DNA from: Streptomyces sp. NBC_01314
Lineage (GTDB): Bacteria; Actinomycetota; Actinomycetes; Streptomycetales; Streptomycetaceae
Direction of reading: 5' to 3'
Assembly: GCF_041435215.1 (NCBI RefSeq)
Contig: NZ_CP108394.1
Coordinates: 3,038,001-3,102,000 of the forward strand
Length of the DNA: 64,000 nt
The notes beneath the pieces are model-generated. The model worked only from the letters and a program-made list of their open reading frames with translations. It searched no databases and was not told the origin of the DNA. The position numbers and the translations under genes were made by a program. This document shows, one piece after another, positions 1 to 64,000 of the stretch. Within the stretch, counting starts at the first letter, position 1. Each line of letters starts with the position of its first letter.

Positions 1-1
1 C

Positions 2-526
2 ACCGACGAGTCCACCAAGTTCCGCCTCCAGCTCGCCGAACTCACCGTCCCCACCGCCGCGACGGCCGTCACGGCCAACTACACGCTGGAGAACAGCGAC
101 TGGGGCAAGACCCGGATCCTGGAGGGCACCACCACCAGCGTCAGCGGTGGCAAGGGCTTCACCAGCATCGACTTCCCCGCCGCCAACGTCAGCGACACAC
201 CCGTGTGGATCGAGGTCGACCTCGGCGCCGACCGCTCCGTCGACTCCGTCACCCTCCACCCGCGCACCGACGCGAGCGGAGCCGGCGGCGGCTCGGCGGG
301 CTTCCCCGCCGACTTCACGATCCAGACCCGCCCCGACGGCTCCAGCACCTACACCACCGCCCGCACCGTCACCGGCCAGGCCAACCCCAGCGGAGCCGCC
401 CAGACCTACACCCTCACCTCCACCACCGGCCGCTACCTGCGCCTGACCGCGACCAAGCTCGGCACCCCCGCCTCCGACGAGTCCACCAAGTTCCGTCTGC
501 AGCTGGCCGAGATCGTCATCAAGTAA
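2..526 (+). CDS. C-terminal part of a secreted F5/8 type C (discoidin-like) carbohydrate-binding protein
   Basis: The 5' end lies outside the window. What remains is the last residues of one discoidin-like beta-sandwich module followed by a complete second one ending at the stop. The phrase TDESTKFRLQLAE occurs at the very start and again near the C-terminus, so the modules are tandem near-copies. The visible module has the F5/8 C pattern: WIEVDLGADRSVDSVTLHPR, then a strand pair, then GRYLRLTATKLG. Such modules usually anchor extracellular glycoside hydrolases to polysaccharide, which fits the glycan-degrading genes further along. The catalytic part, if any, cannot be seen. Confidence 0.8.
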   Translation, partial: TDESTKFRLQLAELTVPTAATAVTANYTLENSDWGKTRILEGTTTSVSGGKGFTSIDFPAANVSDTPVWIEVDLGADRSVDSVTLHPRTDASGAGGGSAGFPADFTIQTRPDGSSTYTTARTVTGQANPSGAAQTYTLTSTTGRYLRLTATKLGTPASDESTKFRLQLAEIVIK

Positions 527-620
527 CACGCCCCACAGCCGACAGCGGCCCGCCCCAGCACACCCACGTGCCGGGACGGGCCGCCCGGTGAACAGCGACC
601 ACTGGATGAACGAGTTCGGC

Positions 621-719
621 TCAGGCCGGGGTCCTGCCGCTGTGCCGTTCCGGGCTGAGCCGGCCTTCGAGCATGTCGATGACGGTCTTGATCCACTGGC
701 GGCCGCTTCGACAGTCTCG
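621..719 (-). mobile_element. Remnant of an IS5-like transposase C-terminus
   Basis: Read on the minus strand this stretch encodes about 32 residues ending at a TGA: RQWIKTVIDMLEGRLSPERH followed by SGRTPA. This resembles the conserved tail of actinobacterial IS5-family DDE transposases (typically RRWIES-VNDTLKGQLDLERHGGRTP). No other part of a transposase is visible nearby, so it is a fossil. The match is from memory of the family and is short. Confidence 0.4.
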
Positions 720-790
720 AGGCAGGCGGGGACGGTCTCGCGGAAGGCGGGGCAGGGGAGTAGGGCGGAGTCGATCCGACGGAGGCTTCC

Positions 791-979
791 GTGCCAGGTC
801 GGAAGTCCCGGAACAACACCTTCCGCAAGCAGCAGTGGAACGTCGACGCGGACGGCACCGTCACCCCCGTGAACGGCGGCCTCTGCCTCGCCTCCACCGG
901 CGCGGGAACCGCCAACGGCATCCAGCTGGTCCCGTGGATCCGTGACGGCGGCAACGAACAGGAGCGGACACGGTCGTAG
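791..979 (+). pseudogene. Fragment of a ricin-B-lectin-like (CBM13) module
   Basis: The frame contains QQWNVDADGTVTPVNGGLCL and then ASTGAGTANGIQLVPWI, matching the QxW and CLD.....NGT..Q...C pattern of one ricin-type beta-trefoil repeat, then runs into an unrelated tail and a stop. Only about 40 residues resemble the family, with no gene around them. Probably a remnant of a secreted glycoside hydrolase like the intact CBM13 enzyme at 20882-22312. Confidence 0.4.
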
Positions 980-1000
980 TCCGCACGGCGGTGTGAAGCG

Positions 1001-1030
1001 AGGGCCCGATCCGAACGCGGATCGGGCCCT
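1001..1030. terminator. Perfect 13-bp hairpin terminator
   Basis: AGGGCCCGATCCG (1001-1013) and CGGATCGGGCCCT (1018-1030) are perfect inverted repeats around a 4-nt AACG loop. There is no T-tract, as is usual for actinobacterial terminators. It isolates the LIV transporter operon from upstream remnants. Apart from this hairpin and the promoter at 1270-1306 I see nothing in 980-1348. Confidence 0.7.
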
Positions 1031-1269
1031 TCGCAGTCCCCGGCCGTGAACGGGGAGCGGGGTCGCCGCGCAGCCGCCCCTCTCCGCGCCGCTGCTCGAT
1101 GGTGCTCCTGACCTGGCGGCGGTCGCATCCTGCGGGGGCAACCGCCCTGGGCCGGTCCGGGAGCAGGACATGGCAGCCGGTCGTCTCCTCGTGATCGTCC
1201 GGGCCGGCGACGGCTCCGGCTGGAGAACCGCGCTGGTGACCGCGGCATACCGATGTCGACCCGATCTGT

Positions 1270-1306
1270 TACAGAGTATTGACGTTGCGCTGAAAAATTG
1301 TAGATT
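1270..1306 (+). promoter_or_regulatory. Promoter of the LIV-type transporter operon with a TACA-N25-TGTA dyad
   Basis: TTGACG (1279-1284), 16-nt spacer, TAGATT (1301-1306), 42 nt before the first gene of the operon. TACA at 1270-1273 and TGTA at 1299-1302 form a dyad separated by exactly 25 nt. The promoter at 7699-7735 upstream of boxC has the same -35, spacer, -10 start and dyad spacing, and the promoter at 17065-17092 has a similar core. TCTGTTACAGA (1265-1275) is itself an 11-bp palindrome. I infer control by the PaaX-like regulator encoded at 16030-16938. Confidence 0.6.
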
Positions 1307-1348
1307 CTGCCCCAACCTTTCCGCCCCGGGCCCACCTCAGGAGATGCC

Positions 1349-2566
1349 ATGGGTGCTGTCTCTGCTTTCCCTCTGTCCAGAACCGTCGCGCTGTCCAGAA
1401 CCGTCGCAGGGCTCGCCCTGGGCGCCCTGGTGCTGTCGGGCTGCGGGTCGAGCCTCGACGAGTCCACCGGGAGCGGAACCGAAGAGGACCGGTCCGGCGG
1501 CAACGTCAAGATCGGGCTGCTGGTGCCCCTGTCGGGCGTCTACGCGCCGCTCGGCGAGGACATGAAGGCGGGCTTCGAGCTCTACCTCGACCAGCACGAC
1601 GGCAAGCTCGGCGGGCGCAAGGTCGACCTCGTGACCGCCGACGAGGGTGAAAGTCCGCAGACCGGCGTGCCCGCAGCCCAGAAGCTCGTCACGCAGGACC
1701 AGGTCACCGCAGTCGCCGGGGTGGTCAACTCGGCCACCGCACTCGGTCTGCGGGACTTCTTCGACGAGTCGAAGAAGCCGCTGCTGGTCGCCAACGCCGG
1801 AGCCGATGACATCACCGGGGCCCGCAAGTCCGAGTACGTGTGGCGGACGAGTTTCAGCAACGGGGGGGTGTCCGGTGCCCTGGGGCAGGCCGTCGCCGAT
1901 GAGGTCAAGGGCGGTGTCTACCTCATCGCGGCCGACTACGCCGCCGGCAAGGAGATGGTCGCGGGCTTCCGTAAGACCTTCGAGGCGGCCGGCGGCAAGG
2001 TCGCGGGCGAGAAGTACACGCCCTTCGGCAAGACCCAGGACTTCCAGCCCTACCTCTCGGCGATCCGCAAGTCCGGCGCCGACGCCGTGTACGCCTTCTA
2101 CGCGGGCGCGGAGGCGGTGAACTTCGTCAAGCAGTACAAGCAGTTCGGCCTCGCCGACAAGACGGCGCTGTACGGCACCGGCTTCCTCACCGAGGGCGGG
2201 GCGCTCGCCGCGCAGGGCAAGGCCGCGATCGGCGTGAAGACCTCCCTGCACTACTCGACCGAGCTGGACACGCCGGTCAACAAGGAGTTCGCGGCCGCTT
2301 ACCGGGCGGAGGCGGGCAAGGCCCCGACGGTCTACGCCGTGCAGGGCTACGACACCGCCGCCGTGCTCGACAAGGCGCTGGCCGAGGCGAGCGGCGACAG
2401 CGGTGACGCGCTGGTGAAGGCGCTGGGCAAGGTCGGCTCGATCGACAGTCCTCGCGGCGCGTGGAAGTTCGACGCCGACCACAACCCGGAGCAGACCTAC
2501 TATCTGCGTGAGGTCCGTGCCGACGGGGACACCGCCGTCAACGCGGTCCTCGGCGAACTCGGCTGA
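1349..2566 (+). CDS. ABC transporter substrate-binding lipoprotein, LivK/aromatic-acid type
   Basis: Predicted periplasmic-binding-protein fold type I, 405 aa, extracytoplasmic solute receptor of the importer encoded by the next four genes. A basic and hydrophobic leader ends in the lipobox LVLSGC, placing the lipidated Cys at residue 32. The mature part opens with VKIGLLVPLSGVYAPLGEDM, typical of branched-chain-amino-acid/aromatic-acid receptors. The start has AGGAG (1339-1343) 5 nt upstream. The leader contains a directly repeated SRTVA segment. Members of this family near box or other aromatic genes usually bind benzoate, hydroxybenzoates or phenolic acids; the exact ligand here is inferred from context. 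Confidence 0.88.
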   Translation: MGAVSAFPLSRTVALSRTVAGLALGALVLSGCGSSLDESTGSGTEEDRSGGNVKIGLLVPLSGVYAPLGEDMKAGFELYLDQHDGKLGGRKVDLVTADEGESPQTGVPAAQKLVTQDQVTAVAGVVNSATALGLRDFFDESKKPLLVANAGADDITGARKSEYVWRTSFSNGGVSGALGQAVADEVKGGVYLIAADYAAGKEMVAGFRKTFEAAGGKVAGEKYTPFGKTQDFQPYLSAIRKSGADAVYAFYAGAEAVNFVKQYKQFGLADKTALYGTGFLTEGGALAAQGKAAIGVKTSLHYSTELDTPVNKEFAAAYRAEAGKAPTVYAVQGYDTAAVLDKALAEASGDSGDALVKALGKVGSIDSPRGAWKFDADHNPEQTYYLREVRADGDTAVNAVLGELG

Positions 2567-2577
2567 GCGCGGCCGGC

Positions 2578-3450
2578 ATGGCTACCCATCTGGTGAGCGT
2601 CCTCAACGGGCTGGCGATGGGCTCCCTGCTCTTCGCGATCGCTCTGGGCCTGTCCCTGGTGTTCGGCATGATGGACGTGCTGAACCTCGCCCACGGCGCG
2701 GTCTACCTGGTCGGCGCCTATGTGGCGGTGGCGCTCGTGTCCGACGGCTCGGGCGTGGCGGCCTTCGTCCTGGCCGTGCTGGCCGCCGCGGCCGCCGGGG
2801 CTCTCCTCGGGGGCCTGCTGGCCGGCCTGACGCGGGCCACCTCCCACCATCTCGACCAGGCCCTTCTGACGCTCGGCGTGGCCCTCGTGGTCGCCGAGGT
2901 GGTGTCGCTGGCGTTCGGCAACGACGTGCACTCGATCGCCGCCCCAGCTCCGGCCGCCGGGGGCGTCACGGTGCTGGGGGAGACGTACCCGGTCTACCGG
3001 TTGCTCGTGATCGGGTTCGGCGTGGTGCTGGCGGTGGCGGTCTACTTCCTGGTGGAGCGCAGCCCGCTGGGCTCGGTGATCCGCGCCACCGTCGCCGACC
3101 GCGCGATGGTGTCGGCGCTGGGCATCAACACGGGCCGGGTGCTGGTCGGGGTCTTCGCGGCGGGCGCGGCGCTGGCCGCCGTCGGCGGCGTCCTGGCCGG
3201 GCCGATTCTGGGCGCCCAGCCCGGCCTGGACGAGAAGGTGCTGCTGCTCGCCCTGGTCGTGGTGGTGATCGGCGGCCTCGGCTCGGTCCGCGGTGCGCTG
3301 CTCGGCGCCGTACTGATCGGGCAGGTGCAGGCGCTCGGCACGGCGCTGCTGCCCGAGTACGCCTCGTTCCTGGTCTTCGGGGCGATGGCCCTGGTCCTGC
3401 TGGTACGGCCGGCGGGTCTGCTCCCGGCACGGACGGCGGTGCACGCATGA
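2578..3450 (+). CDS. ABC transporter inner-membrane permease, LivH type
   Basis: Predicted 290-aa polytopic membrane protein, first of the two permeases of the LIV-type importer. It opens with LVSVLNGLAMGSLLFAIALG and contains GMMDVLNLAHGAVYLVGAYV, the conserved LivH N-terminal pattern, and a C-terminal VVIGGLGSVRGALLGA motif that forms the coupling helix region. It begins 11 nt after the binding-protein gene and its stop overlaps the start of the next permease by 4 nt (ATGA), so the genes are one transcript and probably translationally coupled. Confidence 0.9.
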   Translation: MATHLVSVLNGLAMGSLLFAIALGLSLVFGMMDVLNLAHGAVYLVGAYVAVALVSDGSGVAAFVLAVLAAAAAGALLGGLLAGLTRATSHHLDQALLTLGVALVVAEVVSLAFGNDVHSIAAPAPAAGGVTVLGETYPVYRLLVIGFGVVLAVAVYFLVERSPLGSVIRATVADRAMVSALGINTGRVLVGVFAAGAALAAVGGVLAGPILGAQPGLDEKVLLLALVVVVIGGLGSVRGALLGAVLIGQVQALGTALLPEYASFLVFGAMALVLLVRPAGLLPARTAVHA

Positions 3451-4547
3451 ACCTGAAGGCGGTGAAGGCGGTGAAGGCGGTGAAGGCGGCGGAAGGCGAT
3501 GCGTCCGTGCCGCACGACACGACCCCGGTACGCGAACCGCTCGACGCGAGCGGCGGTGGGTTCGGCGCCGGTGGAGGGGGACCGGAGCGCCGCAGGGCCG
3601 TGGTCGCCGTCGCGGTCGTAGCCCTCCTGGCGGCGGCCCCGCTGGTGCTCGCCCCCTATCCGGTGTCGGCCATGACCCGGATGCTGGCGTTCGCGGTGCT
3701 GGTCCTCGGTGTCGACCTGCTGACCGGGGTCACGGGCCTGCCGACGCTGGGCCAGGCGGCGTACTTCGGTGTCGGTGGCTACACGGCGGTACTGGTCGGT
3801 GTCCATGTCACGTCGGACGCGATGGTGCAGGTGCTGGCGGCCCTGGTCATGGGGCTGCTGGCGGCGGCGGTGACCGGATGGGTCGCCGTTCGGGCGGGCG
3901 GGCTGGTGTTCCTCATGCTCACGCTGGCGATCGGGGAGACGGTGCACCAGGTGGCCGACAGCTGGTCGGCGGTGGGCGGCAGCAACGGCCTCGCCGGGAT
4001 GCCCCCGATCAGCCTGTTCGGCGGATCGCCGCTGCTGGTCGCGGGGTTCGTGTACTGGTGGGCGCTGGCTGCGGCGGCCCTGGTGTTCGCGGTGGTCGCG
4101 TTGGTGGTCCGTTCGCCCTACGGGCGGACACTGCGGGGCATCCGTGACAACGACGCCCGGATGAGGGCCCTCGGCTACCGCCCGGCGCTCGCCCGGTACG
4201 GCGTCTTCTGCCTGGCCGGAGCCGTCGCCGGGGTGGGCGGTGCCCTGTGGGCGCAGCAGGCCCGGTTCGTCTCGCCCGGCGACATGGGATTCGAGGTCGC
4301 GGCGCTGGCACTGCTCAGCGTGGTCATCGGCGGCGCGGGAAGCCTGTGGGGCCCCTGCCTCGGCGCGGCACTCGTCCTGCTCGTCCGCGACAACCTCTCC
4401 GCCTCGATCGGCGGTCATGGCCCCCTGGTGCTGGGCGCGGTGTTCGTCGCCGTCGTCTTCCTGCTGCCGCGAGGCCTGTCGGGCCTCACAGGTGCCCGAC
4501 TGAAAGTCCTTGGCCGCGCTCGCCGCCGGAAGGAGAACATGTCGTGA
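3447..4547 (+). CDS. ABC transporter inner-membrane permease, LivM type
   Basis: Predicted 366-aa permease. I take the ATG at 3447, which overlaps the preceding stop (ATGA). Recognisable LivM elements are GVDLLTGVTGLPTLGQAAYF after the first helices and VVIGGAGSLWGPCLGA near the end. The N-terminus is odd: MNLKAVKAVKAVKAAEGD, encoded by a run of the 9-nt unit AAGGCGGTG, followed by a glycine-rich linker before the first membrane helix at about residue 55. These roughly 50 residues are not part of the normal family length. The protein ends MS, with the stop overlapping the GTG of the next gene. Confidence 0.88.
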   Translation: MNLKAVKAVKAVKAAEGDASVPHDTTPVREPLDASGGGFGAGGGGPERRRAVVAVAVVALLAAAPLVLAPYPVSAMTRMLAFAVLVLGVDLLTGVTGLPTLGQAAYFGVGGYTAVLVGVHVTSDAMVQVLAALVMGLLAAAVTGWVAVRAGGLVFLMLTLAIGETVHQVADSWSAVGGSNGLAGMPPISLFGGSPLLVAGFVYWWALAAAALVFAVVALVVRSPYGRTLRGIRDNDARMRALGYRPALARYGVFCLAGAVAGVGGALWAQQARFVSPGDMGFEVAALALLSVVIGGAGSLWGPCLGAALVLLVRDNLSASIGGHGPLVLGAVFVAVVFLLPRGLSGLTGARLKVLGRARRRKENMS

Positions 4548-5326
4548 CCACACTCCTGGAACTGCGCGGACTGACCCGCTCCTACGGTTCGCTGACCGCC
4601 GTCGACCAGGTGGATCTGACCATCGCCCGGGGCGAACGGCACGCGCTGATCGGACCCAACGGCGCCGGCAAGTCCACGCTGTTCGCCACCGTGGCCGGGA
4701 CACTCCGGGCCTCCGCCGGCGGCATCGTGCTGGCCGGGCAGGACGTCACGGCACTGCCGGAGGCGGAGCGGGCCCGGCGTGGCATGGTGCGCACCTTCCA
4801 GCACTCCAGCCTGTTCGTCGACTGCTCGGTGCTGGACAACGTCGCCCTCGCGGTGCAACGGGTCCACGGGGTGGCCCACCGGTTCGACCGGGCCGCGCGG
4901 CGCTTTCGGCGCACCGAGGCCGAGGCCCGCAGTCACCTGGACTCGGTCGGGCTGGCCGGGCGTGCCCGGGACAAGGTGGCCGCCCTGTCCCACGGCGAGC
5001 GACGGCAGCTGGAGGTCGCGATGGTCCTCGCCACGGAACCCGCCCTGGTGATGTTCGACGAGCCCACGGCGGGCATGTCCGCCGCCGAGACCGAACGGTT
5101 CGTGGCTCTCATGGAACGCCTCCCCGAGCACCTGACCGTCCTCATCGTCGAGCACGACCTGGACGTGGTGTTCCGGCTGGCCGACCGGGTCACCGTGCTG
5201 CACCTGGGCAAGGTCCTCGCCTCCGGCCGGCCGGAGGAGATCCGGGCCGACGAGGCGGTGCGGCGGGCCTACCTCGGCTCCGCCAGAACCGAGGACCTGT
5301 TCGCCGACACCGGAGGGCCACGATGA
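4544..5326 (+). CDS. ABC transporter ATP-binding protein, LivG type
   Basis: Predicted 260-aa cytoplasmic ATPase. The GTG start at 4544 overlaps the LivM stop and has GGAAGGAG (4528-4535) 8 nt upstream. Walker A is GPNGAGKST (residues 37-45), the signature is LSHGERRQLE, and Walker B is ALVMFDEPTAG, followed by the switch His in VEHDLDVVFRLAD. The LivG-type insertion between Walker A and the signature (MVRTFQHSSLFVDCSVLDNV) is present. It pairs with the LivF ATPase that follows with an ATGA overlap. Confidence 0.9.
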   Translation: MTTLLELRGLTRSYGSLTAVDQVDLTIARGERHALIGPNGAGKSTLFATVAGTLRASAGGIVLAGQDVTALPEAERARRGMVRTFQHSSLFVDCSVLDNVALAVQRVHGVAHRFDRAARRFRRTEAEARSHLDSVGLAGRARDKVAALSHGERRQLEVAMVLATEPALVMFDEPTAGMSAAETERFVALMERLPEHLTVLIVEHDLDVVFRLADRVTVLHLGKVLASGRPEEIRADEAVRRAYLGSARTEDLFADTGGPR

Positions 5327-6036
5327 CCGAACTGCTCAGCGTGCGCGGGCTGCGCGCGGGATACGCGGGCACCACCGTGCTCGACGGGGTCGACCTCACC
5401 GTCGCCGCCGGCACCGTGGTGGCTCTGCTCGGACGCAACGGCGTCGGCAAGACCACCTTCGTCCACACGGTGATGGGAATGCTCAAGCCGTACTCCGGCA
5501 GCATCCGCGTGGACGGCCGCGAACTCGCCGGAGCGGCCGCCCACACCGTCGCCCGCAACAGGGTGGCGATCGTTCCCCAGGGGCGCCGCGTGTTCGCCCC
5601 GCTCACCGTCGAGGAGAACCTGAGCCTGGCGGCCAGGGCCGCCAGAGGCGAACGCGGCCCCTGGACCCAGAAGCGCGTCTACGCACTGATGCCACGCCTC
5701 GCGGAGCGGCGCGGCAACCGGGGAGACCAACTCTCCGGTGGGGAGCAGCAGATGCTGGCGATCGGCCGGGCGCTCCTGCGCAATCCCCGGTTGCTGCTCC
5801 TGGACGAACCGTCGGACGGACTCGCCCCGGCGGTCGTCGACCTGATCGCCGGCGTGCTGGAGGGCCTGCGCGGAGAGGGCATCGCGGCCGTACTCGTGGA
5901 GCAGGACCTGCACCTGGCCTTCCGTCTCGCCGACGAGGTGGCCGTGATGCAGAAGGGCCGCATCGTGCACCGCAGTTCCACCACCGACTTCCGGAAGGAC
6001 CGCGAACGGGCCCACAGCCTCCTCGGCGTGGGCTGA
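5323..6036 (+). CDS. ABC transporter ATP-binding protein, LivF type
   Basis: Predicted 237-aa second ATPase of the importer. The start overlaps the previous stop (ATGA). Walker A GRNGVGKTT, Q-loop IVPQGRRVF, signature LSGGEQQMLAIGRAL and Walker B LLLLDEPSDGLAP are all intact, and the Q-loop phrase is characteristic of LivF. Last gene of the five-gene transporter; the secreted esterase gene follows after about 75 nt that hold a short hairpin. Confidence 0.9.
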   Translation: MTELLSVRGLRAGYAGTTVLDGVDLTVAAGTVVALLGRNGVGKTTFVHTVMGMLKPYSGSIRVDGRELAGAAAHTVARNRVAIVPQGRRVFAPLTVEENLSLAARAARGERGPWTQKRVYALMPRLAERRGNRGDQLSGGEQQMLAIGRALLRNPRLLLLDEPSDGLAPAVVDLIAGVLEGLRGEGIAAVLVEQDLHLAFRLADEVAVMQKGRIVHRSSTTDFRKDRERAHSLLGVG

Positions 6037-6052
6037 CACCGGGGCGCGCGGA

Positions 6053-6067
6053 CCTCGGCGTCCGAGG
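6053..6067. terminator. Short hairpin after the transporter operon
   Basis: CCTCGG (6053-6058) and CCGAGG (6062-6067) pair around a 3-nt loop. It is short and has no T-tract, so it may only attenuate read-through into the esterase gene. Confidence 0.3.
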
Positions 6068-6111
6068 CCCCGCGCCGCGACCACACTCACGAGCACAAGG
6101 AAATGGATGCG

Positions 6112-7680
6112 ATGAAACGCCCCGATTCCCCAGCGCGTTCGCACCGGTTCGCCCGCCGTTTCCGGCCCGTACTGGTTGGCATGGTCCTCACGATGGGGCT
6201 GACGGTCCTGTCCCCGGCCAGTCACGGAGCCGCACTGCCCTCCGGTGACCGGCCCTCCGGTGATCCGGTCAGATCCTGTGCGAGCCTGACCGAGCTGACC
6301 TTCACCGACGGCACCCGCGTCACCAGCGCCGGGGAGGCCCCCGGCACCCCCGCGATCTGTCACGTGCGCCTGACCGTGCCGGAGAGCGTCAACATCGCGG
6401 TCTCCTTGCCGGCGCACGGTTGGAACGGACGGTTCCAGGGCGTCGGAGGCGGCGGTTACGCCGGTGTCCTGACGCCCCCCGACGACGCCGCGAAGGCCGG
6501 CTACGCCGCGGCGGCCACCGACACCGGCCACACCGGATCCCCCGTGTCTGGCGCCTGGGCGTGGTCGCCCACCGGGATGAAGCAGAACCTGATCACGGAC
6601 TTCGCCCGCCGCTCGGTGCACGAGATGACGGTGAAGGGCAAGGCGGTGACCGGGGCCTACTACGGAAAGGCACCTGACCACTCCTACTGGAACGGCTGCT
6701 CGACCGGTGGCAGGCAGGGCCTGATGGAGGCTCAGCGCCACCCCGAGGACTACGACGGCATCCTCTCCGCGGCACCAGCCATCAACTGGGACCGGTTCAT
6801 CCCGTCGGAGTTGTGGCCCCAGGTCGTGATGCGGGAGAGCGGCCATGTCGTCAGCTCCTGCACCTTCGAAGCGGTCAACAAGGCGGTTGTCGCCGCCTGT
6901 GACGGCAAGGACGGTGTCACGGACGGGATCGTCGACCCCCGGACCTGCCGCTTCGACCCGTCGAAGCTGATCGGTGAGCAGACGTCCTGCGGCACCATCA
7001 CCGCCCAGGACGCGGCCGTGGTCAAGAAGATCTGGGAGGGCCCGCGCCGCCAGAACGGCTCCTTCCTCTGGTACGGCCTGACACCGGGCACCTCGTTCGC
7101 CGGCCTGGCCGGCAGCACCCCCACCGGCCAGGCCGCGCCGTTCCCGATCACGACCGACTGGTTCACGTACTGGCTGGCCAAGAATCCGGACTTCGACTGG
7201 CGCAGTGTCACCACGGCCGACTTCGCCGACTGGTTCGACCGGTCCCGGGCCGAGTACCACGACGTGATCGGCACCGACGACCCCGATCTCGGAGCATTCC
7301 GTGACGGGGGCGGCAAGCTGATCCTGTGGCACGGATGGGCCGACCAGCTGATCTTCCCGCAGGGCACGATCGACTACTTCCAGCGCGTGGCCGCCGAGAT
7401 GGGCGGACAGGCCCGCGCCGAGCGGTTCGCACGGCTGTTCATGGCTCCGGGCGTCGAGCACTGCGCCGGCGGTCCCGGCGCCGCACCGGTCGATCCACTC
7501 GCCGCGCTGGTGAAGTGGGTCGAGCAGGGTGATGCCCCGAAGACCCTCCTGGGCCGCAACGCGGACATCACCCGGCCGCTGTGCCGCTGGCCCGCTGTCC
7601 CCCGTTACACGGGCCACGGCAGTACGTCCGACGCCGCCAACTTCCGTTGCGCCGCTGCGTACGACCCGCAGCGGCGGTAA
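6112..7680 (+). CDS. Secreted tannase/feruloyl-esterase-family hydrolase
   Basis: Predicted alpha/beta hydrolase of about 522 aa that cleaves esters of phenolic acids outside the cell. The ATG at 6112 is preferred over 6103 because AAGGA then lies about 10 nt upstream. A basic N-terminus (KRPDSPARSHRFARRFRP) and hydrophobic core form a signal peptide. The family nucleophile motif GCSTGGRQG is present, with the acid in LILWHGWADQLIFPQGT and the His in APGVEHCAGGPG; multiple Cys fit the disulfide-linked active site of the family. Lying between an aromatic-type importer and the benzoyl-CoA pathway, it probably releases benzoate-like or hydroxybenzoate acids from plant esters. The exact ester is unknown. 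Confidence 0.85.
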   Translation: MKRPDSPARSHRFARRFRPVLVGMVLTMGLTVLSPASHGAALPSGDRPSGDPVRSCASLTELTFTDGTRVTSAGEAPGTPAICHVRLTVPESVNIAVSLPAHGWNGRFQGVGGGGYAGVLTPPDDAAKAGYAAAATDTGHTGSPVSGAWAWSPTGMKQNLITDFARRSVHEMTVKGKAVTGAYYGKAPDHSYWNGCSTGGRQGLMEAQRHPEDYDGILSAAPAINWDRFIPSELWPQVVMRESGHVVSSCTFEAVNKAVVAACDGKDGVTDGIVDPRTCRFDPSKLIGEQTSCGTITAQDAAVVKKIWEGPRRQNGSFLWYGLTPGTSFAGLAGSTPTGQAAPFPITTDWFTYWLAKNPDFDWRSVTTADFADWFDRSRAEYHDVIGTDDPDLGAFRDGGGKLILWHGWADQLIFPQGTIDYFQRVAAEMGGQARAERFARLFMAPGVEHCAGGPGAAPVDPLAALVKWVEQGDAPKTLLGRNADITRPLCRWPAVPRYTGHGSTSDAANFRCAAAYDPQRR

Positions 7681-7685
7681 TCCCT

Positions 7686-7736
7686 TACGTCAACGTTCTA
7701 CAAAACCTTGACGTATATGGGTTCTATTGTAGAAGA
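7686..7736 (+). promoter_or_regulatory. boxC promoter with two overlapping inverted repeats
   Basis: TTGACG (7708-7713), 16-nt spacer, TAGAAG (7730-7735). TTCTACAA (7696-7703) and TTGTAGAA (7727-7734) form an 8-bp dyad with 23-nt spacing that covers the whole promoter. TACGTCAA (7686-7693) and TTGACGTA (7708-7715) form a second dyad. The inner TACA/TGTA parts are 25 nt apart, exactly as in the promoter at 1270-1306. Proposed operator of the local PaaX-like repressor. Confidence 0.65.
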
Positions 7737-7774
7737 TTCCCCTATCGGTACCCAAGCACGAGGAGGCGCTCGTC

Positions 7775-9505
7775 ATGGTGGTGGCAAGTAACCCGGACGC
7801 GGCCCAAGCCGCGCAGGGCACACCGGAGGCCGCGGCCCCGGTGGTGGTGACCTTCGACCGGCGCCCGGACGCTTACCGGCACTGGAGGCTGAGCACGGAC
7901 GGGCCGGTCGCGTGGCTGGAGATGGACGTCGACGAGCAGGGAGGCCTGGTCCCCGGGTACGAGCTGAAGCTCAACTCCTACGACCTGGGCGTGGACATCG
8001 AGCTCTACGACGCCCTCCAGCGGCTGCGGTTCGAGCACCCCGAGGTGCGCTCGGTGGTGCTGACCAGCGCCAAGGAGAAGGTCTTCTGCGCCGGGGCGAA
8101 CATCCGGATGCTGGCGGCTTCCTCGCACCAGTGGAAGGTGAACTTCTGCAAGTTCACCAACGAGACCCGCAACAGCATGGAGGACGCCTCGGAGCACTCC
8201 GGGCTGACCTTCATCGCCGCGGTCAACGGCTCCTGCGCGGGCGGCGGTTACGAACTCGCCCTGGCCTGTGACCGGATCCTGCTGATCGACGACAACTCCT
8301 CGGCGGTGGCCCTGCCCGAGGTCCCGCTGCTCGGCGTACTGCCCGGCACCGGCGGCCTGACCCGGGTCACCGACAAGCGCCGCGTCCGCAAGGACCTGGC
8401 CGACCTGTTCGCCACCCGCAGCGACGGCGTACGCGGCAAGACGGCGGTGGACTGGCGGCTGGTCGACGAGGTCGTCCCCCGCCGCGACTTCCGCACGATC
8501 GTCGAACAGCGCGCGCTGGAGGCCGCCGAACGCAGTTCCCGTCCGGCGGACGCCCGGGGCATCGCCCTCACCCCGCTGGAGCGCGAGATCACCGAGGACG
8601 GCATCACCTACCGCCATGTGCGCGCCGAGTACGACCGCTCCCTCGGCCTGGTCCGCATCACGGTCAAGGGTCCCGGTGAGGTCGCCCCCGTCGATGCCGC
8701 CGCGCTCCACGCGCAGGGTGCCGACGGCTGGCTGTTGGCCCTCACCCGGGAGCTCGATGACCTGATTCTGCTGCTGCGGACGAACGAGACCGAGCTGGGC
8801 ACCTGGGTGCTGCGCACGGAGGGCGACCCCACGCTCGTCCAGGCCCATGAGCGGGCCGTGCTGGGCGCCGCCGCCGAGGGGGACTGGCTCGGCAACGAGA
8901 TCGTGCACTACTACAAGCGCACCCTGAAGCGCCTCGACGTCACCAGCCGCAGCCTCATCGCGCTCATCGAACCGGGCAGCTGCTTCGCCGGGCTGCTGCT
9001 GGAGCTGGCCCTGGCCTGCGATCTGCAGTACATGCTGGACGGCCCGCCCATCGAGGACCCCGACAGTGACGACCGGGCCCTCCTCACCCTCTCCGAGGCG
9101 AACTTCGGCGCCTTCCCGATGGGTAACGGCCTCACCCGCCTCCAGTCCCGCTTCTACCAGGAGGACGACCACATCGACTGGCTGCGCCGCGAGAGCGGGC
9201 AGCCCCTGAGCCCCGCCCAGGCCCGCGAGCTCGGCCTCGTCACCGACACGCCCGACGACATCGACTGGGAGGACGAGATCCGCATCGTCCTGGAGAGCCG
9301 GGCGGCGCTGAGCCCGGACGCGCTGACCGGGATGGAGGCCAACCACCGGTTCGTCGGCCCGGAGACCATCGAGACCAAGATCTTCGGACGGCTCACCGCC
9401 TGGCAGAACTGGATCTTCATACGCCCCAACGCCGCCGGCCCCGAGGGCGCGCTGCGCCGCTACGGCACCGGCCAGAAAGCGGTCTACGACCGGAAGCGAG
9501 TGTGA
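7775..9505 (+). CDS. boxC: 2,3-epoxybenzoyl-CoA dihydrolase
   Basis: Crotonase-superfamily enzyme of 576 aa that opens the ring of 2,3-epoxybenzoyl-CoA with loss of formate, giving 3,4-dehydroadipyl-CoA semialdehyde. It has two enoyl-CoA-hydratase-like regions; the first holds SAKEKVFCAGANIRMLAAS and NGSCAGGGYELALACDRI, the oxyanion-hole patterns, and the C-terminal half (EPGSCFAGLLLELALACDLQ) repeats the theme. Length agrees with BoxC proteins (about 550-560 aa). AGGAGG (7761-7766) lies 8 nt before the ATG. It is followed within 4 nt by boxB, the usual order. Confidence 0.92.
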   Translation: MVVASNPDAAQAAQGTPEAAAPVVVTFDRRPDAYRHWRLSTDGPVAWLEMDVDEQGGLVPGYELKLNSYDLGVDIELYDALQRLRFEHPEVRSVVLTSAKEKVFCAGANIRMLAASSHQWKVNFCKFTNETRNSMEDASEHSGLTFIAAVNGSCAGGGYELALACDRILLIDDNSSAVALPEVPLLGVLPGTGGLTRVTDKRRVRKDLADLFATRSDGVRGKTAVDWRLVDEVVPRRDFRTIVEQRALEAAERSSRPADARGIALTPLEREITEDGITYRHVRAEYDRSLGLVRITVKGPGEVAPVDAAALHAQGADGWLLALTRELDDLILLLRTNETELGTWVLRTEGDPTLVQAHERAVLGAAAEGDWLGNEIVHYYKRTLKRLDVTSRSLIALIEPGSCFAGLLLELALACDLQYMLDGPPIEDPDSDDRALLTLSEANFGAFPMGNGLTRLQSRFYQEDDHIDWLRRESGQPLSPAQARELGLVTDTPDDIDWEDEIRIVLESRAALSPDALTGMEANHRFVGPETIETKIFGRLTAWQNWIFIRPNAAGPEGALRRYGTGQKAVYDRKRV

Positions 9506-9509
9506 CCCG

Positions 9510-10931
<1,422 letters not shown>

Positions 10932-10937
10932 GGGTGC

Positions 10938-12536
10938 GTGAGCCACATGACCGATGTGTTCAACACGGCGGACTACCTGGTGGACCGGCACGTGCGGGAG
11001 GGCAACGGCTCCCGCACGGCCCTGGTCACCCCCGTCCGGACTCTGACCTACGAGCAGCTGGCGGCCGAGGTACGCCGGGTGGCGGCAGGACTGCGGGCCC
11101 TCGGCGTACGCCCCGAGGAACGCGTCCTGATGTGCATGGTCGACGACGTCGAGCTCTTCACCGGCATCCTCGCCGCCTTCCACATCGGCGCCGTGGCCCT
11201 CCCCGCCTCGACCATGCTCACCGGCCCCGAACTGGGCAAGCTGGTGGCCGACTCGCGCTGCCGGGTCGTGCTGGGCTCCGCCGAGTTCGGGCCGGTCGTC
11301 CGGGCGGCGCTCCAGCAGGCCCCGGAGGTGGAGCACGCCGTGCTCACCGGGCAGGACACGACCGGACTTCCGGGCCACGTCGAGGGCCATACCTGGCAGC
11401 AGCTGCTGGACGGCGTCGCCGGCGCGGACGACGGGCCGTACCCGACCTGGCCGGACTCGCCGGCCCTGTGGCTCTACACCTCGGGCACCACGGGCATGCC
11501 CAAGGCGGCCATGCACCGGCACATCGACATCAAGTTCGCCGCTGAGAACTACGGGCAGCGGGTGCTGGGCCTCGGCCCCGAGGACCGCTGCCTGTCGGTG
11601 GCCAAGCTCTTCTTCGCCTACGGCATCGGCAACTCCCTGTTCTTCCCGCTGGCGGCGGGCGGAACAGCACTGCTGGAACCCTCCAGACCGTCCCCCGCGC
11701 TGTTCGCCAAGCGGGCGGCCGGCGACCGGGCCACCGTCCTGTTCGGCACCCCCAGCTTCTTCGGGCCCCTCCTCGCGAGCGCCGACATCCCGGACGACGC
11801 CTTCACGACCGTACGGATGGGCGCCTCCGCCGGTGAGGCACTGCCCGCGCGGATGTACGACGGGATGCTGCAGCGGTTCGGAGTGGAGGTGCTCGACGGC
11901 ATCGGCTCCACCGAGATGCTGCACATCTTCATCTCCAACCGGTCGGGCAGGGTCCACCCCGGATCCTCCGGCGAACCCGTCCCCGGGTACGCGGTGGAGC
12001 TGCGCGACATCGAGGGCCGTGTGGTCGAGGACGACAACGCGCCCGGCGAGCTGTACGTGCGCGGGGAGTCCGCCGCCACCGGCTACTGGTGCCGGGCCGA
12101 GACCAGCCGCCAGGTCTTCCTCGGCGACTGGGTGCGCACCGGCGACACCTACGTCCGCAATACCGACGGCACCTACACCTGCATGGGCCGCACCAACGAC
12201 CTGCTCAAGGCCGGCGGCATCTGGGTCTCGCCCGCCGAGGTGGAGGAGCGTCTGCTCGCCCACCCGGACGTGGCCGAGGTCGCCGTGGTCGGCGCACCCG
12301 ACGCCGACGGCCTGGACAAACCGGTCGCCTGCGTGGTGCCCAAACCCGGCCACGAGATCGATCCTGAGGCGCTCGTGACGTGGTGCCGCGAGGGCCTGGC
12401 CGCCTTCAAGCGCCCGCGCGGCGTGATCGGACTGCCCGAACTGCCCCGCACACCCACCGGCAAGATCCGTCGCAACGTGCTGCGCGCGATGGTCCGCGAC
12501 GGCTCCTGGGCGGAGGCGCCGGTGCCTCCGCGCTGA
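10938..12536 (+). CDS. Benzoate-CoA ligase
   Basis: ANL-superfamily AMP-forming ligase of about 532 aa that activates benzoate (or a close analogue) to its CoA thioester, the entry step of the pathway. The P-loop is LYTSGTTGMPKAAMH, followed by LFFAYGIGNSLFFPLAAGGT, a phrase typical of benzoate-CoA ligases. The catalytic Lys lies in RTPTGKIRRNVLR at the C-terminus. The start is either the GTG at 10938 or the ATG at 10947; neither has a clean ribosome site. It follows boxB after 6 nt in the same operon. Confidence 0.9.
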   Translation: MSHMTDVFNTADYLVDRHVREGNGSRTALVTPVRTLTYEQLAAEVRRVAAGLRALGVRPEERVLMCMVDDVELFTGILAAFHIGAVALPASTMLTGPELGKLVADSRCRVVLGSAEFGPVVRAALQQAPEVEHAVLTGQDTTGLPGHVEGHTWQQLLDGVAGADDGPYPTWPDSPALWLYTSGTTGMPKAAMHRHIDIKFAAENYGQRVLGLGPEDRCLSVAKLFFAYGIGNSLFFPLAAGGTALLEPSRPSPALFAKRAAGDRATVLFGTPSFFGPLLASADIPDDAFTTVRMGASAGEALPARMYDGMLQRFGVEVLDGIGSTEMLHIFISNRSGRVHPGSSGEPVPGYAVELRDIEGRVVEDDNAPGELYVRGESAATGYWCRAETSRQVFLGDWVRTGDTYVRNTDGTYTCMGRTNDLLKAGGIWVSPAEVEERLLAHPDVAEVAVVGAPDADGLDKPVACVVPKPGHEIDPEALVTWCREGLAAFKRPRGVIGLPELPRTPTGKIRRNVLRAMVRDGSWAEAPVPPR

Positions 12537-12549
12537 GGCGGCGGCTTCT

Positions 12550-12754
12550 TCGCCCCCGCCGCCCCTACCCGTCCCGTCCCCAGGGGCTTTGCCCCTTCGC
12601 CCTCAGCAGGCTCTGCCCCTGGACCCCCGCTCCCCAAACGCCGGAGGGGCTGGATTCAGCGTCCGGTGTTTGAGGACTGGGCCCCTTCAGGGCCGAAGCA
12701 GGGGTCTGGGGGCACAGCCCCCAGGGACGGGGACGGGTAGGCCGGCGGGGGCGA
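12550..12754. repeat. 205-nt imperfect inverted-repeat intergenic element
   Basis: Outer arms TCGCCCCCGCCG (12550-12561) and CGGCGGGGGCGA (12743-12754) are exact complements. Next inward, CTACCCGTCCCGTCCCC (12565-12581) pairs with GGGACGGGGACGGGTAG (12724-12740), and further in GGGGCT and AGCCCC blocks pair. The centre (CCCCAAACGCCGGAGGGGCT) is a sequence I recognise as recurring between Streptomyces genes. It separates the ligase gene from the reductase gene and could act as an RNA fold or terminator inside the operon. Confidence 0.7.
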
Positions 12755-12780
12755 GAAACGCTGTGCCGAAACCACGCTCC

Positions 12781-12799
12781 TCAACCCCGGAGGGGTTGA
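12781..12799 (+). other. 8-bp hairpin just before the reductase ribosome site
   Basis: TCAACCCC (12781-12788) and GGGGTTGA (12792-12799) pair around GGA. It sits 14 nt before the AAGGAGG (12813-12819) of the reductase gene. It may stabilise the 5' end of a processed transcript or attenuate read-through; no riboswitch-like conservation can be judged from one sequence. Confidence 0.4.
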
Positions 12800-12825
12800 A
12801 CCATCATGCGACAAGGAGGACGTAC

Positions 12826-13851
12826 ATGTCCCCGCCCCCCACCGATCACGACACGGATCTACTCATCGTGGGAGCCGGCCCCACCGGCCTGTTCGCCGCC
12901 TACTACGCCGGCTTTCGCGGCCTGTCCGTGACCGTGCTGGACTCGTTGCCCGAGCCGGGCGGCCAGATCAACGCCATGTACCCGGAGAAGCAGATCTTCG
13001 ACATCGCCGGATTCCCTGCGGTACGGGGACGGGAACTCGTCGAGCGGCTCCTGGAGCAGGCGGCGCCCTACGACCCGCACCACCTGCTCGGCCACCGGGC
13101 CGACATGCTGGAGCGGACCGCGGAGGGCACCTTCGTCGTGACCACGCGCCAGGGGGCGCGGGTCCGGGCCAGGGCTGTGCTCATCACTGGCGGCATCGGC
13201 ACCTTCACTCCCCGCCCGCTGCCGGCCGCCGCCGCGTACGAAGGGGCGGGGCTGGCCTACTTCGTGCGCCGGCCGGACGACTACGCGGGCCAGGACGTCG
13301 TGATCGTCGGCGGTGGCGACAGCGCCTTCGACTGGGCCCTCACCCTGCACCCGATCGCCGCCTCCGTGACCCTCGTCCACCGCCGCGACGCCTTCCGCGC
13401 GCACCCGGCCACCGTGGCCGCCGTACGAGCAGCGGGCGTGGAGATCATCACCGAAGCCGAACTGTCCCGCGTGAGCGGCGACGGCCGGAGCATCGAGGCG
13501 GTCGAGATCACCCGACGGGTCCCCGGCGACGGGATGACCCACCATCTGCCCTGCCAGGGGATCATCGCGGCCCTCGGCTTCACCGCCAACCTCGGCCCGC
13601 TCCTCGCCTGGGGCATCGACATCGAGAACAGGCGGCACATCCCGGTCGACTCCGCGATGCGTACCTCCGTGCCGGGGATCTACGCGGCGGGCGACATCAA
13701 TGACTACCCCGGCAAGGTGCGGCTGATCGCGGTCGGCTTCGGCGAGGCCGCCACCGCCGTCAACAACGCCGCGCACCACATCGACCCGGAACAGCCGGTG
13801 TTCCCTGGCCACTCCACCGACGTCCCGACGACGGCCCCGGCCGTCGCGTAG
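12826..13851 (+). CDS. FAD ferredoxin-NADP(+) reductase, thioredoxin-reductase-like, proposed BoxA reductase
   Basis: Flavoprotein of 341 aa. FAD-binding GAGPTGLFAAYYAGFRG is near residue 17, the NADPH site is VVIVGGGDSAFDWALTL with HRRDAFRAH for the 2'-phosphate, and the C-terminal FAD motif is GIYAAGDINDYPGKVRLIA. The CxxC of true thioredoxin reductases is absent, so it belongs with YumC-type ferredoxin-NADP reductases. AAGGAGG lies 6 nt before the ATG. The ferredoxin gene follows after 21 nt. I infer that the pair delivers electrons to BoxB, replacing the fused ferredoxin-reductase BoxA known from proteobacteria. Confidence 0.85.
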   Translation: MSPPPTDHDTDLLIVGAGPTGLFAAYYAGFRGLSVTVLDSLPEPGGQINAMYPEKQIFDIAGFPAVRGRELVERLLEQAAPYDPHHLLGHRADMLERTAEGTFVVTTRQGARVRARAVLITGGIGTFTPRPLPAAAAYEGAGLAYFVRRPDDYAGQDVVIVGGGDSAFDWALTLHPIAASVTLVHRRDAFRAHPATVAAVRAAGVEIITEAELSRVSGDGRSIEAVEITRRVPGDGMTHHLPCQGIIAALGFTANLGPLLAWGIDIENRRHIPVDSAMRTSVPGIYAAGDINDYPGKVRLIAVGFGEAATAVNNAAHHIDPEQPVFPGHSTDVPTTAPAVA

Positions 13852-13872
13852 CACCGAAGGGACCGAACACCC

Positions 13873-14214
13873 ATGCCCTACGTCATCGCTGAGGCGTGCA
13901 TCGACATCACGGACCGCTCCTGCATGGAGGAGTGCCCCGTCGACTGCATCTACGAAGGCGACCGCAAGCTCTACATCAATCCCATGGAATGCATCGACTG
14001 CGGCAACTGCGAGCCCGTCTGCCCCGTGCAGGCGATCTCCCAGGACCGCCGGGTGCCGGCGGAGCTGAAGGACTTCGTCGCCGACAACAAGCGGTTCTTC
14101 ACCGAGCCCCTGCCGGGCCGGGACGCGCCGATCGGTGCACCGGGCGGCGCCGCGGGCCACGGGCCGGCCGGCACGGACACCGAACTCGTCGCCGGGTACG
14201 ATCCGCGCGGCTGA
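13873..14214 (+). CDS. 7Fe ferredoxin (FdxA type)
   Basis: Predicted 113-aa ferredoxin with one [3Fe-4S] and one [4Fe-4S] cluster. Cys residues at 9, 17, 21, 25, 40, 43, 46 and 50 match the Azotobacter ferredoxin I layout with a one-residue offset. The C-terminal 60 residues are the usual poorly conserved extension (EPLPGRDAPIGAPGGAAGHG). Its position directly after the reductase gene points to a role as electron carrier to the BoxB diiron centre. Confidence 0.9.
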   Translation: MPYVIAEACIDITDRSCMEECPVDCIYEGDRKLYINPMECIDCGNCEPVCPVQAISQDRRVPAELKDFVADNKRFFTEPLPGRDAPIGAPGGAAGHGPAGTDTELVAGYDPRG

Positions 14215-14236
14215 GCACGCGAGCTAAGGAGGCGCC

Positions 14237-15094
14237 GTGATCGATGGCGAGACCGTGGTCGACGCGCACGTCCACGCCCCGAGACTGTCCACGCTCAAGC
14301 CGGCCTGGTTCGAGTGGGCGGACACCTTCTGCGGCGATCACCCGTGGCGCGATGCCTACGACGAGCGGGGCGACCCCGTGCCCGAGCGGTTGGACGCCCT
14401 CCTGGAGGCACAGGGCGTGGACCGGGCGCTGCTGTTCTGCGAATACAGCCCACGTGCCACCGGCATCCAGCCGATCGACGACCTGCTGCCCATCGTCGCG
14501 TACAACCCGGTCCGCTTCCGGCTGGTGGCGAACGTCAACCCCCACCTGCACCACCCGGTGGTGGCGGAGGCCGAACGCCAGCTGGACCTGGGCGCGGTCG
14601 CCGTCAAACTGCACCCGGTGCACGGCGGATTCGACCCGGCCGACAAGGAGCTGTACCCGCTGTACGCGCTCTGCGGCGAGCGGGGCGTCCCGGTCGTCGT
14701 GCACTCCGGCACCTCCAGCTTCCCGGGCGCCCGCGCCCGGTTCGGCGATCCCCAGCTCCTTCTCGACGCCGTGGAGGACTTCCCCGACGTACAGTTCGTC
14801 TTCGCCCACGGCGGGCGGGGCTGGTGGTACGACACCGCGGCGTTCCTCGCGCTCACCCGGCCCAACGTCTGGCTGGACCTCGCCGGACTGCCCCCGCGCA
14901 AACTGCCCGAGTACTACGCCCGGTTCGACCTGCCGAGGCTGGCCACCCGGTGGATCTTCGGCACCGACTGGCCCGGCGTGCCCGGCACCTCCCGCAACGT
15001 TGCCGCGCTGCGCGCGCTGGGCCTCCCGGCGGACACCGTGCGGGCCGTGCTGTCCGGCAACGCCGCCAAGGTCTTCCCCGACCTCGGGGTCTGA
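14237..15094 (+). CDS. Amidohydrolase (amidohydro_2 family), unassigned step
   Basis: Predicted TIM-barrel metal hydrolase or decarboxylase of 285 aa, GTG start with AAGGAGG (14226-14232) 4 nt upstream. Metal-site patterns are VDAHVHAP at the N-terminus, AVKLHPVHGGF, VVVHSGTSSFPG and the final Asp in IFGTDWPG. The family includes ACMSD-type decarboxylases and lactone or ring-cleavage hydrolases. It is not a standard box gene, yet it is embedded in the operon between the ferredoxin and the hydroxyacyl-CoA dehydrogenase, so it may feed substituted benzoates in or act on a ring-opened intermediate. Confidence 0.75.
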   Translation: MIDGETVVDAHVHAPRLSTLKPAWFEWADTFCGDHPWRDAYDERGDPVPERLDALLEAQGVDRALLFCEYSPRATGIQPIDDLLPIVAYNPVRFRLVANVNPHLHHPVVAEAERQLDLGAVAVKLHPVHGGFDPADKELYPLYALCGERGVPVVVHSGTSSFPGARARFGDPQLLLDAVEDFPDVQFVFAHGGRGWWYDTAAFLALTRPNVWLDLAGLPPRKLPEYYARFDLPRLATRWIFGTDWPGVPGTSRNVAALRALGLPADTVRAVLSGNAAKVFPDLGV

Positions 15095-15120
15095 ATCAGC
15101 GAAAGCTCCGTGAGGAAATG

Positions 15121-15972
15121 ATGATGTGTCAGAGAGTCGGGGTCATCGGGGCCGGGACCATGGGAGTGGGCATCGCCTATGTCTTCGCCGTGGCGGGTTG
15201 CGAGGTCACGCTGGCGGAGCCCGATCCGGCCAGGGCGGACCGGGCGTTGGAGACCGTCCGGGCCCGGGCCGCCCTGGCGCGGGAGCGCGGCAAGCTCGAT
15301 GCCGCAGAGGCCGACGGACTGCCGGGCCGCATCCATACCGTCCGGCAGATCGGCCAACTGCCCGAGGAGGCCGACCTGTTGGTCGAAGCGGTTCCCGAAC
15401 GCTCGGAACTCAAGCGCCGGGTCCTCGCCGAAGCCGAGGAACGACGACCGGTGCTGCTGGCCAGCAACACCAGCGGGCTGAGCATCGACGACCTGGCCGC
15501 GCCACTGCGCCGCCCCGGCGACTTCCTCGGCCTGCACTTCTTCAATCCGGTGTGGTCGATGCCGTTGGTCGAGATCGTCCGCGGCGGGCGCACCACGGAG
15601 CCGGCGCTGAACCGGGCACACGAGGCCGCGGTGCTGATCGGCAAGGAGACCATCGTCGTCCGCGACGCGCCGGGTTTCGCCACCAGCCGCCTGGGAGTGG
15701 CGATCGGACTGGAGGCCATGCGGATGCTCCAGGACGACGTCGCCTCGGCCGAGGACATCGACCGTGCGATGGAGCTGGGCTACCGCCACCCGATGGGGCC
15801 GCTGCGGCTGACCGACCTCGTCGGCCTCGACGTACGCCTCGACATCGCCCGGCACCTTGCCGAGCAGTACGGCCCCCGCTTCGAACCGCCGAGGATCCTT
15901 CTGGAGAAGGTCGCCGCGGGCGACCTCGGCCGCAAGACCGGCAGAGGCTTCTACCACTGGGGCGAGGCGTGA
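15121..15972 (+). CDS. 3-hydroxyacyl-CoA dehydrogenase (3-hydroxyadipyl-CoA type)
   Basis: About 283 aa, oxidising a 3-hydroxyacyl-CoA with NAD. Three consecutive in-frame ATGs (15118, 15121, 15124) precede the Rossmann motif GVIGAGTMGVGIAYVFAVAG; the GAGG at 15112-15115 suits the second or third. LGLHFFNPVWSMPLVEIVRG is the catalytic His-containing motif, and the C-terminal helical domain (MGPLRLTDLVGLDV) is typical. After BoxC and BoxD, the acyl chain is degraded by beta-oxidation through 3-hydroxyadipyl-CoA, so this is the PaaH-like step. The hydratase and thiolase are not in the window. Confidence 0.85.
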   Translation: MMCQRVGVIGAGTMGVGIAYVFAVAGCEVTLAEPDPARADRALETVRARAALARERGKLDAAEADGLPGRIHTVRQIGQLPEEADLLVEAVPERSELKRRVLAEAEERRPVLLASNTSGLSIDDLAAPLRRPGDFLGLHFFNPVWSMPLVEIVRGGRTTEPALNRAHEAAVLIGKETIVVRDAPGFATSRLGVAIGLEAMRMLQDDVASAEDIDRAMELGYRHPMGPLRLTDLVGLDVRLDIARHLAEQYGPRFEPPRILLEKVAAGDLGRKTGRGFYHWGEA

Positions 15973-16029
15973 GCGACCGACATCGGAAGTGACCCCGGTG
16001 GGCCCACCGCACAGGCGATGTCCAGGACG

Positions 16030-16938
16030 TCAGACCTGGCCGTGATCCTCGGTGAGCTCCTCCCACCGCTCCAGCGCCCGCGGGCTCCATTCGGCGTGCC
16101 TGGTGTGGAAGAGTTCGGCCGCCTTGGCCCCGCTCCAGCCCGCGGGCAGCAGCTTCGAAGGCAGGCGCGGGTCGAGGAACGGAAAGCGGCGCCACTCGTG
16201 CACCAGCATGGTCTGGGCGTGCAGGACGGCGGCACCGTCGGCGGGACGTAGTCCGGTGAACTCGTCGATGAACGCCTCATAGCGCTCCTCGACCTCGCTG
16301 AGGTCCCAGGCGCGGGCCACCATGGCCGCCTCGCTGCCCACCGCGCCGTACGTGGCGTTGAAGGACATCGCGTCGTCGGCGAGCCCGAGCTCCTTCAGGA
16401 CACCGAGGGCCTCCGTCTCACGGTCGGCGCGGGGGGTGATCCACACACCGGGCTCCGGGGAGCCGAAGCCGGCCCAGGTGAGCCGGGTGCGCACGCGGTG
16501 CCGCAGGTCCCGCTTGACCTCCGGCACGGAGACCAGGACCACCAGCCAGGTGCCGTTCCAGACGCGCTCGCCGCTGCCGAAGTCGTAGATCCGCTGGGCG
16601 CCCTCGGTCAGCATCCGCCGGCCCGGCGGGGTGAGTGCCCAGCACACCCGACGGCCCGCCCGCTCCGAGGCCAGCCAGCCCTCCGCCGCGGTCCGGGCGA
16701 GCGCCTGGCGGGCCGACTTCTCCTCGACGCCGAACGTCGCCAGTGCCTCCACCAGCGCCGACGTCCACACAGGACGGCTCTGGGGGAGCACGTACTCGCC
16801 GAGCATGGTCATCAGCAGCGAGCGGGCGCTGACGTCACCGAGCTCGCGGCGCCGGCTGACCACCGGCCGTGTGCCCGCTGCCGTGCCTTTGCCGGCCCGT
16901 GCCTTCCGTGCCGGTCCGCGCGAAGCGCCCTCCACCAT
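16030..16938 (-). CDS. PaaX-family transcriptional repressor
   Basis: Predicted 302-aa regulator. An Arg/Lys-rich N-terminal extension of about 35 residues precedes the PaaX-like winged helix (SARSLLMTMLGEYVLPQSRP, then SARQALARTAAEGWL). The central region WNGTWLVVLVSVPEVKRDLR and the C-terminal RYEAFIDEFTGLRP also follow the family. PaaX repressors respond to aryl-CoA thioesters (phenylacetyl-CoA in E. coli). Encoded convergently to the box operon and divergently from 17141-17665, it is the obvious candidate to sense benzoyl-CoA and bind the shared promoters at 1270, 7699 and 17065. Confidence 0.88.
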   Translation of the reverse strand: MVEGASRGPARKARAGKGTAAGTRPVVSRRRELGDVSARSLLMTMLGEYVLPQSRPVWTSALVEALATFGVEEKSARQALARTAAEGWLASERAGRRVCWALTPPGRRMLTEGAQRIYDFGSGERVWNGTWLVVLVSVPEVKRDLRHRVRTRLTWAGFGSPEPGVWITPRADRETEALGVLKELGLADDAMSFNATYGAVGSEAAMVARAWDLSEVEERYEAFIDEFTGLRPADGAAVLHAQTMLVHEWRRFPFLDPRLPSKLLPAGWSGAKAAELFHTRHAEWSPRALERWEELTEDHGQV

Positions 16939-17064
16939 GGTTCTTCACTTCCCTTGCTGCCGGACATTCCGGTGCCTCACGTCGTCGTGAGGCACCGGCA
17001 TCACAGCGTATCCGCGGATCCGGTAGCGGAATGCGGGCCCTCTGGACTTTCCTTAGACGATATC

Positions 17065-17092
17065 TTGTCGCTGCGGTAATTATCAGTAGAGT
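17065..17092 (+). promoter_or_regulatory. Third box-regulon promoter
   Basis: TTGTCG (17065-17070), 16-nt spacer, TAGAGT (17087-17092), about 49 nt before the ATG of the PaaY-like gene. Core and spacing match the other two promoters, but the flanking TACA/TGTA dyad is degenerate (AGTA at the equivalent of TGTA). It lies in the divergent region shared with the paaX-like gene. Confidence 0.5.
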
Positions 17093-17140
17093 GTTGCTCG
17101 GGTCGGCGAGTGGCCGACCAGGACGAGCGAGGTGGCAGCC

Positions 17141-17665
17141 ATGCCGGTCTACGCCCTCGGGCCCTGCGAGCCGGACATTCATCCCCGTGCCTTCGTCCAC
17201 CCCGACGCCGTCGTGATCGGGAGTGTGCGGATCGGCGCGGAAGCCAGTGTCTGGCCCGGTGCCGTACTGCGCGGAGACCTCGGCGGACACATCGAGGTGG
17301 GGGCCCGCACCAGCATCCAGGACGGCACCGTGCTGCACACCACCGAGCAGTGGCCGACCGTGATCGGCCCCGAGTGCGTGGTCGGCCACAACGCCCACCT
17401 GGAGGGCTGCACCGTCGAGCGTCGCTGCCTCATCGGCTCCGGCTCCGTCGTCCTCAACCGGGCCACCGTGCGCGAGGGCGCCGTGGTCGGCGCCTGCGCA
17501 CTCGTCCCCGAGGACTTCGAGATCCCGCCCAGGACCATGGCCCTCGGCGTCCCGGTACGGCTGCGAGAGACAGGGGTCGACCCTTCCTGGGTGGAGTACG
17601 CCGTACGCACCTACGCCGACGCGGCCGCCCACTATCAGCGCGATCTCCGGCGCATCGACCACTGA
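17141..17665 (+). CDS. PaaY/gamma-carbonic-anhydrase-like hexapeptide protein
   Basis: Predicted 174-aa left-handed beta-helix protein. I take the ATG at 17141 because AGGTGG lies 5 nt upstream; a GTG at 17132 is also in frame. Hexapeptide-repeat phrases include DAVVIGSVRIGAEASVWPGA and VIGPECVVGHNAHLEGCTV; His residues in LHTTEQWP and GHNAHLEG fit the trimer zinc site. In paa clusters PaaY is a thioesterase protecting CoA from stalled intermediates; the same housekeeping role is likely here. It precedes the aldehyde dehydrogenase by about 40 nt. Confidence 0.8.
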   Translation: MPVYALGPCEPDIHPRAFVHPDAVVIGSVRIGAEASVWPGAVLRGDLGGHIEVGARTSIQDGTVLHTTEQWPTVIGPECVVGHNAHLEGCTVERRCLIGSGSVVLNRATVREGAVVGACALVPEDFEIPPRTMALGVPVRLRETGVDPSWVEYAVRTYADAAAHYQRDLRRIDH

Positions 17666-17703
17666 CCACTGAGCACGGAGCGCAAGGAAAGGTGGGCCCT
17701 CCC

Positions 17704-19287
17704 GTGGCCGCGAAACTGCACAGCTACCTCGCCGGCGCCTGGTACGAGGCACCCGACGAGGGCCGCCCCCTGCTGGACGCGGCGACCGGCGTCGAGGTGG
17801 CCCGGCTCTCGCAGAGTCCCGTCGACGCCGTCACCGCGCTGCGTCACGCGCGGGAGGTGGGCGGCCCCGCCCTGCGGGAGCTGACCTTCCACCAGCGCGC
17901 CGGTCTGCTCAAGTCGCTGGGCAAGCACCTGACCGCGCACACCGACGAGTTCCACACGCTGTCGACCCGCACCGGAGCGACCCGCCGCGACTCCGCTCTC
18001 GACGTCGACGGCGGTATCGCGGTGCTGTTCGTCTACGGCGGCAAGGGTGTCAGAGAACTGCCCGACGGTCATGTCCTGCCCGACGGCGACACGGAACCGC
18101 TCGGCAGGCAGGGCACCTTCGGGGTACGCCACATCCATGTACCCAGGCATGGCGCGGCCGTCCAGATCAACGCGTTCAACTTCCCCGTATGGGGCATGCT
18201 CGAGAAGCTCGCGCCCGCCCTGCTGGCGGGCCTGCCCTCCGTCGTGAAACCCGCAGGACAGACGGCCTACCTGACGGAACTGGTGTTCCGCCGCGTCATC
18301 GAGTCGGGCATCCTCCCCGAAGGCGCCGTACAGCTGGTCTGCGCACCGCCCGACGGCATCCTCGACGCACTCAACGGACAGGACCTGCTCAGCGTCACCG
18401 GCTCCGCGGCCACCGCCCGCACCCTGCGCAGCCACCCGGCCGTCGTCGGCCGCGCCGTCCGCTTCAACGCCGAAGCCGATTCCCTGAACTGCGCCGTCCT
18501 GGGACCCGACGCCACCCCCGGCACCCCCGAGTTCGACCTGTTCACGAAGACCCTGGTCACCGAGATGACCGTCAAGGCAGGGCAGAAGTGCACCGCGATC
18601 CGCCGCGCCCTGGTGCCCGCCGGACTCATCGACGCCGTACAGGAAGCGGTCTCCGCCGAGCTGGACGACATATGTGTCGGCCACCCCGCCGAACCCACCG
18701 TCACCATGGGCCCACTGGCCGGGCTCGGGCAGCGGGAGGAGGTACTGCGCGCGCTCAAGGCGCTCACGGCGGCGGCCCGTGTCGTCCACGGAGACCCCGA
18801 CCGGTTCGACGTACTGGACTGCGACCGCACACGCGGTGCCTTCCTCCCCCCACTGCTGCTGCGCTGCGACGACCCCGGCCGCGCCGAGCCGCACGAGGTC
18901 GAGGCGTTCGGCCCCGTGACCACCCTGCTGCCGTACGACGGAACCGCCGCCCACGCGGTCGCACTGGCCGCACGCGGCGAGGGCAGCCTCGTCGCTTCGA
19001 TCGTCACGCACGACCCCGACTTCGCCCGCGAGACCCTGCTCGGCGTGGCCCCCTGGCACGGCCGCCTGCACCTCCTCGACCGCACCGACGCCGCGGAGTC
19101 CACCGGCCACGGCTCACCCCTTCCGCACACCGTGCACGGCGGCCCCGGCCGGGCGGGCGGCGGCGAGGAACTCGGGGGCATCCGCAGCGTGCTGCACCAC
19201 ATGCAGCGCACCGCCGTCCAGGGCCCGCCCGACACCCTTGCGATGCTCACCGAGCACCGCCCCGAAACCCCTGCTCAAGCGGAGTGA
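17704..19287 (+). CDS. boxD: 3,4-dehydroadipyl-CoA semialdehyde dehydrogenase (BoxD/PaaZ-like)
   Basis: Aldehyde dehydrogenase of about 527 aa, the BoxD length and without the extra hydratase domain of PaaZ. It would oxidise the ring-opened semialdehyde from BoxC to 3,4-dehydroadipyl-CoA. QINAFNFPVWGMLEKLAPAL is the cofactor-binding start, and the catalytic Cys lies in KAGQKCTAIRRAL. The GTG at 17704 is chosen; a GTG at 17692 is also in frame and closer to AAGGAAA. A further short reading frame starts 5 nt after its stop. Confidence 0.87.
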   Translation: MAAKLHSYLAGAWYEAPDEGRPLLDAATGVEVARLSQSPVDAVTALRHAREVGGPALRELTFHQRAGLLKSLGKHLTAHTDEFHTLSTRTGATRRDSALDVDGGIAVLFVYGGKGVRELPDGHVLPDGDTEPLGRQGTFGVRHIHVPRHGAAVQINAFNFPVWGMLEKLAPALLAGLPSVVKPAGQTAYLTELVFRRVIESGILPEGAVQLVCAPPDGILDALNGQDLLSVTGSAATARTLRSHPAVVGRAVRFNAEADSLNCAVLGPDATPGTPEFDLFTKTLVTEMTVKAGQKCTAIRRALVPAGLIDAVQEAVSAELDDICVGHPAEPTVTMGPLAGLGQREEVLRALKALTAAARVVHGDPDRFDVLDCDRTRGAFLPPLLLRCDDPGRAEPHEVEAFGPVTTLLPYDGTAAHAVALAARGEGSLVASIVTHDPDFARETLLGVAPWHGRLHLLDRTDAAESTGHGSPLPHTVHGGPGRAGGGEELGGIRSVLHHMQRTAVQGPPDTLAMLTEHRPETPAQAE

Positions 19288-19292
19288 ACACC

Positions 19293-19517
19293 ATGGCAGA
19301 TATCGAGAACCGCCCCCTCGCGGCGAGCGACACCACCGGCCATGCGCCGTCGGCGAAGCGGGCCGGACACGGCAGCCGCCTCGTCCAACGGCTTCTTAAG
19401 CTGCCGACCCATGCCGTTCAGAGCCGCCGACAGTCGGCCCATCTCGATGCCGGGCGCAGCCAGTTCGGGGACCCGACGGGACAGGTCCCCCGCGCGATCT
19501 CGGCGGCGGTCTGCTAG
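19293..19517 (+). pseudogene. Truncated start of a gene that followed boxD
   Basis: An ATG preceded by GGAG at 8-nt spacing opens 5 nt after the boxD stop: MADIENRPLAASDTTGHAPS and onward. The first ~25 residues look like a normal cytoplasmic N-terminus, but from about 19370 the sequence overlaps a minus-strand kinase remnant and becomes low-complexity. I infer the gene was cut by the rearrangement that brought in that remnant. A transporter or other box accessory gene may have stood here; the family cannot be told. Confidence 0.35.
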
Positions 19518-19815
19518 ATACAGGACAGTGGCCGCAGGCTGGACCGGACCGCGAACCAGCCTGCCACCGCGAGCAGCACGAGCAGCACGAGTCCGGCACT
19601 CTCGTAGATCCGCCACATCGTGTCGACGGTGGAGTCCACCCGGGCCAGAGAGGTGGCCACGATCACGCTGCCGCCCTCGTCGTCCGGGCTCGCCGCGAGC
19701 ACGGCCCACAGAACCGCATGATCGGGTCTGGCGACCGCGATCACCCGCCAGCGGGTGTCGCCGCGGGTGCTGTCCACGGTGAAGGCGCACGGCCCGCGCG
19801 GGCGGTTTCCGCTAC
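19380..19815 (-). pseudogene. Broken sensor histidine kinase fragment (second TM helix and HAMP)
   Basis: On the minus strand the sensor tail reads TVDSTRGDTRWRVIAVARPD, then GGSVIVATSLARVDSTVDTM, a TM helix (AGLVLLVLLAVAGWFAVRSS) and LRPLSCI, where a TAG stops the frame at 19511-19513. Beyond the stop QTAAEIARG continues, then one base is missing and the HAMP sequence GDLSRRVPELA and MGRLSAALNGM resumes in another frame before homology is lost. The kinase core and the upstream half of the sensor are absent. Stop, frameshift and both truncations make it a clear pseudogene. Confidence 0.75.
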
Positions 19816-19960
19816 GATGCCGGGCGGCAGGACGCGCACCGCCGATGCTGTATCCCCGCCCGCGCCGGGACAGCTCAGACGGCCAAGGTCCCCACCCGGG
19901 CCCCGCGACACCCACCCGCACGACTGCGGGCAGGCGCGGGGTGCCCGGAGAGAAGACGTC

Positions 19961-20655
19961 ATACCACGCAATCAGTCCCGCGCCGGCCAGCGCGCCCGCG
20001 CCGCGCAGAAGGTCGCGGGCGGCACGGGCAAGTACACCGAGCCGCTGTGCGCCAAGCCCGGCCCGTCCGGCGCCCGCAGGGAACCCGCCCACGCCGAGCC
20101 CGCCCGCCGGCTCGCCGCCCAGCTGCGCGCCAGCCTCGGCACAGAGGGGGAGGAGGCTGCCTGTCTGGTGGACGCGGCGATGGCCTGGGCGGTGAAGGAC
20201 CGCGAACTCAAGCATGCCCTGCTGCGCGCGGGCGGCGACCTCGCCGCCCGCGCGCGCCTTCGCCCCGCCCTGGACGAGCACGCCGCCGGCGAGGTCACGG
20301 TGCACGACGTGCCCCCCTCGTCCAGACCGTGCACATGGTGCTGGAGGCGGCCGCCGAGGAAAAGGCGAGCGCGGAGTTGCTGCGCGCGGTCGCGGACGTC
20401 CTGGACCGGCTCGTCGGCGCCAGCCACATCGGCAATCCCGCGATCTACGGGGTGCGGGCCGGCGGATGGCTCACCAAGCCGAGGATGTGGGAGCGGGTGT
20501 ACCCCACGACCGCCCCGGTAGCGGTCGTCGCGGCGGCGGCCCTGCGCACGATGCGGGAAGCCGCCCGCATCCCCGACAAGGACGAACTGACCTGTGCCGA
20601 CTGCATGTTCACCTCCAGGAGGCTGTCCGCTTCGCGCGTACCGCCGCCGACCTAG
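19961..20655 (+). pseudogene. Frameshifted conserved actinobacterial hypothetical protein
   Basis: The frame opens at an ATA (19961-19963), 10 nt after GGAG, with PRNQSRAGQRARAAQKVAGG, an N-terminus I recall from Streptomyces hypotheticals that normally begin MPRNQ. It continues (LAAQLRASLGTEGEEAACLV, AMAWAVKDRELKHALLRAGG) to VHDVPP, then at a run of six C (20312-20317) a one-base loss shifts the frame; the rest (VQTVHMVLEAAAEEKASAEL to IPDKDELTCADC) follows in the next frame. A lost start and a frameshift argue for decay. Function unknown. Confidence 0.6.
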
Positions 20656-20881
20656 GGCCGGGTGTGTACGCTCACCGGTGTATTTGATGATCACGGAAAA
20701 GCCGCCTCGGCTGGGCCCTCGACATCCCCCTGGCAGGCGGGCGCTGCAGGACGAACTCAAGCGCGACCTGCCGGTTCCGTTCGAGTTCCCCGCCGAAGGC
20801 GGACTGATCCAGAAGTCCGGGCAGCCGAGGCACACCCCGACCGCCCGGACTTCAACTGTTCGGTGCGGTATCGCTACCTCG
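20656..20881. other. Intergenic stretch with an unidentified coding-like remnant
   Basis: Contains LQDELKRDLPVPFEFPAEGG (about 20748-20810, plus strand) without a start or stop that would make a gene. It is probably another broken gene end. I cannot name the family, and no terminator for the convergent arabinanase gene is obvious. Confidence 0.3.
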
Positions 20882-22312
20882 TCAGACGATCATCCACTGC
20901 TGGTTCGCGCCGGAGGTGCAGGTCGACTGGTCCAGGGCCGCACCGTTGGCGGTGGACGCCCCGGCGACCTGGAGGCACTTGCCGCTGTTGACGTTGGTGA
21001 AGGTGAGGTAGGCGCCGATCACTGCTGTCCTCTTCCACAGCTGGTGCGAGGCCCCGGTGCACGTCGACTGGACGGCGGCCGCACCGTTGGCGGTGGACGC
21101 CCCGGCGACCTGGAGGCACTTGCCGCTGTTGACGTTGACCAGCTGGTAGTTGGAGCCTACGAGGGTGGGCTTCCACTGCTGATTGGTCCCGGAGTTGCAG
21201 TTCCCGGAGTTCACCGACGCTCCGTCAGCCGTGCTCGCGGACCAGACGTCCGCGCACTTGTCGGCGTTCCGGTTCCACAGGTGGTTGTTCGGGGCCCCGA
21301 GCGGACCGGAGAGGACAGGCCAGCCGTTCGCGAAGGTCAGCTGACGGATGTCGAGTGCCTCCCGACCGGCCTGGTCGGCGTCGTAGTAGTGGTAGGCGAG
21401 GTACTTGGACGAGCCGTCGTCGTAGGCGTCGGCACCGCCGGCGGCCACCCTGGGGCGAGCGCCGTTGAGGACGGTGGTTCCGCCGTTTGACAGCATGTTT
21501 GTGCCGCTCTGGTCGAGATACGGTCCCGTGATGCTGGTGGACCGGCCGACTACGGTGTAGTAGTTGCTGTTCGTTCCGCTGCAGCACAGCCCCTTGGAGC
21601 CGAAGAGGTAGTAGAAGCCGCCGTTGAGGACGATCGTCGGGTTCTCGATGCCGACGGCGAGGTGCCAGAGGTTGTGGTCGGTGGTGGACAGCTTGCCGGT
21701 GGACTGGTCCAGGACGTGCATGTAGGTGCCGGGGCCGGTGAAGGAGCCCCAGGAGATGTACAGGCGGCCGTCCGGTCCCCAGTCGACGTTGGGGTCGATC
21801 GGGTAGTTGACGTCCGTGACCATGCCCTGGTCGGTCCAGGGGCCCTCGATGTTCGTGGCGGTGGCCACGCCCATCACGGCGTACGAGGTGCCCCAGCGCG
21901 AACCGGCGTAGTACAGGTGGTACTTGCCGTTGAACTGCTTGATCTCCGGGGCCCAGATGTTCGGCGGGGTCGCACCGAGCTTCGCGGTGATCCAGGACGG
22001 GGTCGACCCCCAGACGTTCCCCACCTTCGTCCATCCGGACGCCGCGGTGCCGCCGCACGTCTTGTGGATGGTGATGGATCCGCTGGGGTTCGCCGAGTCG
22101 TTCTCGAACCCGGTGGAGAAGCCGTAGTAGCAGCTGCCCACCTTGATGAGGCTCGGGTCGTGCATACGGACGTCACCGCTGAGTGCCTGCGCGGGAGAGG
22201 CGGTGACCAGACCGAGGACGGTCAGGAAGGCCACCAGGACCGCCCCGAGTGTGGACCGGCCGCTTCTCCCGCGTATCCCGGGACGCGGCCCCGGGTGGTT
22301 GTGGACGCGCAT
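20882..22312 (-). CDS. Secreted GH43 arabinanase-like enzyme with C-terminal CBM13 lectin domain
   Basis: Predicted 476-aa secreted enzyme. GAAGGAG (22319-22325 on the opposite strand) lies 6 nt before the ATG; the signal peptide runs to about ASPAQA (residue 42). The five-bladed propeller of family 43 starts with VRMHDPSLIKVGSCYYGFST, whose Asp is the likely base; IWAPEIKQFNGKYHLYYAGS and NPTIVLNGGFYYLFGSKGLC follow the endo-arabinanase pattern. The last ~130 residues are a ricin-type beta-trefoil with three QxW repeats (NQQWKP, HQLWKR, NQQWMI). It probably releases arabino-oligosaccharides that the adjacent ABC importer takes up. Confidence 0.88.
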   Translation of the reverse strand: MRVHNHPGPRPGIRGRSGRSTLGAVLVAFLTVLGLVTASPAQALSGDVRMHDPSLIKVGSCYYGFSTGFENDSANPSGSITIHKTCGGTAASGWTKVGNVWGSTPSWITAKLGATPPNIWAPEIKQFNGKYHLYYAGSRWGTSYAVMGVATATNIEGPWTDQGMVTDVNYPIDPNVDWGPDGRLYISWGSFTGPGTYMHVLDQSTGKLSTTDHNLWHLAVGIENPTIVLNGGFYYLFGSKGLCCSGTNSNYYTVVGRSTSITGPYLDQSGTNMLSNGGTTVLNGARPRVAAGGADAYDDGSSKYLAYHYYDADQAGREALDIRQLTFANGWPVLSGPLGAPNNHLWNRNADKCADVWSASTADGASVNSGNCNSGTNQQWKPTLVGSNYQLVNVNSGKCLQVAGASTANGAAAVQSTCTGASHQLWKRTAVIGAYLTFTNVNSGKCLQVAGASTANGAALDQSTCTSGANQQWMIV

Positions 22313-22395
22313 ACGAGACTCCTTCGTGTCGCAGTTGAGGGGCGGGAGTTCACCCCCCGAGTGGGCGTCGGCCGTTCCGGGCTGCGCTGCGTTTT

Positions 22396-22439
22396 CCGTG
22401 TCCGCGCCCCATCGGGGAGGTGATGGGGCGCGGACACGG
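22396..22439. terminator. Perfect 18-bp hairpin between permease and arabinanase genes
   Basis: CCGTGTCCGCGCCCCATC (22396-22413) pairs perfectly with GATGGGGCGCGGACACGG (22422-22439) around an 8-nt loop. It lies in the 248-nt gap downstream of the importer operon, so the arabinanase gene is probably transcribed separately or at a lower level. Confidence 0.7.
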
Positions 22440-22560
22440 GCCGGACCAGCGGTTCTGCTGGATCGCGGCGCCGGGAGGTCGTGTGGGGCGGGCTTGTGGT
22501 CCGCCTCGGCACGGCTTGAGGCCGCTGCCGAAGGGCTCTGGCGGTCGGGGTCGCCGGTCG

Positions 22561-23388
22561 CTAACCCTTGACCGCTCCGGCCGTCATGCCCGCCACGATC
22601 TGCCGGTTGAAGAACAGGAACATGATCAGCGGCGGGATCGTGATGAGCAGGATGTCCATGAAGAGCAGGTTGTAGCTGGTGCTGTACTGGCTCTGGAAGT
22701 TGAACAGGGTCAGCTGGACGGTGGCGTTCTGCTCGCCGGGCAGGAAGTACAGCGGGTTGGTGAAGTCGTTGAAGACGGCCACCGACTGCACGACGATCAC
22801 CGTCACGATCACCGACCGCAGCACCGGGAGGATGACCTGGAAGAACAGCCGCAGCGGTGACGCCCCGTCGATGATGGCGGCCTCGTCGAGTTCGCGCGGA
22901 ATGGTGGCGATGAAGGCGCGGAAGAGCAGGATGGAGAAGGACAGACCGAACGCGATCTCCACGAGGATCAGTCCGGGGAGGGTGCCGAACAGGCCGGCCT
23001 TCTGCAGGACCCAGATCGTCGGCACCACGGCCGGGGGGATGATCAGCCCGGACAGGACGAGGAAGTTGATGAGTCCCGTCCACCGGGTGACCCGCCGCTG
23101 CAGCACGAACGCGACCATCGCGCCGAGGACGACCATCGCCGTCACGCTGGCGACGGTCAGGATCACGCTGTTGATGAACGCGATGACGAGGATGTAGTCC
23201 CGCGCCTGGACGACCTCGACGAGGTTGTCCACCAGCTGGAAGTGGCGCGGCCAGGAGAAGTCGAGCTGGGAGGCCTGCTGCGGGTCCTTCACCGCCGTGA
23301 GCACGATGAACGCGAACGGGATGATGAAGACGACGACGCTGGCGGCGACCGACAGGACGCCGAGCCAGGTACGGGCGGGATTCTTCAC
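22561..23388 (-). CDS. Sugar ABC transporter permease (MalG type)
   Basis: Predicted 275-aa inner-membrane permease of the CUT1 carbohydrate class. GTG start overlapping the stop of the upstream permease by 4 nt. About six hydrophobic segments are visible, with the conserved coupling loop ELDEAAIIDGASPLRLFFQV and a C-terminal VAGMTAGAVKG, the MalG-type ending. It forms the importer pore with the product of 23385-24317. No ATPase gene is present; Streptomyces CUT1 importers usually share the MsiK ATPase. Confidence 0.9.
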   Translation of the reverse strand: MKNPARTWLGVLSVAASVVVFIIPFAFIVLTAVKDPQQASQLDFSWPRHFQLVDNLVEVVQARDYILVIAFINSVILTVASVTAMVVLGAMVAFVLQRRVTRWTGLINFLVLSGLIIPPAVVPTIWVLQKAGLFGTLPGLILVEIAFGLSFSILLFRAFIATIPRELDEAAIIDGASPLRLFFQVILPVLRSVIVTVIVVQSVAVFNDFTNPLYFLPGEQNATVQLTLFNFQSQYSTSYNLLFMDILLITIPPLIMFLFFNRQIVAGMTAGAVKG

Positions 23389-24317
23389 CGCTCGACCTCC
23401 TTGCTCGCCAGGAAGCGGGACAACGGGACGATGACCGCGGTGACGACCAGGAAGAGGATGACGTTTCCGGCGGTCGACAGGCCGTAGAAGCCAGCCTGGT
23501 ACTGCTTGTAGATGACGGAGGCGACCACGTCGGAGCTGAAGCCCGGTCCGCCGCGCGTCATGGCCCAGATGAGGTCGAAGGACCGCAGGCCGCCGATGAG
23601 CGACAGGATGATGACGGTCGAGGTCGCCGGCCAGCTCAGCGGCAGGATGACGTTGCGGAACTGTTGCCACGGGCCCGCGCCGTCGATCCTCGCCGCCTCG
23701 TAGTAGTCCTGCGGGATGGACACGATGCCGGCGATGTAGATGACGGTGGCGAGCCCGACACCCTTCCAGACGTCGACGAGGGCCACCGAGAACAACGCCA
23801 GCGACGGGTCCGTCAGCCAGCCCGGACCGTCGATGCCGACGACCGCCAGCGCCTTGTTGATCGCTCCGGTGGAGGGGTCCATGAAGGCGGTGAAGGTGAT
23901 GCCGATGCCGACGGTGCTGACCAGGACGGGGAAGAACACCACCGAGCGCAGATAGCCGCGGGCGCGGATCTGGCTGGTCAGCAGGATTCCCAGGAGGAGG
24001 CCGAGGACCACCTTGAGGCCCGAGGTGACGACCGCGTAGAGGAACGTGTTGACGAAGCCCTTGACGAGGGCGGGTTCCTGGAAGAACTCGGTGAAGTTGT
24101 CCAGGCCGATGAAGGTCGACTTGAAGATGGTCCACCGGGTCAGGCTGAAGTAGAACGACGCGAACGTCGGGACGAGGAACAGCACCCCGTAGATCACTGC
24201 GGCCGGCAGGTAGAACCAGGTGGGATAAGCGCTGTGCATCTTGGCGGACCGACGCGTTCTGGCCGCCACTTTCGGCTTCTCGGCCGTCGGTGGCCCGGTC
24301 GGTACAGCTGTGGTCAT
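23385..24317 (-). CDS. Sugar ABC transporter permease (MalF type)
   Basis: Predicted 310-aa permease. The ATG at 24317 follows a GAGAGG ribosome site. A basic cytoplasmic leader (TAEKPKVAARTRRSAK) precedes the first helix, PTWFYLPAAVIYGVLFLVPT. The coupling loop is DYYEAARIDGAGPWQQFRNV. Second gene of the binding-protein/permease/permease operon. Confidence 0.9.
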   Translation of the reverse strand: MTTAVPTGPPTAEKPKVAARTRRSAKMHSAYPTWFYLPAAVIYGVLFLVPTFASFYFSLTRWTIFKSTFIGLDNFTEFFQEPALVKGFVNTFLYAVVTSGLKVVLGLLLGILLTSQIRARGYLRSVVFFPVLVSTVGIGITFTAFMDPSTGAINKALAVVGIDGPGWLTDPSLALFSVALVDVWKGVGLATVIYIAGIVSIPQDYYEAARIDGAGPWQQFRNVILPLSWPATSTVIILSLIGGLRSFDLIWAMTRGGPGFSSDVVASVIYKQYQAGFYGLSTAGNVILFLVVTAVIVPLSRFLASKEVER

Positions 24318-24383
24318 CGGTCGACCTCTCTCGGGCGTCTCCCCGCACCCTTTCCGGAGGCGGGGAGGCACTGACGTGCGTTC

Positions 24384-25709
24384 CTACCAGCCCGACAGGC
24401 CGAGTTGCTGAGCCTGCTTCTTGACGTCCTTGTCGTACAGGGCTGCGCCGGCCTTGGCCCCGGTGATGCCGGAGCCGACCTGGACACAGATCTGTTCGAG
24501 GCTCGGGCCCTTCACCGGGGACAGGAACTCCAGCGCCGGGCTCTGGGCATCGTCGGTGAAGTACGCCGCGACGTCCTTGGTGATGGTGGGAACGTCTGCC
24601 GGCAGGGTGCAGCCCTCGACCAGGTACGGGCCGGTGGGCGTCGACGCCTCCGCCTGGGAGGTGCAACCGGCCGGGCTCGCGGTGAACGCGAGGAACTTCT
24701 TGACCGCGGCGAGCTTGTCACCGGTGGTGCTCTTCGGGACGTAGAAGGCGTTCGGGAACCACGCCGTCATGCCGTTGGCGGAGGCCTCGTCCCCGGGCAG
24801 GGCGAAGAAGCCGACGTCGTTGAGCTCATCGGGGTTGCTCGTCTTGATCGCGCCGATGACGGTGGAGAGCATCGGGTACTGGGCGCCCTTGCCGGTGGCC
24901 AGCATCTCCAGGCCCTTGACGAGCGTGGCCGACGCGTAGTCGGAGTTCTGCAGCTTCAGGTCGTGGATCTGCTGCAGGTGCTCGAAGCCCTTGACGGCGT
25001 TCTCGTCGGTGGCGAACTTCGCCTTGTTGGCGGTGAACTCCCCCGCGAAGTCCGGTTCTTCGGCGGACACGTTGTGGAAGTCGCCCAGGACGAGGAGCTG
25101 GGAGGTCCAGGTGTCCTGGTAGGTCTGAATGACCGGGGCGATGCCGGCGGCCTTGATCTTCTTGCTGTTGGCGATGAAGTCGGCCCAGGTCTTCGGTACC
25201 GTCAGACCGAGCTTGGCGTAGACCTTCTTGTTGTAGAGGACACCGCCGCCCAGAGCCGAACCGAAGGGCACGCCGTAGGTCTCGTCACCGACCGTGACCT
25301 GAGGGACGAAGGACTTGTCGAGGCTCTTGACGTACGAGTCCTGGGTGATCGGCGTGAGGGTCTTCGCCGGGTCGATCTGCTGGAACAGCGAACCGGTGTT
25401 GTACGAGAAGACTTCGGCCATGCTGTCGGTTTGCAGCCGCGTCTTGATGAGGTTGTCGCCGTCGGCTCCGCCGGGGCGCGTCTCCACACTGACCCTGATC
25501 TTTGGGTTCTTGGCCTGGAAGTCCTTCGCCAGCTGCTTGGCGGCCGCAAGGTTGTCGGGTGCGTTGTCGACGAGCAGCTTGATCGTCGTCGCGCTGTCGT
25601 CCCCGCTGGAGGAGCCGAGAGAGCCCGCGCTGCACGCGCTGAGCAGGAGCGGCAGAACGGCGGCTGCGGCGACGGCCGTCCTTCTCTTGGCGCGAGTGGT
25701 TGACCTCAT
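24384..25709 (-). CDS. Sugar ABC transporter substrate-binding lipoprotein
   Basis: Predicted 441-aa CUT1 solute-binding lipoprotein; signal peptide with lipobox LLLSAC, lipidated Cys at residue 26. The body shows the family pattern (TIKLLVDNAPDNLAAAKQLA, KVYAKLGLTVPKTWADFIAN, and TAWFPNAFYVPKSTTGDKLA). First gene of the importer operon, transcribed from the region that holds two copies of the LacI-type operator. Likely ligand: an arabinose- or rhamnose-containing oligosaccharide, inferred from the flanking GH43 and GH78 genes. Confidence 0.88.
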   Translation of the reverse strand: MRSTTRAKRRTAVAAAAVLPLLLSACSAGSLGSSSGDDSATTIKLLVDNAPDNLAAAKQLAKDFQAKNPKIRVSVETRPGGADGDNLIKTRLQTDSMAEVFSYNTGSLFQQIDPAKTLTPITQDSYVKSLDKSFVPQVTVGDETYGVPFGSALGGGVLYNKKVYAKLGLTVPKTWADFIANSKKIKAAGIAPVIQTYQDTWTSQLLVLGDFHNVSAEEPDFAGEFTANKAKFATDENAVKGFEHLQQIHDLKLQNSDYASATLVKGLEMLATGKGAQYPMLSTVIGAIKTSNPDELNDVGFFALPGDEASANGMTAWFPNAFYVPKSTTGDKLAAVKKFLAFTASPAGCTSQAEASTPTGPYLVEGCTLPADVPTITKDVAAYFTDDAQSPALEFLSPVKGPSLEQICVQVGSGITGAKAGAALYDKDVKKQAQQLGLSGW

Positions 25710-25984
25710 GGATGGTTCCTTCGTTCAAGCGGGGATGGATCGTTTCGATGGCTGAGGGTGACGCCTCATAGGCAGTCACGCGAGAGACTGCTGCGTCCGC
25801 TGCGGCGGACGCGAGCACTGGACCGACCAAGCCTCCGGCGGACGACTTTCGAGGCAAGGAAGGGGGCCGGTAACGATGCGACAGAAGCTTCTGAGCCCTC
25901 TGGTCACCATCTACCACTTCTGACACCCTGAGCGGCCCGGCCGTGGTGCGGCCGCCTGTCGTGGGCCCTGTCGTGCGAACCACC

Positions 25985-26004
25985 TTCGTGTAACGTTCCA
26001 CGAA
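25985..26004. promoter_or_regulatory. LacI-family operator, copy 1
   Basis: TTCGTG (25985-25990) and CACGAA (25999-26004) are inverted, centred on AACGTT. Read on the minus strand the core is CGTGGAACGTTACAC (26002-25988), which matches CGTGGAACGTTGCAC at 27304-27318 in 14 of 15 positions. It lies between the divergent importer operon and regulator gene. Confidence 0.7.
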
Positions 26005-26055
26005 GGGATGCCCCATAGGTTGAAGCGAACAGGCCGGAACCGTCAAGTCATCCGC

Positions 26056-26070
26056 GAGTAACGTTCCGGA
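26056..26070. promoter_or_regulatory. LacI-family operator, copy 2
   Basis: GTAACGTTCC (26058-26067) repeats exactly the 10-mer at 25990-25999. Flanks are less symmetric than in copies 1 and 3. Fifty nt before the regulator start, so probably used for autoregulation. The rest of the 25710-26116 gap shows nothing else I can name. Confidence 0.55.
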
Positions 26071-26116
26071 AACACCCGACGGGGCGGGCGGTGCATGACG
26101 ACGGAGGTGCGCGCCA

Positions 26117-27160
26117 GTGCGACCGGCAAACAGTTCGAAGAGAGCCACCATCACCGACGTCGCGCGCAGCGCGGGGGTGTCCACCTCGGCGGTGTCGAAG
26201 GTGCTGCGCAACGCCTACGGGGTGAGCCCTGCGATGCGTGAGCGGGTGCAGGCGGCCATGGCCGAGCTGGGCTACCGTCCGCACGCCGCCGCCCGCGGCA
26301 TGAGGGGCCGCACCTACACGATCGGTGTTCTCCTCGCGAGCATCCGCAACGCTTTCTACGCAGACCTCCTGGACGGAGTGAACACAGCCCTCAGAGGCAC
26401 CGAGTACGCGCTGTTCCTCGGCTCCGGCGGCTCCTCCGAGATGGAGGAGCAGACCAAGCTGATCCACACCATGGCGGACCGGCAGATGGACGGTCTGATC
26501 CTGATCGCGCCCACCGTCCCCCGCACGGAAGTGGTCCGCCTCGCGGCCGAGGTGCCGACGGTGGTGATCGGCCACCACGATCCCTCCCCGGCATACGACT
26601 GCGTGGTCAACCAGGACGGGGCCGGCGTCGACCTGGTCGTCGACCACCTGATCACCCTCGGGCACCGGGACATAGCCCATCTGTCGCATCCGACGGTGCG
26701 CGGCACCCAGTGGGAGCAGCGGCCCGAGCACCACGTACGGGCCGCCTACCGTGCGGCGATGGCCCGGCACGACCTCGCCGACCTGGCCCGGGTCGTGCAC
26801 TCCGGGTATTCGGACGAGGGCGGCTACCGGGGCGCCATGGAACTGCTCACCTCCACACGCCCGCCCACCGCGATCTTCGCGGGCGCGGACGTCGCCGCGA
26901 CCGGCGTCTTCCGGGCCGCGGCCGAGCTCGGCCTGCGCATCCCCGACGACCTCTCGCTCGCCGGATACAACAACACCTCGGTCGCAGCCCTCGCGCCGGT
27001 GAACCTGACCAGCGTCGACCAGGCGGGCGCCATGATGGGCGAGACCGCGGCCCGGTTGCTGCTGGAGCGGATCGAGAAGCGGCGCGACCGCGCCGTCGTC
27101 ATGGCCTCGACGCCCCACCTCGTGCCACGCGGCAGCACCGCACCGGCACCCGGCGCCTGA
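26117..27160 (+). CDS. LacI-family transcriptional regulator
   Basis: Predicted 347-aa repressor; GTG start with GGAGG 9 nt upstream. The N-terminal DNA-binding domain reads ATITDVARSAGVSTSAVSKV with the hinge helix at ELGYRPHAAARGMRG, and the effector domain (YTIGVLLASIRNAFYADLLD to PDDLSLAGYNNTSVAALAP) is complete. It is divergent from the sugar importer and upstream of the rhamnosidase gene. The shared operator sites suggest it controls both and itself. Confidence 0.92.
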   Translation: MRPANSSKRATITDVARSAGVSTSAVSKVLRNAYGVSPAMRERVQAAMAELGYRPHAAARGMRGRTYTIGVLLASIRNAFYADLLDGVNTALRGTEYALFLGSGGSSEMEEQTKLIHTMADRQMDGLILIAPTVPRTEVVRLAAEVPTVVIGHHDPSPAYDCVVNQDGAGVDLVVDHLITLGHRDIAHLSHPTVRGTQWEQRPEHHVRAAYRAAMARHDLADLARVVHSGYSDEGGYRGAMELLTSTRPPTAIFAGADVAATGVFRAAAELGLRIPDDLSLAGYNNTSVAALAPVNLTSVDQAGAMMGETAARLLLERIEKRRDRAVVMASTPHLVPRGSTAPAPGA

Positions 27161-27303
27161 TCGGCCGGCTCCCTCGCCGCAGAGCGTTCGACCCGGGTCC
27201 TGGGCGGGCGAGCGTCGAACCCGAGCGAGGGACGCCGCACATTTCCTCAGCTTCTCCTCTTGACGCACCGGACATCTCCGTCCCAGGGTTGAGTCGATTT
27301 AAG

Positions 27304-27318
27304 CGTGGAACGTTGCAC
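27304..27318. promoter_or_regulatory. LacI-family operator, copy 3, before the rhamnosidase gene
   Basis: CGTGGAACGTTGCAC lies 25 nt before the ATG at 27344, where a bound repressor would block transcription or initiation. It matches copy 1 in 14 of 15 positions. Confidence 0.7.
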
Positions 27319-27343
27319 ACGATAGAGAAGCGAGGCGGCCGGC

Positions 27344-30148
27344 ATGGGCCTTGAGCGTCCCGAACCCGACACCACACTGGTCTCCGTCCGGTTCGAGCAC
27401 CGGGGGGACGCGCTCGGCGTCGGCACGCCCGAACCCCGCCTGTCGTGGCAGGTCCGCACCGACGACCCCGCCTGGCGGCAGACGGCGTACGAGGTGGAAC
27501 TGGACGGCGGTACGACGGCGCATGTCGATTGCGCCGAGCAGGTGCTGGTGCCGTGGCCCTTCGCCCCCCTGGCCTCACGCGGCGGGGCGAGTGTCCGGGT
27601 CCGGGTGGCCTGCGGAACGCGCTGGAGCGACTGGAGCGCGCCGGCCACCGTGGAGACGGGCCTGCTGCGCCCCGACGACTGGACCGCCCGGTTCATCACC
27701 CCCCACCACCACGGCGCCCTGGACGCGCCCGCCCCCGAGCTCGTACGGACGGTCGTGCTGCGGGAGGACGTGGTCTCGGCCCGCCTCTACGCCACCGCTC
27801 ACGGTGTCTACACCGCGTCCCTCAACGGCATCCGGGTCGGCGACGAGGTCCTCGCCCCCGGCTGGACCAGCTACCGCCACCGGCTGCGGTACCAGACCCA
27901 CGACGTCACCGCCCTGTTGAAGAAGGGCGAGAACACCCTGTCGGCCGTGCTCGGCAACGGCTGGTACCGCGGCCACCTCGGCTGGTGGGGCGCCCGCGCG
28001 CTGTACGGCGACCGGCTGGCCCTGCTGGCCCAGCTGGAGGTCCGCTACGCCGACGGTTCGGTGGAGGTCTTCGGCACCGACGAGCAGTGGCGGGCCCGCG
28101 ATTCCGGGATCCTCGCGGACGACCTCTACAAGGGGCAGCGCACCGACCTGCGGTTCGCCCCGGGCCAAGCCGACGGCCCGGTGGAGGTGCTGTCCGGGCA
28201 GGAGGCGGACCTGGCGCGACTGGTCGCCCCGGAGGGGCCACCGGTACGCGTCACCGAGGTGCTGCCCGCGTCGAAGGTCTGGCAGTCGCCGTCCGGCCGT
28301 ACGCTCGTCGACTTCGGCCAGAACATCGTCGGCTGGGTCCGGCTGCGCGTGCGTGACACCACGGCCGGCGCCGAGGTCGTCGTGCGGCACTCCGAGGTCC
28401 TGGAGGACGAGGAGCTGTGCACGAGGCCGCTGCGGACGGCCGACGCCATCGACACCTACCTCCTGGCCGACGCCGAGGAGACCGTCCTCGAACCCTCGCT
28501 CACGTTCCACGGTTTCCGGTACGCCGAGGTCACCGGCGTACCGGACCTGGCGGCCGATGATGTGCACGCCGTCGTCGTCAGCAGCGACCTGCGCCGCACA
28601 GGGTGGTTCTCCTGCTCCGACCCGGACCTGGAGCAGTTCCACGACAACGTCGTCCGGGGCACACGCGGCAACTTCCTGGACATACCCACGGACTGCCCGC
28701 AGCGCGACGAACGGCTCGGCTGGACCGGCGACATCCAGGTCTTCTCCCCCACCGCCACCTTCCTCTTCGACGCGGCGGGCTTCCTGTCCTCCTGGCTCGC
28801 CGACCTCGCCGCCGACCAGCACGCCGACGGCGCGGTCCCCTGGGTGATCCCCGACGTCCTGGACGACGCGGCCCCGACCGCGGCGGCCTGGGGCGACGCC
28901 GCCCCGGTGGTGCCGTGGGTGCTGTACGAACGCTACGGCGACCTCGGCGTCCTTGAGCGGCAATTCACCAGCGCCCGCGCATGGGTCGACAAGGCCGCCT
29001 CCCTCACGACCGACGGAGTGTGGGCGGGCGGATTCCAGTTCGGCGACTGGCTCGACCCCACCGCGCCGCCGGACGACCCGTTCGCCGCCCGCACTCCCAC
29101 CGATGTCGTCGCCACCGCCTGCCTGGTCCGCTGCGCCGACGTCGTCGCCCACACCGCGGAGGTCCTGGGCCGCTCCGCGGACGCCGCCCACTACTCCGCA
29201 CTCGCCGACCAGACCCGCCAGGCGTTCGCCCGCGCCTACGTCACCCCGGCGGGCCGGGTGCTGGGCGACTCACCGACCGCGTACGCCATGGCCCTGCAAT
29301 GGAACCTGCTGGCCTCCCCGCACCATCGTGCGGTGGCCGGAGACCGGCTCGCCGACCTCGTCCGCACGAACGGCTTCCGTATCGCCACCGGATTCGTCGG
29401 CACCCCGCTGATGACCGACGCCCTCACCTCCGCCGGGCACCCGGACCTCGCCCACCGGCTGCTGCTGGAGAAGGGCTGCCCGTCCTGGCTGTATCCCGTG
29501 ACGATGGGCGCCACCACGGTCTGGGAACGCTGGGACAGCATGCTGCCCGACGGCACGGTCAATCCCGGCCAGATGACCTCCTTCAACCACTACGCCCTCG
29601 GAGCCGTCGCCGACTGGATGCACCGCACCGTCGCCGGACTGGCCCCGGCCGCGCCCGGCTACCGCGAAATCCGCGTACGTCCCCTGCCGCACCGGTCACT
29701 CACCCACGCCACGGCCGTGCACCTCACCCCGTACGGCGAGGCGTCCGTGGGCTGGCGGCGCGAGCACGGCCGCTTCCACCTGAAGGTGGTCGTGCCCGCG
29801 GGCACACGGGCCACCGTCCACATCCCCGGTTCCGCGCAGCCTCCGGTGACCGTGGCGCACGGCACGCACACGTGGACCGTCGACGACCCCTGCCCCGCCC
29901 CGGCACCGTCCGAGGTGGTCACCGTGCGGGACCTGATGGACGAGCCCAACCTGTGGGCACACACAGTCGGCGCCCTGACCCGGCAGGGGCTGAACGGGGA
30001 CTCGGCACAACTGGCCCGGCAGCTGGGACCCTTCCTGGACCTGCCGGCCGGCCGACTGCCCGCGCTGCTCAACAGGGTCCTATTCGAGGACGGCGGCACC
30101 GACGCCGCCGCCGCTCTGGAGACGTTGCTGAGCAGCGCGGCGGACTGA
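27344..30148 (+). CDS. Alpha-L-rhamnosidase, GH78 family, intracellular
   Basis: Predicted 934-aa enzyme that removes terminal alpha-L-rhamnose. Layout: N-terminal fibronectin-like region with TPEPRLSWQVRTDDPAWRQT, a lectin-like beta-sandwich (GDEVLAPGWTSYRHRLRYQT, LGNGWYRGHLGWWG), the (alpha/alpha)6 catalytic barrel with DCPQRDERLGWTGD at about residue 447 and TTVWERWDSMLPDG near 725, then a C-terminal beta domain. No signal peptide, so it acts on imported oligosaccharides. The last ~75 residues (from VTVRDLMDEPNLW) are an extra helical segment beyond the usual family end. Confidence 0.92.
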   Translation: MGLERPEPDTTLVSVRFEHRGDALGVGTPEPRLSWQVRTDDPAWRQTAYEVELDGGTTAHVDCAEQVLVPWPFAPLASRGGASVRVRVACGTRWSDWSAPATVETGLLRPDDWTARFITPHHHGALDAPAPELVRTVVLREDVVSARLYATAHGVYTASLNGIRVGDEVLAPGWTSYRHRLRYQTHDVTALLKKGENTLSAVLGNGWYRGHLGWWGARALYGDRLALLAQLEVRYADGSVEVFGTDEQWRARDSGILADDLYKGQRTDLRFAPGQADGPVEVLSGQEADLARLVAPEGPPVRVTEVLPASKVWQSPSGRTLVDFGQNIVGWVRLRVRDTTAGAEVVVRHSEVLEDEELCTRPLRTADAIDTYLLADAEETVLEPSLTFHGFRYAEVTGVPDLAADDVHAVVVSSDLRRTGWFSCSDPDLEQFHDNVVRGTRGNFLDIPTDCPQRDERLGWTGDIQVFSPTATFLFDAAGFLSSWLADLAADQHADGAVPWVIPDVLDDAAPTAAAWGDAAPVVPWVLYERYGDLGVLERQFTSARAWVDKAASLTTDGVWAGGFQFGDWLDPTAPPDDPFAARTPTDVVATACLVRCADVVAHTAEVLGRSADAAHYSALADQTRQAFARAYVTPAGRVLGDSPTAYAMALQWNLLASPHHRAVAGDRLADLVRTNGFRIATGFVGTPLMTDALTSAGHPDLAHRLLLEKGCPSWLYPVTMGATTVWERWDSMLPDGTVNPGQMTSFNHYALGAVADWMHRTVAGLAPAAPGYREIRVRPLPHRSLTHATAVHLTPYGEASVGWRREHGRFHLKVVVPAGTRATVHIPGSAQPPVTVAHGTHTWTVDDPCPAPAPSEVVTVRDLMDEPNLWAHTVGALTRQGLNGDSAQLARQLGPFLDLPAGRLPALLNRVLFEDGGTDAAAALETLLSSAAD

Positions 30149-30249
30149 CCTCCACCACGCACACCGTGTTCGCGGAGGCATCAGCCGCTGACACCGATCT
30201 GAAACGATTTAGATGAAGATGTCATGCCCATAAAGGCTCGCTCCTGTTC

Positions 30250-30474
30250 GTACCCCTCACAGGCCTACTCGTGTTCGCCGTGGTCGGATGCACGGCGGTC
30301 GTGCCCGCCTCCGCGTCTCTTGCCGGGCCGGTCTCGGACTCGTCGTTCTCCGTGAAGGCGCTGACCACCAACGGCCGGGTGAACCCGCTGGGCATCGGAA
30401 ACGAGGACCCGGTCTTCGGCTGGCAGTCGACGTCGGACCGGCGGGCAACCTCGCAGAAGGCCTACGAGATCCAA
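30250..30474 (+). pseudogene. Truncated N-terminus of a second, secreted GH78 rhamnosidase
   Basis: A hydrophobic signal-like run (LVFAVVGCTAVVPASASLAG) is followed by VKALTTNGRVNPLGIGNEDP and VFGWQSTSDRRATSQKAYEI, the opening of secreted GH78 enzymes. No usable ATG precedes it in frame, and homology stops abruptly near 30474. Only about 70 of 900-1000 residues remain. Confidence 0.6.
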
Positions 30475-30960
30475 GGCGGACGCACGCCGACGCCGACCCG
30501 TTGCTGGTGCTCACCGAGTCCGCGCTGGAGCGCTATGGCCTGCCCGTCGCCCTCACGGATGAGGAGCGGCTCGCCGGGCGGATCCCCGAGGGCCACAAGG
30601 TCATCAAGCAGCTGGTCCGTGCGGAGTGGAAACTGACCAAGCGCGGGTTCGGGCCGTGGGGTCCAGGCCGCCGTCACCGACCACGCCAAGGAGCAGGACA
30701 AGCCCCGCTTCGGCGTCGAAGCCGCCGTACGGACCAAGGCCCGGCATCCGGAACCGGAGCCGACGGCAGCGTAGCGGGCCGTAAAGCTGGCCCAGCCGCC
30801 CGAGAAGACTGCGCCTGCGCGGCACCGCGTTGGGCATCGCTGGACGCGGACCTCCCGGCACCGGCCAGGCAGGCCACCCACGACGGCCGTCAAATTTCGT
30901 CCGTTCCCGAGCTCTCTTATCCCGGCACCGTCGACGAAAGATCGCAAACGCTTTACGCTG
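30475..30960. other. Gap with an unidentified coding remnant
   Basis: Between the rhamnosidase fragment and the next fragment lies a frame reading LLVLTESALERYGLPVALTD, then EERLAGRIPEGHKVIKQLVR and AEWKLTKRGFGPW (about 30500-30660, plus strand), without start or proper end. It looks like part of a mobile-element or plasmid-type protein, but I cannot name the family. The rest appears non-coding. Confidence 0.35.
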
Positions 30961-30991
30961 CGTGCTCGGAAGGTAACTAGCTGGGGGGCGA

Positions 30992-31195
30992 ATGGTCGAT
31001 CCGATCGAGATCGAAGCACCGGACGATACGGGCTCGCCAACCTTTCGGCGATACGAGTACCAGGTCCACATCGCTGTGCAGGCGGTCTTGGAGATGTTGG
31101 CGGGTGGGACGGTCCAGCACATCACCTGCGAGCAGGGCGGTTGCAAGTTCCGGGGGCGTGCGGCTGGTCGGGTTGTGACCGGTTGGGGTGCATAA
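30992..31195 (+). pseudogene. IS-truncated gene start, possibly DUF4297/Cap4-like nuclease
   Basis: A G-rich ribosome site precedes the ATG. The first ~45 residues, VDPIEIEAPDDTGSPTFRRY and EYQVHIAVQAVLEMLAGGTV, resemble the opening of dsDNA-nuclease-domain (DUF4297/Cap4) defence effectors, where an EYQ-containing helix begins the nuclease fold. From about 31135 the sequence changes character and it ends at 31195, one base before the insertion sequence. The rest of the gene is not on the other side of the IS. Confidence 0.45.
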
Positions 31196-31198
31196 CAG

Positions 31199-31266
31199 GG
31201 CAGGCACGGGCTTCGTGATCATTGTGGTGTCTAAGCCCAATGATCATGAGGTGGCCCGTGCCTGCC
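31199..31266 (+). repeat. Long hairpin at the IS left end covering the transposase start
   Basis: GGCAGGCACGGGC (31199-31211) pairs with GCCCGTGCCTGCC (31254-31266); inside it GTGATCATTG (31215-31224) pairs 9 of 10 with CAATGATCAT (31238-31247). The in-frame start codons at 31240, 31246 and 31258 are all inside the stem, so an mRNA reading in from outside would hide them. Confidence 0.75.
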
Positions 31267-32499
31267 GCTGTATCTTCTCCCATTCCCGCCGTGCTGGTGA
31301 AGCTGGGTCCGCTGGATGCCGGTCGGGTGGCTGACCTGCGCCTGTACTTCGACTCGGTGCCCGACCCGCGCTCCCGGCGGGGCCGGTGGTACTCGCTGAC
31401 CGCCATCCTGCTGGTGTGTGCCTGCGCGGTCGTCTCGGGAGCGAGGAGCATCGACGAACTCGCCGAGTGGGGCCAGCGTGCTTCGAACGGACTCCTGACA
31501 GTCATTGGGATCCGGCGCCACCTGCTCAGATGGCGGCGCACTCCGTCGCCGGCCACGATCGGCCGTGTGCTGGGGGCTGTTGACGGTGACGCCCTGGACC
31601 GGGCGGTGGGCGCCTACCTGGCCGACCGGCATCGCGCTGCCACCGAGCCGGCCCAGGCGCCGTCGCCGTCCGCGTCCGGGCCCTCGCGCGTGATCGCTGT
31701 CGACGGCAAAGCACTCAGGGGATCAGCCCGCCTCACCGCGACGCGCCGGCATCTGCTCTCCGCGGTCACTCACGGCACCGTCGTGACCCTCGCCCAGGTG
31801 GAGGTCGGCGCGAAGACGAACGAAACCACGCACTTCCAACCGCTCCTGGCACCGCTGGACCTGGCCGGCGCCGTCGTCACCTTCGACGCCCTGCACTCGG
31901 TCAAGGCGAACATCTCCTGGCTGGTCGAGGCCAAGAAGGCCCACTACATCGCCGTGATCAAGACCAACCAGCCGACCGCCCACAGCCAGCTCGCAGCCCT
32001 GCCGTGGTGGGACATCGCTGTCCAGTACACCGCCTCCGCCTCCGGACACGGCAGGCGCGAGTCCCGCTCGATCAAGACCTGCGCCGTCGCGGACGAACTC
32101 GGCGGAATCGCCTTTCCTCACGCCCGCCTGGCCATCCGCGTCCACCGCCGCCGCAAGCAGACCGGCAAGCGCGAGACCCGTGAGAGTGGCTACGCCGTCA
32201 CCAGCCTCGACGCCCACCAGGCCGGCCCCGCCGACCTGGCCGCCGCGATTCGCGGGCACTGGGGAGTGGAGAACTCCTCGCACCACATCAGGGACGTCAC
32301 CTTCGCCGAGGACGCCTCCACCGTCCACGCCGGAACCGCACCACGAGCCATGGCGACCCTCCGCAACCTCGCCATCGGCGTGCTGAAAACCCTCGGAGCC
32401 GACAACATCGCCAAGACCACCCGCGCGATCCGCGACGAGCCCCAACGAGCACTCCCCATCCTGGGCATCACCAACGGTCCGGACACCTACGGAACTTGA
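31240..32499 (+). CDS. ISAs1-family transposase
   Basis: Predicted DDE transposase of about 419 aa. The N-terminal region DPRSRRGRWYSLTAILLVCA and CAVVSGARSIDELAEWG is the family start; the catalytic Asp residues lie in VIAVDGKALRGSAR and VVTFDALHSVKANISWL, and the Glu in HWGVENSSHHIRDVTFAEDA. The frame is intact. Start choice is uncertain among 31240, 31246 and 31258. Confidence 0.9.
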   Translation: MIMRWPVPAAVSSPIPAVLVKLGPLDAGRVADLRLYFDSVPDPRSRRGRWYSLTAILLVCACAVVSGARSIDELAEWGQRASNGLLTVIGIRRHLLRWRRTPSPATIGRVLGAVDGDALDRAVGAYLADRHRAATEPAQAPSPSASGPSRVIAVDGKALRGSARLTATRRHLLSAVTHGTVVTLAQVEVGAKTNETTHFQPLLAPLDLAGAVVTFDALHSVKANISWLVEAKKAHYIAVIKTNQPTAHSQLAALPWWDIAVQYTASASGHGRRESRSIKTCAVADELGGIAFPHARLAIRVHRRRKQTGKRETRESGYAVTSLDAHQAGPADLAAAIRGHWGVENSSHHIRDVTFAEDASTVHAGTAPRAMATLRNLAIGVLKTLGADNIAKTTRAIRDEPQRALPILGITNGPDTYGT

Positions 32500-32509
32500 T
32501 CAAGCCCTG

Positions 32510-33358
32510 ATGACAGCCCCGTTGTCCATCGCCACTCCCGTCGACTTACGGGTCCAACCCGTCGACACGCTACTTGAGCGAGTGGAGCGTTCTCTTCAGG
32601 TCCGTTTCGACCGGGACACGATGGTGCGTAAGCGCCGGACCGTCGGCGCGCGTACAGACCGCGACACCTGGGTCCGGATCGAGCGCCGCCCGTTCAACAA
32701 GATCGAAGGCCAGGGGTGGAACAGCGCCGAGTGTGCCGCGCTGCTGAGCGTGATCAGGACGCCTGCTTGGTTCGGAGGCGTTGTCTGGAGTGACACCGCT
32801 GAGGCGATGATGTGGCGGGCCGATGAGAGCGAACCTCTGCCCGGGGACCCCGTGAATCCGCGTACGGCATTGGCTCTTTCGGGTGAGTGGTGGGCGGCGC
32901 TGAACGCCTCGCTGGATGTGCTGGCTGCCCACCACACGACGCGCGTTGCAACGCCGGACACCGTGACCGTCACCCAAGCCCGGGTCACGCAGTCCATCCA
33001 GGCTGTGTTTCCGGGCGTCCTCGACACGACGATCCGGAACTGGGCGCCGGCGCACGCGGATCTCACCTGGGCGAACGTGACAGGCCCGCAGTTCTGCCTG
33101 TTCGACTGGGAGGACTGGGGGATGGCTCCCCTCGGACTGGACGCTGCCTGGCTGTGGGGGAACTCGCTTGCCATCCCGGAGTTGGCCGCGCAAGTACGCC
33201 GTGAGCGGCACCGCGACCTGGAAAGCCGGGATGGAAAGCTGATGGCGCTGTTCTTCTGCTCCGCGATCGTAGGTCCGCACGCTGACCCGGATGACTCCCG
33301 GCTGTGGCTCGCTCAGATGGAGACGGAACGGCTTGTGGCCGAACTGCAGGCCGGTTGA
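32510..33358 (+). CDS. Aminoglycoside-phosphotransferase-like kinase
   Basis: Predicted 282-aa protein of the APH kinase fold. The catalytic-loop and metal motifs are WAPAHADLTWANV and CLFDWEDWGMAPLGLDAAWLWG; the N-terminal lobe (MVRKRRTVGARTDRDTWVRI) is short. The ATG starts exactly at the base after the IS end, so the original promoter and perhaps part of the N-terminus have been replaced. Similar genes occur in Streptomyces beside HD-domain and NTP-pyrophosphatase genes. The substrate is unknown; antibiotic resistance should not be assumed. Confidence 0.7.
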   Translation: MTAPLSIATPVDLRVQPVDTLLERVERSLQVRFDRDTMVRKRRTVGARTDRDTWVRIERRPFNKIEGQGWNSAECAALLSVIRTPAWFGGVVWSDTAEAMMWRADESEPLPGDPVNPRTALALSGEWWAALNASLDVLAAHHTTRVATPDTVTVTQARVTQSIQAVFPGVLDTTIRNWAPAHADLTWANVTGPQFCLFDWEDWGMAPLGLDAAWLWGNSLAIPELAAQVRRERHRDLESRDGKLMALFFCSAIVGPHADPDDSRLWLAQMETERLVAELQAG

Positions 33359-33584
33359 GGGATGGTCTGGTCGTAGACGAGCCTCTCGTCGTTCCTAGAT
33401 TGTTCCGGCCGACCCTGCCAGGAGACGGAGGCTTCTCCCTTTGATGAAGTCGCTGCGGTGGATCGTCGGCCGGTCCACAATGATCACTTCCACGTCATGC
33501 CCCCGAGCGCAGCGCTGGCGTTCGCAGCGTCGACTATCCCCTCAGGGGACGTGGATGCCGCTCTCTGAGAAAGGGTCTCTGCTC

Positions 33585-34178
33585 ATGCCGGGTATCAAGG
33601 TCGCGATGTGTACGGGGAATCCGGGCAAGTTCCGTACGGCTCAGGAGCATCTCGCGCCTTGGGGTATTGCGGTGGAGCAGGTGGCGTTGGAGCTGGACGA
33701 GATCCAGACCACGTCCGTCGCGGAAATCGCCCAGCACAAGGCCCGGCAGGCCTTCGCGATCCTCGGGCGACCGCTGTTCGTCGAGGACTCGGGGTTCTAC
33801 ATCGAGGAGTTCGGGGGCTGGCCGGGGCCCATGGTCAAGCAGGCCCTCGAAGCCTTCGGGCCCGGCGGATTCACGCACCTCGCAGACCTCACGGAGAAAC
33901 GGACGTGCCGCTTCGCGAGTGCCGCCGTGTACGTCGACGCGCGAGGCGAACTCCGCACCTTCGCGGATGACTCCCGGAAGCCGGGCTCCATCGCCTCTGC
34001 CCCCGATCGCGGTGATGGGCCGCGGTCCTGGTCGGATCTGTGGTCGATCTTCGTCCCCGAGGGCGCCACGTCGACGCTCGCGGCCCTGCCGGCCGCTGAA
34101 CAGGAGCAGGTGTTCGCCGAGTGGCGGGCGGACTCGGTGGTTGCCGCGATGGGAGCCTGGCTGTCTGGGCGCCGATGA
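33585..34178 (+). CDS. Ham1/RdgB-like non-canonical NTP pyrophosphatase
   Basis: Predicted 197-aa enzyme hydrolysing unusual purine triphosphates such as ITP or XTP to monophosphates. Family elements: VAMCTGNPGKFRTAQEHLAP at the N-terminus (nucleotide pocket), QTTSVAEIAQHKARQAF, and the catalytic LFVEDSGFYIEEFGGWPGPM. ATG at 33585 follows a GAGAAAGGG-like site; a longer in-frame extension upstream has no family similarity. Streptomyces has a housekeeping copy elsewhere, so this divergent one is probably dedicated to the adjacent cluster. Confidence 0.85.
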   Translation: MPGIKVAMCTGNPGKFRTAQEHLAPWGIAVEQVALELDEIQTTSVAEIAQHKARQAFAILGRPLFVEDSGFYIEEFGGWPGPMVKQALEAFGPGGFTHLADLTEKRTCRFASAAVYVDARGELRTFADDSRKPGSIASAPDRGDGPRSWSDLWSIFVPEGATSTLAALPAAEQEQVFAEWRADSVVAAMGAWLSGRR

Positions 34179-34274
34179 CTGCTTTGACGGTGCCCAACAC
34201 CCAGTGATCTGCTCGACGCGTCGTGCTGGCCGGTGGCCCGCCGCTGTCAGCTCTGCTGCCCAGCGGTCCGGCGG

Positions 34275-35021
34275 CTACTTGGTCGCGATGACGTAGACGC
34301 TGCCCCACTGGCGCTTCGGGTTGGCGATCTGCGGGTCGAAGTTCCAGGGCTCAACTGTGGTGAACCCTGCCTCGGTGAAGAGCTGGACGAGCTTGTCGTG
34401 GTCGTAGGCCCAGTAGTGCGGGTTGTAGGTGGGGGCGTCGTCCTGGTCTCGGAAGACGTAGTTGATCAGGTCGAGGTGTGTGTTGATGTCGTCGAGGCAG
34501 TCCCGTTTCCCGTACCACTTCTTGATCATCTCTTCGCTGTCAGCTGTGCCCTCCGGGTACTGGGCCAGCACGAAGGCGGCGTCGGGTACACCGGTGATGA
34601 GACGGCCGCCGGGGGCGAGTACGCGGTGGGTCTCACGGGCGTAGTGCTTGGCCGAGCGGGGGTAGTCGATGTGCTCCAGGAAGTGTTCGGAGAACAGTTC
34701 GTCGACGGTCGCGTCGTGGAGTGGTATGCCTTCGCGTACGTCCCACAGCAGGTCTGCGGGTGGTACGGCGTCGATGTTGAAGAAGCCGGCGATCCGGTGG
34801 GCCCCTCCGCCGATCTGCACCTTGCGGGGTGTGTCGTCGATGCGGCCGTTGGGCCAGGTCCTCTGGCTGGCCCGGTGGGCGCGGTGGAGTTCGAGCTCTT
34901 TGACGGTGGCGCGCAGAGCCCGGCCAAGGCCATGTGTCGTGGTCGGCTGTCGCAGCAGCCGCGTTATCTGCTCCATGACCTGGTCCGGGCTGGCTGTCTC
35001 GATGTTCTGCTGAGGCGTCAC
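34275..35021 (-). CDS. SAM-dependent methyltransferase (class I)
   Basis: Predicted 248-aa protein; GTG start with GAGGAGAT 6 nt upstream. Motif I appears as KVQIGGGAHRIAGFFNID, a form shared with methyltransferases of type-11/glycosyl clusters, and motif IV-V as FLEHIDYPRSAKHYARETHR followed by VLAPGGRLITGVPD. Last gene of the minus-strand operon, 51 nt after the unknown 464-aa gene. Substrate unknown. Confidence 0.8.
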   Translation of the reverse strand: MTPQQNIETASPDQVMEQITRLLRQPTTTHGLGRALRATVKELELHRAHRASQRTWPNGRIDDTPRKVQIGGGAHRIAGFFNIDAVPPADLLWDVREGIPLHDATVDELFSEHFLEHIDYPRSAKHYARETHRVLAPGGRLITGVPDAAFVLAQYPEGTADSEEMIKKWYGKRDCLDDINTHLDLINYVFRDQDDAPTYNPHYWAYDHDKLVQLFTEAGFTTVEPWNFDPQIANPKRQWGSVYVIATK

Positions 35022-35072
35022 GGTGATCTCCTCGGAAGTCGTCGCGGGCGAGTGGGGCTGCGGTTGCGTTCC

Positions 35073-36467
35073 TCAGGCGGCCGTCGGTGACGGGCTCGCT
35101 GACCGGCTGTTGCGCATCAGGGTGTACTTGATGTCGACGAGTCGCGGGGCGATGGTCACGTCCAGTTGCTCCGTCGGGTGTAGCCGCCCGATGTTGTCTT
35201 GTTCGGCGCGCCACACCCGGTACTCAAGATCGGGGTAGGCGGGGTTGATGCCGATCTCGCCCTTCGGGATCGTGCCGTTGAAGGGCGTGATGATGTCCAT
35301 GTGGTTCCAGTAGTTCCAGGCCTGGAGTGCCTTGTGCTGGTCGAAGTAGAAGTAGAAGTCGGGGTATCGGCCGAAGGTCCGCAGTTCGCGGTGGATGAGG
35401 TGGCCCAATAGCGGGCCCAGGTGGGTGGCCAGGCTGTCGAACTCCCACCGGGTGTGTCGCCACTCCTCCGGTACCTGGCCGGGCGTGAAGAGGCGGGCGG
35501 CGACGAGGTAGCTGATGCGCTCGACCAGGTAGCTCCGGGCGTGCTGGGGATCGATCGTCCGGTCCACGCGAGTGAGGAGGCTGTCGAGCTTGTCGGGGGA
35601 AGGGCGGAACTTGGCGAGGTCGAACTTGCCGGCCATCGCCAGTTCGGAGGAGAAGATCATCTCCTTGTAGAGCCAGTTGTTGAACTCGCCGAGTTCGGCC
35701 AGGCGCCGGGTCTCGTCGCTGGTGGAGTGGAGCATCAGGTACTCGGCGAGCGCTTCGAAGAAGACGTATCCGAGGATCGGCAGGCGAGGGATGGTCTCGT
35801 CGAGCAGCTGGAGGAACGACTCGGCTGCGACGGTGGCACCTGTGTGAGCGATCGTCGAGGCGAGGGCGAGGAAACTGGCGGAGTTCCTTGTCCTGCTGGT
35901 GATCGTCTCGCGCAACTGGTGCCGTTCGGTCTTGGACAGCAGGTATTCCAGGTGGCTGTAGATACTCAGGTGGATGGCGCCGAGCCGCAGGTAGTCGATG
36001 CCGGCGAGGCCGCGGTACGCCTGGCGTGGCACATCGATCTCGAAGAGCAGCGGAGTGGGCGTTGCCTCGGCCTTTCCGATCCTCTTCAGGAAGGCGGGGG
36101 CTTCCCGGTTGAGGACGTACGAGGCGAGGTTGTGCATGCGGAAGCCCTGGTCGGCCGGGGTGAGCGGGGCGCAGTAGATGCTGCCGACGAGACAGCCGCC
36201 CGAGGGGTACAGCACGCCGTGCTCGTTGATCTCCTCCAGGGCATGGGTGACGTGCAGCAGGTGCAGCTTGGTGCTGCTGTTGAGGGCGTCGAAGAGGGCG
36301 TTGCTGCGCAGGAGAGCGCCGTGGGGGGTCTGCTCGGCCAAGCGGGTCTCCCAGGCGGCGGTCTGCTCGGCCAGTGGGTCGGTGGCTTCGGCCGGGTTGG
36401 GGATGATCGAGGCCTCGTAGAACTCGTGGGCGTCGGCCCACAGGTGGTACGCGTCGAGGAAGTCCAT
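35073..36467 (-). CDS. Unrecognised 464-aa protein of the CYTH/HD cluster
   Basis: I do not recognise this protein. The ATG shares one base with the HD gene stop (TGATG), indicating translational coupling. No signal peptide or membrane segments. Notable features: an N-terminal region LHLLHVTHALEEINEHGVLY followed by PSGGCLVGSIYC, vaguely like the HxT...I...G pattern that opens ADP-ribosyltransferase-fold domains, a long helical middle (SSELAMAGKFDLAKFRPSPD) and an aromatic-rich C-terminal part (RYPDFYFYFDQHKALQAWNY). Its tight packing with HD and CYTH genes suggests it works on or with a nucleotide. Confidence 0.8.
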   Translation of the reverse strand: MDFLDAYHLWADAHEFYEASIIPNPAEATDPLAEQTAAWETRLAEQTPHGALLRSNALFDALNSSTKLHLLHVTHALEEINEHGVLYPSGGCLVGSIYCAPLTPADQGFRMHNLASYVLNREAPAFLKRIGKAEATPTPLLFEIDVPRQAYRGLAGIDYLRLGAIHLSIYSHLEYLLSKTERHQLRETITSRTRNSASFLALASTIAHTGATVAAESFLQLLDETIPRLPILGYVFFEALAEYLMLHSTSDETRRLAELGEFNNWLYKEMIFSSELAMAGKFDLAKFRPSPDKLDSLLTRVDRTIDPQHARSYLVERISYLVAARLFTPGQVPEEWRHTRWEFDSLATHLGPLLGHLIHRELRTFGRYPDFYFYFDQHKALQAWNYWNHMDIITPFNGTIPKGEIGINPAYPDLEYRVWRAEQDNIGRLHPTEQLDVTIAPRLVDIKYTLMRNSRSASPSPTAA

Positions 36468-37234
36468 CAGCCGATCAGCTCCCGCTGTTCGAGGGCCTTG
36501 AGGACAGCGTCCGCGCTGTCGAGTCCTGCCAGGTGGCCGGCTTCGGACCAGAGGACGAGGTCGAAGGCGGCTGCGCGGAGCTGGTCGAAGCCTTCGACGC
36601 GTACGTGTTGTGCGTCTGGCCACCAGCTGAGCTTCGGCAGCCGGTAGCGGTCGAGCGCGTCGGCAGCCTTCACCAGGTCGCTGATCTTCCGGGCGCGCGA
36701 GTAGTCGGCTTCGTCTTCTGCGGTGAAGGCCGCGTACGGCACGTCGTGGAGACGAACGGAGATAGTGGCCTGGGCGACGGCTGATGCTGTCGCCGGCACG
36801 TGGAAGTGTTCCCAGACGAGGTCCGTGTGGCTGGTGAGCCATCGCGCCGCGCGCGCTCCGTGGCCTCGGTCGTCCTTGTCGTGGAGTCGCCGACAGTCGT
36901 GGACGGCGGCAGCGACGATCAGTGTGGCTGTATCCGGTTCGTCGAGACCGGTGGTCTCGGCGAGGAGGGCCGCGAGTGCGGCGGTGCGCATCGCGTGCCG
37001 AACTCCGTGCAGGGAGTCGCGCAGGCGGGGTTCTGCGAGCCAGGCCGTCGGTATCGCCGCGCGCGTGAGGAGCCTGCGGGACGTTTCCCGGATCTTCGTC
37101 GGCGCGCTGTCGACCAGGCGCGGTCGGTTCTCCTCGATCCAGCGCACCGTCGCGTGGTCGACGAACTGGTGGTACGGGAGCTGCTTGCGTGCGGCGAGGT
37201 CCACCAGGCTGGTGGCCGGCGGGGTCGTGCTCAT
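36467..37234 (-). CDS. HD-domain phosphohydrolase
   Basis: Predicted 255-aa metal-dependent phosphohydrolase; ATG with GAGGGG upstream. The HD signature is HGVRHAMRTAALAALL then VAAAVHDCRRLHDKDDRGHG, with further His in VRLHDVPY. Proteins of this superfamily hydrolyse nucleotides or cyclic nucleotides. Lies 40 nt after the CYTH gene and overlaps the 464-aa gene, so it is the middle of a coupled set. Confidence 0.85.
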   Translation of the reverse strand: MSTTPPATSLVDLAARKQLPYHQFVDHATVRWIEENRPRLVDSAPTKIRETSRRLLTRAAIPTAWLAEPRLRDSLHGVRHAMRTAALAALLAETTGLDEPDTATLIVAAAVHDCRRLHDKDDRGHGARAARWLTSHTDLVWEHFHVPATASAVAQATISVRLHDVPYAAFTAEDEADYSRARKISDLVKAADALDRYRLPKLSWWPDAQHVRVEGFDQLRAAAFDLVLWSEAGHLAGLDSADAVLKALEQRELIG

Positions 37235-37274
37235 CTAGTCCACCCCTCTCGGTGGTCCATCGCGACGAGTTGAC

Positions 37275-37856
37275 TCAGGTGGCGGGCGCCGCGTGTGAGG
37301 AGCGGCCGGCGGCCTGCTGCGCTGCTTCGAAGGCCGCGGTGAAGTCGGCGAGCTCCTCCTCACTCATGAGATGGACACCAAGCTCGCGTGCCACCGACTC
37401 GATGCGGTCCTGGGCCACCTGGACTGCCGCCGGGCTCGGTTCGTCGCCCAGGAGCACTTCGAACTCGGCGTGGTGGCCCCACGCTTCGCTCCACTTGACC
37501 GCGATCTCGACTCCGCCGAGGCGGAAGTTGCGGCGTTGGTTGTACGCCTCGTGCATCGTTTCCTCGAAGCCGAGTGCGTTGAAGACACGGACCGCGGCTT
37601 CAACGTCCTCGCGGGCGATGGGGATCTCGGTTTCCGGGAATGCCGTGCCGTGCCCAATCTTGCTGGTCTTGAGGGTGATCTTCGCCGTGTTGGTGGCGAT
37701 GTTGTCGGTTACCTTCAGCAGCTGATCGGGCAGCACGTAGAAGTAGATGTGCTTGTCGTCGGGGCCGAGGTCTTCGCCGTCCTGTTCGAGGCGCGAGATG
37801 AGCTGGTCGTGGGCTTCCTGACTGAAGCGGGCACGCATTTCGATCTCGACAGGCAC
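37275..37856 (-). CDS. CYTH-domain (triphosphate tunnel) protein
   Basis: Predicted 193-aa protein. GTG at 37856 with AAGGAGG 5 nt upstream. It opens PVEIEMRARFS, carrying the ExExR/K triphosphate-binding motif of CYTH enzymes, and continues with alternating charged strands (LKVTDNIATNTAKITLKTSK, RRNFRLGGVEIAVKWSEAWG, HHAEFEVLLGDEP). Such tunnels bind tripolyphosphate or NTPs and act as triphosphatases or class IV adenylyl cyclases. Which activity applies here cannot be told from sequence. Confidence 0.82.
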   Translation of the reverse strand: MPVEIEMRARFSQEAHDQLISRLEQDGEDLGPDDKHIYFYVLPDQLLKVTDNIATNTAKITLKTSKIGHGTAFPETEIPIAREDVEAAVRVFNALGFEETMHEAYNQRRNFRLGGVEIAVKWSEAWGHHAEFEVLLGDEPSPAAVQVAQDRIESVARELGVHLMSEEELADFTAAFEAAQQAAGRSSHAAPAT

Positions 37857-38008
37857 GGTGTCCTCCTTGTTCGGGCATGGGTGATCCAGCCGAACCAAGT
37901 GGGGTGGAGCCCGGCTGGTCCGGATCGGTAGCGATGTTCGGCTGTTTGCGCTGGTGCGGGCGGCGCGGGCGCCGTTTGGCGTCCGCGCCGCCTGTCAGAA
38001 GGAGATCG

Positions 38009-38308
38009 TCAGGCGATGTCGCCGAAGCGGTCTCTTACGACGCCGTCATGCAGGTAGGTCGGGAGCTGCACGCCTCCCACCGAGAGACGCTTGGTGGCCA
38101 CCTGGTCCTCGCTGTCGCTCGGGAACCCTTCCAGAAGGCGCAGGCACTGCCGCACCCATTCACGGGACTGGTCCCAGTCGCCGTTGTCGCGATGCCTCAC
38201 GGCCAGCGCGTACGCCGTCTCCGCCGCCGCCCATCGATTGGTGCCCAGTTCCCGCTGGAAGCCGGTCTCCAGTTCTTCGACGGAGGCGACGCGGGTTTCG
38301 CTGGTCAT
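38009..38308 (-). CDS. Small TPR-like protein of the CYTH/HD cluster
   Basis: Predicted 99-aa protein; ATG at 38308 with GAGAGGA upstream. Two amphipathic helices, RWAAAETAYALAVRHRDNGD and WDQSREWVRQCLRLLEGF, look like one tetratricopeptide-type hairpin. No catalytic motif. Located between the NDP-kinase and CYTH genes on the same strand, so possibly an adaptor. Confidence 0.65.
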   Translation of the reverse strand: MTSETRVASVEELETGFQRELGTNRWAAAETAYALAVRHRDNGDWDQSREWVRQCLRLLEGFPSDSEDQVATKRLSVGGVQLPTYLHDGVVRDRFGDIA

Positions 38309-38382
38309 GTTGTCCTCTCTCATCCGGTGGATCCCCGGTGGTGTTCAACGCGGCGACGACCAGCTGGTGACGTGGAGGTCGC

Positions 38383-38892
38383 CTAGTAAGTGAAGATCTC
38401 AGCGAGGGTGCGGTAGTCCTGGAGCTCGTCCTTGTCGAACCAGAGGTCCACTTCCTGATCCGCTTCCTCCTTGTTGCCGGAGGCGTGCACGAGGTTCGCG
38501 GCGGCCTTGCCGGAGGCGACGCTGGCGGCCTTGCTGTAGTGCGAGAAGTCCCCGCGGATCGTGCCGGCGGGCGCCTCGTTCGGGAAGGTGCTGCCGACGA
38601 TCTTCCGGACGGTGGCGACGGCGTCGGCTCCTTCCAGAACAAGTGCGATGACGGGGCCCTGCTGCATGAACGTGGCGGTGATGTTGTAGACCTCGGGACC
38701 GAAGCGTTCTTCGAGGTCGAAATAATGGCGTCGCGTGAACTCGGCGTCCATCTGCTTCATCTTGATGCCGACGATCTTCAGTGCCGCATCTTCGAATCGG
38801 GAAATGATCTTCCCTGCGAAGCCACGCACAACGGCGTCGGGCTTCAGCAGTACGAGAGTGCGCTCCACCGGCTGCTTCTGATCCTGGGCCAT
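38383..38892 (-). CDS. Nucleoside-diphosphate-kinase-like protein
   Basis: Predicted 169-aa protein, longer than housekeeping NDP kinases (about 137-140 aa). It starts RTLVLLKPDAVVRGFAGKII, and the active-site His lies in NLVHASGNKEEADQEVDLWF. The extra length is a GKAAANLVH-preceding insertion (THE region FSHYSKAASVASGK) and a C-terminal tail ending LQDYRTLAEIFTY. A second, divergent NDK next to CYTH, HD and Ham1 genes implies a specialised NTP-supplying role. First gene of the minus-strand operon. Confidence 0.83.
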   Translation of the reverse strand: MAQDQKQPVERTLVLLKPDAVVRGFAGKIISRFEDAALKIVGIKMKQMDAEFTRRHYFDLEERFGPEVYNITATFMQQGPVIALVLEGADAVATVRKIVGSTFPNEAPAGTIRGDFSHYSKAASVASGKAAANLVHASGNKEEADQEVDLWFDKDELQDYRTLAEIFTY

Positions 38893-39135
38893 CGGTTCCC
38901 TTTCAGCGTTCAGGCAGGCCATATATGACGCACACTCAGTGCGTCACGAGCCTGAGGTTACCTGCGCTTCGAGGGCTCCCTTCGGGATCATCCGAGATCG
39001 ACAATCTCGACGAGTACCTTGATCGCTTCGCCCCGAACGTCACCAGTTCTCTGTTCGTCAACGACATCCCGCTCCTCCCCCTTTCCTGACTCCCGCCTTC
39101 GCCGTTTCGGCGCTGCCTCCGTTCGCGCCCTGGCA

Positions 39136-40467
39136 CAGGGCTGATTCAAAGTCCTGGTGATCATGTGGTGTTGCTGGTCAAGGCAGTCCGATCAGGTCCA
39201 GTGGGCGGGTGAAGGGCGTGTAGGAGAGCTCGCGCAGGCCGGCGGCGATGCTGTGGTGCCCAGCGGTGCGTAGGGTGCTGATCGCGAAGCTGCGCAGGGT
39301 GGCCATGTTCTCCGGTCCGTGGCCGGTGCGGATCTTCGAGGCGTCCTCGCCGAACGTGGTGTCTCTTACGTGGTGCACGGCCTCGATGCCCCATTGCGCG
39401 GGCGAGTTGGCCGATGGCCTGGGGAGATGCCGCACGCGCCGTCAGGTCGGTGATGGCGTAGACGGTCTCACGGGTGATCTTGCCGGTTTTGAGGTCGGTG
39501 CGATGCCGGTGGATCTTCGCGGCCTGCGCCACGTGCGGGAAGTCCAGCCCGAGACTGGTGACGGTGAGGGTGCGCACCGAGCGGGTCTCACGTCGCCCGT
39601 GCCCCGCCTCGCGGTCGTAGCGGCGGGCGGTCACCTCCTTCCACGGCAGCGAACGCAACGCGTTGTGCAGCGTCGGCTGGTTCCGCTTGACCACGAGCAG
39701 GTAGTGCGCCCTCTTCGCTTCGACCAGCCACCTGGCGTGGTCACGGTGGGTGTGCAGGGCGTCGGCGGTCACCACGACACCGGTCAGGTCGAACGGGGAC
39801 AGCAGCTTCGTGAAGCCGGTGACCTCGGTGGTCTTGTCCGGCACCCGCAGCTGGCTGACGGTGCGTCCGCCTTCCAGGACGGCGGAGAGCAGGTGGGCGG
39901 CCGGGCCGGTGTCCGTGCGCGAGCCGCGGGCGGTCTTGCCGTCCATGGCCAGGTGCCGGCTGCCCGTGGGGTCGCATCCGAGTAGGTCGGCAAGCCCGCC
40001 GGGACATACGAGAGTCAGCAGACGGCGGATGGTTGAGCTGGACGGTGCGCGGCGCACGCCCAGTGGGCCGGTGGCGCGCACGCCGAGGCGGGCCAGTGCG
40101 TCCAGGGGCGCGTGGCGGGCCCACTGGCCCACGGCCAGATAGGAGCGAGCCCCGGCCAGCACCGCGCAGCAGGCGGTGAGCAGGACCGATGCCAGCGAAT
40201 GTCGCCGTCCCCGCCGATCTCGCGGATCGCGAAGAACGGCCAGTCGTTCGGCGACACCCTTCACGCCTCGCTGGGCGGCGGTGGGCGACTTGGTCAGGCA
40301 GACAGTGGCAGACTGGCGGCACATCGAAGCTCCGGACGGGCAGGGCGACTTGGGAAGGTCACCCCGTCAACCGGAGCTTCGTTGTGTTCGTGACGGACTT
40401 CCGCCGGATCGTCACACCTCCGCGACCTGCACGTTTCCATGACCCCCAAGACTTTGAATCAGCCCTG
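39136..40467 (-). mobile_element. ISAs1-family insertion sequence (element B), degenerate
   Basis: Terminal inverted repeats CAGGGCTGATTCAAAGTC are perfect over 18 bp (39136-39153 and, inverted, 40450-40467). Length 1332 bp with one frameshifted transposase gene. The flanks (CGCCCTGGCA on the left, GCCTAAGCAC on the right) show no target duplication. On its right it truncates a DNA methylase gene whose 5' part is not found on its left, so DNA was lost at the site. Confidence 0.85.
39178..40324 (-). pseudogene. Frameshifted ISAs1-family transposase
   Basis: Begins VKGVAERLAVLRDPRDRRGR and retains the catalytic regions LAMDGKTARGSR and VVVTADALHTHRDHARWLVE. Near 39410, after SPQAIGQLARA, the frame breaks; the conserved WGIEAVHHVRDTTFGEDASK and following tail are in another frame (39178-39435). 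The element is therefore probably inactive unless helped in trans. It is a different ISAs1 type from element A. Confidence 0.8.
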
Positions 40468-42451
40468 GCCTAAGCACGGGGGCGCGCCAGAGGCGCCCAC
40501 GGACCAGGTGTTTCGGGCGCTACGTGGTCGCGACCAGGCTGTAGCGCCGGACGGAACTCACGAGAAGATCCTGCGACTGCGGGACGCCTACCACTTCTTC
40601 CACTGGCACCTGGAGTTCCCAGAAGTATTCTCCGTCCCGGAGTCGGGCGTCGGTGTTCAGCTGGGCACGGGCTGGTCGGGCGGGTTCGACGCGGTAGTGG
40701 GTAACCCGCCGTGGGAGCGTGTCAAACTCCAGGAACAGGAGTTCTTCGCCCAGCGCAACCCAGACATCGCCGAGGCCAAGAACGCCGCCGCCCGCAAACG
40801 CCTCATCGTCGAATTGCGCGACGCCCCCGAGGGTGCGCGCCTCTACACCGAGTTCGAGGACGCCAAGCGACGCGCAGAGGGGGAGAGCCACTTCCTGCGT
40901 ACCAGCGCCCGGTTCCCCTTGACAGGTCGCGGCGACATCAACACGTACGCCGTGTTCACGGAGACGGACCGGTCGCTGACGGGGCCTCAGGGGCGGACCG
41001 GCGTGATCGTGCCGACGGGTATCGCGACGGACGCGACGACCCAATACTTCTTCAAGGACCTGGTCGAGCGAGGGGCCCTGAGCAGTCTGTTCGAGTTTGG
41101 AAACGAGGACAAACTCTTCGCGGCGGTCAAGGACTACGTGCGCTTCTGTCTCCTTACGATGAAAGGTCAGGGCAACCCCGACGCGCCCATCTCTATGGTC
41201 GCCAAGGTTCGCCAGGTTGCCCAGATCGCCGACCGTTCGTACACCCTGACCGCACGCGACATCCTCCGTGTCAACCCGAACACGGGCACGTGCCCCATCT
41301 TCTCTTCTCGCCGCGACGCGGATATCACTCTCGGCATCTACCGCCGCATGCCCGTCCTGATCGACGAGAGCAACAAGGCTGGAGGGAACCCCTGGGGCAT
41401 TTCGTTCATGGCTATGTTTCATATGTCGAACGACTCCCACCTGTTCCGTCCCGCCGCCCAGAAAGGGGAAACGTTCGAGGACCTCCTCAGGGCCGGCTGG
41501 GCTCTCGACGGCAGCGTCCTCACCCGAGGCGAGGAGCGCCTGCTGCCGCTGTATGAGGCGAAGATGATGCACCACTACGACCACCGCTTCTCCACGTACG
41601 AGGACGCCACGGAGAAGCAACTCAACGAACGCACCCTTCCGCGTTTCACCACGGAACGCCACCAGGACGCCATCGCCGTACCTCTGCCGCGCTACTGGGT
41701 GCCGGAGCAGGATGCTCCGACCGGCGAGGTCAACAAGGACGGCAAGCCCATCAGGGTGCCGGGTGTGCGCAGCCGCCTGGCCGCCAAGGAGTGGGACCAA
41801 GAGTGGTTGCTGGGTTGGCGCGACATCTGCCGGGCGAGCGACGAGCGCACGATGATCAACTTCATCTTTCCTCGTGCGGGTGCACCGGACGGAACTCTCC
41901 TCATGCTGCCCCGCGAAGGCCAAGTAGCAGCCCTATCGGCCTGTTTGTCCTCTTTCGTGCTGGACTTCGCCACACGTCAGAAGGTCGGTGGAACTCACCT
42001 CAAGTTCTTCACCGTCCGCCAACTCCCGGTCATCGCTCCTGAACAGGTCACACCACACTCGGAGTTCATCAACCTTCGTGCCCTTGAACTCGTCTACACC
42101 AGCACTGACATGGCTGGGTTCGCCCGCGACCTCGGCGACACTAGCGCCCCCTTCCGCTGGGACCCCGTTCGCCGTGCCGTCATCCGCGCCGAACTGGATG
42201 CCCTCTTTTTCCGCCTCTACGGCATCACCCGTGAGGACACGGAATACATCCTGGACACCTTCAACGGCGTCCGGGACAACGACATCAAGGCCCACGGCGA
42301 GTACCGCACCAAGAACCTGATCCTCGCCGAATACGACCGCATGGCCGCCACCGGCCTCACCCTGGAGAACCCCCTCACCGAGGGCGAATCCGGCACCTAC
42401 CGCTCCACCCTCACCCCGCCCCCGGGCCACGGCCCCAGGCACCCCGCCTGA
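40468..42451 (+). pseudogene. 5'-truncated large N6-adenine DNA methylase
   Basis: The surviving ~660 residues are the C-terminal part of a large Eco57I/BREX/DISARM-like adenine methylase. The catalytic motif is FDAVVGNPPWERVKLQEQEF, preceded by DAYHFFHWHLEFPEVF, and followed by ESHFLRTSARFPLTGRGDIN and GVIVPTGIATDATTQYFFKD. The SAM-binding motif I and everything before it is missing: the frame enters directly from the inverted repeat of IS element B. The reading frame is otherwise open, so decay is recent. No other genes of such a system remain nearby. Confidence 0.8.
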
Positions 42452-42532
42452 CAGCCCGGTCCTGGTCCGTTCGAGGGCCTGTGCGGGCCCGCCCACCGCG
42501 CCTGGGCCCGCACTTGAGGAGTTAAGCGCCAC

Positions 42533-42760
42533 ATGAACCCGTACAACACCCCAACCCCAGCCCCGTCCCGCCCCTGGTGGAAGACCACACCGGCCGCGCT
42601 CGGCGTCCTCGCGCTGGTCGCTCTACTCGGCTCGTTCAGCTTCGCCCTGGATTTCCTCGTGATGATCGCCGCAGTGGTGGCCGCATGGGTGCTGCCGCCG
42701 TGGCGCTGGTTCGCCAGGCTCGGTGCGACGTTCGGTATCGGACGGGCCGTCGCCGACTGA
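42533..42760 (+). CDS. Small membrane protein
   Basis: Predicted 75 aa; GAGGAG at good distance before the ATG. A proline-rich start precedes one or two hydrophobic segments (ALGVLALVALLGSFSFALDF, LVMIAAVVAAWVLPPW). Function unknown. It sits 80 nt after the methylase remnant. Nothing gene-like is seen in 42761-43010. Confidence 0.55.
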   Translation: MNPYNTPTPAPSRPWWKTTPAALGVLALVALLGSFSFALDFLVMIAAVVAAWVLPPWRWFARLGATFGIGRAVAD

Positions 42761-43010
42761 CTGAAGCAGCAGGGGCAGCGGGCGGTGCAGCCCGTCTACA
42801 AGCCCAAGGGGCACCAGGTCCGCGATGCCGTCGCAGCAGTGCAGCGGATCGGCATGTACTACCCGTGCTCCCCGTCCGTAGAGAGCTCGATTAGGTACGC
42901 GTCGGGTTCGCCGATAGCCAGTGTTCGTTGCACGCTGTTGCGCGGAAGGACCAATACGAGGCGCGGCATCAGCCGGTGTGAGTGCCTGACGATAGATGAA
43001 TAGGAGTGCT

Positions 43011-43484
43011 ATGTCTGGGCCCCGGATGGTGAAGGAGCAGGAACTCGAACCCGAGGTGGATTTCTACGGGATGTGCCTACAGGATGCGGAGTCTGCCCAG
43101 GTTGCGTATCCAGGCGGCCGCGTCATGGACGAGGGCGTGTTTTTGACCGCTCACCCTGGACGGGTTGATATCGAGAGTGCTGGTCATACTCACACGCCGA
43201 CGATGACCGCCCAGGTCTGGGACGGTGAACCGCCCGTTGACACAAGTCGCGTGTGGGACCAACAGGCCGAGACCACTGTGCGGTCCGCGACGGGCACCCT
43301 GCAGGTGTGGGCGGTGGCATACGGCCCGATCGAGGATGTGATCGAACTGGGGGCTTCCGACCGGGACTGGTATGTGCGGGGCTACTGCTCCGGCCGCGAT
43401 GAGGTGGTTCGCATCATCGAGAAGGAAGGAATTGCCGAGGGCGTCGAGCGCTACCTCGTGCAGTTTTGGCCCCAGCCGACATGA
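43011..43484 (+). CDS. Hypothetical protein, 157 aa
   Basis: ATG at 43011 with AGGAG 5 nt upstream. Acidic, no signal or membrane segment; contains TMTAQVWDGEPPVDTSRVWD and GTLQVWAVAYGPIEDVIELG. I do not recognise a family. Aromatic-rich beta pattern and the partner-like length suggest a small immunity or accessory protein of the kind common beside Scr1-type regulators, but that is only context. Confidence 0.6.
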   Translation: MSGPRMVKEQELEPEVDFYGMCLQDAESAQVAYPGGRVMDEGVFLTAHPGRVDIESAGHTHTPTMTAQVWDGEPPVDTSRVWDQQAETTVRSATGTLQVWAVAYGPIEDVIELGASDRDWYVRGYCSGRDEVVRIIEKEGIAEGVERYLVQFWPQPT

Positions 43485-43598
43485 GAACCGGCCCTGGGGG
43501 CACCGCTCAGTGACCCGACGAGAACCGCACGAATCGCGCCCAGCCCTCCCGGCCGACCGCGAAGGCTGGGGCGGCTCACGCCCTTGGAGATCCTCCGC

Positions 43599-43808
43599 TC
43601 ATACGTCGAACTCCCCTCCCTTGACTCCAGTGGTGAACGCCTCCCACTCGGAGGGGGCAAAGAAGAGGACCGGTCCTCGGGGATCCTTGCTGTCACGTAT
43701 CGCGCGTCCCCCGTCGGCGGTGTGCGCCACCTCCACGCAGTCCGTGTTCGCTCCCTGCGATGCCGAGGACTTCTTGAAGGCGGTGACTACGTCCCGGTTA
43801 CTGCTCAC
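43599..43808 (-). CDS. DUF397 protein
   Basis: 69 aa with the DUF397 layout: FKKSSASQGANTDCVEVAHT, then RAIRDSKDPRGPVLFFAPSE and WEAFTTGVKGGEFDV. These small proteins are encoded with Scr1-type HTH regulators throughout Streptomyces and are thought to modulate them. Its ATG overlaps the stop of the regulator gene (ATGA). Confidence 0.88.
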   Translation of the reverse strand: MSSNRDVVTAFKKSSASQGANTDCVEVAHTADGGRAIRDSKDPRGPVLFFAPSEWEAFTTGVKGGEFDV

Positions 43809-44680
43809 TCTTCCTCTTCTTCCTGCGAGATCTTACTGATTGCCGTTCGGAGAAATACGAGGCTGTCTCCGGGGTTCAGGGCAGCTGACCGAAGGGCGTC
43901 GAAGACGTACGCGTAGTTGGCCAACTCGCCCGCGTCCTCGATGATGACCGTGTTGTTCAGACTGTCGATGGCCACGACCTCGGGCGCGGACTCGTTGCCG
44001 AACGAGAAGGTGACGAAGTGCCCCGCGAGCCTGGCCGGTCCCCACTGGTTCTGCGGCAGCACCTGAATCGTCGTGTTCTTCTGTTGGGCGATCCGGATGA
44101 TTTGTTCAAGCTGCTCGCGGTGAGCCGAACGGTCCGGCATGGGGGATGTCAAGGCGGGCTCCCAGACGACGGCGGCGAACAGCGCCCCTGCTTCCTGAAT
44201 CGCCCGCTGACGTTCCTGCCGGATCTTGACGATTTCCTCGATGTGCTCGCCAGGCACCACCAGCGGACCGGCTTCGATGAGAGCGCGGGTGTAGGCCGGA
44301 GTCTGCAAGATCCCAGGAATGAACACGTTCTGCCACGTACGGATGAGGGAGGCGTCCGCCTCAAGCGTCACGAAGTCGGCGAACTCGCTGGTGATCGTGG
44401 TCTGGTAGTCCACCCACCAGCCGCGCTTGTTGCTCTGGCGCGCCAAGTACTCAAGTTGAGCCCGTCGTTCGGTGTCGTCGACCTGGTAGAGATCCAGGAG
44501 GATGCGCACGTCCCCGACGCGTGGGGCTGACTGGCCGGATTCGAGACGGCTGATCTTGGATGTCGAGCAACCGACGGCTTCGGCCGCGTCCTTCAGATCG
44601 AACCGCAGGCCTTCGCGGAAGTTGCGCAGCGCAGAACCGAGCCGCCGACTACGGACCGTTGGCCGCCCGCCTGATGGCAT
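43805..44680 (-). CDS. Scr1-family HTH regulator (HTH plus DUF5753)
   Basis: Predicted 291 aa; ATG at 44680 with GAGGGGAT upstream. The helix-turn-helix is RFDLKDAAEAVGCSTSKISR with LESGQSAPRVGDVR, followed by the DUF5753 domain (FIPGILQTPAYTRALIEAGP, RQERQRAIQEAGALFAAVVW, and FVTFSFGNESAPEVVAIDSL). WhiJ/AbaA-like regulators of this type pair with DUF397 and HATPase proteins; here the HATPase gene is divergent. Confidence 0.9.
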   Translation of the reverse strand: MPSGGRPTVRSRRLGSALRNFREGLRFDLKDAAEAVGCSTSKISRLESGQSAPRVGDVRILLDLYQVDDTERRAQLEYLARQSNKRGWWVDYQTTITSEFADFVTLEADASLIRTWQNVFIPGILQTPAYTRALIEAGPLVVPGEHIEEIVKIRQERQRAIQEAGALFAAVVWEPALTSPMPDRSAHREQLEQIIRIAQQKNTTIQVLPQNQWGPARLAGHFVTFSFGNESAPEVVAIDSLNNTVIIEDAGELANYAYVFDALRSAALNPGDSLVFLRTAISKISQEEEEE

Positions 44681-44755
44681 GTCATCCCCTCTCTGTCGCG
44701 TCCAGTCTGCACGGCAACGAGCCGCAGCCGCCAGCATGTTGTCACGTTGAGCGAC

Positions 44756-44784
44756 TTGCAAACTTGCATTTAGATTCGATTGCA
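44756..44784. promoter_or_regulatory. TTGCA direct repeats in the regulator/HATPase divergent region
   Basis: TTGCA occurs at 44756-44760, 44764-44768 and 44780-44784, the first two as ACTTGCA, spaced 8 and 16 nt apart in an AT-rich island between the divergent genes. Spacing in multiples of 8 suggests a repeated binding site, most likely for the HTH protein encoded at 43805-44680. Confidence 0.4.
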
Positions 44785-44886
44785 GGACGTCCGCATCCCG
44801 CGCTACTTTCATTGCGTCACAACGTGTGCCCACTTCAACACGTGAGGTGACCTTGGTTCCACGTGTCCACACATCCAGGGGGACAT

Positions 44887-45336
44887 ATGTCCGGACGTAC
44901 GCACAGCCAGAGGTTCCGGTTACACCGAGACTCCGTGCCGAAGGCTCGACGCCACGTGCAGGCGACCTTGACTCGGTGGATGCTCGCCGCAGTCGCTGAC
45001 GATGCCGAGCTGATCATCAGCGAACTGGCTGCCAACGCCGTCCAGCACGCGAGGGGCATCGGTGAGTTCTTCGAGGTCGGGTTACGGCGCCGAAACGGCG
45101 TGTTGGTCCTCGAAGTCTCCGACTCGTACCAGTGGCAGTTGCCTAAGAAGCGCGAGGCGGACCCCGAGGACATCGGCGGGCGCGGACTGGTCATTGTCGA
45201 CTCCCTGTCGGACAACTGGGGTGTGCGCCCTCGTGAGTCCGGCAAGACAGTCTGGGCTCACCTGGCCATCAGCGGCAGGGAAGCAGCCTCCCCCGCCGAC
45301 CTTGCCGCGACGCAGTGGCCGTGCGACGAAGCGTGA
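44887..45336 (+). CDS. RsbW-like ATP-binding (HATPase) protein
   Basis: Predicted 149-aa anti-sigma-type kinase of the GHKL fold. ATG at 44887 after GGGGGA; an upstream GTG at 44863 is in frame. N-box ELIISELAANAVQHARGIGE, G1/G2 region DIGGRGLVIVDSLSDNWGV. In Streptomyces these partner Scr1-type HTH proteins rather than sigma factors in most loci. Confidence 0.87.
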   Translation: MSGRTHSQRFRLHRDSVPKARRHVQATLTRWMLAAVADDAELIISELAANAVQHARGIGEFFEVGLRRRNGVLVLEVSDSYQWQLPKKREADPEDIGGRGLVIVDSLSDNWGVRPRESGKTVWAHLAISGREAASPADLAATQWPCDEA

Positions 45337-45454
45337 CGCCCTCCCGTACGGCCTCTGCCCCCTCCCTGGCCCCCACCCAACACCTCCCCTACACAAGGAC
45401 CCCCGCGACCGTCCTACCGGTCCGGGGGCATGGCCACCAGCCTCCAAGGAGCTG

Positions 45455-45811
45455 ATGACAGTGAGCATTATCCACACCTTCATGCTGTGGATCCTGGGCG
45501 TGCTCGCGCCCGGTACCGGCAGGCGCCGGGCGGACACACGCCCCGCCGGGCAGAACCCCGCGCATGCGCCGGAGGCGCCCCGTGCGACGGTGCCGTGGCC
45601 TCCCCTGCGGCGGTCGCCGTACGGCGTCGAAGAGCCGCTGCCCGGCGAGTCGACGGTCGTGGTCCGACCGTACGTCGTTCTCGCCGAGCGGGAGCGCGAG
45701 CGGGCGTGTGAGCGGGCGCTGCAGCGGCAGCGCCGTGTCGCCATGGTCCTGGCCGCCGACTTCGGCATCGACCTCGACCGGCATGTGGTCGGCGCCGAGG
45801 CGGTGGCCTGA
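45455..45811 (+). CDS. Small hypothetical protein with N-terminal membrane helix
   Basis: 118 aa; ATG after AAGGAG. One hydrophobic start (SIIHTFMLWILGVLAPG), a Pro/Arg linker, then a charged helix VVLAERERERACERALQRQR and AADFGIDLDRHVVGAEAVA. Its stop overlaps the start of the next gene. Function unknown. Confidence 0.6.
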   Translation: MTVSIIHTFMLWILGVLAPGTGRRRADTRPAGQNPAHAPEAPRATVPWPPLRRSPYGVEEPLPGESTVVVRPYVVLAERERERACERALQRQRRVAMVLAADFGIDLDRHVVGAEAVA

Positions 45812-46062
45812 TGGAGATGAATGAGCGGAGTGAGCCGAGCGAGCGCCCCGAGTCCGTTCCGGGTGGGACGCGTGCGCCGGTGCGTATGTGTGTGCGCTGC
45901 TGTGCGATCACCGATGCGCCCGTCGTCGTCTCCGAGGTGCACCAGGGCTCCGGTCCCGGCTTCACGGTGTACGCGTGCCGGGACTGCGCCCCGCACTTCC
46001 CGCGCGTGCCGGATGTGCTGTCGCTGCCACCCGCGTCCCGCCGCAGCGGTGGCGAGCAGTGA
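45811..46062 (+). CDS. Small zinc-ribbon-like protein
   Basis: 83 aa, start overlapping the preceding stop. Two CxxC pairs, VRMCVRCCAIT and VYACRDCAPHF, make a likely zinc ribbon. Pattern common in Streptomyces small proteins beside DUF397/HTH loci. Function unknown. Confidence 0.6.
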   Translation: MEMNERSEPSERPESVPGGTRAPVRMCVRCCAITDAPVVVSEVHQGSGPGFTVYACRDCAPHFPRVPDVLSLPPASRRSGGEQ

Positions 46063-46264
46063 GCGGCGAGCGGCGAGCGCACAGTGAGGGCGCCGGCCTT
46101 CGACCCCGCCCCGGTGCACGAGGCGCGCCGCCGGACCCGCGACGCGCCCCGGCCCGGCTCGGCTCGGCCGGTTTCCCGCCGATCCGGCACTGCCCGTGCC
46201 CCTCCCGCACGTCGGCCGGTGAGCGGTGATCGCCGGAACCCGTCCCGAACCGGGCAGGTCCCGC

Positions 46265-46429
46265 ATGACCATCGGCACCTACCGCCTCGACGGCGACGGG
46301 CGCCGGGTCGGCGTGGCGGAGCCGACCGCGTACGCCCCGGGCACGGCCGCCCTCCCGCCGGTGTCCCTCGCATGGCCCCCGTGCCGCTGCCCGCGCTGCC
46401 GGACCGGCCACGGTCCACGCGGCCGGTAG
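46265..46429 (+). CDS. Very small Cys-motif protein
   Basis: 54 aa: TIGTYRLDGDGRRVGVAEPT and, at the end, WPPCRCPRCRTGHGPRGR with a CxCPxC cluster. Short and GC-rich, so the call is uncertain. The 200 nt before it contain GAGCGGC repeats but no gene. Confidence 0.35.
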   Translation: MTIGTYRLDGDGRRVGVAEPTAYAPGTAALPPVSLAWPPCRCPRCRTGHGPRGR

Positions 46430-46487
46430 CGCCTGGCGCCCCCTGCGGACGGCCCGCAGGGGGCCTGTGGACGGCGTCCACCCGGGG

Positions 46488-47342
46488 TCAGCTCAGGGCT
46501 TCGATGGCCTGCACGATCAGGGCCCGCGCATCAGCCCCGTACACGGCCAGTTCTGTGAGCCGGGCGAACGCCCGCAGGTACATGTCCAGTTCGCCCGGCG
46601 CCGTGACGGTCACCTTCGCGGCGAGCAACTCCACGTGGATCCGTGAGTCGTCGAAGACCGTGAACTGCTCCAGCGACCACATGACCGCCTCCCGCGCGGC
46701 CGTGGCCGGGATGATGCCGAGCGACATGGACGGCAGGGACATCGCGGCGAGCAGGTTGCCGAGTTGGCCTGCCATCACGTCCTGGTCGCCGATCCGGTGA
46801 TGGAGGACGTTCTCCTCGACCAGGGTCGCGAACCGGTGGTCTCCTTCGTGGATGACGCGCGCGCGGCGCATGCGGACCTCGACCGCGTCGGCCACGTCGT
46901 CCGGGGTACCGCGGAAGTCCGCGATCGTGCGCATCAGCGCCGTCGCGTAGCCGGGTGTCTGCAGATAACCGGGCACGACGTGGGAGGCGTACACGCGAAA
47001 GTGGCGGGTGCGCTCGTACAGCTTGGCCGAGGTCTCCGCCAACTGCTTCATGCCCGTCCGCTGCAGCCGCTTCCACTGCAGGTACATGGAGTCGGCCTGC
47101 CGGTTGGCCGCGATGAGGTCGTCCGCCTGGTCGGCCGCGCCGCAGGCCGCACACCAGACGCGGATGTCGGCGTCGGCCGGCGCGGTGACAGCGTTCTCGA
47201 TCCTCGACGACTTGGCGACGGACCAGCCCGCGAGACGGGCGAGTTCCTTGCCGGTGATGCCCGCGTCCAGACGCAGCTCCCGCAACCGGGCCGCGAGAGC
47301 CGCGCGGGCTTCCTGCACGCTGGACGTGGGGAATGTGGACAT
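46488..47342 (-). CDS. Scr1-family HTH regulator (HTH plus DUF5753), second copy
   Basis: Predicted 284 aa. HTH AGITGKELARLAGWSVAKSS with RIENAVTAPADADIR, DUF5753 region VVPGYLQTPGYATALMRTIA, RMRRARVIHEGDHRFATLVE and LGIIPATAAREAVMWSLEQF. Starts 6 nt after the DUF6879 gene, whose end supplies a GAGG, so the two are co-translated. Confidence 0.88.
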   Translation of the reverse strand: MSTFPTSSVQEARAALAARLRELRLDAGITGKELARLAGWSVAKSSRIENAVTAPADADIRVWCAACGAADQADDLIAANRQADSMYLQWKRLQRTGMKQLAETSAKLYERTRHFRVYASHVVPGYLQTPGYATALMRTIADFRGTPDDVADAVEVRMRRARVIHEGDHRFATLVEENVLHHRIGDQDVMAGQLGNLLAAMSLPSMSLGIIPATAAREAVMWSLEQFTVFDDSRIHVELLAAKVTVTAPGELDMYLRAFARLTELAVYGADARALIVQAIEALS

Positions 47343-47348
47343 GGACGG

Positions 47349-47864
47349 CTACTTGACCTCGTACTCGTCGTGGGGGACGGCCCGTTCCCAGATCCGTTCG
47401 TACGCGGTCGCGTGCTGGGAGACCGTGCCGGGCTCGTCGCAGAGTTCCTTGCCGACCCATTCGCCGTCGCCGGAGAAGTGGTGGATGCGTATCAGCCGCC
47501 CGTCGAAGATCCACAGATCGGTGCCCGGGACGAGCAGGTCCCACGCGCGGTGCCGGGGGAGCCAGCGCACCTCCTCGCCGGCTTCCACGTTGGCGCGGGT
47601 CTGGCAGTGCTCCCACGCGATGTAGTCGGTGACCGGCTCCGACACGATCCTGACGCGCCGCACGTGCACTCCACGGGCGACAGCGTCCGCGATGTTCTGA
47701 TGGTAGGGACGCCACCAGGAACCCCGGTCGTCCCAGTCCACGCGCCGGCCGTCCTGCCAGGCTTCGAAGCGGGGGTTGGTGAAGTAGGCGTCCCTCATCT
47801 CCAGATGGGCGGCCGACTGCCTGGTGTCGGCGAGGAGTTCAGCGAACTCCGGGATCGAGCTCAT
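47349..47864 (-). CDS. DUF6879-type protein
   Basis: 171 aa: FAELLADTRQSAAHLEMRDA, RVRIVSEPVTDYIAWEHCQT and LWIFDGRLIRIHHFSGDGEW. This family is encoded beside Scr1-type HTH genes in Streptomyces; its role is unknown. Overlaps the stop of the upstream 83-aa gene by 26 nt and precedes the HTH gene by 6 nt. Confidence 0.8.
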   Translation of the reverse strand: MSSIPEFAELLADTRQSAAHLEMRDAYFTNPRFEAWQDGRRVDWDDRGSWWRPYHQNIADAVARGVHVRRVRIVSEPVTDYIAWEHCQTRANVEAGEEVRWLPRHRAWDLLVPGTDLWIFDGRLIRIHHFSGDGEWVGKELCDEPGTVSQHATAYERIWERAVPHDEYEVK

Positions 47865-48090
47865 CGCACGCCTTCCTGATGATCGGGATCATACGGGCGG
47901 GGATCCTGATGACGGTCTCGCCGGGCGGGATCGGCGCCCTCGCCGGGGACAACGCGTCGCATGTCGCGGTCGTCTCGTCGTCGGCCCGGTAGCTCTGGAT
48001 CAGCAGATCGTCCGTGCTGGTGTCCACCCAGACTGTCGGGCATCCGTCCTCGTCTGTCTCGGGGTCGATCCCGACGAACCGAATGTTCAT
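47839..48090 (-). CDS. Small hypothetical protein upstream of DUF6879
   Basis: 83 aa, IRFVGIDPETDEDGCPTVWV and GETVIRIPARMIPIIRKACD. Commonly found as the first gene of DUF6879-HTH operons. Function unknown. Confidence 0.7.
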   Translation of the reverse strand: MNIRFVGIDPETDEDGCPTVWVDTSTDDLLIQSYRADDETTATCDALSPARAPIPPGETVIRIPARMIPIIRKACDELDPGVR

Positions 48091-48398
48091 GGTGGCTGGT
48101 CTCCCGCGCTAGTCGGTTACAGCATTTTCCACCACCATCGTGCGCACGGGTCGCGTGGTCAAGAGCGCATGCCGCCTGCGACCAGCGCCCTCAAACTGCT
48201 GTGTAATTCGGTGCAACTCCGTGGCCTGGCCAGTGGAGGGGCTCCTACGGTCGGGGAAGACGATGCGACCCGGCGGCCTCGCGAACAGCCCCGGGCGGCT
48301 GAACTCCCGCCCCGGCTCCCCAACTCTGGGCAGACCGAGCAGCAGGGGCGGGTCGCACCACACAGCACGGCAACGACACCCCCCAGAAGGGCAGGTCA
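48091..48398. other. Divergent intergenic region
   Basis: 308 nt between the minus-strand DUF6879 operon and the plus-strand gene at 48399. I see an AT-rich patch near 48115-48145 that may hold the minus-strand promoter, and no convincing reading frame, repeat or RNA. Confidence 0.4.
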
Positions 48399-48899
48399 AT
48401 GACCGTCACACTCGAACAGCCCACCAGCACGCTCACGCGGGACCCGAAGGAACTCCTCAACGCGGTCGCTCCGCACATCACCGAGCTGACCGTCAACGTG
48501 TTCGACTCCGGGATGAGCCTGTGGGACCGAGAGGTCGCCCTGCTCCTGCGCGACCACACCATGGTCCGTGACATGGCCGAACGGATCCTCGGCAACGCCG
48601 TCACGTACGTCATGGGCTCCATCGAGAACCCCGACGTCCACCTGGGCGTCGGCAAGCTCGTCGACATCGGCGTCCACCAGCTCATCCTCGACACCCCCGT
48701 CTGGTGGGGCATCTGCCGCCTGTACAACGGCGGTCGGTTCAAGCACCACGCGCCGTTCGTCGAACGCCGCCGCGACGGCCTGTGCCTGCGCACCGGCGAC
48801 TTCCTCCGCTCCCAGGGCTGGGCGATCGACGAGGAGCTGTGGGCCATCGACGGCACGGACTGCTCACCGTGCGACGACAAGGTCCCCGACAGCCACTGA
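48399..48899 (+). CDS. Hypothetical protein, 166 aa
   Basis: Soluble protein with PKELLNAVAPHITELTVNVF, DRDVAL-like helix (LWDREVALLLRDHTMVRDMA) and a Cys-containing tail TDCSPCDDKVPDSH. Not recognised. Clear Streptomyces codon bias supports it as a gene. It may partner the following methyltransferase gene, 78 nt downstream. Confidence 0.65.
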   Translation: MTVTLEQPTSTLTRDPKELLNAVAPHITELTVNVFDSGMSLWDREVALLLRDHTMVRDMAERILGNAVTYVMGSIENPDVHLGVGKLVDIGVHQLILDTPVWWGICRLYNGGRFKHHAPFVERRRDGLCLRTGDFLRSQGWAIDEELWAIDGTDCSPCDDKVPDSH

Positions 48900-48977
48900 C
48901 CCCGGCTACAGTCGCCCCCGCCCTCACGGCTCCCCGAGGGCGGGGGCTCCCGCATCCCGACGACCAGAGGAACAGCT

Positions 48978-49631
48978 GTGCCCGTACCGCACGACATCGC
49001 CGCCGAGACCGAACTGTGGGACGCATACGCCGAGTCCGCGTTCAAGGACGACGCCGAGCCGTCATTCTGCTGGACCCAGTACGCCGGCCACGGCCCCGGC
49101 CCCGAACTCCTCGGCAGCCCGGAGACCGTGCTGGAGATCGGATGCGGCACCGGCCGCGCCCTCGCCCACCTCGCACAACAAGGCGTCAAGGCCACCGGGG
49201 TCGACCTGTCGCCGCGCATGGTGGCGCTCGCGGGCGAGAGGTGGGCGCCGCTCGGGGTGCGGATCGAGCCGGGAGAGATCGTCGATTGGCTCGCCGCCGA
49301 CGAGGGGCGGTACGACGCCGTGTACTCCATCTTCGGCGCGGCCTGGTTCACCGACCCGTCCCGCCTCTTCCCCCTCGTCCACAAGCACCTCGTCCCGGGC
49401 GGCGTCTTCGTATTCTCCCAGCCGCCGGCCATCCCGGGCGCCTACGGGCCACAGGGCATGTACAAGGGCGGGTTCGCGGGGAAGGCCATGTTCACGTACC
49501 GGTACAGCTACAAGCCCGCAGTGTGGGAGCGGCACCTGCTCCGGGCTGGTTTCACCTCCGCTGAGGCGACGGTGATGGATGCCCCGAAAGCCGGGCACAT
49601 CGGCACGCTCATCGTCCAGGCCCGCGCCTGA
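48978..49631 (+). CDS. SAM-dependent methyltransferase
   Basis: Predicted 217 aa; GTG start after AGAGGA. Motif I VLEIGCGTGRALAHLAQQG, acidic motif II ATGVDLSPRMVALA, motif IV YDAVYSIFGAAWF and post-motif VPGGVFVFSQPPA. Substrate unknown. Its 3' end overlaps the tail of the convergent HTH remnant. Confidence 0.85.
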   Translation: MPVPHDIAAETELWDAYAESAFKDDAEPSFCWTQYAGHGPGPELLGSPETVLEIGCGTGRALAHLAQQGVKATGVDLSPRMVALAGERWAPLGVRIEPGEIVDWLAADEGRYDAVYSIFGAAWFTDPSRLFPLVHKHLVPGGVFVFSQPPAIPGAYGPQGMYKGGFAGKAMFTYRYSYKPAVWERHLLRAGFTSAEATVMDAPKAGHIGTLIVQARA

Positions 49632-49944
49632 CGGTCGCATTACGGCCCGGCCGGCATACTCCGTAGCCGACCGGGGCCACTTCATGGCGCGCGGCCTTCC
49701 GCAGCGCGCCGGTGTTTCCGGTCGCCTCCTCCGCACGCTCCACGAACGCCTCGTCCGGCATCCGGCGGGCCAACTCCACCGACGCCACCGTGTGCTTGGA
49801 GTACCGCATGATCTCGGCGAACTCACTCCGGCTGAGCCCAGCGTGCTCCCGCAGGGCCTGGACGACCGCGCCGAACGTACGCAGGCTGTCCGATGGATGG
49901 GGTTCGCGCTCCCACTCCCCCGCCGGAACCGTCCGGTCGCCCAC
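49609..49944 (-). pseudogene. Truncated Scr1-type HTH regulator
   Basis: The HTH is intact (GAVVQALREHAGLSRSEFAE, IMRYSKHTVASVELARRMPD) but the protein ends after 111 aa, where a DUF5753 domain of about 180 residues should follow. The last ~20 residues (CRPGRNATVRRGPGR) are read through the end of the neighbouring methyltransferase gene. Could still make a DNA-binding fragment that competes with full-length paralogues. Confidence 0.6.
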
Positions 49945-50133
49945 GCCTGTGGCCGCCTACACTTCGCCGATGTCCATCCGCCGCCCCTCCCTCCAGCCGC
50001 TCAGGCTCGTACACGTTCAGCACACAGCGTGACGGGTCGGTCTACATACTGACCACTCTTTGTGCTTGTACGCTAACTCCGCGTACGCGGTCCGCAGCTC
50101 GCACAGGGCCTTCACAGATGCCACGCTGCCGCC

Positions 50134-50579
50134 ATGAACCAACCCGCTCCCCAACTCACCGCCTCCCTGCACACCTTCACACAGCTGCTCCCCTCCTCAC
50201 GGCGCGGCGCTCGGCTCGCACGGCTGCTCACCGTGAGCCAACTCCAGTCCTGGGACGCCCCACAGAACCTCACGGAGCGTGCTGAAATCGTCATTGCGGA
50301 GCTTGCGCGAACGCCGTACTCCACGGACGCCTGCCCGGTCACAGCTTGCGGTTGACTCTCTTGTTCGACGCTTCAACCGGTCGCCTTCGCGTCGATGTCA
50401 CCGACGCACGTGGAGACAGACGGCCGTTGGTTCGCCCCACGAGCGCCGTACCTGACGCAGCGCTTCACGACGACGGACACGGCCTCTCGCTCGTCGCCGC
50501 GCCCGTCGACCACCGGGAGACACTCCCCTGCCCGCCCAGCGGCAAGACCGTGCGGGCCGAGCCGGCCTGCCCCGCCTGA
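50134..50579 (+). pseudogene. Frameshifted RsbW-like HATPase
   Basis: The first frame runs LTASLHTFTQLLPSSRRGAR to AEIVIAELA, the start of the N-box. A one-base deletion near 50305-50309 then shifts it; in the next frame ANAVLHGRLPGHSLRLTLLF continues the N-box directly, followed by LRVDVTDARGDRRP and a G-box GHGLSLVAAPVDHRETLP. The first frame terminates at 50355. Same family as the product of 44887-45336. Possibly the partner of the truncated HTH gene next to it. Confidence 0.7.
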
Positions 50580-50834
50580 AGGGGTGCCCCGCAACAACCA
50601 GCCACCCCACCCGATCACGCATTGACCTCGCCGCCGCGCCACATCCGGGCTCGATCAGATTCCGGAACGCCGCGGCGTCGAATGCGCGTGGAGATGGAGG
50701 TTGGGGCGAGCATGCCAGAAGGCCAGCTGTCGCACCTGAGGCCGTACTGCAAGGAAGCGCCAAATCGGCAGATTCACCCGGATTGCCCGTCCATCGGATT
50801 TCGTGATCCTCCGACTCACTATCCGCGCCCCTCG

Positions 50835-50840
50835 TATGCT
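50835..50840 (+). promoter_or_regulatory. Possible -10 for a leaderless transcript
   Basis: TATGCT lies 6 nt before the ATG at 50847, which has no ribosome site. That spacing would put the transcript start at the A of ATG, a common arrangement in Streptomyces. A -35 is not clear. Apart from this I see no feature in 50580-50846. Confidence 0.4.
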
Positions 50841-50846
50841 CCACTC

Positions 50847-51131
50847 ATGATCAAGCTGATGTACCGCGGAGGGGCCGCCAACCTGCAACTCCTGGTGGAA
50901 GAGATCCGGGAAGCCCCAGAACTGAGCCAGCAATGCACGGTCGAAGTCACATACCAAGAGACGCAGAGCGATTCACTGCATCACGGACAGTTGGCGGACA
51001 TTGCCATCTCGGTAGCGGCAGGAGTTGCCACCAACGGCCTGTATGACGCGATCCGGGCTCTCATTGACCGAGCGCGTGACCGTGGCTCTATAGAATCCGT
51101 CGATCCACTCGAACGCGACGGTGGCGAGTAG
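50847..51131 (+). CDS. Small protein resembling an effector-associated constant component (EACC1-like)
   Basis: Predicted 94 aa. It starts IKLMYRGGAANLQLLVEEIR, has a short polar middle, then GQLADIAISVAAGVATNGLY and DAIRALIDRARDRG. The order (beta-type start with a helical EEI-REAPEL segment, a glycine/alanine-rich helix, then a basic amphipathic helix) recalls the EACC1 proteins described with NTP-dependent conflict systems. The resemblance is by pattern only. It precedes the 487-aa gene by 24 nt on the same strand, and both are less GC-rich than their neighbours. Confidence 0.55.
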   Translation: MIKLMYRGGAANLQLLVEEIREAPELSQQCTVEVTYQETQSDSLHHGQLADIAISVAAGVATNGLYDAIRALIDRARDRGSIESVDPLERDGGE

Positions 51132-51155
51132 CCATAGCAGAGAACAGGATTCCCA

Positions 51156-52619
51156 ATGAGCTCTCCGGTCCTGCACAGCACAACTGGCGCTCAACTCAAT
51201 CTGAGAAGTCAGCTCTTATTCCACGACAATATGCGCGACAAGCCCAACGATCTGGTCACGTCGCTCATGTCATGGAACTTGGTCCACGCGCACGAGACGA
51301 GCCACTGGGTCCGATTTCACGGATCTACCATTGGCGTGCTCCTCACGTTTCTACGCGCTACCCGCGACTCTCTGGCCGACTATTCGATCCGCAACCTCGA
51401 CAATAACGACCGAGCCGCTTTCGAGAAGCACCGCAACGATGGCATTCCCCTATTCGCCTGGAATACGAAGGCCAGCGCCTATTCACTCGGACGTGAAATA
51501 ACGGACAACTGCCTCACCTGGCTTTCCCTGCACCGCGCCTACTCGATCCTCCTGGGCTTCGAGCCTCTCAACTGGTCGAAAATTGACCAGGAAGCAATGC
51601 AGGACTCACTGACCTTGGCTCTGCATACGACCTGGAGCCAATGGACTGGAAGGGGAATGTTGCCTCTGGAAAGTGAAGAATACGCCCGCGTGCACAGTTT
51701 CGGACCCCTCCTTGGAGGCGACGAGCCGATCACAACGCGACTCCTCTTTGAGTGCGCGGGCCTACTGGACGAGGGCTATCTCTTCCGCGGACCTCATCCA
51801 GGAATCATGGATCGAGGACTCCAGAGAATGTGGGACATAAACCGGAGAGGAGAATACGGGAAACCTTACCGCCTCGCAGAATCCATGGCAGGCCGGAGCC
51901 TCTCTCATTCTGAAGTCCTGACCCTTATCGACTTCGCCTTGAACCCTCCACTGCCTGGCCTAAACAAGGGCGTACGCACCATTGACTGGCGCGAACTCTA
52001 CCCGCCATATCGATTCCTCTTTGCCGCAGCAGAAATGGCAGAGCGACGCATCTACAAGCATTCAGAGGCAGTCAATGCACGGCCCACAATTGACCACGTC
52101 AGCAATTTCTACAGCACGGTCACTCGAGAGACCGATATCCGAGTGGGGTCGATCGATTGCCAACTGACAGAGGACTCAGACCTGCGTGACATCGCGGACC
52201 CCAGACGCTCCTTTGCGCAAAGGATGATGGGCGTCCCACTTCTCTCATCCGATCGACTTCACGGAGAACGACGCGCGGATGTCAGATCAATATCTCACTT
52301 CGGCTCCCTGTTGATCGACATGGACGGATATCGCCTGCTGGACCCAGAAGCTCCGGACTATCCATGGTGGTTCTTCCCTCCCCTGAAAGTCATCAACGAC
52401 GGAGTGTACGGCTGGCCTGCCAAGCGCCTTTCTCTCGACGAAGCCTCTGACCTACTCATCGGTTCCGCCATCTCATCGGCATACGACGACGTCGTGCACG
52501 GCGTCGGCCCTCTAGGCCGCGATCACCTACCGGCGGCCCCATTTCGTGACCCAGATGAAACCGCAGCGCTGAACGACATGGCCCGCTATCACCTAGGAGT
52601 GAATATCGGATGGACGTAA
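51156..52619 (+). CDS. 487-aa protein with HETSH metallopeptidase-like motif
   Basis: I do not recognise a family. Residues near 45 read LVHAHETSHWVRFHGST: HETSH fits the HExxH zinc-protease signature inside a helix, with other conserved-looking acidic and His positions downstream (GREITDNCLTWLSLHRAYSI, LLFECAGLLDEGYLF). No signal peptide or TM segment, so a cytoplasmic enzyme. Base composition is clearly lower in GC than neighbours, with codons ending in A or T, suggesting recent transfer. Together with the 94-aa gene it looks like a two-gene effector unit. The HExxH could be coincidental. Confidence 0.7.
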   Translation: MSSPVLHSTTGAQLNLRSQLLFHDNMRDKPNDLVTSLMSWNLVHAHETSHWVRFHGSTIGVLLTFLRATRDSLADYSIRNLDNNDRAAFEKHRNDGIPLFAWNTKASAYSLGREITDNCLTWLSLHRAYSILLGFEPLNWSKIDQEAMQDSLTLALHTTWSQWTGRGMLPLESEEYARVHSFGPLLGGDEPITTRLLFECAGLLDEGYLFRGPHPGIMDRGLQRMWDINRRGEYGKPYRLAESMAGRSLSHSEVLTLIDFALNPPLPGLNKGVRTIDWRELYPPYRFLFAAAEMAERRIYKHSEAVNARPTIDHVSNFYSTVTRETDIRVGSIDCQLTEDSDLRDIADPRRSFAQRMMGVPLLSSDRLHGERRADVRSISHFGSLLIDMDGYRLLDPEAPDYPWWFFPPLKVINDGVYGWPAKRLSLDEASDLLIGSAISSAYDDVVHGVGPLGRDHLPAAPFRDPDETAALNDMARYHLGVNIGWT

Positions 52620-52658
52620 GTCGAACGAACTCCGCCCGGGACATCACCCGCGACTCCT

Positions 52659-52680
52659 ACCCCATATCGGGATAGGGGGT
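52659..52680. terminator. Bidirectional hairpin between convergent genes
   Basis: ACCCC and GGGGGT arms with inner TAT/ATA pairing span 52659-52680, in the 82-nt gap between the HETSH gene and the convergent nucleotidyltransferase pseudogene. Confidence 0.4.
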
Positions 52681-52701
52681 CCGTCACGACCCTGAGTCCT
52701 G

Positions 52702-53357
52702 TCAGGCGTGGTCGTCGTGGATCCGCGCCCCCAGGTCCTCCGCCCACTCCAGCGCCCACATCTTGAGTTCTTCGATCTGCTGGGCGGTGAGCCCGTATGC
52801 GGCGTAGTCCTCGTCCTCGTACCAGTCCGCACCGGTGAGCCGGTCATAGAGGTCCTCAAGGCTGAACTCGTGGTCACGGCGGCGGCCGAGAGATTCAAGG
52901 TCGGCAGTGGACCGGTGGCGGGAGGCCGCCTGGACGTCGATAGGGTCGCGGACGGTACCGCGGTCGGCGAGGGCCCTGACTTTGGTACCGATCACGTCGT
53001 CGAGGGAGAGGACGGGACCGTAGGGGGTCTGGGCGGGTGGGGCCCAGAACGCCTCTTTGAGGATGTCGACCTCGCACTCCTCGCCAGTGTCCGGGTCGGT
53101 GACGAGGAACCGTCCACTGAGCGGGTCGGTCTGGACATGCGTAGTCCGCCATCCGCGCGCTACGAGACCTGCTGTGAGGAGGCGACGATCTCGTCCATCG
53201 GGGCGGGGTTCTCGGTGGCGACGTCGAGATCGCGGCTGAAGCGTTCGACCAGGCCGTGGGCCTGCACGGCGTATCCACCGGTGAGGACCAGAGGGTAGGG
53301 GGAGCCGAGGTCGAGGATGTCGGAGAGGAGACGCTCGTGGAGCGGCGTGAGCTTCAC
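52702..53357 (-). pseudogene. Frameshifted AbiEii-like nucleotidyltransferase toxin
   Basis: Starts LTPLHERLLSDILDLGSPYP and LVLTGGYAVQAHGLVERFSR then DLDVAT, the GG...D.D nucleotidyltransferase core of AbiEii/AbiGii toxins. After DEIVASS the frame breaks near 53180 and continues in another as LLTAGLVARGWRTTHVQTDP to LSLDDVIGTKVRALADRGTV and DPIDVQA. Combined length, about 218 aa, is normal. Type IV toxin-antitoxin or abortive-infection modules of this kind modify tRNA or GTPases. The frameshift probably inactivates it. Confidence 0.72.
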
Positions 53358-53716
53358 GCGGCGGTCGCGTCAGCCGGAGCGGTGCGGGGGAGCTCCGGGA
53401 AGGCATCTTCCCAGACCTCGCGGATGTAGGGGTTGACCAAGCGACGCAGCACGGGCCACTGATCGGTGAGCAGCCTCTGGTGCAGGAAAGCCGCCAGGTC
53501 CTCGCGCAGGCCCTCGGCGAGGACGGTCCGGTAGAGCGTCATGCGGGACTTCGGGCGGTCCAGGCTGTAGCTCGTCCGCCCTGACCAGGCGATGTGAAGC
53601 GGCAGGTCAACGGGGCCCTCGACGGGGCCGGCCAGCTCCTGCAGGCGCTCGGGCAGCCGACTGCGGTAGCGGTCCCGCAGCACCTGGGCGCGGGGGGCGG
53701 TGGTCGTCGCATCCAT
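53354..53716 (-). CDS. Partner protein of the AbiEii-like gene
   Basis: Predicted 120 aa, ATG at 53716; its stop overlaps the start of the toxin-like gene by 4 nt. Charged start (RAQVLRDRYRSRLPERLQEL), then LPLHIAWSGRTSYSLDRPKS and VLRRLVNPYIREVWEDAFPE. In Streptomyces a protein of this length often precedes AbiEii-like genes and probably has the antitoxin or regulator role, but it lacks an obvious HTH. Confidence 0.65.
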   Translation of the reverse strand: MDATTTAPRAQVLRDRYRSRLPERLQELAGPVEGPVDLPLHIAWSGRTSYSLDRPKSRMTLYRTVLAEGLREDLAAFLHQRLLTDQWPVLRRLVNPYIREVWEDAFPELPRTAPADATAA

Positions 53717-53950
53717 GCATCCAGTATCGCTCCTAGGTGCTTTGACCGGGAAGCTTCGCCGGGCCGCTCGGGAGTGGGCACTGCTTGGCTGCACAGTGGC
53801 CTCGGCGCCGGTGCCCGCCTGGTGACCGTGGGAGCGTGACGGGGAGCTGGCCCGTCGAGCGGCCGGTGTCAGGGCAGCGGCGCGCTGCGCTCCACGACCA
53901 AGGAGCGCCTGCCGCCGACTCGGCAAACGGGCTAAGGCTCGGCAAGGTGC

Positions 53951-55759
53951 TCAGTTCGTACGAGTGTTGGACAAATGCGGCCCCACGTAGCCGATTATCA
54001 CCTTGCCCGTGGCGCCCGCTGTGTCGTCGTAGAAGTGGACGCGAGGCGCGATCCTTCCCTTGTTGTCAATCTTGATGTGGGCTTCCATGAACACCTTGCC
54101 CGAGGCGTCGACTTCCACCGGCACAGGGAGCATTCGCTGCTGCCGGAACTTCTTGTCGTTGCGCACGGAGTCGGACTCCACCATGGCCACACGCGTCAGC
54201 GGGTAGGTACGCATGCCCTGTGGGGAAGCCTCGCAGAAATCCCGAAAGGTCCCGTCGAATCCCTGCTCGCTGGCGCTGCTCGCCCCGTAGGAATCCAGCG
54301 CCAGCAGCGCGTCCCACACTTTCGACGCCCAGGTCGAGCTTTTCATGTCGTCGTCGAGGTCCTCCGCCTTGCTCTTGTCGTAGGTCAGAACAAGATGCTT
54401 CATCCGCTCGTACACGCATTCGTTCAGTTCGGCGAAGGACATCGGCGCCGGTTCTTCCGCTGGCGGTGTGTAGGCGTCCTCCGCCCGGCCAGCCTTCACC
54501 AGCCGCTGCTGCAGAACCGCCACTTGGTAACGCAGGGCGGACAGCTCCGCCTGCGTGGCATCGTGGTCGGCGATTTCGTATTCGTAGCGGTCGGTCGCAT
54601 CCCGCAGCTGCTCATCGAGCGCGCGCCTGCCGCGCTCCGCTAGGTCCCGGGCACTGGCTGCCTCGCTCAGCTCCTCCAGCGCCTTGTCGATCGTCTCGTT
54701 CGCCGTGCTCAGTTGGGCGCGCAGGGATCCGACGGTCTCGTTCCCCAAGGATTCAGCGGTCTGGGACCGTGCCGCCCGTAGATTCTTGAGGACCTCCTCG
54801 ATGCCTGGAAACGCGGGCTCGGCGAGCAGGGCCGGCTGCGGCGTGGTGACAGCGTGCTGGCGCGGGTGCCTGGAGATGCGGATGTCCGCGTTGCGGAACT
54901 CGGGATCGCTGAGCCGCCGGTACGTCAGCAGGCGGTGCCGCCGACCGTCTTCGGCGGAGCCGAGGGCGACGTCCGGAAGATACGTACGTATCTGACCGGG
55001 GAACACGTCGTGCCGGTCTCCGGCCGCCTCCCGGAAGGCGGGGACGGCCTCCCGTTCCAGCCGGAACACCGAGGCGATTCCGACCAGATTCCTGGCGACC
55101 CCGGTCAGCAGCTTTTCCCAACCCGGATCATCGTTGGAAGGCTCCGCCGCGAGGACCAATGGCAGCTGTCGCGTGGGATCGGTGAGAGCGGACGTGAGCA
55201 AGCCGACCGAGTCGGGGCCGATCAGGTGAGGAGTGGTGGAGAGCCGAATCGTCCCATCCGGCACGGTGAAGTGATCGAGAATCTCACGGACGAGCCGAGG
55301 AGGGACCGGTGTGGACTGCCGTCTGCCCGGGCTGGGATAGTGCTCCAGGTCGACACCGACGTACGCCGCTTTCGACTCAAGGTCAACAGCGGACGTGAGC
55401 GTCGTCTGCCAGGTCCCCTCCTGCTTGTCCTCCTTGCTCTCCCGTAGACGTAGCCGCAGCGCGGTTTGATGGCCGTCGGTGTTGTAGGAGTCGGTCACGG
55501 TGAGGGTGTAGGCGTCCGTGAGCCGATGGACGCCCGAGGAGAGGTGCGTCGCCAGCCCCTTGCTCTCCAGCCAGGAGGTGAAGCACGAGCGAGCCCCGGC
55601 GAACATCTGTGCCTGCTCGTTCTCGGGAATCGGCAGTACCGCCCGGTAGACCAGCGGGTTCTCAGCACGCGGCTCGTCTCGGACGAACCCGTCCCGACCC
55701 CATCGCGGAGCCTGCGGCGCGGGCTTGCGGCTGGGCATCACCAAGGGAGTGGGTCTCAA
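53951..55759 (-). CDS. Unrecognised ~602-aa protein with central coiled coil
   Basis: I take a TTG start at 55759 because AGGAGG stands 6 nt upstream; an ATG at 55738 lacks a ribosome site. Layout: N-terminal globular region of about 330 residues (YRAVLPIPENEQAQMFAGAR, SAVDLESKAAYVGVDLEHYP), a coiled coil of about 100 residues (TVGSLRAQLSTANETIDKAL to ALRYQVAVLQQRLVKAGRA), and a C-terminal globular domain (MKSSTWASKVWDALLALDSY, APRVHFYDDTAGATGKVIIG). No Walker motif or nuclease signature I can name. Lies in the defence island, so an effector or sensor role is possible. Confidence 0.7.
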   Translation of the reverse strand: MRPTPLVMPSRKPAPQAPRWGRDGFVRDEPRAENPLVYRAVLPIPENEQAQMFAGARSCFTSWLESKGLATHLSSGVHRLTDAYTLTVTDSYNTDGHQTALRLRLRESKEDKQEGTWQTTLTSAVDLESKAAYVGVDLEHYPSPGRRQSTPVPPRLVREILDHFTVPDGTIRLSTTPHLIGPDSVGLLTSALTDPTRQLPLVLAAEPSNDDPGWEKLLTGVARNLVGIASVFRLEREAVPAFREAAGDRHDVFPGQIRTYLPDVALGSAEDGRRHRLLTYRRLSDPEFRNADIRISRHPRQHAVTTPQPALLAEPAFPGIEEVLKNLRAARSQTAESLGNETVGSLRAQLSTANETIDKALEELSEAASARDLAERGRRALDEQLRDATDRYEYEIADHDATQAELSALRYQVAVLQQRLVKAGRAEDAYTPPAEEPAPMSFAELNECVYERMKHLVLTYDKSKAEDLDDDMKSSTWASKVWDALLALDSYGASSASEQGFDGTFRDFCEASPQGMRTYPLTRVAMVESDSVRNDKKFRQQRMLPVPVEVDASGKVFMEAHIKIDNKGRIAPRVHFYDDTAGATGKVIIGYVGPHLSNTRTN

Positions 55760-56024
55760 CGCTGGCCTCCTGCTTGATCGACGAACGGGAGGGATACCCC
55801 GCACACCAGCACCGCCACGTCTCCCCAACCGTTACGTCCTGACTCCGATCCCCTGACCGAAGGCGCGAAATGGCTGCTGAGGATGATGACGAACAGAATT
55901 CGCAGGTATCCAGACTGGGCTTGGCTTGGTCTTTGTAGTTCGCGAGCTTGAGAGAGCCACAACCGCCATCGAGGCTCAGGGCTACCCCGTGCCGCTCACC
56001 GAGTGAGTGCGAGCGCGTCAACGC

Positions 56025-57335
56025 CTACGCGGCCAGCGCAGGGAACACGACCACCGAGCCGTCCTTGTCACGGGCGATCTCGATCGCCACGTCTGTCGTG
56101 CGGCTGTTGACCGTGACGCCGTCGCCCAGTTGGTGGATCCGGTGGGCCGCGCTCAAGAGACGATCGACTTCACCGGTCGTGAAGACGGGTCGCTTGCCGT
56201 TCGGGCGTGCCAGCTCCAGTGCCGACAGGCGTACCAGGACACCGGCGATGCTCGACTCCAGTTCGTCGAGGCGCTGCTGATCGCGCTTGAGTGCGCGGGT
56301 GAAGTTCTCGAACGGGTTGCCGGGGTCGCTCTGGGCGTGCTCGACGGCCTGGAGGACGACGACCCGCCGCATCAGCGCGATGGCCAGGGAGGCGAGTTCG
56401 AGGTGGGTGCGGAACGTGCCGCCGTGGTCGTCGACACCGGGGAACGACTTGGTCAGCGTGCCGAGTTCGACGGCCTCGCCGTCGGGCAGCCTGTCGAGCG
56501 CACTCTGCCATCGGGCCAGGCGGAGGTCGGCTTTGCTCAACGCCGTGTCGATGGTGTGCACCGCCGAGTCGAGTCCCAGCGAGGCACCGAGCTTGCCCTG
56601 GTCGAGCAGGATGGCCGTGGCCTTGTCGATGGCGGCACGGCAGCCGTTGAGTGCGCTGTGCTCGTCGTCGAGCTTGTCCTGCTGAAGTTGCTCCAGCAGT
56701 TCCGTGATGTGTTCGATGGCCTGCTGGCGCTTGTGGTCGGCATGGGCGCTCACCCCCACCGCCACGGCCATGAGCACGAGCGGAGCGGCCACGGTGAGCG
56801 CCGTGCCACCGGCGGCCACGGCACCGGCGGTCGCACCGGCCCCGCCGGCCGTGCCCGCCGCTGCCGCTCCTCCGACCGGCACGAACGTCGCACCGCCGGT
56901 GATTTTGCCCGCCGTGTCCATGAGCGGACCGCGAATGCCACCGGCCACCGCCTTCGACGCCATCGGGCTGACGAGCCCCTGCCCGAGCTGGGCGGCGACC
57001 TTCGCCGGGACCACCATGCGATACAGATTCTCGCCGGAAGCGGTCGCTCTGGCCGCAGTAAGAGAACTTCGTGCCGATTGAGTGATGAACTGGGACAGGT
57101 GCTGCGCCAAGGGGCTCGCGGCGTCGAGCGGGATGCCACGGCCCCGGTCGATCTTGTCGGGCAGGGGATGTACCTCAAGCGTGACAATGGGCTCGTCGGC
57201 CAGGACGGCGAGCACTCCGCGCAGTTCAACCAGGCGCTCAGCCGTCATCGACTCACCCGCGGTCAGCCCTGGCACCCGGACGTCAGCGGTCGCCAGCGTC
57301 CACACGGGCACGGTCGTCTTCCGGTCGTCAGTCAT
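56025..57335 (-). CDS. Unrecognised 436-aa protein with central hydrophobic Gly/Ala stretch
   Basis: ATG after AGGGGAG. N-terminal soluble part (LRGVLAVLADEPIVTLEVHP), a central Gly/Ala-rich segment from about residue 145 (AAAGTAGGAGATAGAVAAGG then TALTVAAPLVLMAVAVGVSA) that may insert in membrane, and a helical C-terminal half (IEHITELLEQLQQDKLDDEH). The layout recalls pore-forming or membrane-associated effectors, but no family is recognised. 45 nt downstream of the helicase remnant on the same strand. Confidence 0.7.
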   Translation of the reverse strand: MTDDRKTTVPVWTLATADVRVPGLTAGESMTAERLVELRGVLAVLADEPIVTLEVHPLPDKIDRGRGIPLDAASPLAQHLSQFITQSARSSLTAARATASGENLYRMVVPAKVAAQLGQGLVSPMASKAVAGGIRGPLMDTAGKITGGATFVPVGGAAAAGTAGGAGATAGAVAAGGTALTVAAPLVLMAVAVGVSAHADHKRQQAIEHITELLEQLQQDKLDDEHSALNGCRAAIDKATAILLDQGKLGASLGLDSAVHTIDTALSKADLRLARWQSALDRLPDGEAVELGTLTKSFPGVDDHGGTFRTHLELASLAIALMRRVVVLQAVEHAQSDPGNPFENFTRALKRDQQRLDELESSIAGVLVRLSALELARPNGKRPVFTTGEVDRLLSAAHRIHQLGDGVTVNSRTTDVAIEIARDKDGSVVVFPALAA

Positions 57336-57380
57336 CGTCTCCCCTTGTCTTCCAACATGCTCGTAGCCCCAGTCGCGCCA

Positions 57381-57743
57381 TCACCGCACGTGCACCCACC
57401 CGTGCAGCCCCTCCAGATGCCGCGGTAGCCGGTCGCCCTGCCAACCCAGCACCAGCCGCTCTCGCGCACGAGTGATCATGACGTAGTACGCCATGCGCAG
57501 GGTCGCAGACGTGGGGTCGGTGGCGGAGCCGAACTCCGCGTCGGCGATGACCACGGTGTCGAAGTCGAGGCCCTTGGCGCCGACGTGGTGGACAACAGCC
57601 ACTCCGGGGCGGGCGAGGTCGCGGTAGCGGCCGGAGGAGGGCGACGCGGAACGTCTCAACCTCTCCATGACCGACGGCAACTCCGCCTCGATCGTGCGCC
57701 GTCCGGCCTCGGCCGTCGGCTCCCCACCCATAGTGCCCCCCAC
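57381..57743 (-). pseudogene. 5'-truncated UvrD-type helicase (C-terminal domain only)
   Basis: 120 residues end a helicase: RPGVAVVHHVGAKGLDFDTV, VIADAEF and YYVMITRARERLVLGWQGDR are motifs V and VI of UvrD_C. The ATPase core is missing and upstream sequence is AT-rich intergenic DNA. The intact RelE-helicase at 61017 carries the same kind of C-terminal motifs (YVACT/RARE). Confidence 0.7.
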
Positions 57744-57865
57744 TTGAGCGTTCGAGCACCCGGACTTCCCCCGAAGAGTCGGCCGGGCACAACGAGCACT
57801 CTAGAACCGGCACGTTTACACCGTCAACACGTTCACCCGATTTGTTTACACATCTATAGAGTCAC

Positions 57866-57893
57866 TTGACGGCGTCAACAGGTAGGCTAGGGA
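57866..57893 (+). promoter_or_regulatory. Promoter of the McrBC operon with a palindrome over the -35
   Basis: TTGACG (57866-57871), 16-nt spacer, TAGGGA (57888-57893), then 37 nt to the GTG at 57931. The -35 is part of a perfect 13-bp palindrome TTGACGGCGTCAA (57866-57878). A further CGTCAA at 57822-57827 and GTTTACAC repeats lie upstream in an AT-rich stretch. A repressor bound here would silence the restriction operon. Confidence 0.55.
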
Positions 57894-57930
57894 CATTGGC
57901 GCAGGCCTCGCGACTCCCGGAAGGTCACCC

Positions 57931-59752
57931 GTGTCCCAGCCCGAACTCCTCCCCGGTACACCCGAGTTCCATATCAAGCTGCCCAAGGGCGGTGAGGCGC
58001 GCGGGCATCTCCTCGCCGAGTTCGGCGGCAACGGCCCCCACAAGTTCCTTCTGCGGGAGGGTTCCCTGGTGGCTGCCGAGGCCTGGCCCGGGCTCGGCGA
58101 CCATGCCCGCCGCAACCGCGCGGAGCTGCGCGCGAGCGGCGGCCTCGTCGACGCTCCCGCCGATCCCAGCTTGCCGCAGGCGGAGCGCCGTTGGTTGGCG
58201 ATTCGGGACATCGCGTGCAACTCCTCCTCGGCCGCCGCCGCGCTCGTGTACGGCTACGACGCCTCCGGTCCCGAGTCCTGGCGCGCCGCGGAGGGCCACC
58301 CGCTCGCCGACTATCTGTCCACCGGCTGGCGTGCCCCGCGCAAGGCGTGGCTGGCGCGCGGCTCCAATGTCTCCGGGCACAACCTGGTGCGGCAGCTGTG
58401 GCTGACGGAGGGTTTCGTCTCTCTCGGCCGCGCATCTGCCGCCCCTGGAGGAGACAGACCCGACCAAGAGCGCGCTGCGCCGCTTCGTGGAGGACGGGTA
58501 CGAGGGGGCTGCCTCGTACAACCAGAAGCGGGGCCTCGTCGACGAACTGCACGCCTTCCTGACGCAGATGCGCATCGGCGACACCGTCGCCACCATCGGC
58601 GACGGATCGCTGCACATCGGGCGGATCACCGGGGATGCCGTACAGACCTCGTCGCCGGGCGGGTTGTCCAATCTGCGGAGGACCGTCGCCTGGATGCCGC
58701 AGAGCCATGCGTACGAGGAGTTGCCGGAGGAGGTCCAGCAGAAGCTGTCCGTCCAGCACGACGTCGTCGATCTGACCGGTGTACTGGACGCGCTCGACGG
58801 GCTCACAGGGCAGACGGACCCCACGACCCCGGCTGCGACCGGCGACACCGGCGAGCACCCCGCCGTGGAACGACCGGGGCAACGCGAGCTGTCGCTGCCG
58901 CACATCACCGAGGAACTCGCCGCCGACCTCCTCGTCCACGATCAGGCCTGGTTGGAGGAGATGCGCGAACTCCTCATCGATGAGCGGCAGTTGGTGCTCT
59001 ACGGCCCACCGGGCACCGGTAAGACCTATCTGGCGATGAAACTCGCCGAGTACTTCGGTGGTGGTCCGGAGCAGGTCAAGATCGTGCAGTTCCATCCCTC
59101 GTACGCCTACGAGGACTTCTTCGAGGGGTTCCGGCCCGTGGAGGACCCCGAGACCAGGGAGGTGGCCTTCCGGCTGACGGCGGGCCCGCTCAGGGAGCTC
59201 GCCGATCTCGCCCTCCGAGAGGGCAACCGGCACATCCCGCACTTCCTGATCATCGACGAGATCAACCGTGCCAATCTGGCGAAGGTCTTCGGCGAGCTGT
59301 ACTTCCTTCTGGAGTACCGGACGCGGTCGGTACGTCTCACCTACTCCGGAGACGACTTCGCGCTACCGCCCAACCTCTTCGTGATCGGCACGATGAACAC
59401 CGCCGACCGGTCGATCGCCCTCGTCGACGCGGCGATGCGGCGCCGCTTCGCGTTCGTGGAGCTGTCCCCGCGCACCGAACCGACCGCCGGCCTGCTCGCG
59501 CGCTGGCTGAAGCGTGAGGGCCGGGACGTGGAGCCCGCCCGCCTTCTCGACGCTCTCAACACCCGTATCGACGACGCCGACTTCGCCATCGGGCCGTCGT
59601 ACCTGATGAAGCCGGGCGTGTACCGCGACGGCGGCCTCGAACGGACCTGGCGCACGAAGATCCTGCCGCTGCTGGAGGAACACCACTACGGCGAGGGCCT
59701 CGACGTCACCGCACGCTACGGCCTCGACTCGCTGCGCGAGCAGCACCCGTGA
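57931..59752 (+). pseudogene. McrB-like AAA+ GTPase/ATPase with frameshift
   Basis: GTG start with GGAAGG 6 nt upstream. The N-terminal ~160 residues carry a DUF4357-like module (WRAAEGHPLADYLS, HNLVRQLWLTEGFVSL). At (TC)4, 58418-58425, the frame breaks; the protein resumes one base on as SAAHLPPLEETDPTKSALRR and VEDGYEGAASYNQKRGLVDE. The AAA+ core is intact: Walker A LYGPPGTGKTYLA, Walker B HFLIIDEINRANLAKV, sensor FVIGTMNTADRSIALVDAAM with RRRF. About 607 aa if joined. Its end overlaps mcrC. Type IV McrBC restriction cuts modified DNA. Loss of one TC unit would explain the break. Confidence 0.75.
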
Positions 59753-61017
59753 CCGGGTTCGCGACCGTGCCCGCGACCGAGGTGTCGCTGCGCGAGTACG
59801 GGCCCGCCGTCTCAGTCCCCCTGGGCGCCGAAGCCGGACAGGCCCTCGCCGCCTCCGGCATCCTCCAGAGCGCGACCCCCGATCCACGCCGGAACGGGCA
59901 CTGGCTGCTGCGGGCGGGCAGTCGGGTCGGCGCCGTGCGCATGCCTGAAGGTCCGGTCGTACGGATCATGCCCAAGACCCCGGTGAGCCGGCTGTTCTTC
60001 CTCCTCGGGTTCAGCCTCGACCCGGCCCGCGCCTGGCGTGACAGCCGGGAAGGCACCATCGACACCGGCGCGTACGCCGACGTCGTCCCCGCACTCGCCC
60101 ACGCCGTGGAGCGGCAGATGGACGGGGCACTGCGGCGGGGGGTCCTCCAGGGCTACCGGAAAGTGGAGGAATCCGCGCTGGTCGTGCGCGGCAGACTGCG
60201 CGAGGCCGAGCAGATCCGGCGACACTTCGGCCGTACGCCGCCCGTGGAGATCGCCTACGACGCGTACACCGCCGACACCGCCGAGAACCGCATCCTGCGC
60301 GCCGCCGCCGAGCGGTTGCTGCGGCTGCCGGACGTTCCCGGTCCCGTCCGGCGGCGCCTCGCCCATCAGCGCGTACGTCTGGCCGACGCGCTGCCGCTGA
60401 TACGAGGGCAGGAACTGCCGCGTTGGCAGCCGTCACGCCTCAACTCCCGCTACCAGCCCGCGCTGCGGCTCGCCGAAGCCGTCCTGCGCGGAACCTCGCC
60501 GGAGCACCGGCCGGCCGGGGCCGAGCCGCTCGCCATGGACGGCTTCCTGCTCGACATGAACAAGCTTTTCGAGGACTTCGTGACCGTCGCCCTGCGCGAG
60601 GCGCTCAGGGAGCACGGCCTGACCGCGCGCCTCCAGGACCCCCATCACCTCGACATCGCGGGTCTCGTGGGCATGCGTCCCGACCTGGTAGTCCGCACCG
60701 GTGACGGCCGTACTCCGCTCGCCGTCGTCGATGCCAAGTACAAGGTCGAGAAGGCCGACGGACTCCTCAACGCCGACCTGTACCAGGCGCTGGCGTACGC
60801 CACCGTGCTCGGTCTGCGCGAGGCGCACCTGGTGTACGCGGCCGGACGACAGCCCGTGCGCTTCCACGAGGTGCGGGGAACCGCGGCGGGGCCGGACGGA
60901 CGGGGAGTGCGGATTCACCAGCACAGCCTCGATCTCTCTCGCGAACCGGAACAACTCCTCACAGCTTTCCGGGAGATCGCCGGACAACTGGCGACCGGAA
61001 GAAAGGAAGGGACCTGA
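59749..61017 (+). CDS. mcrC: McrC-like nuclease subunit
   Basis: Predicted 422 aa; the GTG overlaps the mcrB stop by 4 nt. The C-terminal PD-(D/E)xK nuclease is GMRPDLVVRTGDGRTPLAVV then DAKYKVEKADG and DLYQALAYATVLG. The N-terminal half (VRIMPKTPVSRLFFLLGFSL, YRKVEESALVVRGRLREAEQ) is the McrB-interaction region. Frame intact. Confidence 0.87.
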   Translation: MTGFATVPATEVSLREYGPAVSVPLGAEAGQALAASGILQSATPDPRRNGHWLLRAGSRVGAVRMPEGPVVRIMPKTPVSRLFFLLGFSLDPARAWRDSREGTIDTGAYADVVPALAHAVERQMDGALRRGVLQGYRKVEESALVVRGRLREAEQIRRHFGRTPPVEIAYDAYTADTAENRILRAAAERLLRLPDVPGPVRRRLAHQRVRLADALPLIRGQELPRWQPSRLNSRYQPALRLAEAVLRGTSPEHRPAGAEPLAMDGFLLDMNKLFEDFVTVALREALREHGLTARLQDPHHLDIAGLVGMRPDLVVRTGDGRTPLAVVDAKYKVEKADGLLNADLYQALAYATVLGLREAHLVYAAGRQPVRFHEVRGTAAGPDGRGVRIHQHSLDLSREPEQLLTAFREIAGQLATGRKEGT

Positions 61018-63152
61018 TGCCCCGGCTCGCCTTCGCCCAGAGCTTCTGGGACGGCTACGACACCTTGGAGAAGCCGGTCCGAGCCGGAGTGCGCAAGGCC
61101 ATGGCGAAATTCCAGGCCATGAGCGCCGCCGAACTCAACGCGGACAAGGGACTGCACCTGGAGTCCGTCCAGAACGGCCGCGACCCGCGGATGCGCACCA
61201 TTCGCATCACCGACTTCTGGCGCGGGGTCGTGCTCGCCCCGGACGACGGCAGCGACATGTTCCTCCTCGTCAATGTCATGCCGCACGACGATGCCTATAC
61301 CTGGGCGGCGAAGCGTCTGTACAGCGCGAACTCCGCGACACGGGCCCTGGAGGTACGCAACGCCGTCGCCCTGGACGAGCTGACACCGCTGTACGAGACG
61401 GCCGCACGCACGGCTCCCCGGCTGCTGTTCGCGGACGTCTCCGACGGCACACTGCACGAACTCGGCATCGACGACCAGGTACGGCGCGCCGCGCGTTCAC
61501 TGGTGGACAAGGCTCAACTGGAGGCTTTCTCCACTCTGCTGCCGGAGGACCAGCTGGAGGTGCTCCAGTACCTCGCCGAGGGCTTCAGCCCGGAAGAGGT
61601 CTACCGGGATGTCGTGGCGGTACGTCGCCCCGCCGACGCGCCCGCCGAACCGGTCGAGGACCTGGCCACGGTGATCACCAACACGTCCGCCCGCATCCGA
61701 CTGGTCACCGGGCCACGGGAGTTGGAGGAGATGCTGGCGAAACCGTTCGCGGCCTGGCTCGTCTTCCTCCACCCCTCCCAGCGGCGCGTCGCCTACCGCA
61801 CCTCGTACGGCGGTCCCGTCCAGGTCACCGGGGGACCCGGCACGGGCAAGACCGTGGCTGCCCTCCACCGGGTCAAGCATCTGCTCGGCCGCTCCGAGGA
61901 CGGCCGCATCCTGCTCACCACGTACACGAACGCGCTCGCCGCCGGACTGCGCGAGATGCTCGGCCTGCTCCTCGACGAGGACGAGAAGCTGCTGGCGCGG
62001 GTCGATGTGACGACGGTCGACGCCTGCGCGAACGGCGTCGTGCGCGCGCACTCGGCGGCCGTGCCCAAACCGATCGGGGACCGGGAACAGCGGCAGTTGT
62101 GGGAGAAGGCGGTCAGGCAACTCGATCTGCCGTTCACCGCCCAGTTCCTGGCCCAGGAGTACCGGCACGTCGTTCTCGGCCAGAACCTCCGCGATCTCGA
62201 CGCCTACCTCGGCGCGAGCCGCCGCGGCCGTGGCACCGGTCTCGGTCCCGCGCGCCGGCGGGAGGTGTGGAGCGGCGTGGAGCGGTTCGAACAGTTGCTG
62301 CGCGACCGCGGCGAGACCACACACCTGCTCATCTGCGCCCGCGCGGCTGAGCTCCTGGCCGACGCGCAGGCTCCGTACGCCCATGTCGTCGTCGACGAGG
62401 CACAGGACCTGCATCCCGCGCAGTGGCGGGTGCTGCGCGCCGCCGTCTCCCCCGGCCCCGACGACCTGTTCGTCACCGGCGACCCGCATCAGCGGATCTA
62501 CGACTCCCGGGTGTCGCTGGGCTCGTTGGGCATCGCCACGGTCGGCCGCAGCTTCCGGTTGCGCGTCAACTACCGCTCCACGGAGGAGATCCTCGCCTGG
62601 TCGGCCCGGCTCCTCGCATCCGTCACCGTCGACGCGCTGGAGGGCGAGGGAACGGACTCGCTGGCCGGCTACCGCTCCCTGCTCCACGGCAGCCTCCCTC
62701 GGATGCGGGGCTACACCACCCGGCAGGAGGAGACCGAAGCGCTGGTGGAGCGGGTCCGAACCCTGCTCGCCGAGGGCCTCGCACCAGAGGAAATCGGTGT
62801 GTGCGCGCGCTTCAACCTCGCCCTGGACACGGCCGAGGAGAAACTGAAGGCCGCAGGCATCCCGGTACTACGGGGCAAAGGGCAGGTCAAGCAGGGATCC
62901 GAAGGGGTGCGGCTGGCGACCATGCACGCGATGAAGGGGCTGGAGTTCCGGGCGGTGTCCGTGCTCGGTGTCGCCGAGGGCACCGTCCCGTTCGCCCGTG
63001 AGATCACTCCGCGTGAGGCGGACCCGCTCCAGCACGATGCCGACCTGCTCCGTGAGCGCTGTCTGCTCTTCGTCGCCTGCACGCGCGCTCGCGAAACCCT
63101 GAGTGTCACGTGGAGCGGGACCGCAAGTCCCTTCCTTCCGCCCGTCGTCTGA
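61017..63152 (+). CDS. UvrD/REP-like helicase with N-terminal RelE-like domain
   Basis: Predicted 711 aa. ATG shares a base with the mcrC stop (TGATG). Residues ~1-105 form a RelE/ParE-type fold (FWDGYDTLEKPVRAGVRKAM, DPRMRTIRITDFWRGVVLAP). The superfamily 1 helicase core has Walker A VTGGPGTGKTVAALHRVKHL, motif II HVVVDEAQDLHPAQW, motif III FVTGDPHQRIYDSR, motif IV LRVNYRSTEEILAW and motif VI LLFVACTRARETLSV. Coupling to McrBC suggests the three work together, the helicase perhaps processing cut ends and the RelE-like part sensing or blocking translation. Confidence 0.85.
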   Translation: MPRLAFAQSFWDGYDTLEKPVRAGVRKAMAKFQAMSAAELNADKGLHLESVQNGRDPRMRTIRITDFWRGVVLAPDDGSDMFLLVNVMPHDDAYTWAAKRLYSANSATRALEVRNAVALDELTPLYETAARTAPRLLFADVSDGTLHELGIDDQVRRAARSLVDKAQLEAFSTLLPEDQLEVLQYLAEGFSPEEVYRDVVAVRRPADAPAEPVEDLATVITNTSARIRLVTGPRELEEMLAKPFAAWLVFLHPSQRRVAYRTSYGGPVQVTGGPGTGKTVAALHRVKHLLGRSEDGRILLTTYTNALAAGLREMLGLLLDEDEKLLARVDVTTVDACANGVVRAHSAAVPKPIGDREQRQLWEKAVRQLDLPFTAQFLAQEYRHVVLGQNLRDLDAYLGASRRGRGTGLGPARRREVWSGVERFEQLLRDRGETTHLLICARAAELLADAQAPYAHVVVDEAQDLHPAQWRVLRAAVSPGPDDLFVTGDPHQRIYDSRVSLGSLGIATVGRSFRLRVNYRSTEEILAWSARLLASVTVDALEGEGTDSLAGYRSLLHGSLPRMRGYTTRQEETEALVERVRTLLAEGLAPEEIGVCARFNLALDTAEEKLKAAGIPVLRGKGQVKQGSEGVRLATMHAMKGLEFRAVSVLGVAEGTVPFAREITPREADPLQHDADLLRERCLLFVACTRARETLSVTWSGTASPFLPPVV

Positions 63153-63172
63153 TCGGCAGCCCGGATCGGTCC

Positions 63173-64000
63173 TCATCCCTCCGGCGTCAGGGCGCCCGTT
63201 GCGAGTCCGTCACGGGCGACCTCGGCGAGCTGCCGACTCAGCTCGTCGACCTTGCGCATTCCCTCCTCGAACGCGGACAGGGCCCGGAAGGCAGAGCCGT
63301 ACCGACGCTGCTCGTCGATGCCCATACGGGGGATGCGTGAGCCCCTGCCGTCAAAGCGGTAGGTCCCGCTCGCGCTCGTTGATCTGCGGACGTTGGCGGA
63401 GCTGCGTAGGAAGCCCCGCAGATAGTCCGTGTCGAGCTGCTCGCTCGCCGAGACCGGCTCGGGACCGTCGTACGCCACGAGCCCGGCGCGGGCGAGATCC
63501 GCGACGCTGGTGGTGGCACCGTCCAGTGACCCCGGCCCGCCGCCCGTCGCCAGCTCGGGCAGAAGGGTGGCGAGTCGACGGATCTGGTCCTCCAGTTCCT
63601 TGCGCAAAGCGGCGTACTCACCAGGGTAGTCGCGATGCCGGGAACGGAGATGGCTCCCGGGTGTCAGGTCGACGGTGTCGTCGAGGAGTTCGATCAGTGG
63701 TACGTCGGCAACCTGGTCGGGGCGTGGTTCCAGGTCCCCGTCGGGGCTGTTGTCCGTCAGGTCGACCATGCGCACGGTGTGCTGCGTGTCCGCCCCTCCC
63801 GGACTCTCGGGACGCTGCAGACACCACAGATGGACAGGAAGGGCGTGCGAGGTCGCCGTACCTGGTGGCAGGGCGACCACTTGGCGCACGATGCCCCGGC
63901 GTACGAGTTCCGATCGGATGCGGCGACCTGCCTTGCGGTAGGCGACCGAAGCCGGCATGACCATGAGGACCTGGCCGCCGGCCACGGTGTGGGCGTAGGC
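63173..64000 (-). CDS. N6-adenine DNA methylase, C-terminal part
   Basis: Runs off the right edge; 275 residues are visible. The region GGQVLMVMPASVAYRKAGRR then IRSELVRRGIVRQVVALPPG and TATSHALPVHLWCLQRP is the conserved stretch after the NPPF motif of type I HsdM-like methylases. The rest (LTPGSHLRSRHRDYPGEYAA, EGMRKVDELSRQLAEVARDG) is helical, like HsdM/HsdS hybrids. Convergent with the helicase gene, 20 nt apart. It could belong to a type I or type IIG system further right, or supply the modification that the McrBC genes read. Confidence 0.75.
   Translation of the reverse strand, partial: AYAHTVAGGQVLMVMPASVAYRKAGRRIRSELVRRGIVRQVVALPPGTATSHALPVHLWCLQRPESPGGADTQHTVRMVDLTDNSPDGDLEPRPDQVADVPLIELLDDTVDLTPGSHLRSRHRDYPGEYAALRKELEDQIRRLATLLPELATGGGPGSLDGATTSVADLARAGLVAYDGPEPVSASEQLDTDYLRGFLRSSANVRRSTSASGTYRFDGRGSRIPRMGIDEQRRYGSAFRALSAFEEGMRKVDELSRQLAEVARDGLATGALTPEG

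Follow-up and report, generated by a model that had tools for sequence, protein, structure and literature searches.

In viperin-type systems, host enzymes make modified antiviral nucleotides. ADP-ribosyltransferase (ART) toxins such as DarT, which attaches ADP-ribose to a nucleic acid base, are already known in phage defense, and we are aware of no ART associated with a PIWI system or a nucleotide pathway. The Kongming system includes a Ham1-like protein, KomB, and an SIR2-like NADase effector, KomC. According to the excerpted text of its description, dITP is produced by KomA together with a phage kinase and the host nucleoside diphosphate kinase (NDK), and NAD+ depletion follows (PMC12948488). 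Excerpts of another account state that NADases of the TIR and SIR2 types are the only ones employed by those NAD-targeting immunity systems that are known and that RES toxins degrade NAD+ (PMC11535050). The pPIWI-RE system, named "Ppr" in PADLOC, was presented in 2013 as three genes, a triad without methylase, in the part of the description available (PMC3702460); the wording "Piwi-related" in the available part of PMC7641849 has no bearing on pPIWI-RE.

Gene content of the cassette and its relation to described systems

We analyzed a window of 64,000 nucleotides from the genome of Streptomyces sp. NBC_01314. It contains a cassette of six minus-strand genes, one of which encodes a 464-amino-acid protein, here termed U464, and two plus-strand genes next to it. 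Gene starts in the window were set by homolog lengths and ribosome-binding sites. The features are the following.

38383..38892, minus strand: NDK, nucleoside diphosphate kinase, 169 amino acids, long form (Pfam PF00334, E = 2.6e-39, 134.7 bits, above the cutoff)
38009..38308, minus strand: TPR-like small protein, about 99 amino acids (TPR_12, E = 6e-4, 20.3 bits, below the cutoff of 30.1)
37275..37856, minus strand: CYTH (triphosphate-tunnel) enzyme (Pfam PF01928, E = 4.5e-6, 27.0 bits, above the cutoff)
36467..37234, minus strand: HD-domain phosphohydrolase, 255 amino acids (PF01966, E = 0.0012, 19.6 bits, just below the cutoff of 22)
35073..36467, minus strand: U464, 464 amino acids, predicted ART fold with helical insertion (AlphaFold models, VIA, invariant residues)
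34275..35021, minus strand: methyltransferase (MT), class I SAM, 248 amino acids (PF08241 Methyltransf_11, E = 3.1e-6, 28.2 bits, above the cutoff)
33585..34178, plus strand: Ham1-type NTP pyrophosphatase, convergent, a local accessory and not part of the core (PF01725, E = 8.8e-23, 81.6 bits)
32510..33358, plus strand: APH-like (kinase-like) gene, farther out than Ham1 (APH, 16.3 bits, below the cutoff of 23.2)

The order of transcription on the minus strand is NDK, TPR-like, CYTH, HD, U464, and MT. An earlier note on this DNA had described six minus-strand genes with overlaps or short gaps, and this arrangement was borne out, with gaps of 74 nt (NDK/TPR), 152 nt (TPR/CYTH), 40 nt (CYTH/HD), and 51 nt (U464/MT) and a 1-nt overlap, TGATG, at the HD/U464 junction. 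The HD protein keeps the motifs HG.RH, HD.RR, and ALDRYR. The hallmark of class IV adenylate cyclases and CYTH triphosphatases is an ExExK motif together with tunnel residues; in most aligned members of the cassette CYTH family, ExExR was identified by eye at the usual ExExK position, and the CYTH protein scored 26.3 bits against TIGR00318, under the cutoff of 57.95. The source genome contains one further NDK gene and one further Ham1 gene, each with a better family score, and the window NDK and Ham1 are thus extra copies. Two other CYTH genes are present in that genome, in the list of which the weakly matching cassette CYTH is absent. The eight cassette and flank proteins gave a single match in PADLOC, namely, the MT (mad2, E = 7e-4). 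Using Pfam, we found no DNA-binding domain among the cassette proteins, no PIWI, DinG, or REase in the window cassette, and neither a radical SAM enzyme nor, at an E value of ≤1, an SIR2 domain among the eight window proteins. The only match to PF13032 (pPIWI-RE) in the source genome is weak and far from the cassette (C1:250774).

Comparison with the systems described above led to the following observations. (i) The logic proposed for the cassette resembles that of Kongming, in that a nucleotide would be modified and converted by a monophosphate kinase and NDK into a noncanonical triphosphate, with an NAD-consuming output. However, the cassette lacks an SIR2 domain, the fold predicted for its NAD-related protein is that of an ART, and it has CYTH, HD, and MT in addition; as there is no SIR2 protein and no common specific protein family was shown, we do not class it as Kongming. 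(ii) The link to pPIWI-RE is that U464 directly follows the pPIWI-RE gene in six distinct loci, whereas the window cassette is devoid of PIWI, DinG, and REase. (iii) RES-Xre toxin-antitoxin systems, DarTG, and other ART-fold proteins would share with U464 its predicted fold and a putative H...Y...E layout but differ from it in its length of 464 amino acids, its large helical insertion, the lack of a match to ART Pfam models, and its partners. (iv) The idea of an enzyme set that makes modified nucleotides is common to viperin-type systems, but the window proteins include no radical SAM enzyme, which was found in 3 of 128 neighbor proteins from candidate-phyla (CPR) loci. No description of this gene combination was found in the open-license papers searched.

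Recurrence, distribution, and genomic contexts

A search of 5.8 billion proteins retrieved 393 U464 homologs at an E value of ≤0.001 among 7,997 scored candidates. Of 200 genomes sampled from the window's family, 38 contained U464, but of 396 sampled across the phylum, only the window's own did; U464 therefore looks mainly streptomycete. Outliers belong to Micromonosporaceae and Nonomuraea, with Saccharopolyspora and Carbonactinospora among the matches listed. A scan of GTDB contigs identified 109 relatives, and the best 80 of these 109 were kept, corresponding to 78 distinct loci. The scan included CPR relatives with 35 to 46% identity from Woesebacteria, Shapirobacteria, Nomurabacteria, Sungbacteria, Portnoybacteria, and Parcubacteria; in the phylum of one CPR seed, two of the 379 genomes sampled contained U464, and both were seeds. 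Six relatives with 37 to 53% identity were found in a plasmid collection, and a phage collection gave no match to U464 or the operon. This patchy presence suggests horizontal spread. In a U464 tree of 104 rows, built with a quick method and containing some long branches, a single clade each was formed by the CPR-labeled rows (support of 99; the set includes L061, L065, L067, and L068, titled just "bacterium"), by the sugar-gene branch (support of 100), and by six pPIWI-RE-linked rows (support of 93).

The gene unit was tested by tblastn with the window proteins and with HMMs built from clusters of the loci found. We assigned the locus groups (Actinomycetota, CPR, etc.) ourselves, and gene maps were drawn with a simple ORF caller guided by GC3, by which some genes are overlooked, such as the REase gene of L039 and L040. 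To avoid selection by context, loci of the family sample were fetched regardless of their surroundings, namely, 40 of the 44 U464 loci, from 35 genomes (the window's own locus, G131, G151 contig 29, and G161 were omitted), and classes were assigned by HMM. These 40 loci comprised 14 six-gene cassettes, all 14 of which contained all six genes, 19 HD-U464 loci without CYTH, 4 loci of the TauD/sugar type, and 3 pPIWI-RE loci. In the 39 Actinomycetota loci with enough flank, which include four pPIWI-RE loci, L044, and L056, the partners beside U464 were HD (35 loci), MT (34 loci), and CYTH, NDK, and TPR (33 loci each), all on the same strand. Among the CPR and unclassified metagenome-assembled genomes, 14 loci were assessed by tblastn (HD in 13, CYTH in 13, and MT in 11) and the 11 with enough flank by HMM; the latter contained HD and CYTH in all 11 cases, MT in 9, a P-loop kinase in 8, a cytidine/dCMP deaminase in 5, and a thymidylate-synthase-like protein in 3, and NDK and TPR were found by HMM in none of the 11. 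The 128 CPR neighbor proteins included 11 AAA_17 kinases, 7 NUDIX proteins, 5 dCMP deaminases, 4 thymidylate synthases, and 3 radical SAM proteins. In L061, CYTH and HD appear by eye to be fused, with the HD part matched at residues 283 to 392. A second methyltransferase, a second CYTH, and DUF6624 are accessories common to streptomycete loci and the unclassified metagenomic loci of the CPR-labeled clade.

A number of conclusions can be drawn. (i) The gene set is conserved. Order and strand recur in other genomes, which places the six-gene grouping beyond chance, and the proposal in the earlier note of an undescribed, nucleotide-centered multigene unit, for which it had suggested a co-occurrence search, is supported by the recurrence of all six genes in 14 of the 40 fetched U464 loci and of CYTH with HD in 11 of 11 CPR or unclassified loci with flank. 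(ii) The genes are inherited together. Their pairwise distances correlate with those of U464 with coefficients of 0.93 (HD), 0.96 (CYTH), 0.97 (MT), and 0.92 (NDK), values that include host kinship and exclude loci with two copies; within CPR, the coefficient for U464 and CYTH was 0.53. (iii) The Ham1 and kinase-like genes, which the note had placed at the flanks of the unit, are both present but are not members of it. Ham1 lies beside U464 in 3 of 78 loci (L002, L036, and L048) and an APH-like gene gave one weak match (L077) among the 78, so both were rejected as core parts. Usual instead is a NUDIX gene, found in 29 of the 39 Actinomycetota loci and on the opposite strand in 27; its protein in L004 has an additional weak HTH match. 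Neither the window nor L002 or L048 gave a NUDIX family match (in L036, the contig does not extend to this position), and Ham1 may thus stand in for NUDIX.

U464 also occurs at pPIWI-RE islands, in seven loci (L039, L040, L041, L047, L138, L139, and L145) of which six are distinct, since L139 repeats L047. In these six Streptomycetaceae loci, U464 comes directly after the pPIWI-RE (PIWI) gene. The island order PD-(D/E)XK nuclease, pPIWI_RE_Y/REase, pPIWI_RE_Z/DinG, pPIWI-RE, and U464 was observed by HMM in L138, L139, and L145 and from Pfam or PADLOC matches of the proteins in L039 and L041; the L041 genes correspond to PprPDDEXK, PprDinG, and PprPIWI in PADLOC, and in L039 to L041 there is a 4-nt overlap between the reading frames of pPIWI-RE and U464. 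In the available part of the pPIWI-RE description, a U464-like fourth gene is not named (PMC3702460). PF13032 is present in 57 of 200 family genomes, and 3 of the 40 fetched U464 loci adjoin pPIWI-RE; U464 is thus an occasional companion of this system.

In every context except pPIWI-RE, the partners of U464 are nucleotide or nucleotide-sugar enzymes. The 19 HD-U464 loci without CYTH contain an NAD-epimerase gene in 17 cases and a divergent XRE gene in 16, and the 4 fetched sugar-type loci contain TauD, a nucleotide-sugar dehydrogenase, U464, and GT4. Phage contexts were observed as well. The cassettes of L004, L011, L110, and L111 lie a few kilobases before neck, major tail, and tape-measure genes, with an ABC transporter adjoining the cassette, between it and the phage genes, in L004, L011, and L110; in L023, an ABC transporter is about 5 kb away. 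On the viral contigs L112 and L210, the sugar-type U464 set is near terminase, portal, and major head genes, and PHROG matches were obtained for L110 and L112. The view that the cassettes are generally prophage cargo was dropped, as the six queries for phage structural genes had no match in any of the 40 fetched loci. A general location in defense islands was likewise abandoned after PADLOC matches of the 69 ORFs flanking the 14 sampled cassettes, considered without a matched control, proved scattered over 39 families, each of the 25 families listed being represented by one protein. The CPR neighbors gave mixed PADLOC matches and include many genes that by eye look like housekeeping genes.

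Predicted fold and conserved residues of U464

Searches of Pfam, NCBIfam, and PADLOC assigned U464, the protein for which the earlier note had given no identity, to no family at an E value of ≤1. When 33 diverse members were compared with Pfam, five had at best one chance-level match each; none of the 33 matched the ART models, and the DarT model PF14487 was matched by 0 of 33 at an E value of ≤1. HHalign comparison of U464 with one DarT subgroup gave an E value of 0.0042 at a probability of 8%, and the other subgroup gave an E value of 0.14; seven control families were at 0.19 to 0.9. Two AlphaFold models, based on different lead sequences and overlapping alignments, reached pLDDT values of 85.5 and 90.3, and a helical insertion at about residues 160 to 390 splits the putative ART fold. 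ART-fold entries occupied the top places in VIA, with low structural scores. They made up 7 of the 50 rows obtained with model 1 and 12 of the 21 obtained with model 2, for which RES was the first row; the remaining rows of both models were mostly alignments to the helical insertion, and the absence of other ART families from these lists is uninformative. Foldseek searches of U464 against PDB and BFVD gave nothing at an E value of ≤0.001, the best matches of the U464 profile among sequences of solved structures (E values of 0.035 and 0.66) were both in the helical part, and phmmer with the window U464 sequence gave nothing below an E value of 0.17.

In ARTs of the H-Y-E type, the strands of the core bear three conserved residues, namely, His, Tyr/Ser, and Glu. 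In U464, H72, Y98, and E404 are invariant in 105 of 105 rows, and 50 positions overall are near invariant; L062 was excluded from alignment A2 on account of a stop codon in the given range. The three residues are on or next to the predicted strands 67 to 74, 97 to 105, and 405 to 407 and are predicted to form the active site. The models, the invariant His72-Tyr98-Glu404, and the weak similarity to a DarT subgroup suggest that U464 folds like an ART, with the helical insertion dividing the fold, and we infer that U464 uses NAD.

Possible functions of the cassette

We tentatively propose, with less than even confidence, that the six genes are inherited as a unit, spread horizontally, and encode a pathway that produces or processes a modified nucleotide, in which U464 would be an ART-fold enzyme dependent on NAD, and that the most likely use of this pathway is in conflict with phages or plasmids. 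The MT, joined in some CPR loci by the deaminase or the thymidylate-synthase-like enzyme, would alter a nucleotide, which NDK, or the P-loop kinase in CPR, would raise toward the triphosphate. CYTH and HD might strip phosphates from the altered nucleotide or from competing nucleotides, and the divergent NUDIX gene, or Ham1 in the window, might sense or clean the product. U464 would use NAD+ either as the donor of ADP-ribose for a key product or target or as a substrate for degradation. The use in conflict is proposed because U464 is located behind the PIWI gene at pPIWI-RE islands and phages carry copies of it; with patchiness, this context suggests defense, against which stand the scattered PADLOC matches in the cassette flanks. 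The product of the pathway and its defense role are both inferred.

The main rival explanation, which we consider possible but doubtful, is that the genes are a compact biosynthetic cluster whose product, of the nucleoside or nucleotide-sugar type, is either retained or exported. In that case, U464 would take ribose or ADP-ribose from NAD+ as a building block, and CYTH, HD, and NUDIX would strip phosphates. Such a role is favored by the variety of accessory genes around a constant core, by the strong conservation of U464, by its partners in the sugar-gene branch, i.e., the NAD epimerase of 17 of the 19 HD-only loci and the dehydrogenase, TauD, and GT4 of the other four, and by the ABC transporters noted above. 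However, the transporter is not a constant part, the pPIWI-RE clade has no biosynthetic partner, and the cassette core is also present in 11 genomes with assemblies of 0.5 to 1.2 Mb, where natural product clusters are unexpected.

It is quite unlikely, in our view, that U464 acts in nucleic acid base modification, placing ADP-ribose on a DNA or RNA base that is then trimmed, methylated, or glycosylated to serve as a self or antirestriction mark. The profile similarity to one DarT subgroup, the phage-borne copies with a glycosyltransferase, and the DNA methyltransferase that adjoins U464 in L044 are consistent with this reading, as is the description of the pPIWI-RE triad, in its available part, as lacking a methylase (PMC3702460). 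Nevertheless, NDK, CYTH, and the kinase act on free nucleotides, the cassette proteins have no DNA-binding domain in Pfam, and the DarT model matches none of the 33 U464 members. Even less probable is a grouping of ordinary nucleotide house-cleaning genes by chance or convenience. Ham1, NUDIX, CYTH, and HD are indeed common sanitation enzymes, and the source genome has further NDK, Ham1, and CYTH genes, but the recurrence of order and strand in many genomes, with a core common to distant groups, the patchy presence (38/200 family and 1/396 phylum genomes), and the duplication of existing genes speak against this reading.

The proposal of a modified-nucleotide pathway can be extended, although we regard the extension as unlikely, to U464 as a new family of output modules in bacterial immunity that have an ART fold and use NAD+. 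One version would be coupled to pPIWI-RE, an Argonaute-like restriction system, and another would reside in a Kongming-like cassette, in which MT, kinase or NDK, CYTH, and HD make and control a new nucleotide signal, the module having moved between streptomycetes and CPR.

Known superfamilies account for the enzymes that surround U464, but we found no system that corresponds to the complete set, and the central U464 family is well conserved and unnamed in the libraries searched. If the cassette is biosynthetic, it would represent a nucleoside-type pathway present in streptomycetes and CPR bacteria, which is unexpected in small CPR genomes. Should U464 prove to be an ART that uses NAD and is connected with both a PIWI-type system and a nucleotide pathway, bacterial immunity would gain a new effector family and perhaps a new signal chemistry. 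Since U464 sometimes accompanies an Argonaute-like defense system, the cassette may serve as a chemical weapon or alarm of a new type when bacteria and their viruses are in conflict.

Surroundings of the window operon

In the window, the minus-strand operon lies, together with the Ham1 and APH-like genes, between two transposase ORFs, in a layout like that of a composite element. By eye, both ORFs are ISAs1-like and look related, yet they differ. Just past the second is a partial type IIG restriction-methyltransferase gene; the best stretch of its PADLOC match (E=6.5e-20) covers profile positions 947-1129 of 1524. Defence-type genes are also found in the stretch 53951-63985.

31222-32499, + strand, transposase ORF
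39161-40324, - strand, transposase ORF
40439-42451, + strand, partial type IIG restriction-methyltransferase gene
53951-55828, HEC-07-like gene
58487-59752, type II REase-like gene
61017-63152, UvrD-type helicase gene
63173-63985, type I methyltransferase fragment

U464 loci on viral contigs and beside a DNA methyltransferase

On two viral contigs (L112 and L210), genes for terminase, portal, and head proteins lie close to a set made up of TauD, a nucleotide-sugar dehydrogenase, U464 (the 464-aa protein), and GT4. At locus L044, the U464 of an HD-U464 pair groups with the clade found directly after the PIWI gene of pPIWI-RE restriction islands; a type I-like DNA methyltransferase (6438-8408, - strand; PADLOC, E=2e-88) is encoded close to this pair.

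Accessory neighbors of the cassettes

DUF6624-type proteins are encoded around streptomycete and CPR-type (candidate-phyla) cassettes alike (L004, L110, L061, and L068), and an extra CyaB-like CYTH protein is present near the cassette in streptomycetes and one unclassified MAG (L021, L023, L026, and L065). Two genes upstream of the CPR cassette of L050 is an ORF that, by eye, resembles a nicotinamide-nucleotide adenylyltransferase (6067-7014, - strand). Five loci (L051, L052, L067, L068, and L078) encode a GreA/GreB C-terminal-domain protein close to the CPR-type cassette, the role of which is possibly RNA polymerase protection.
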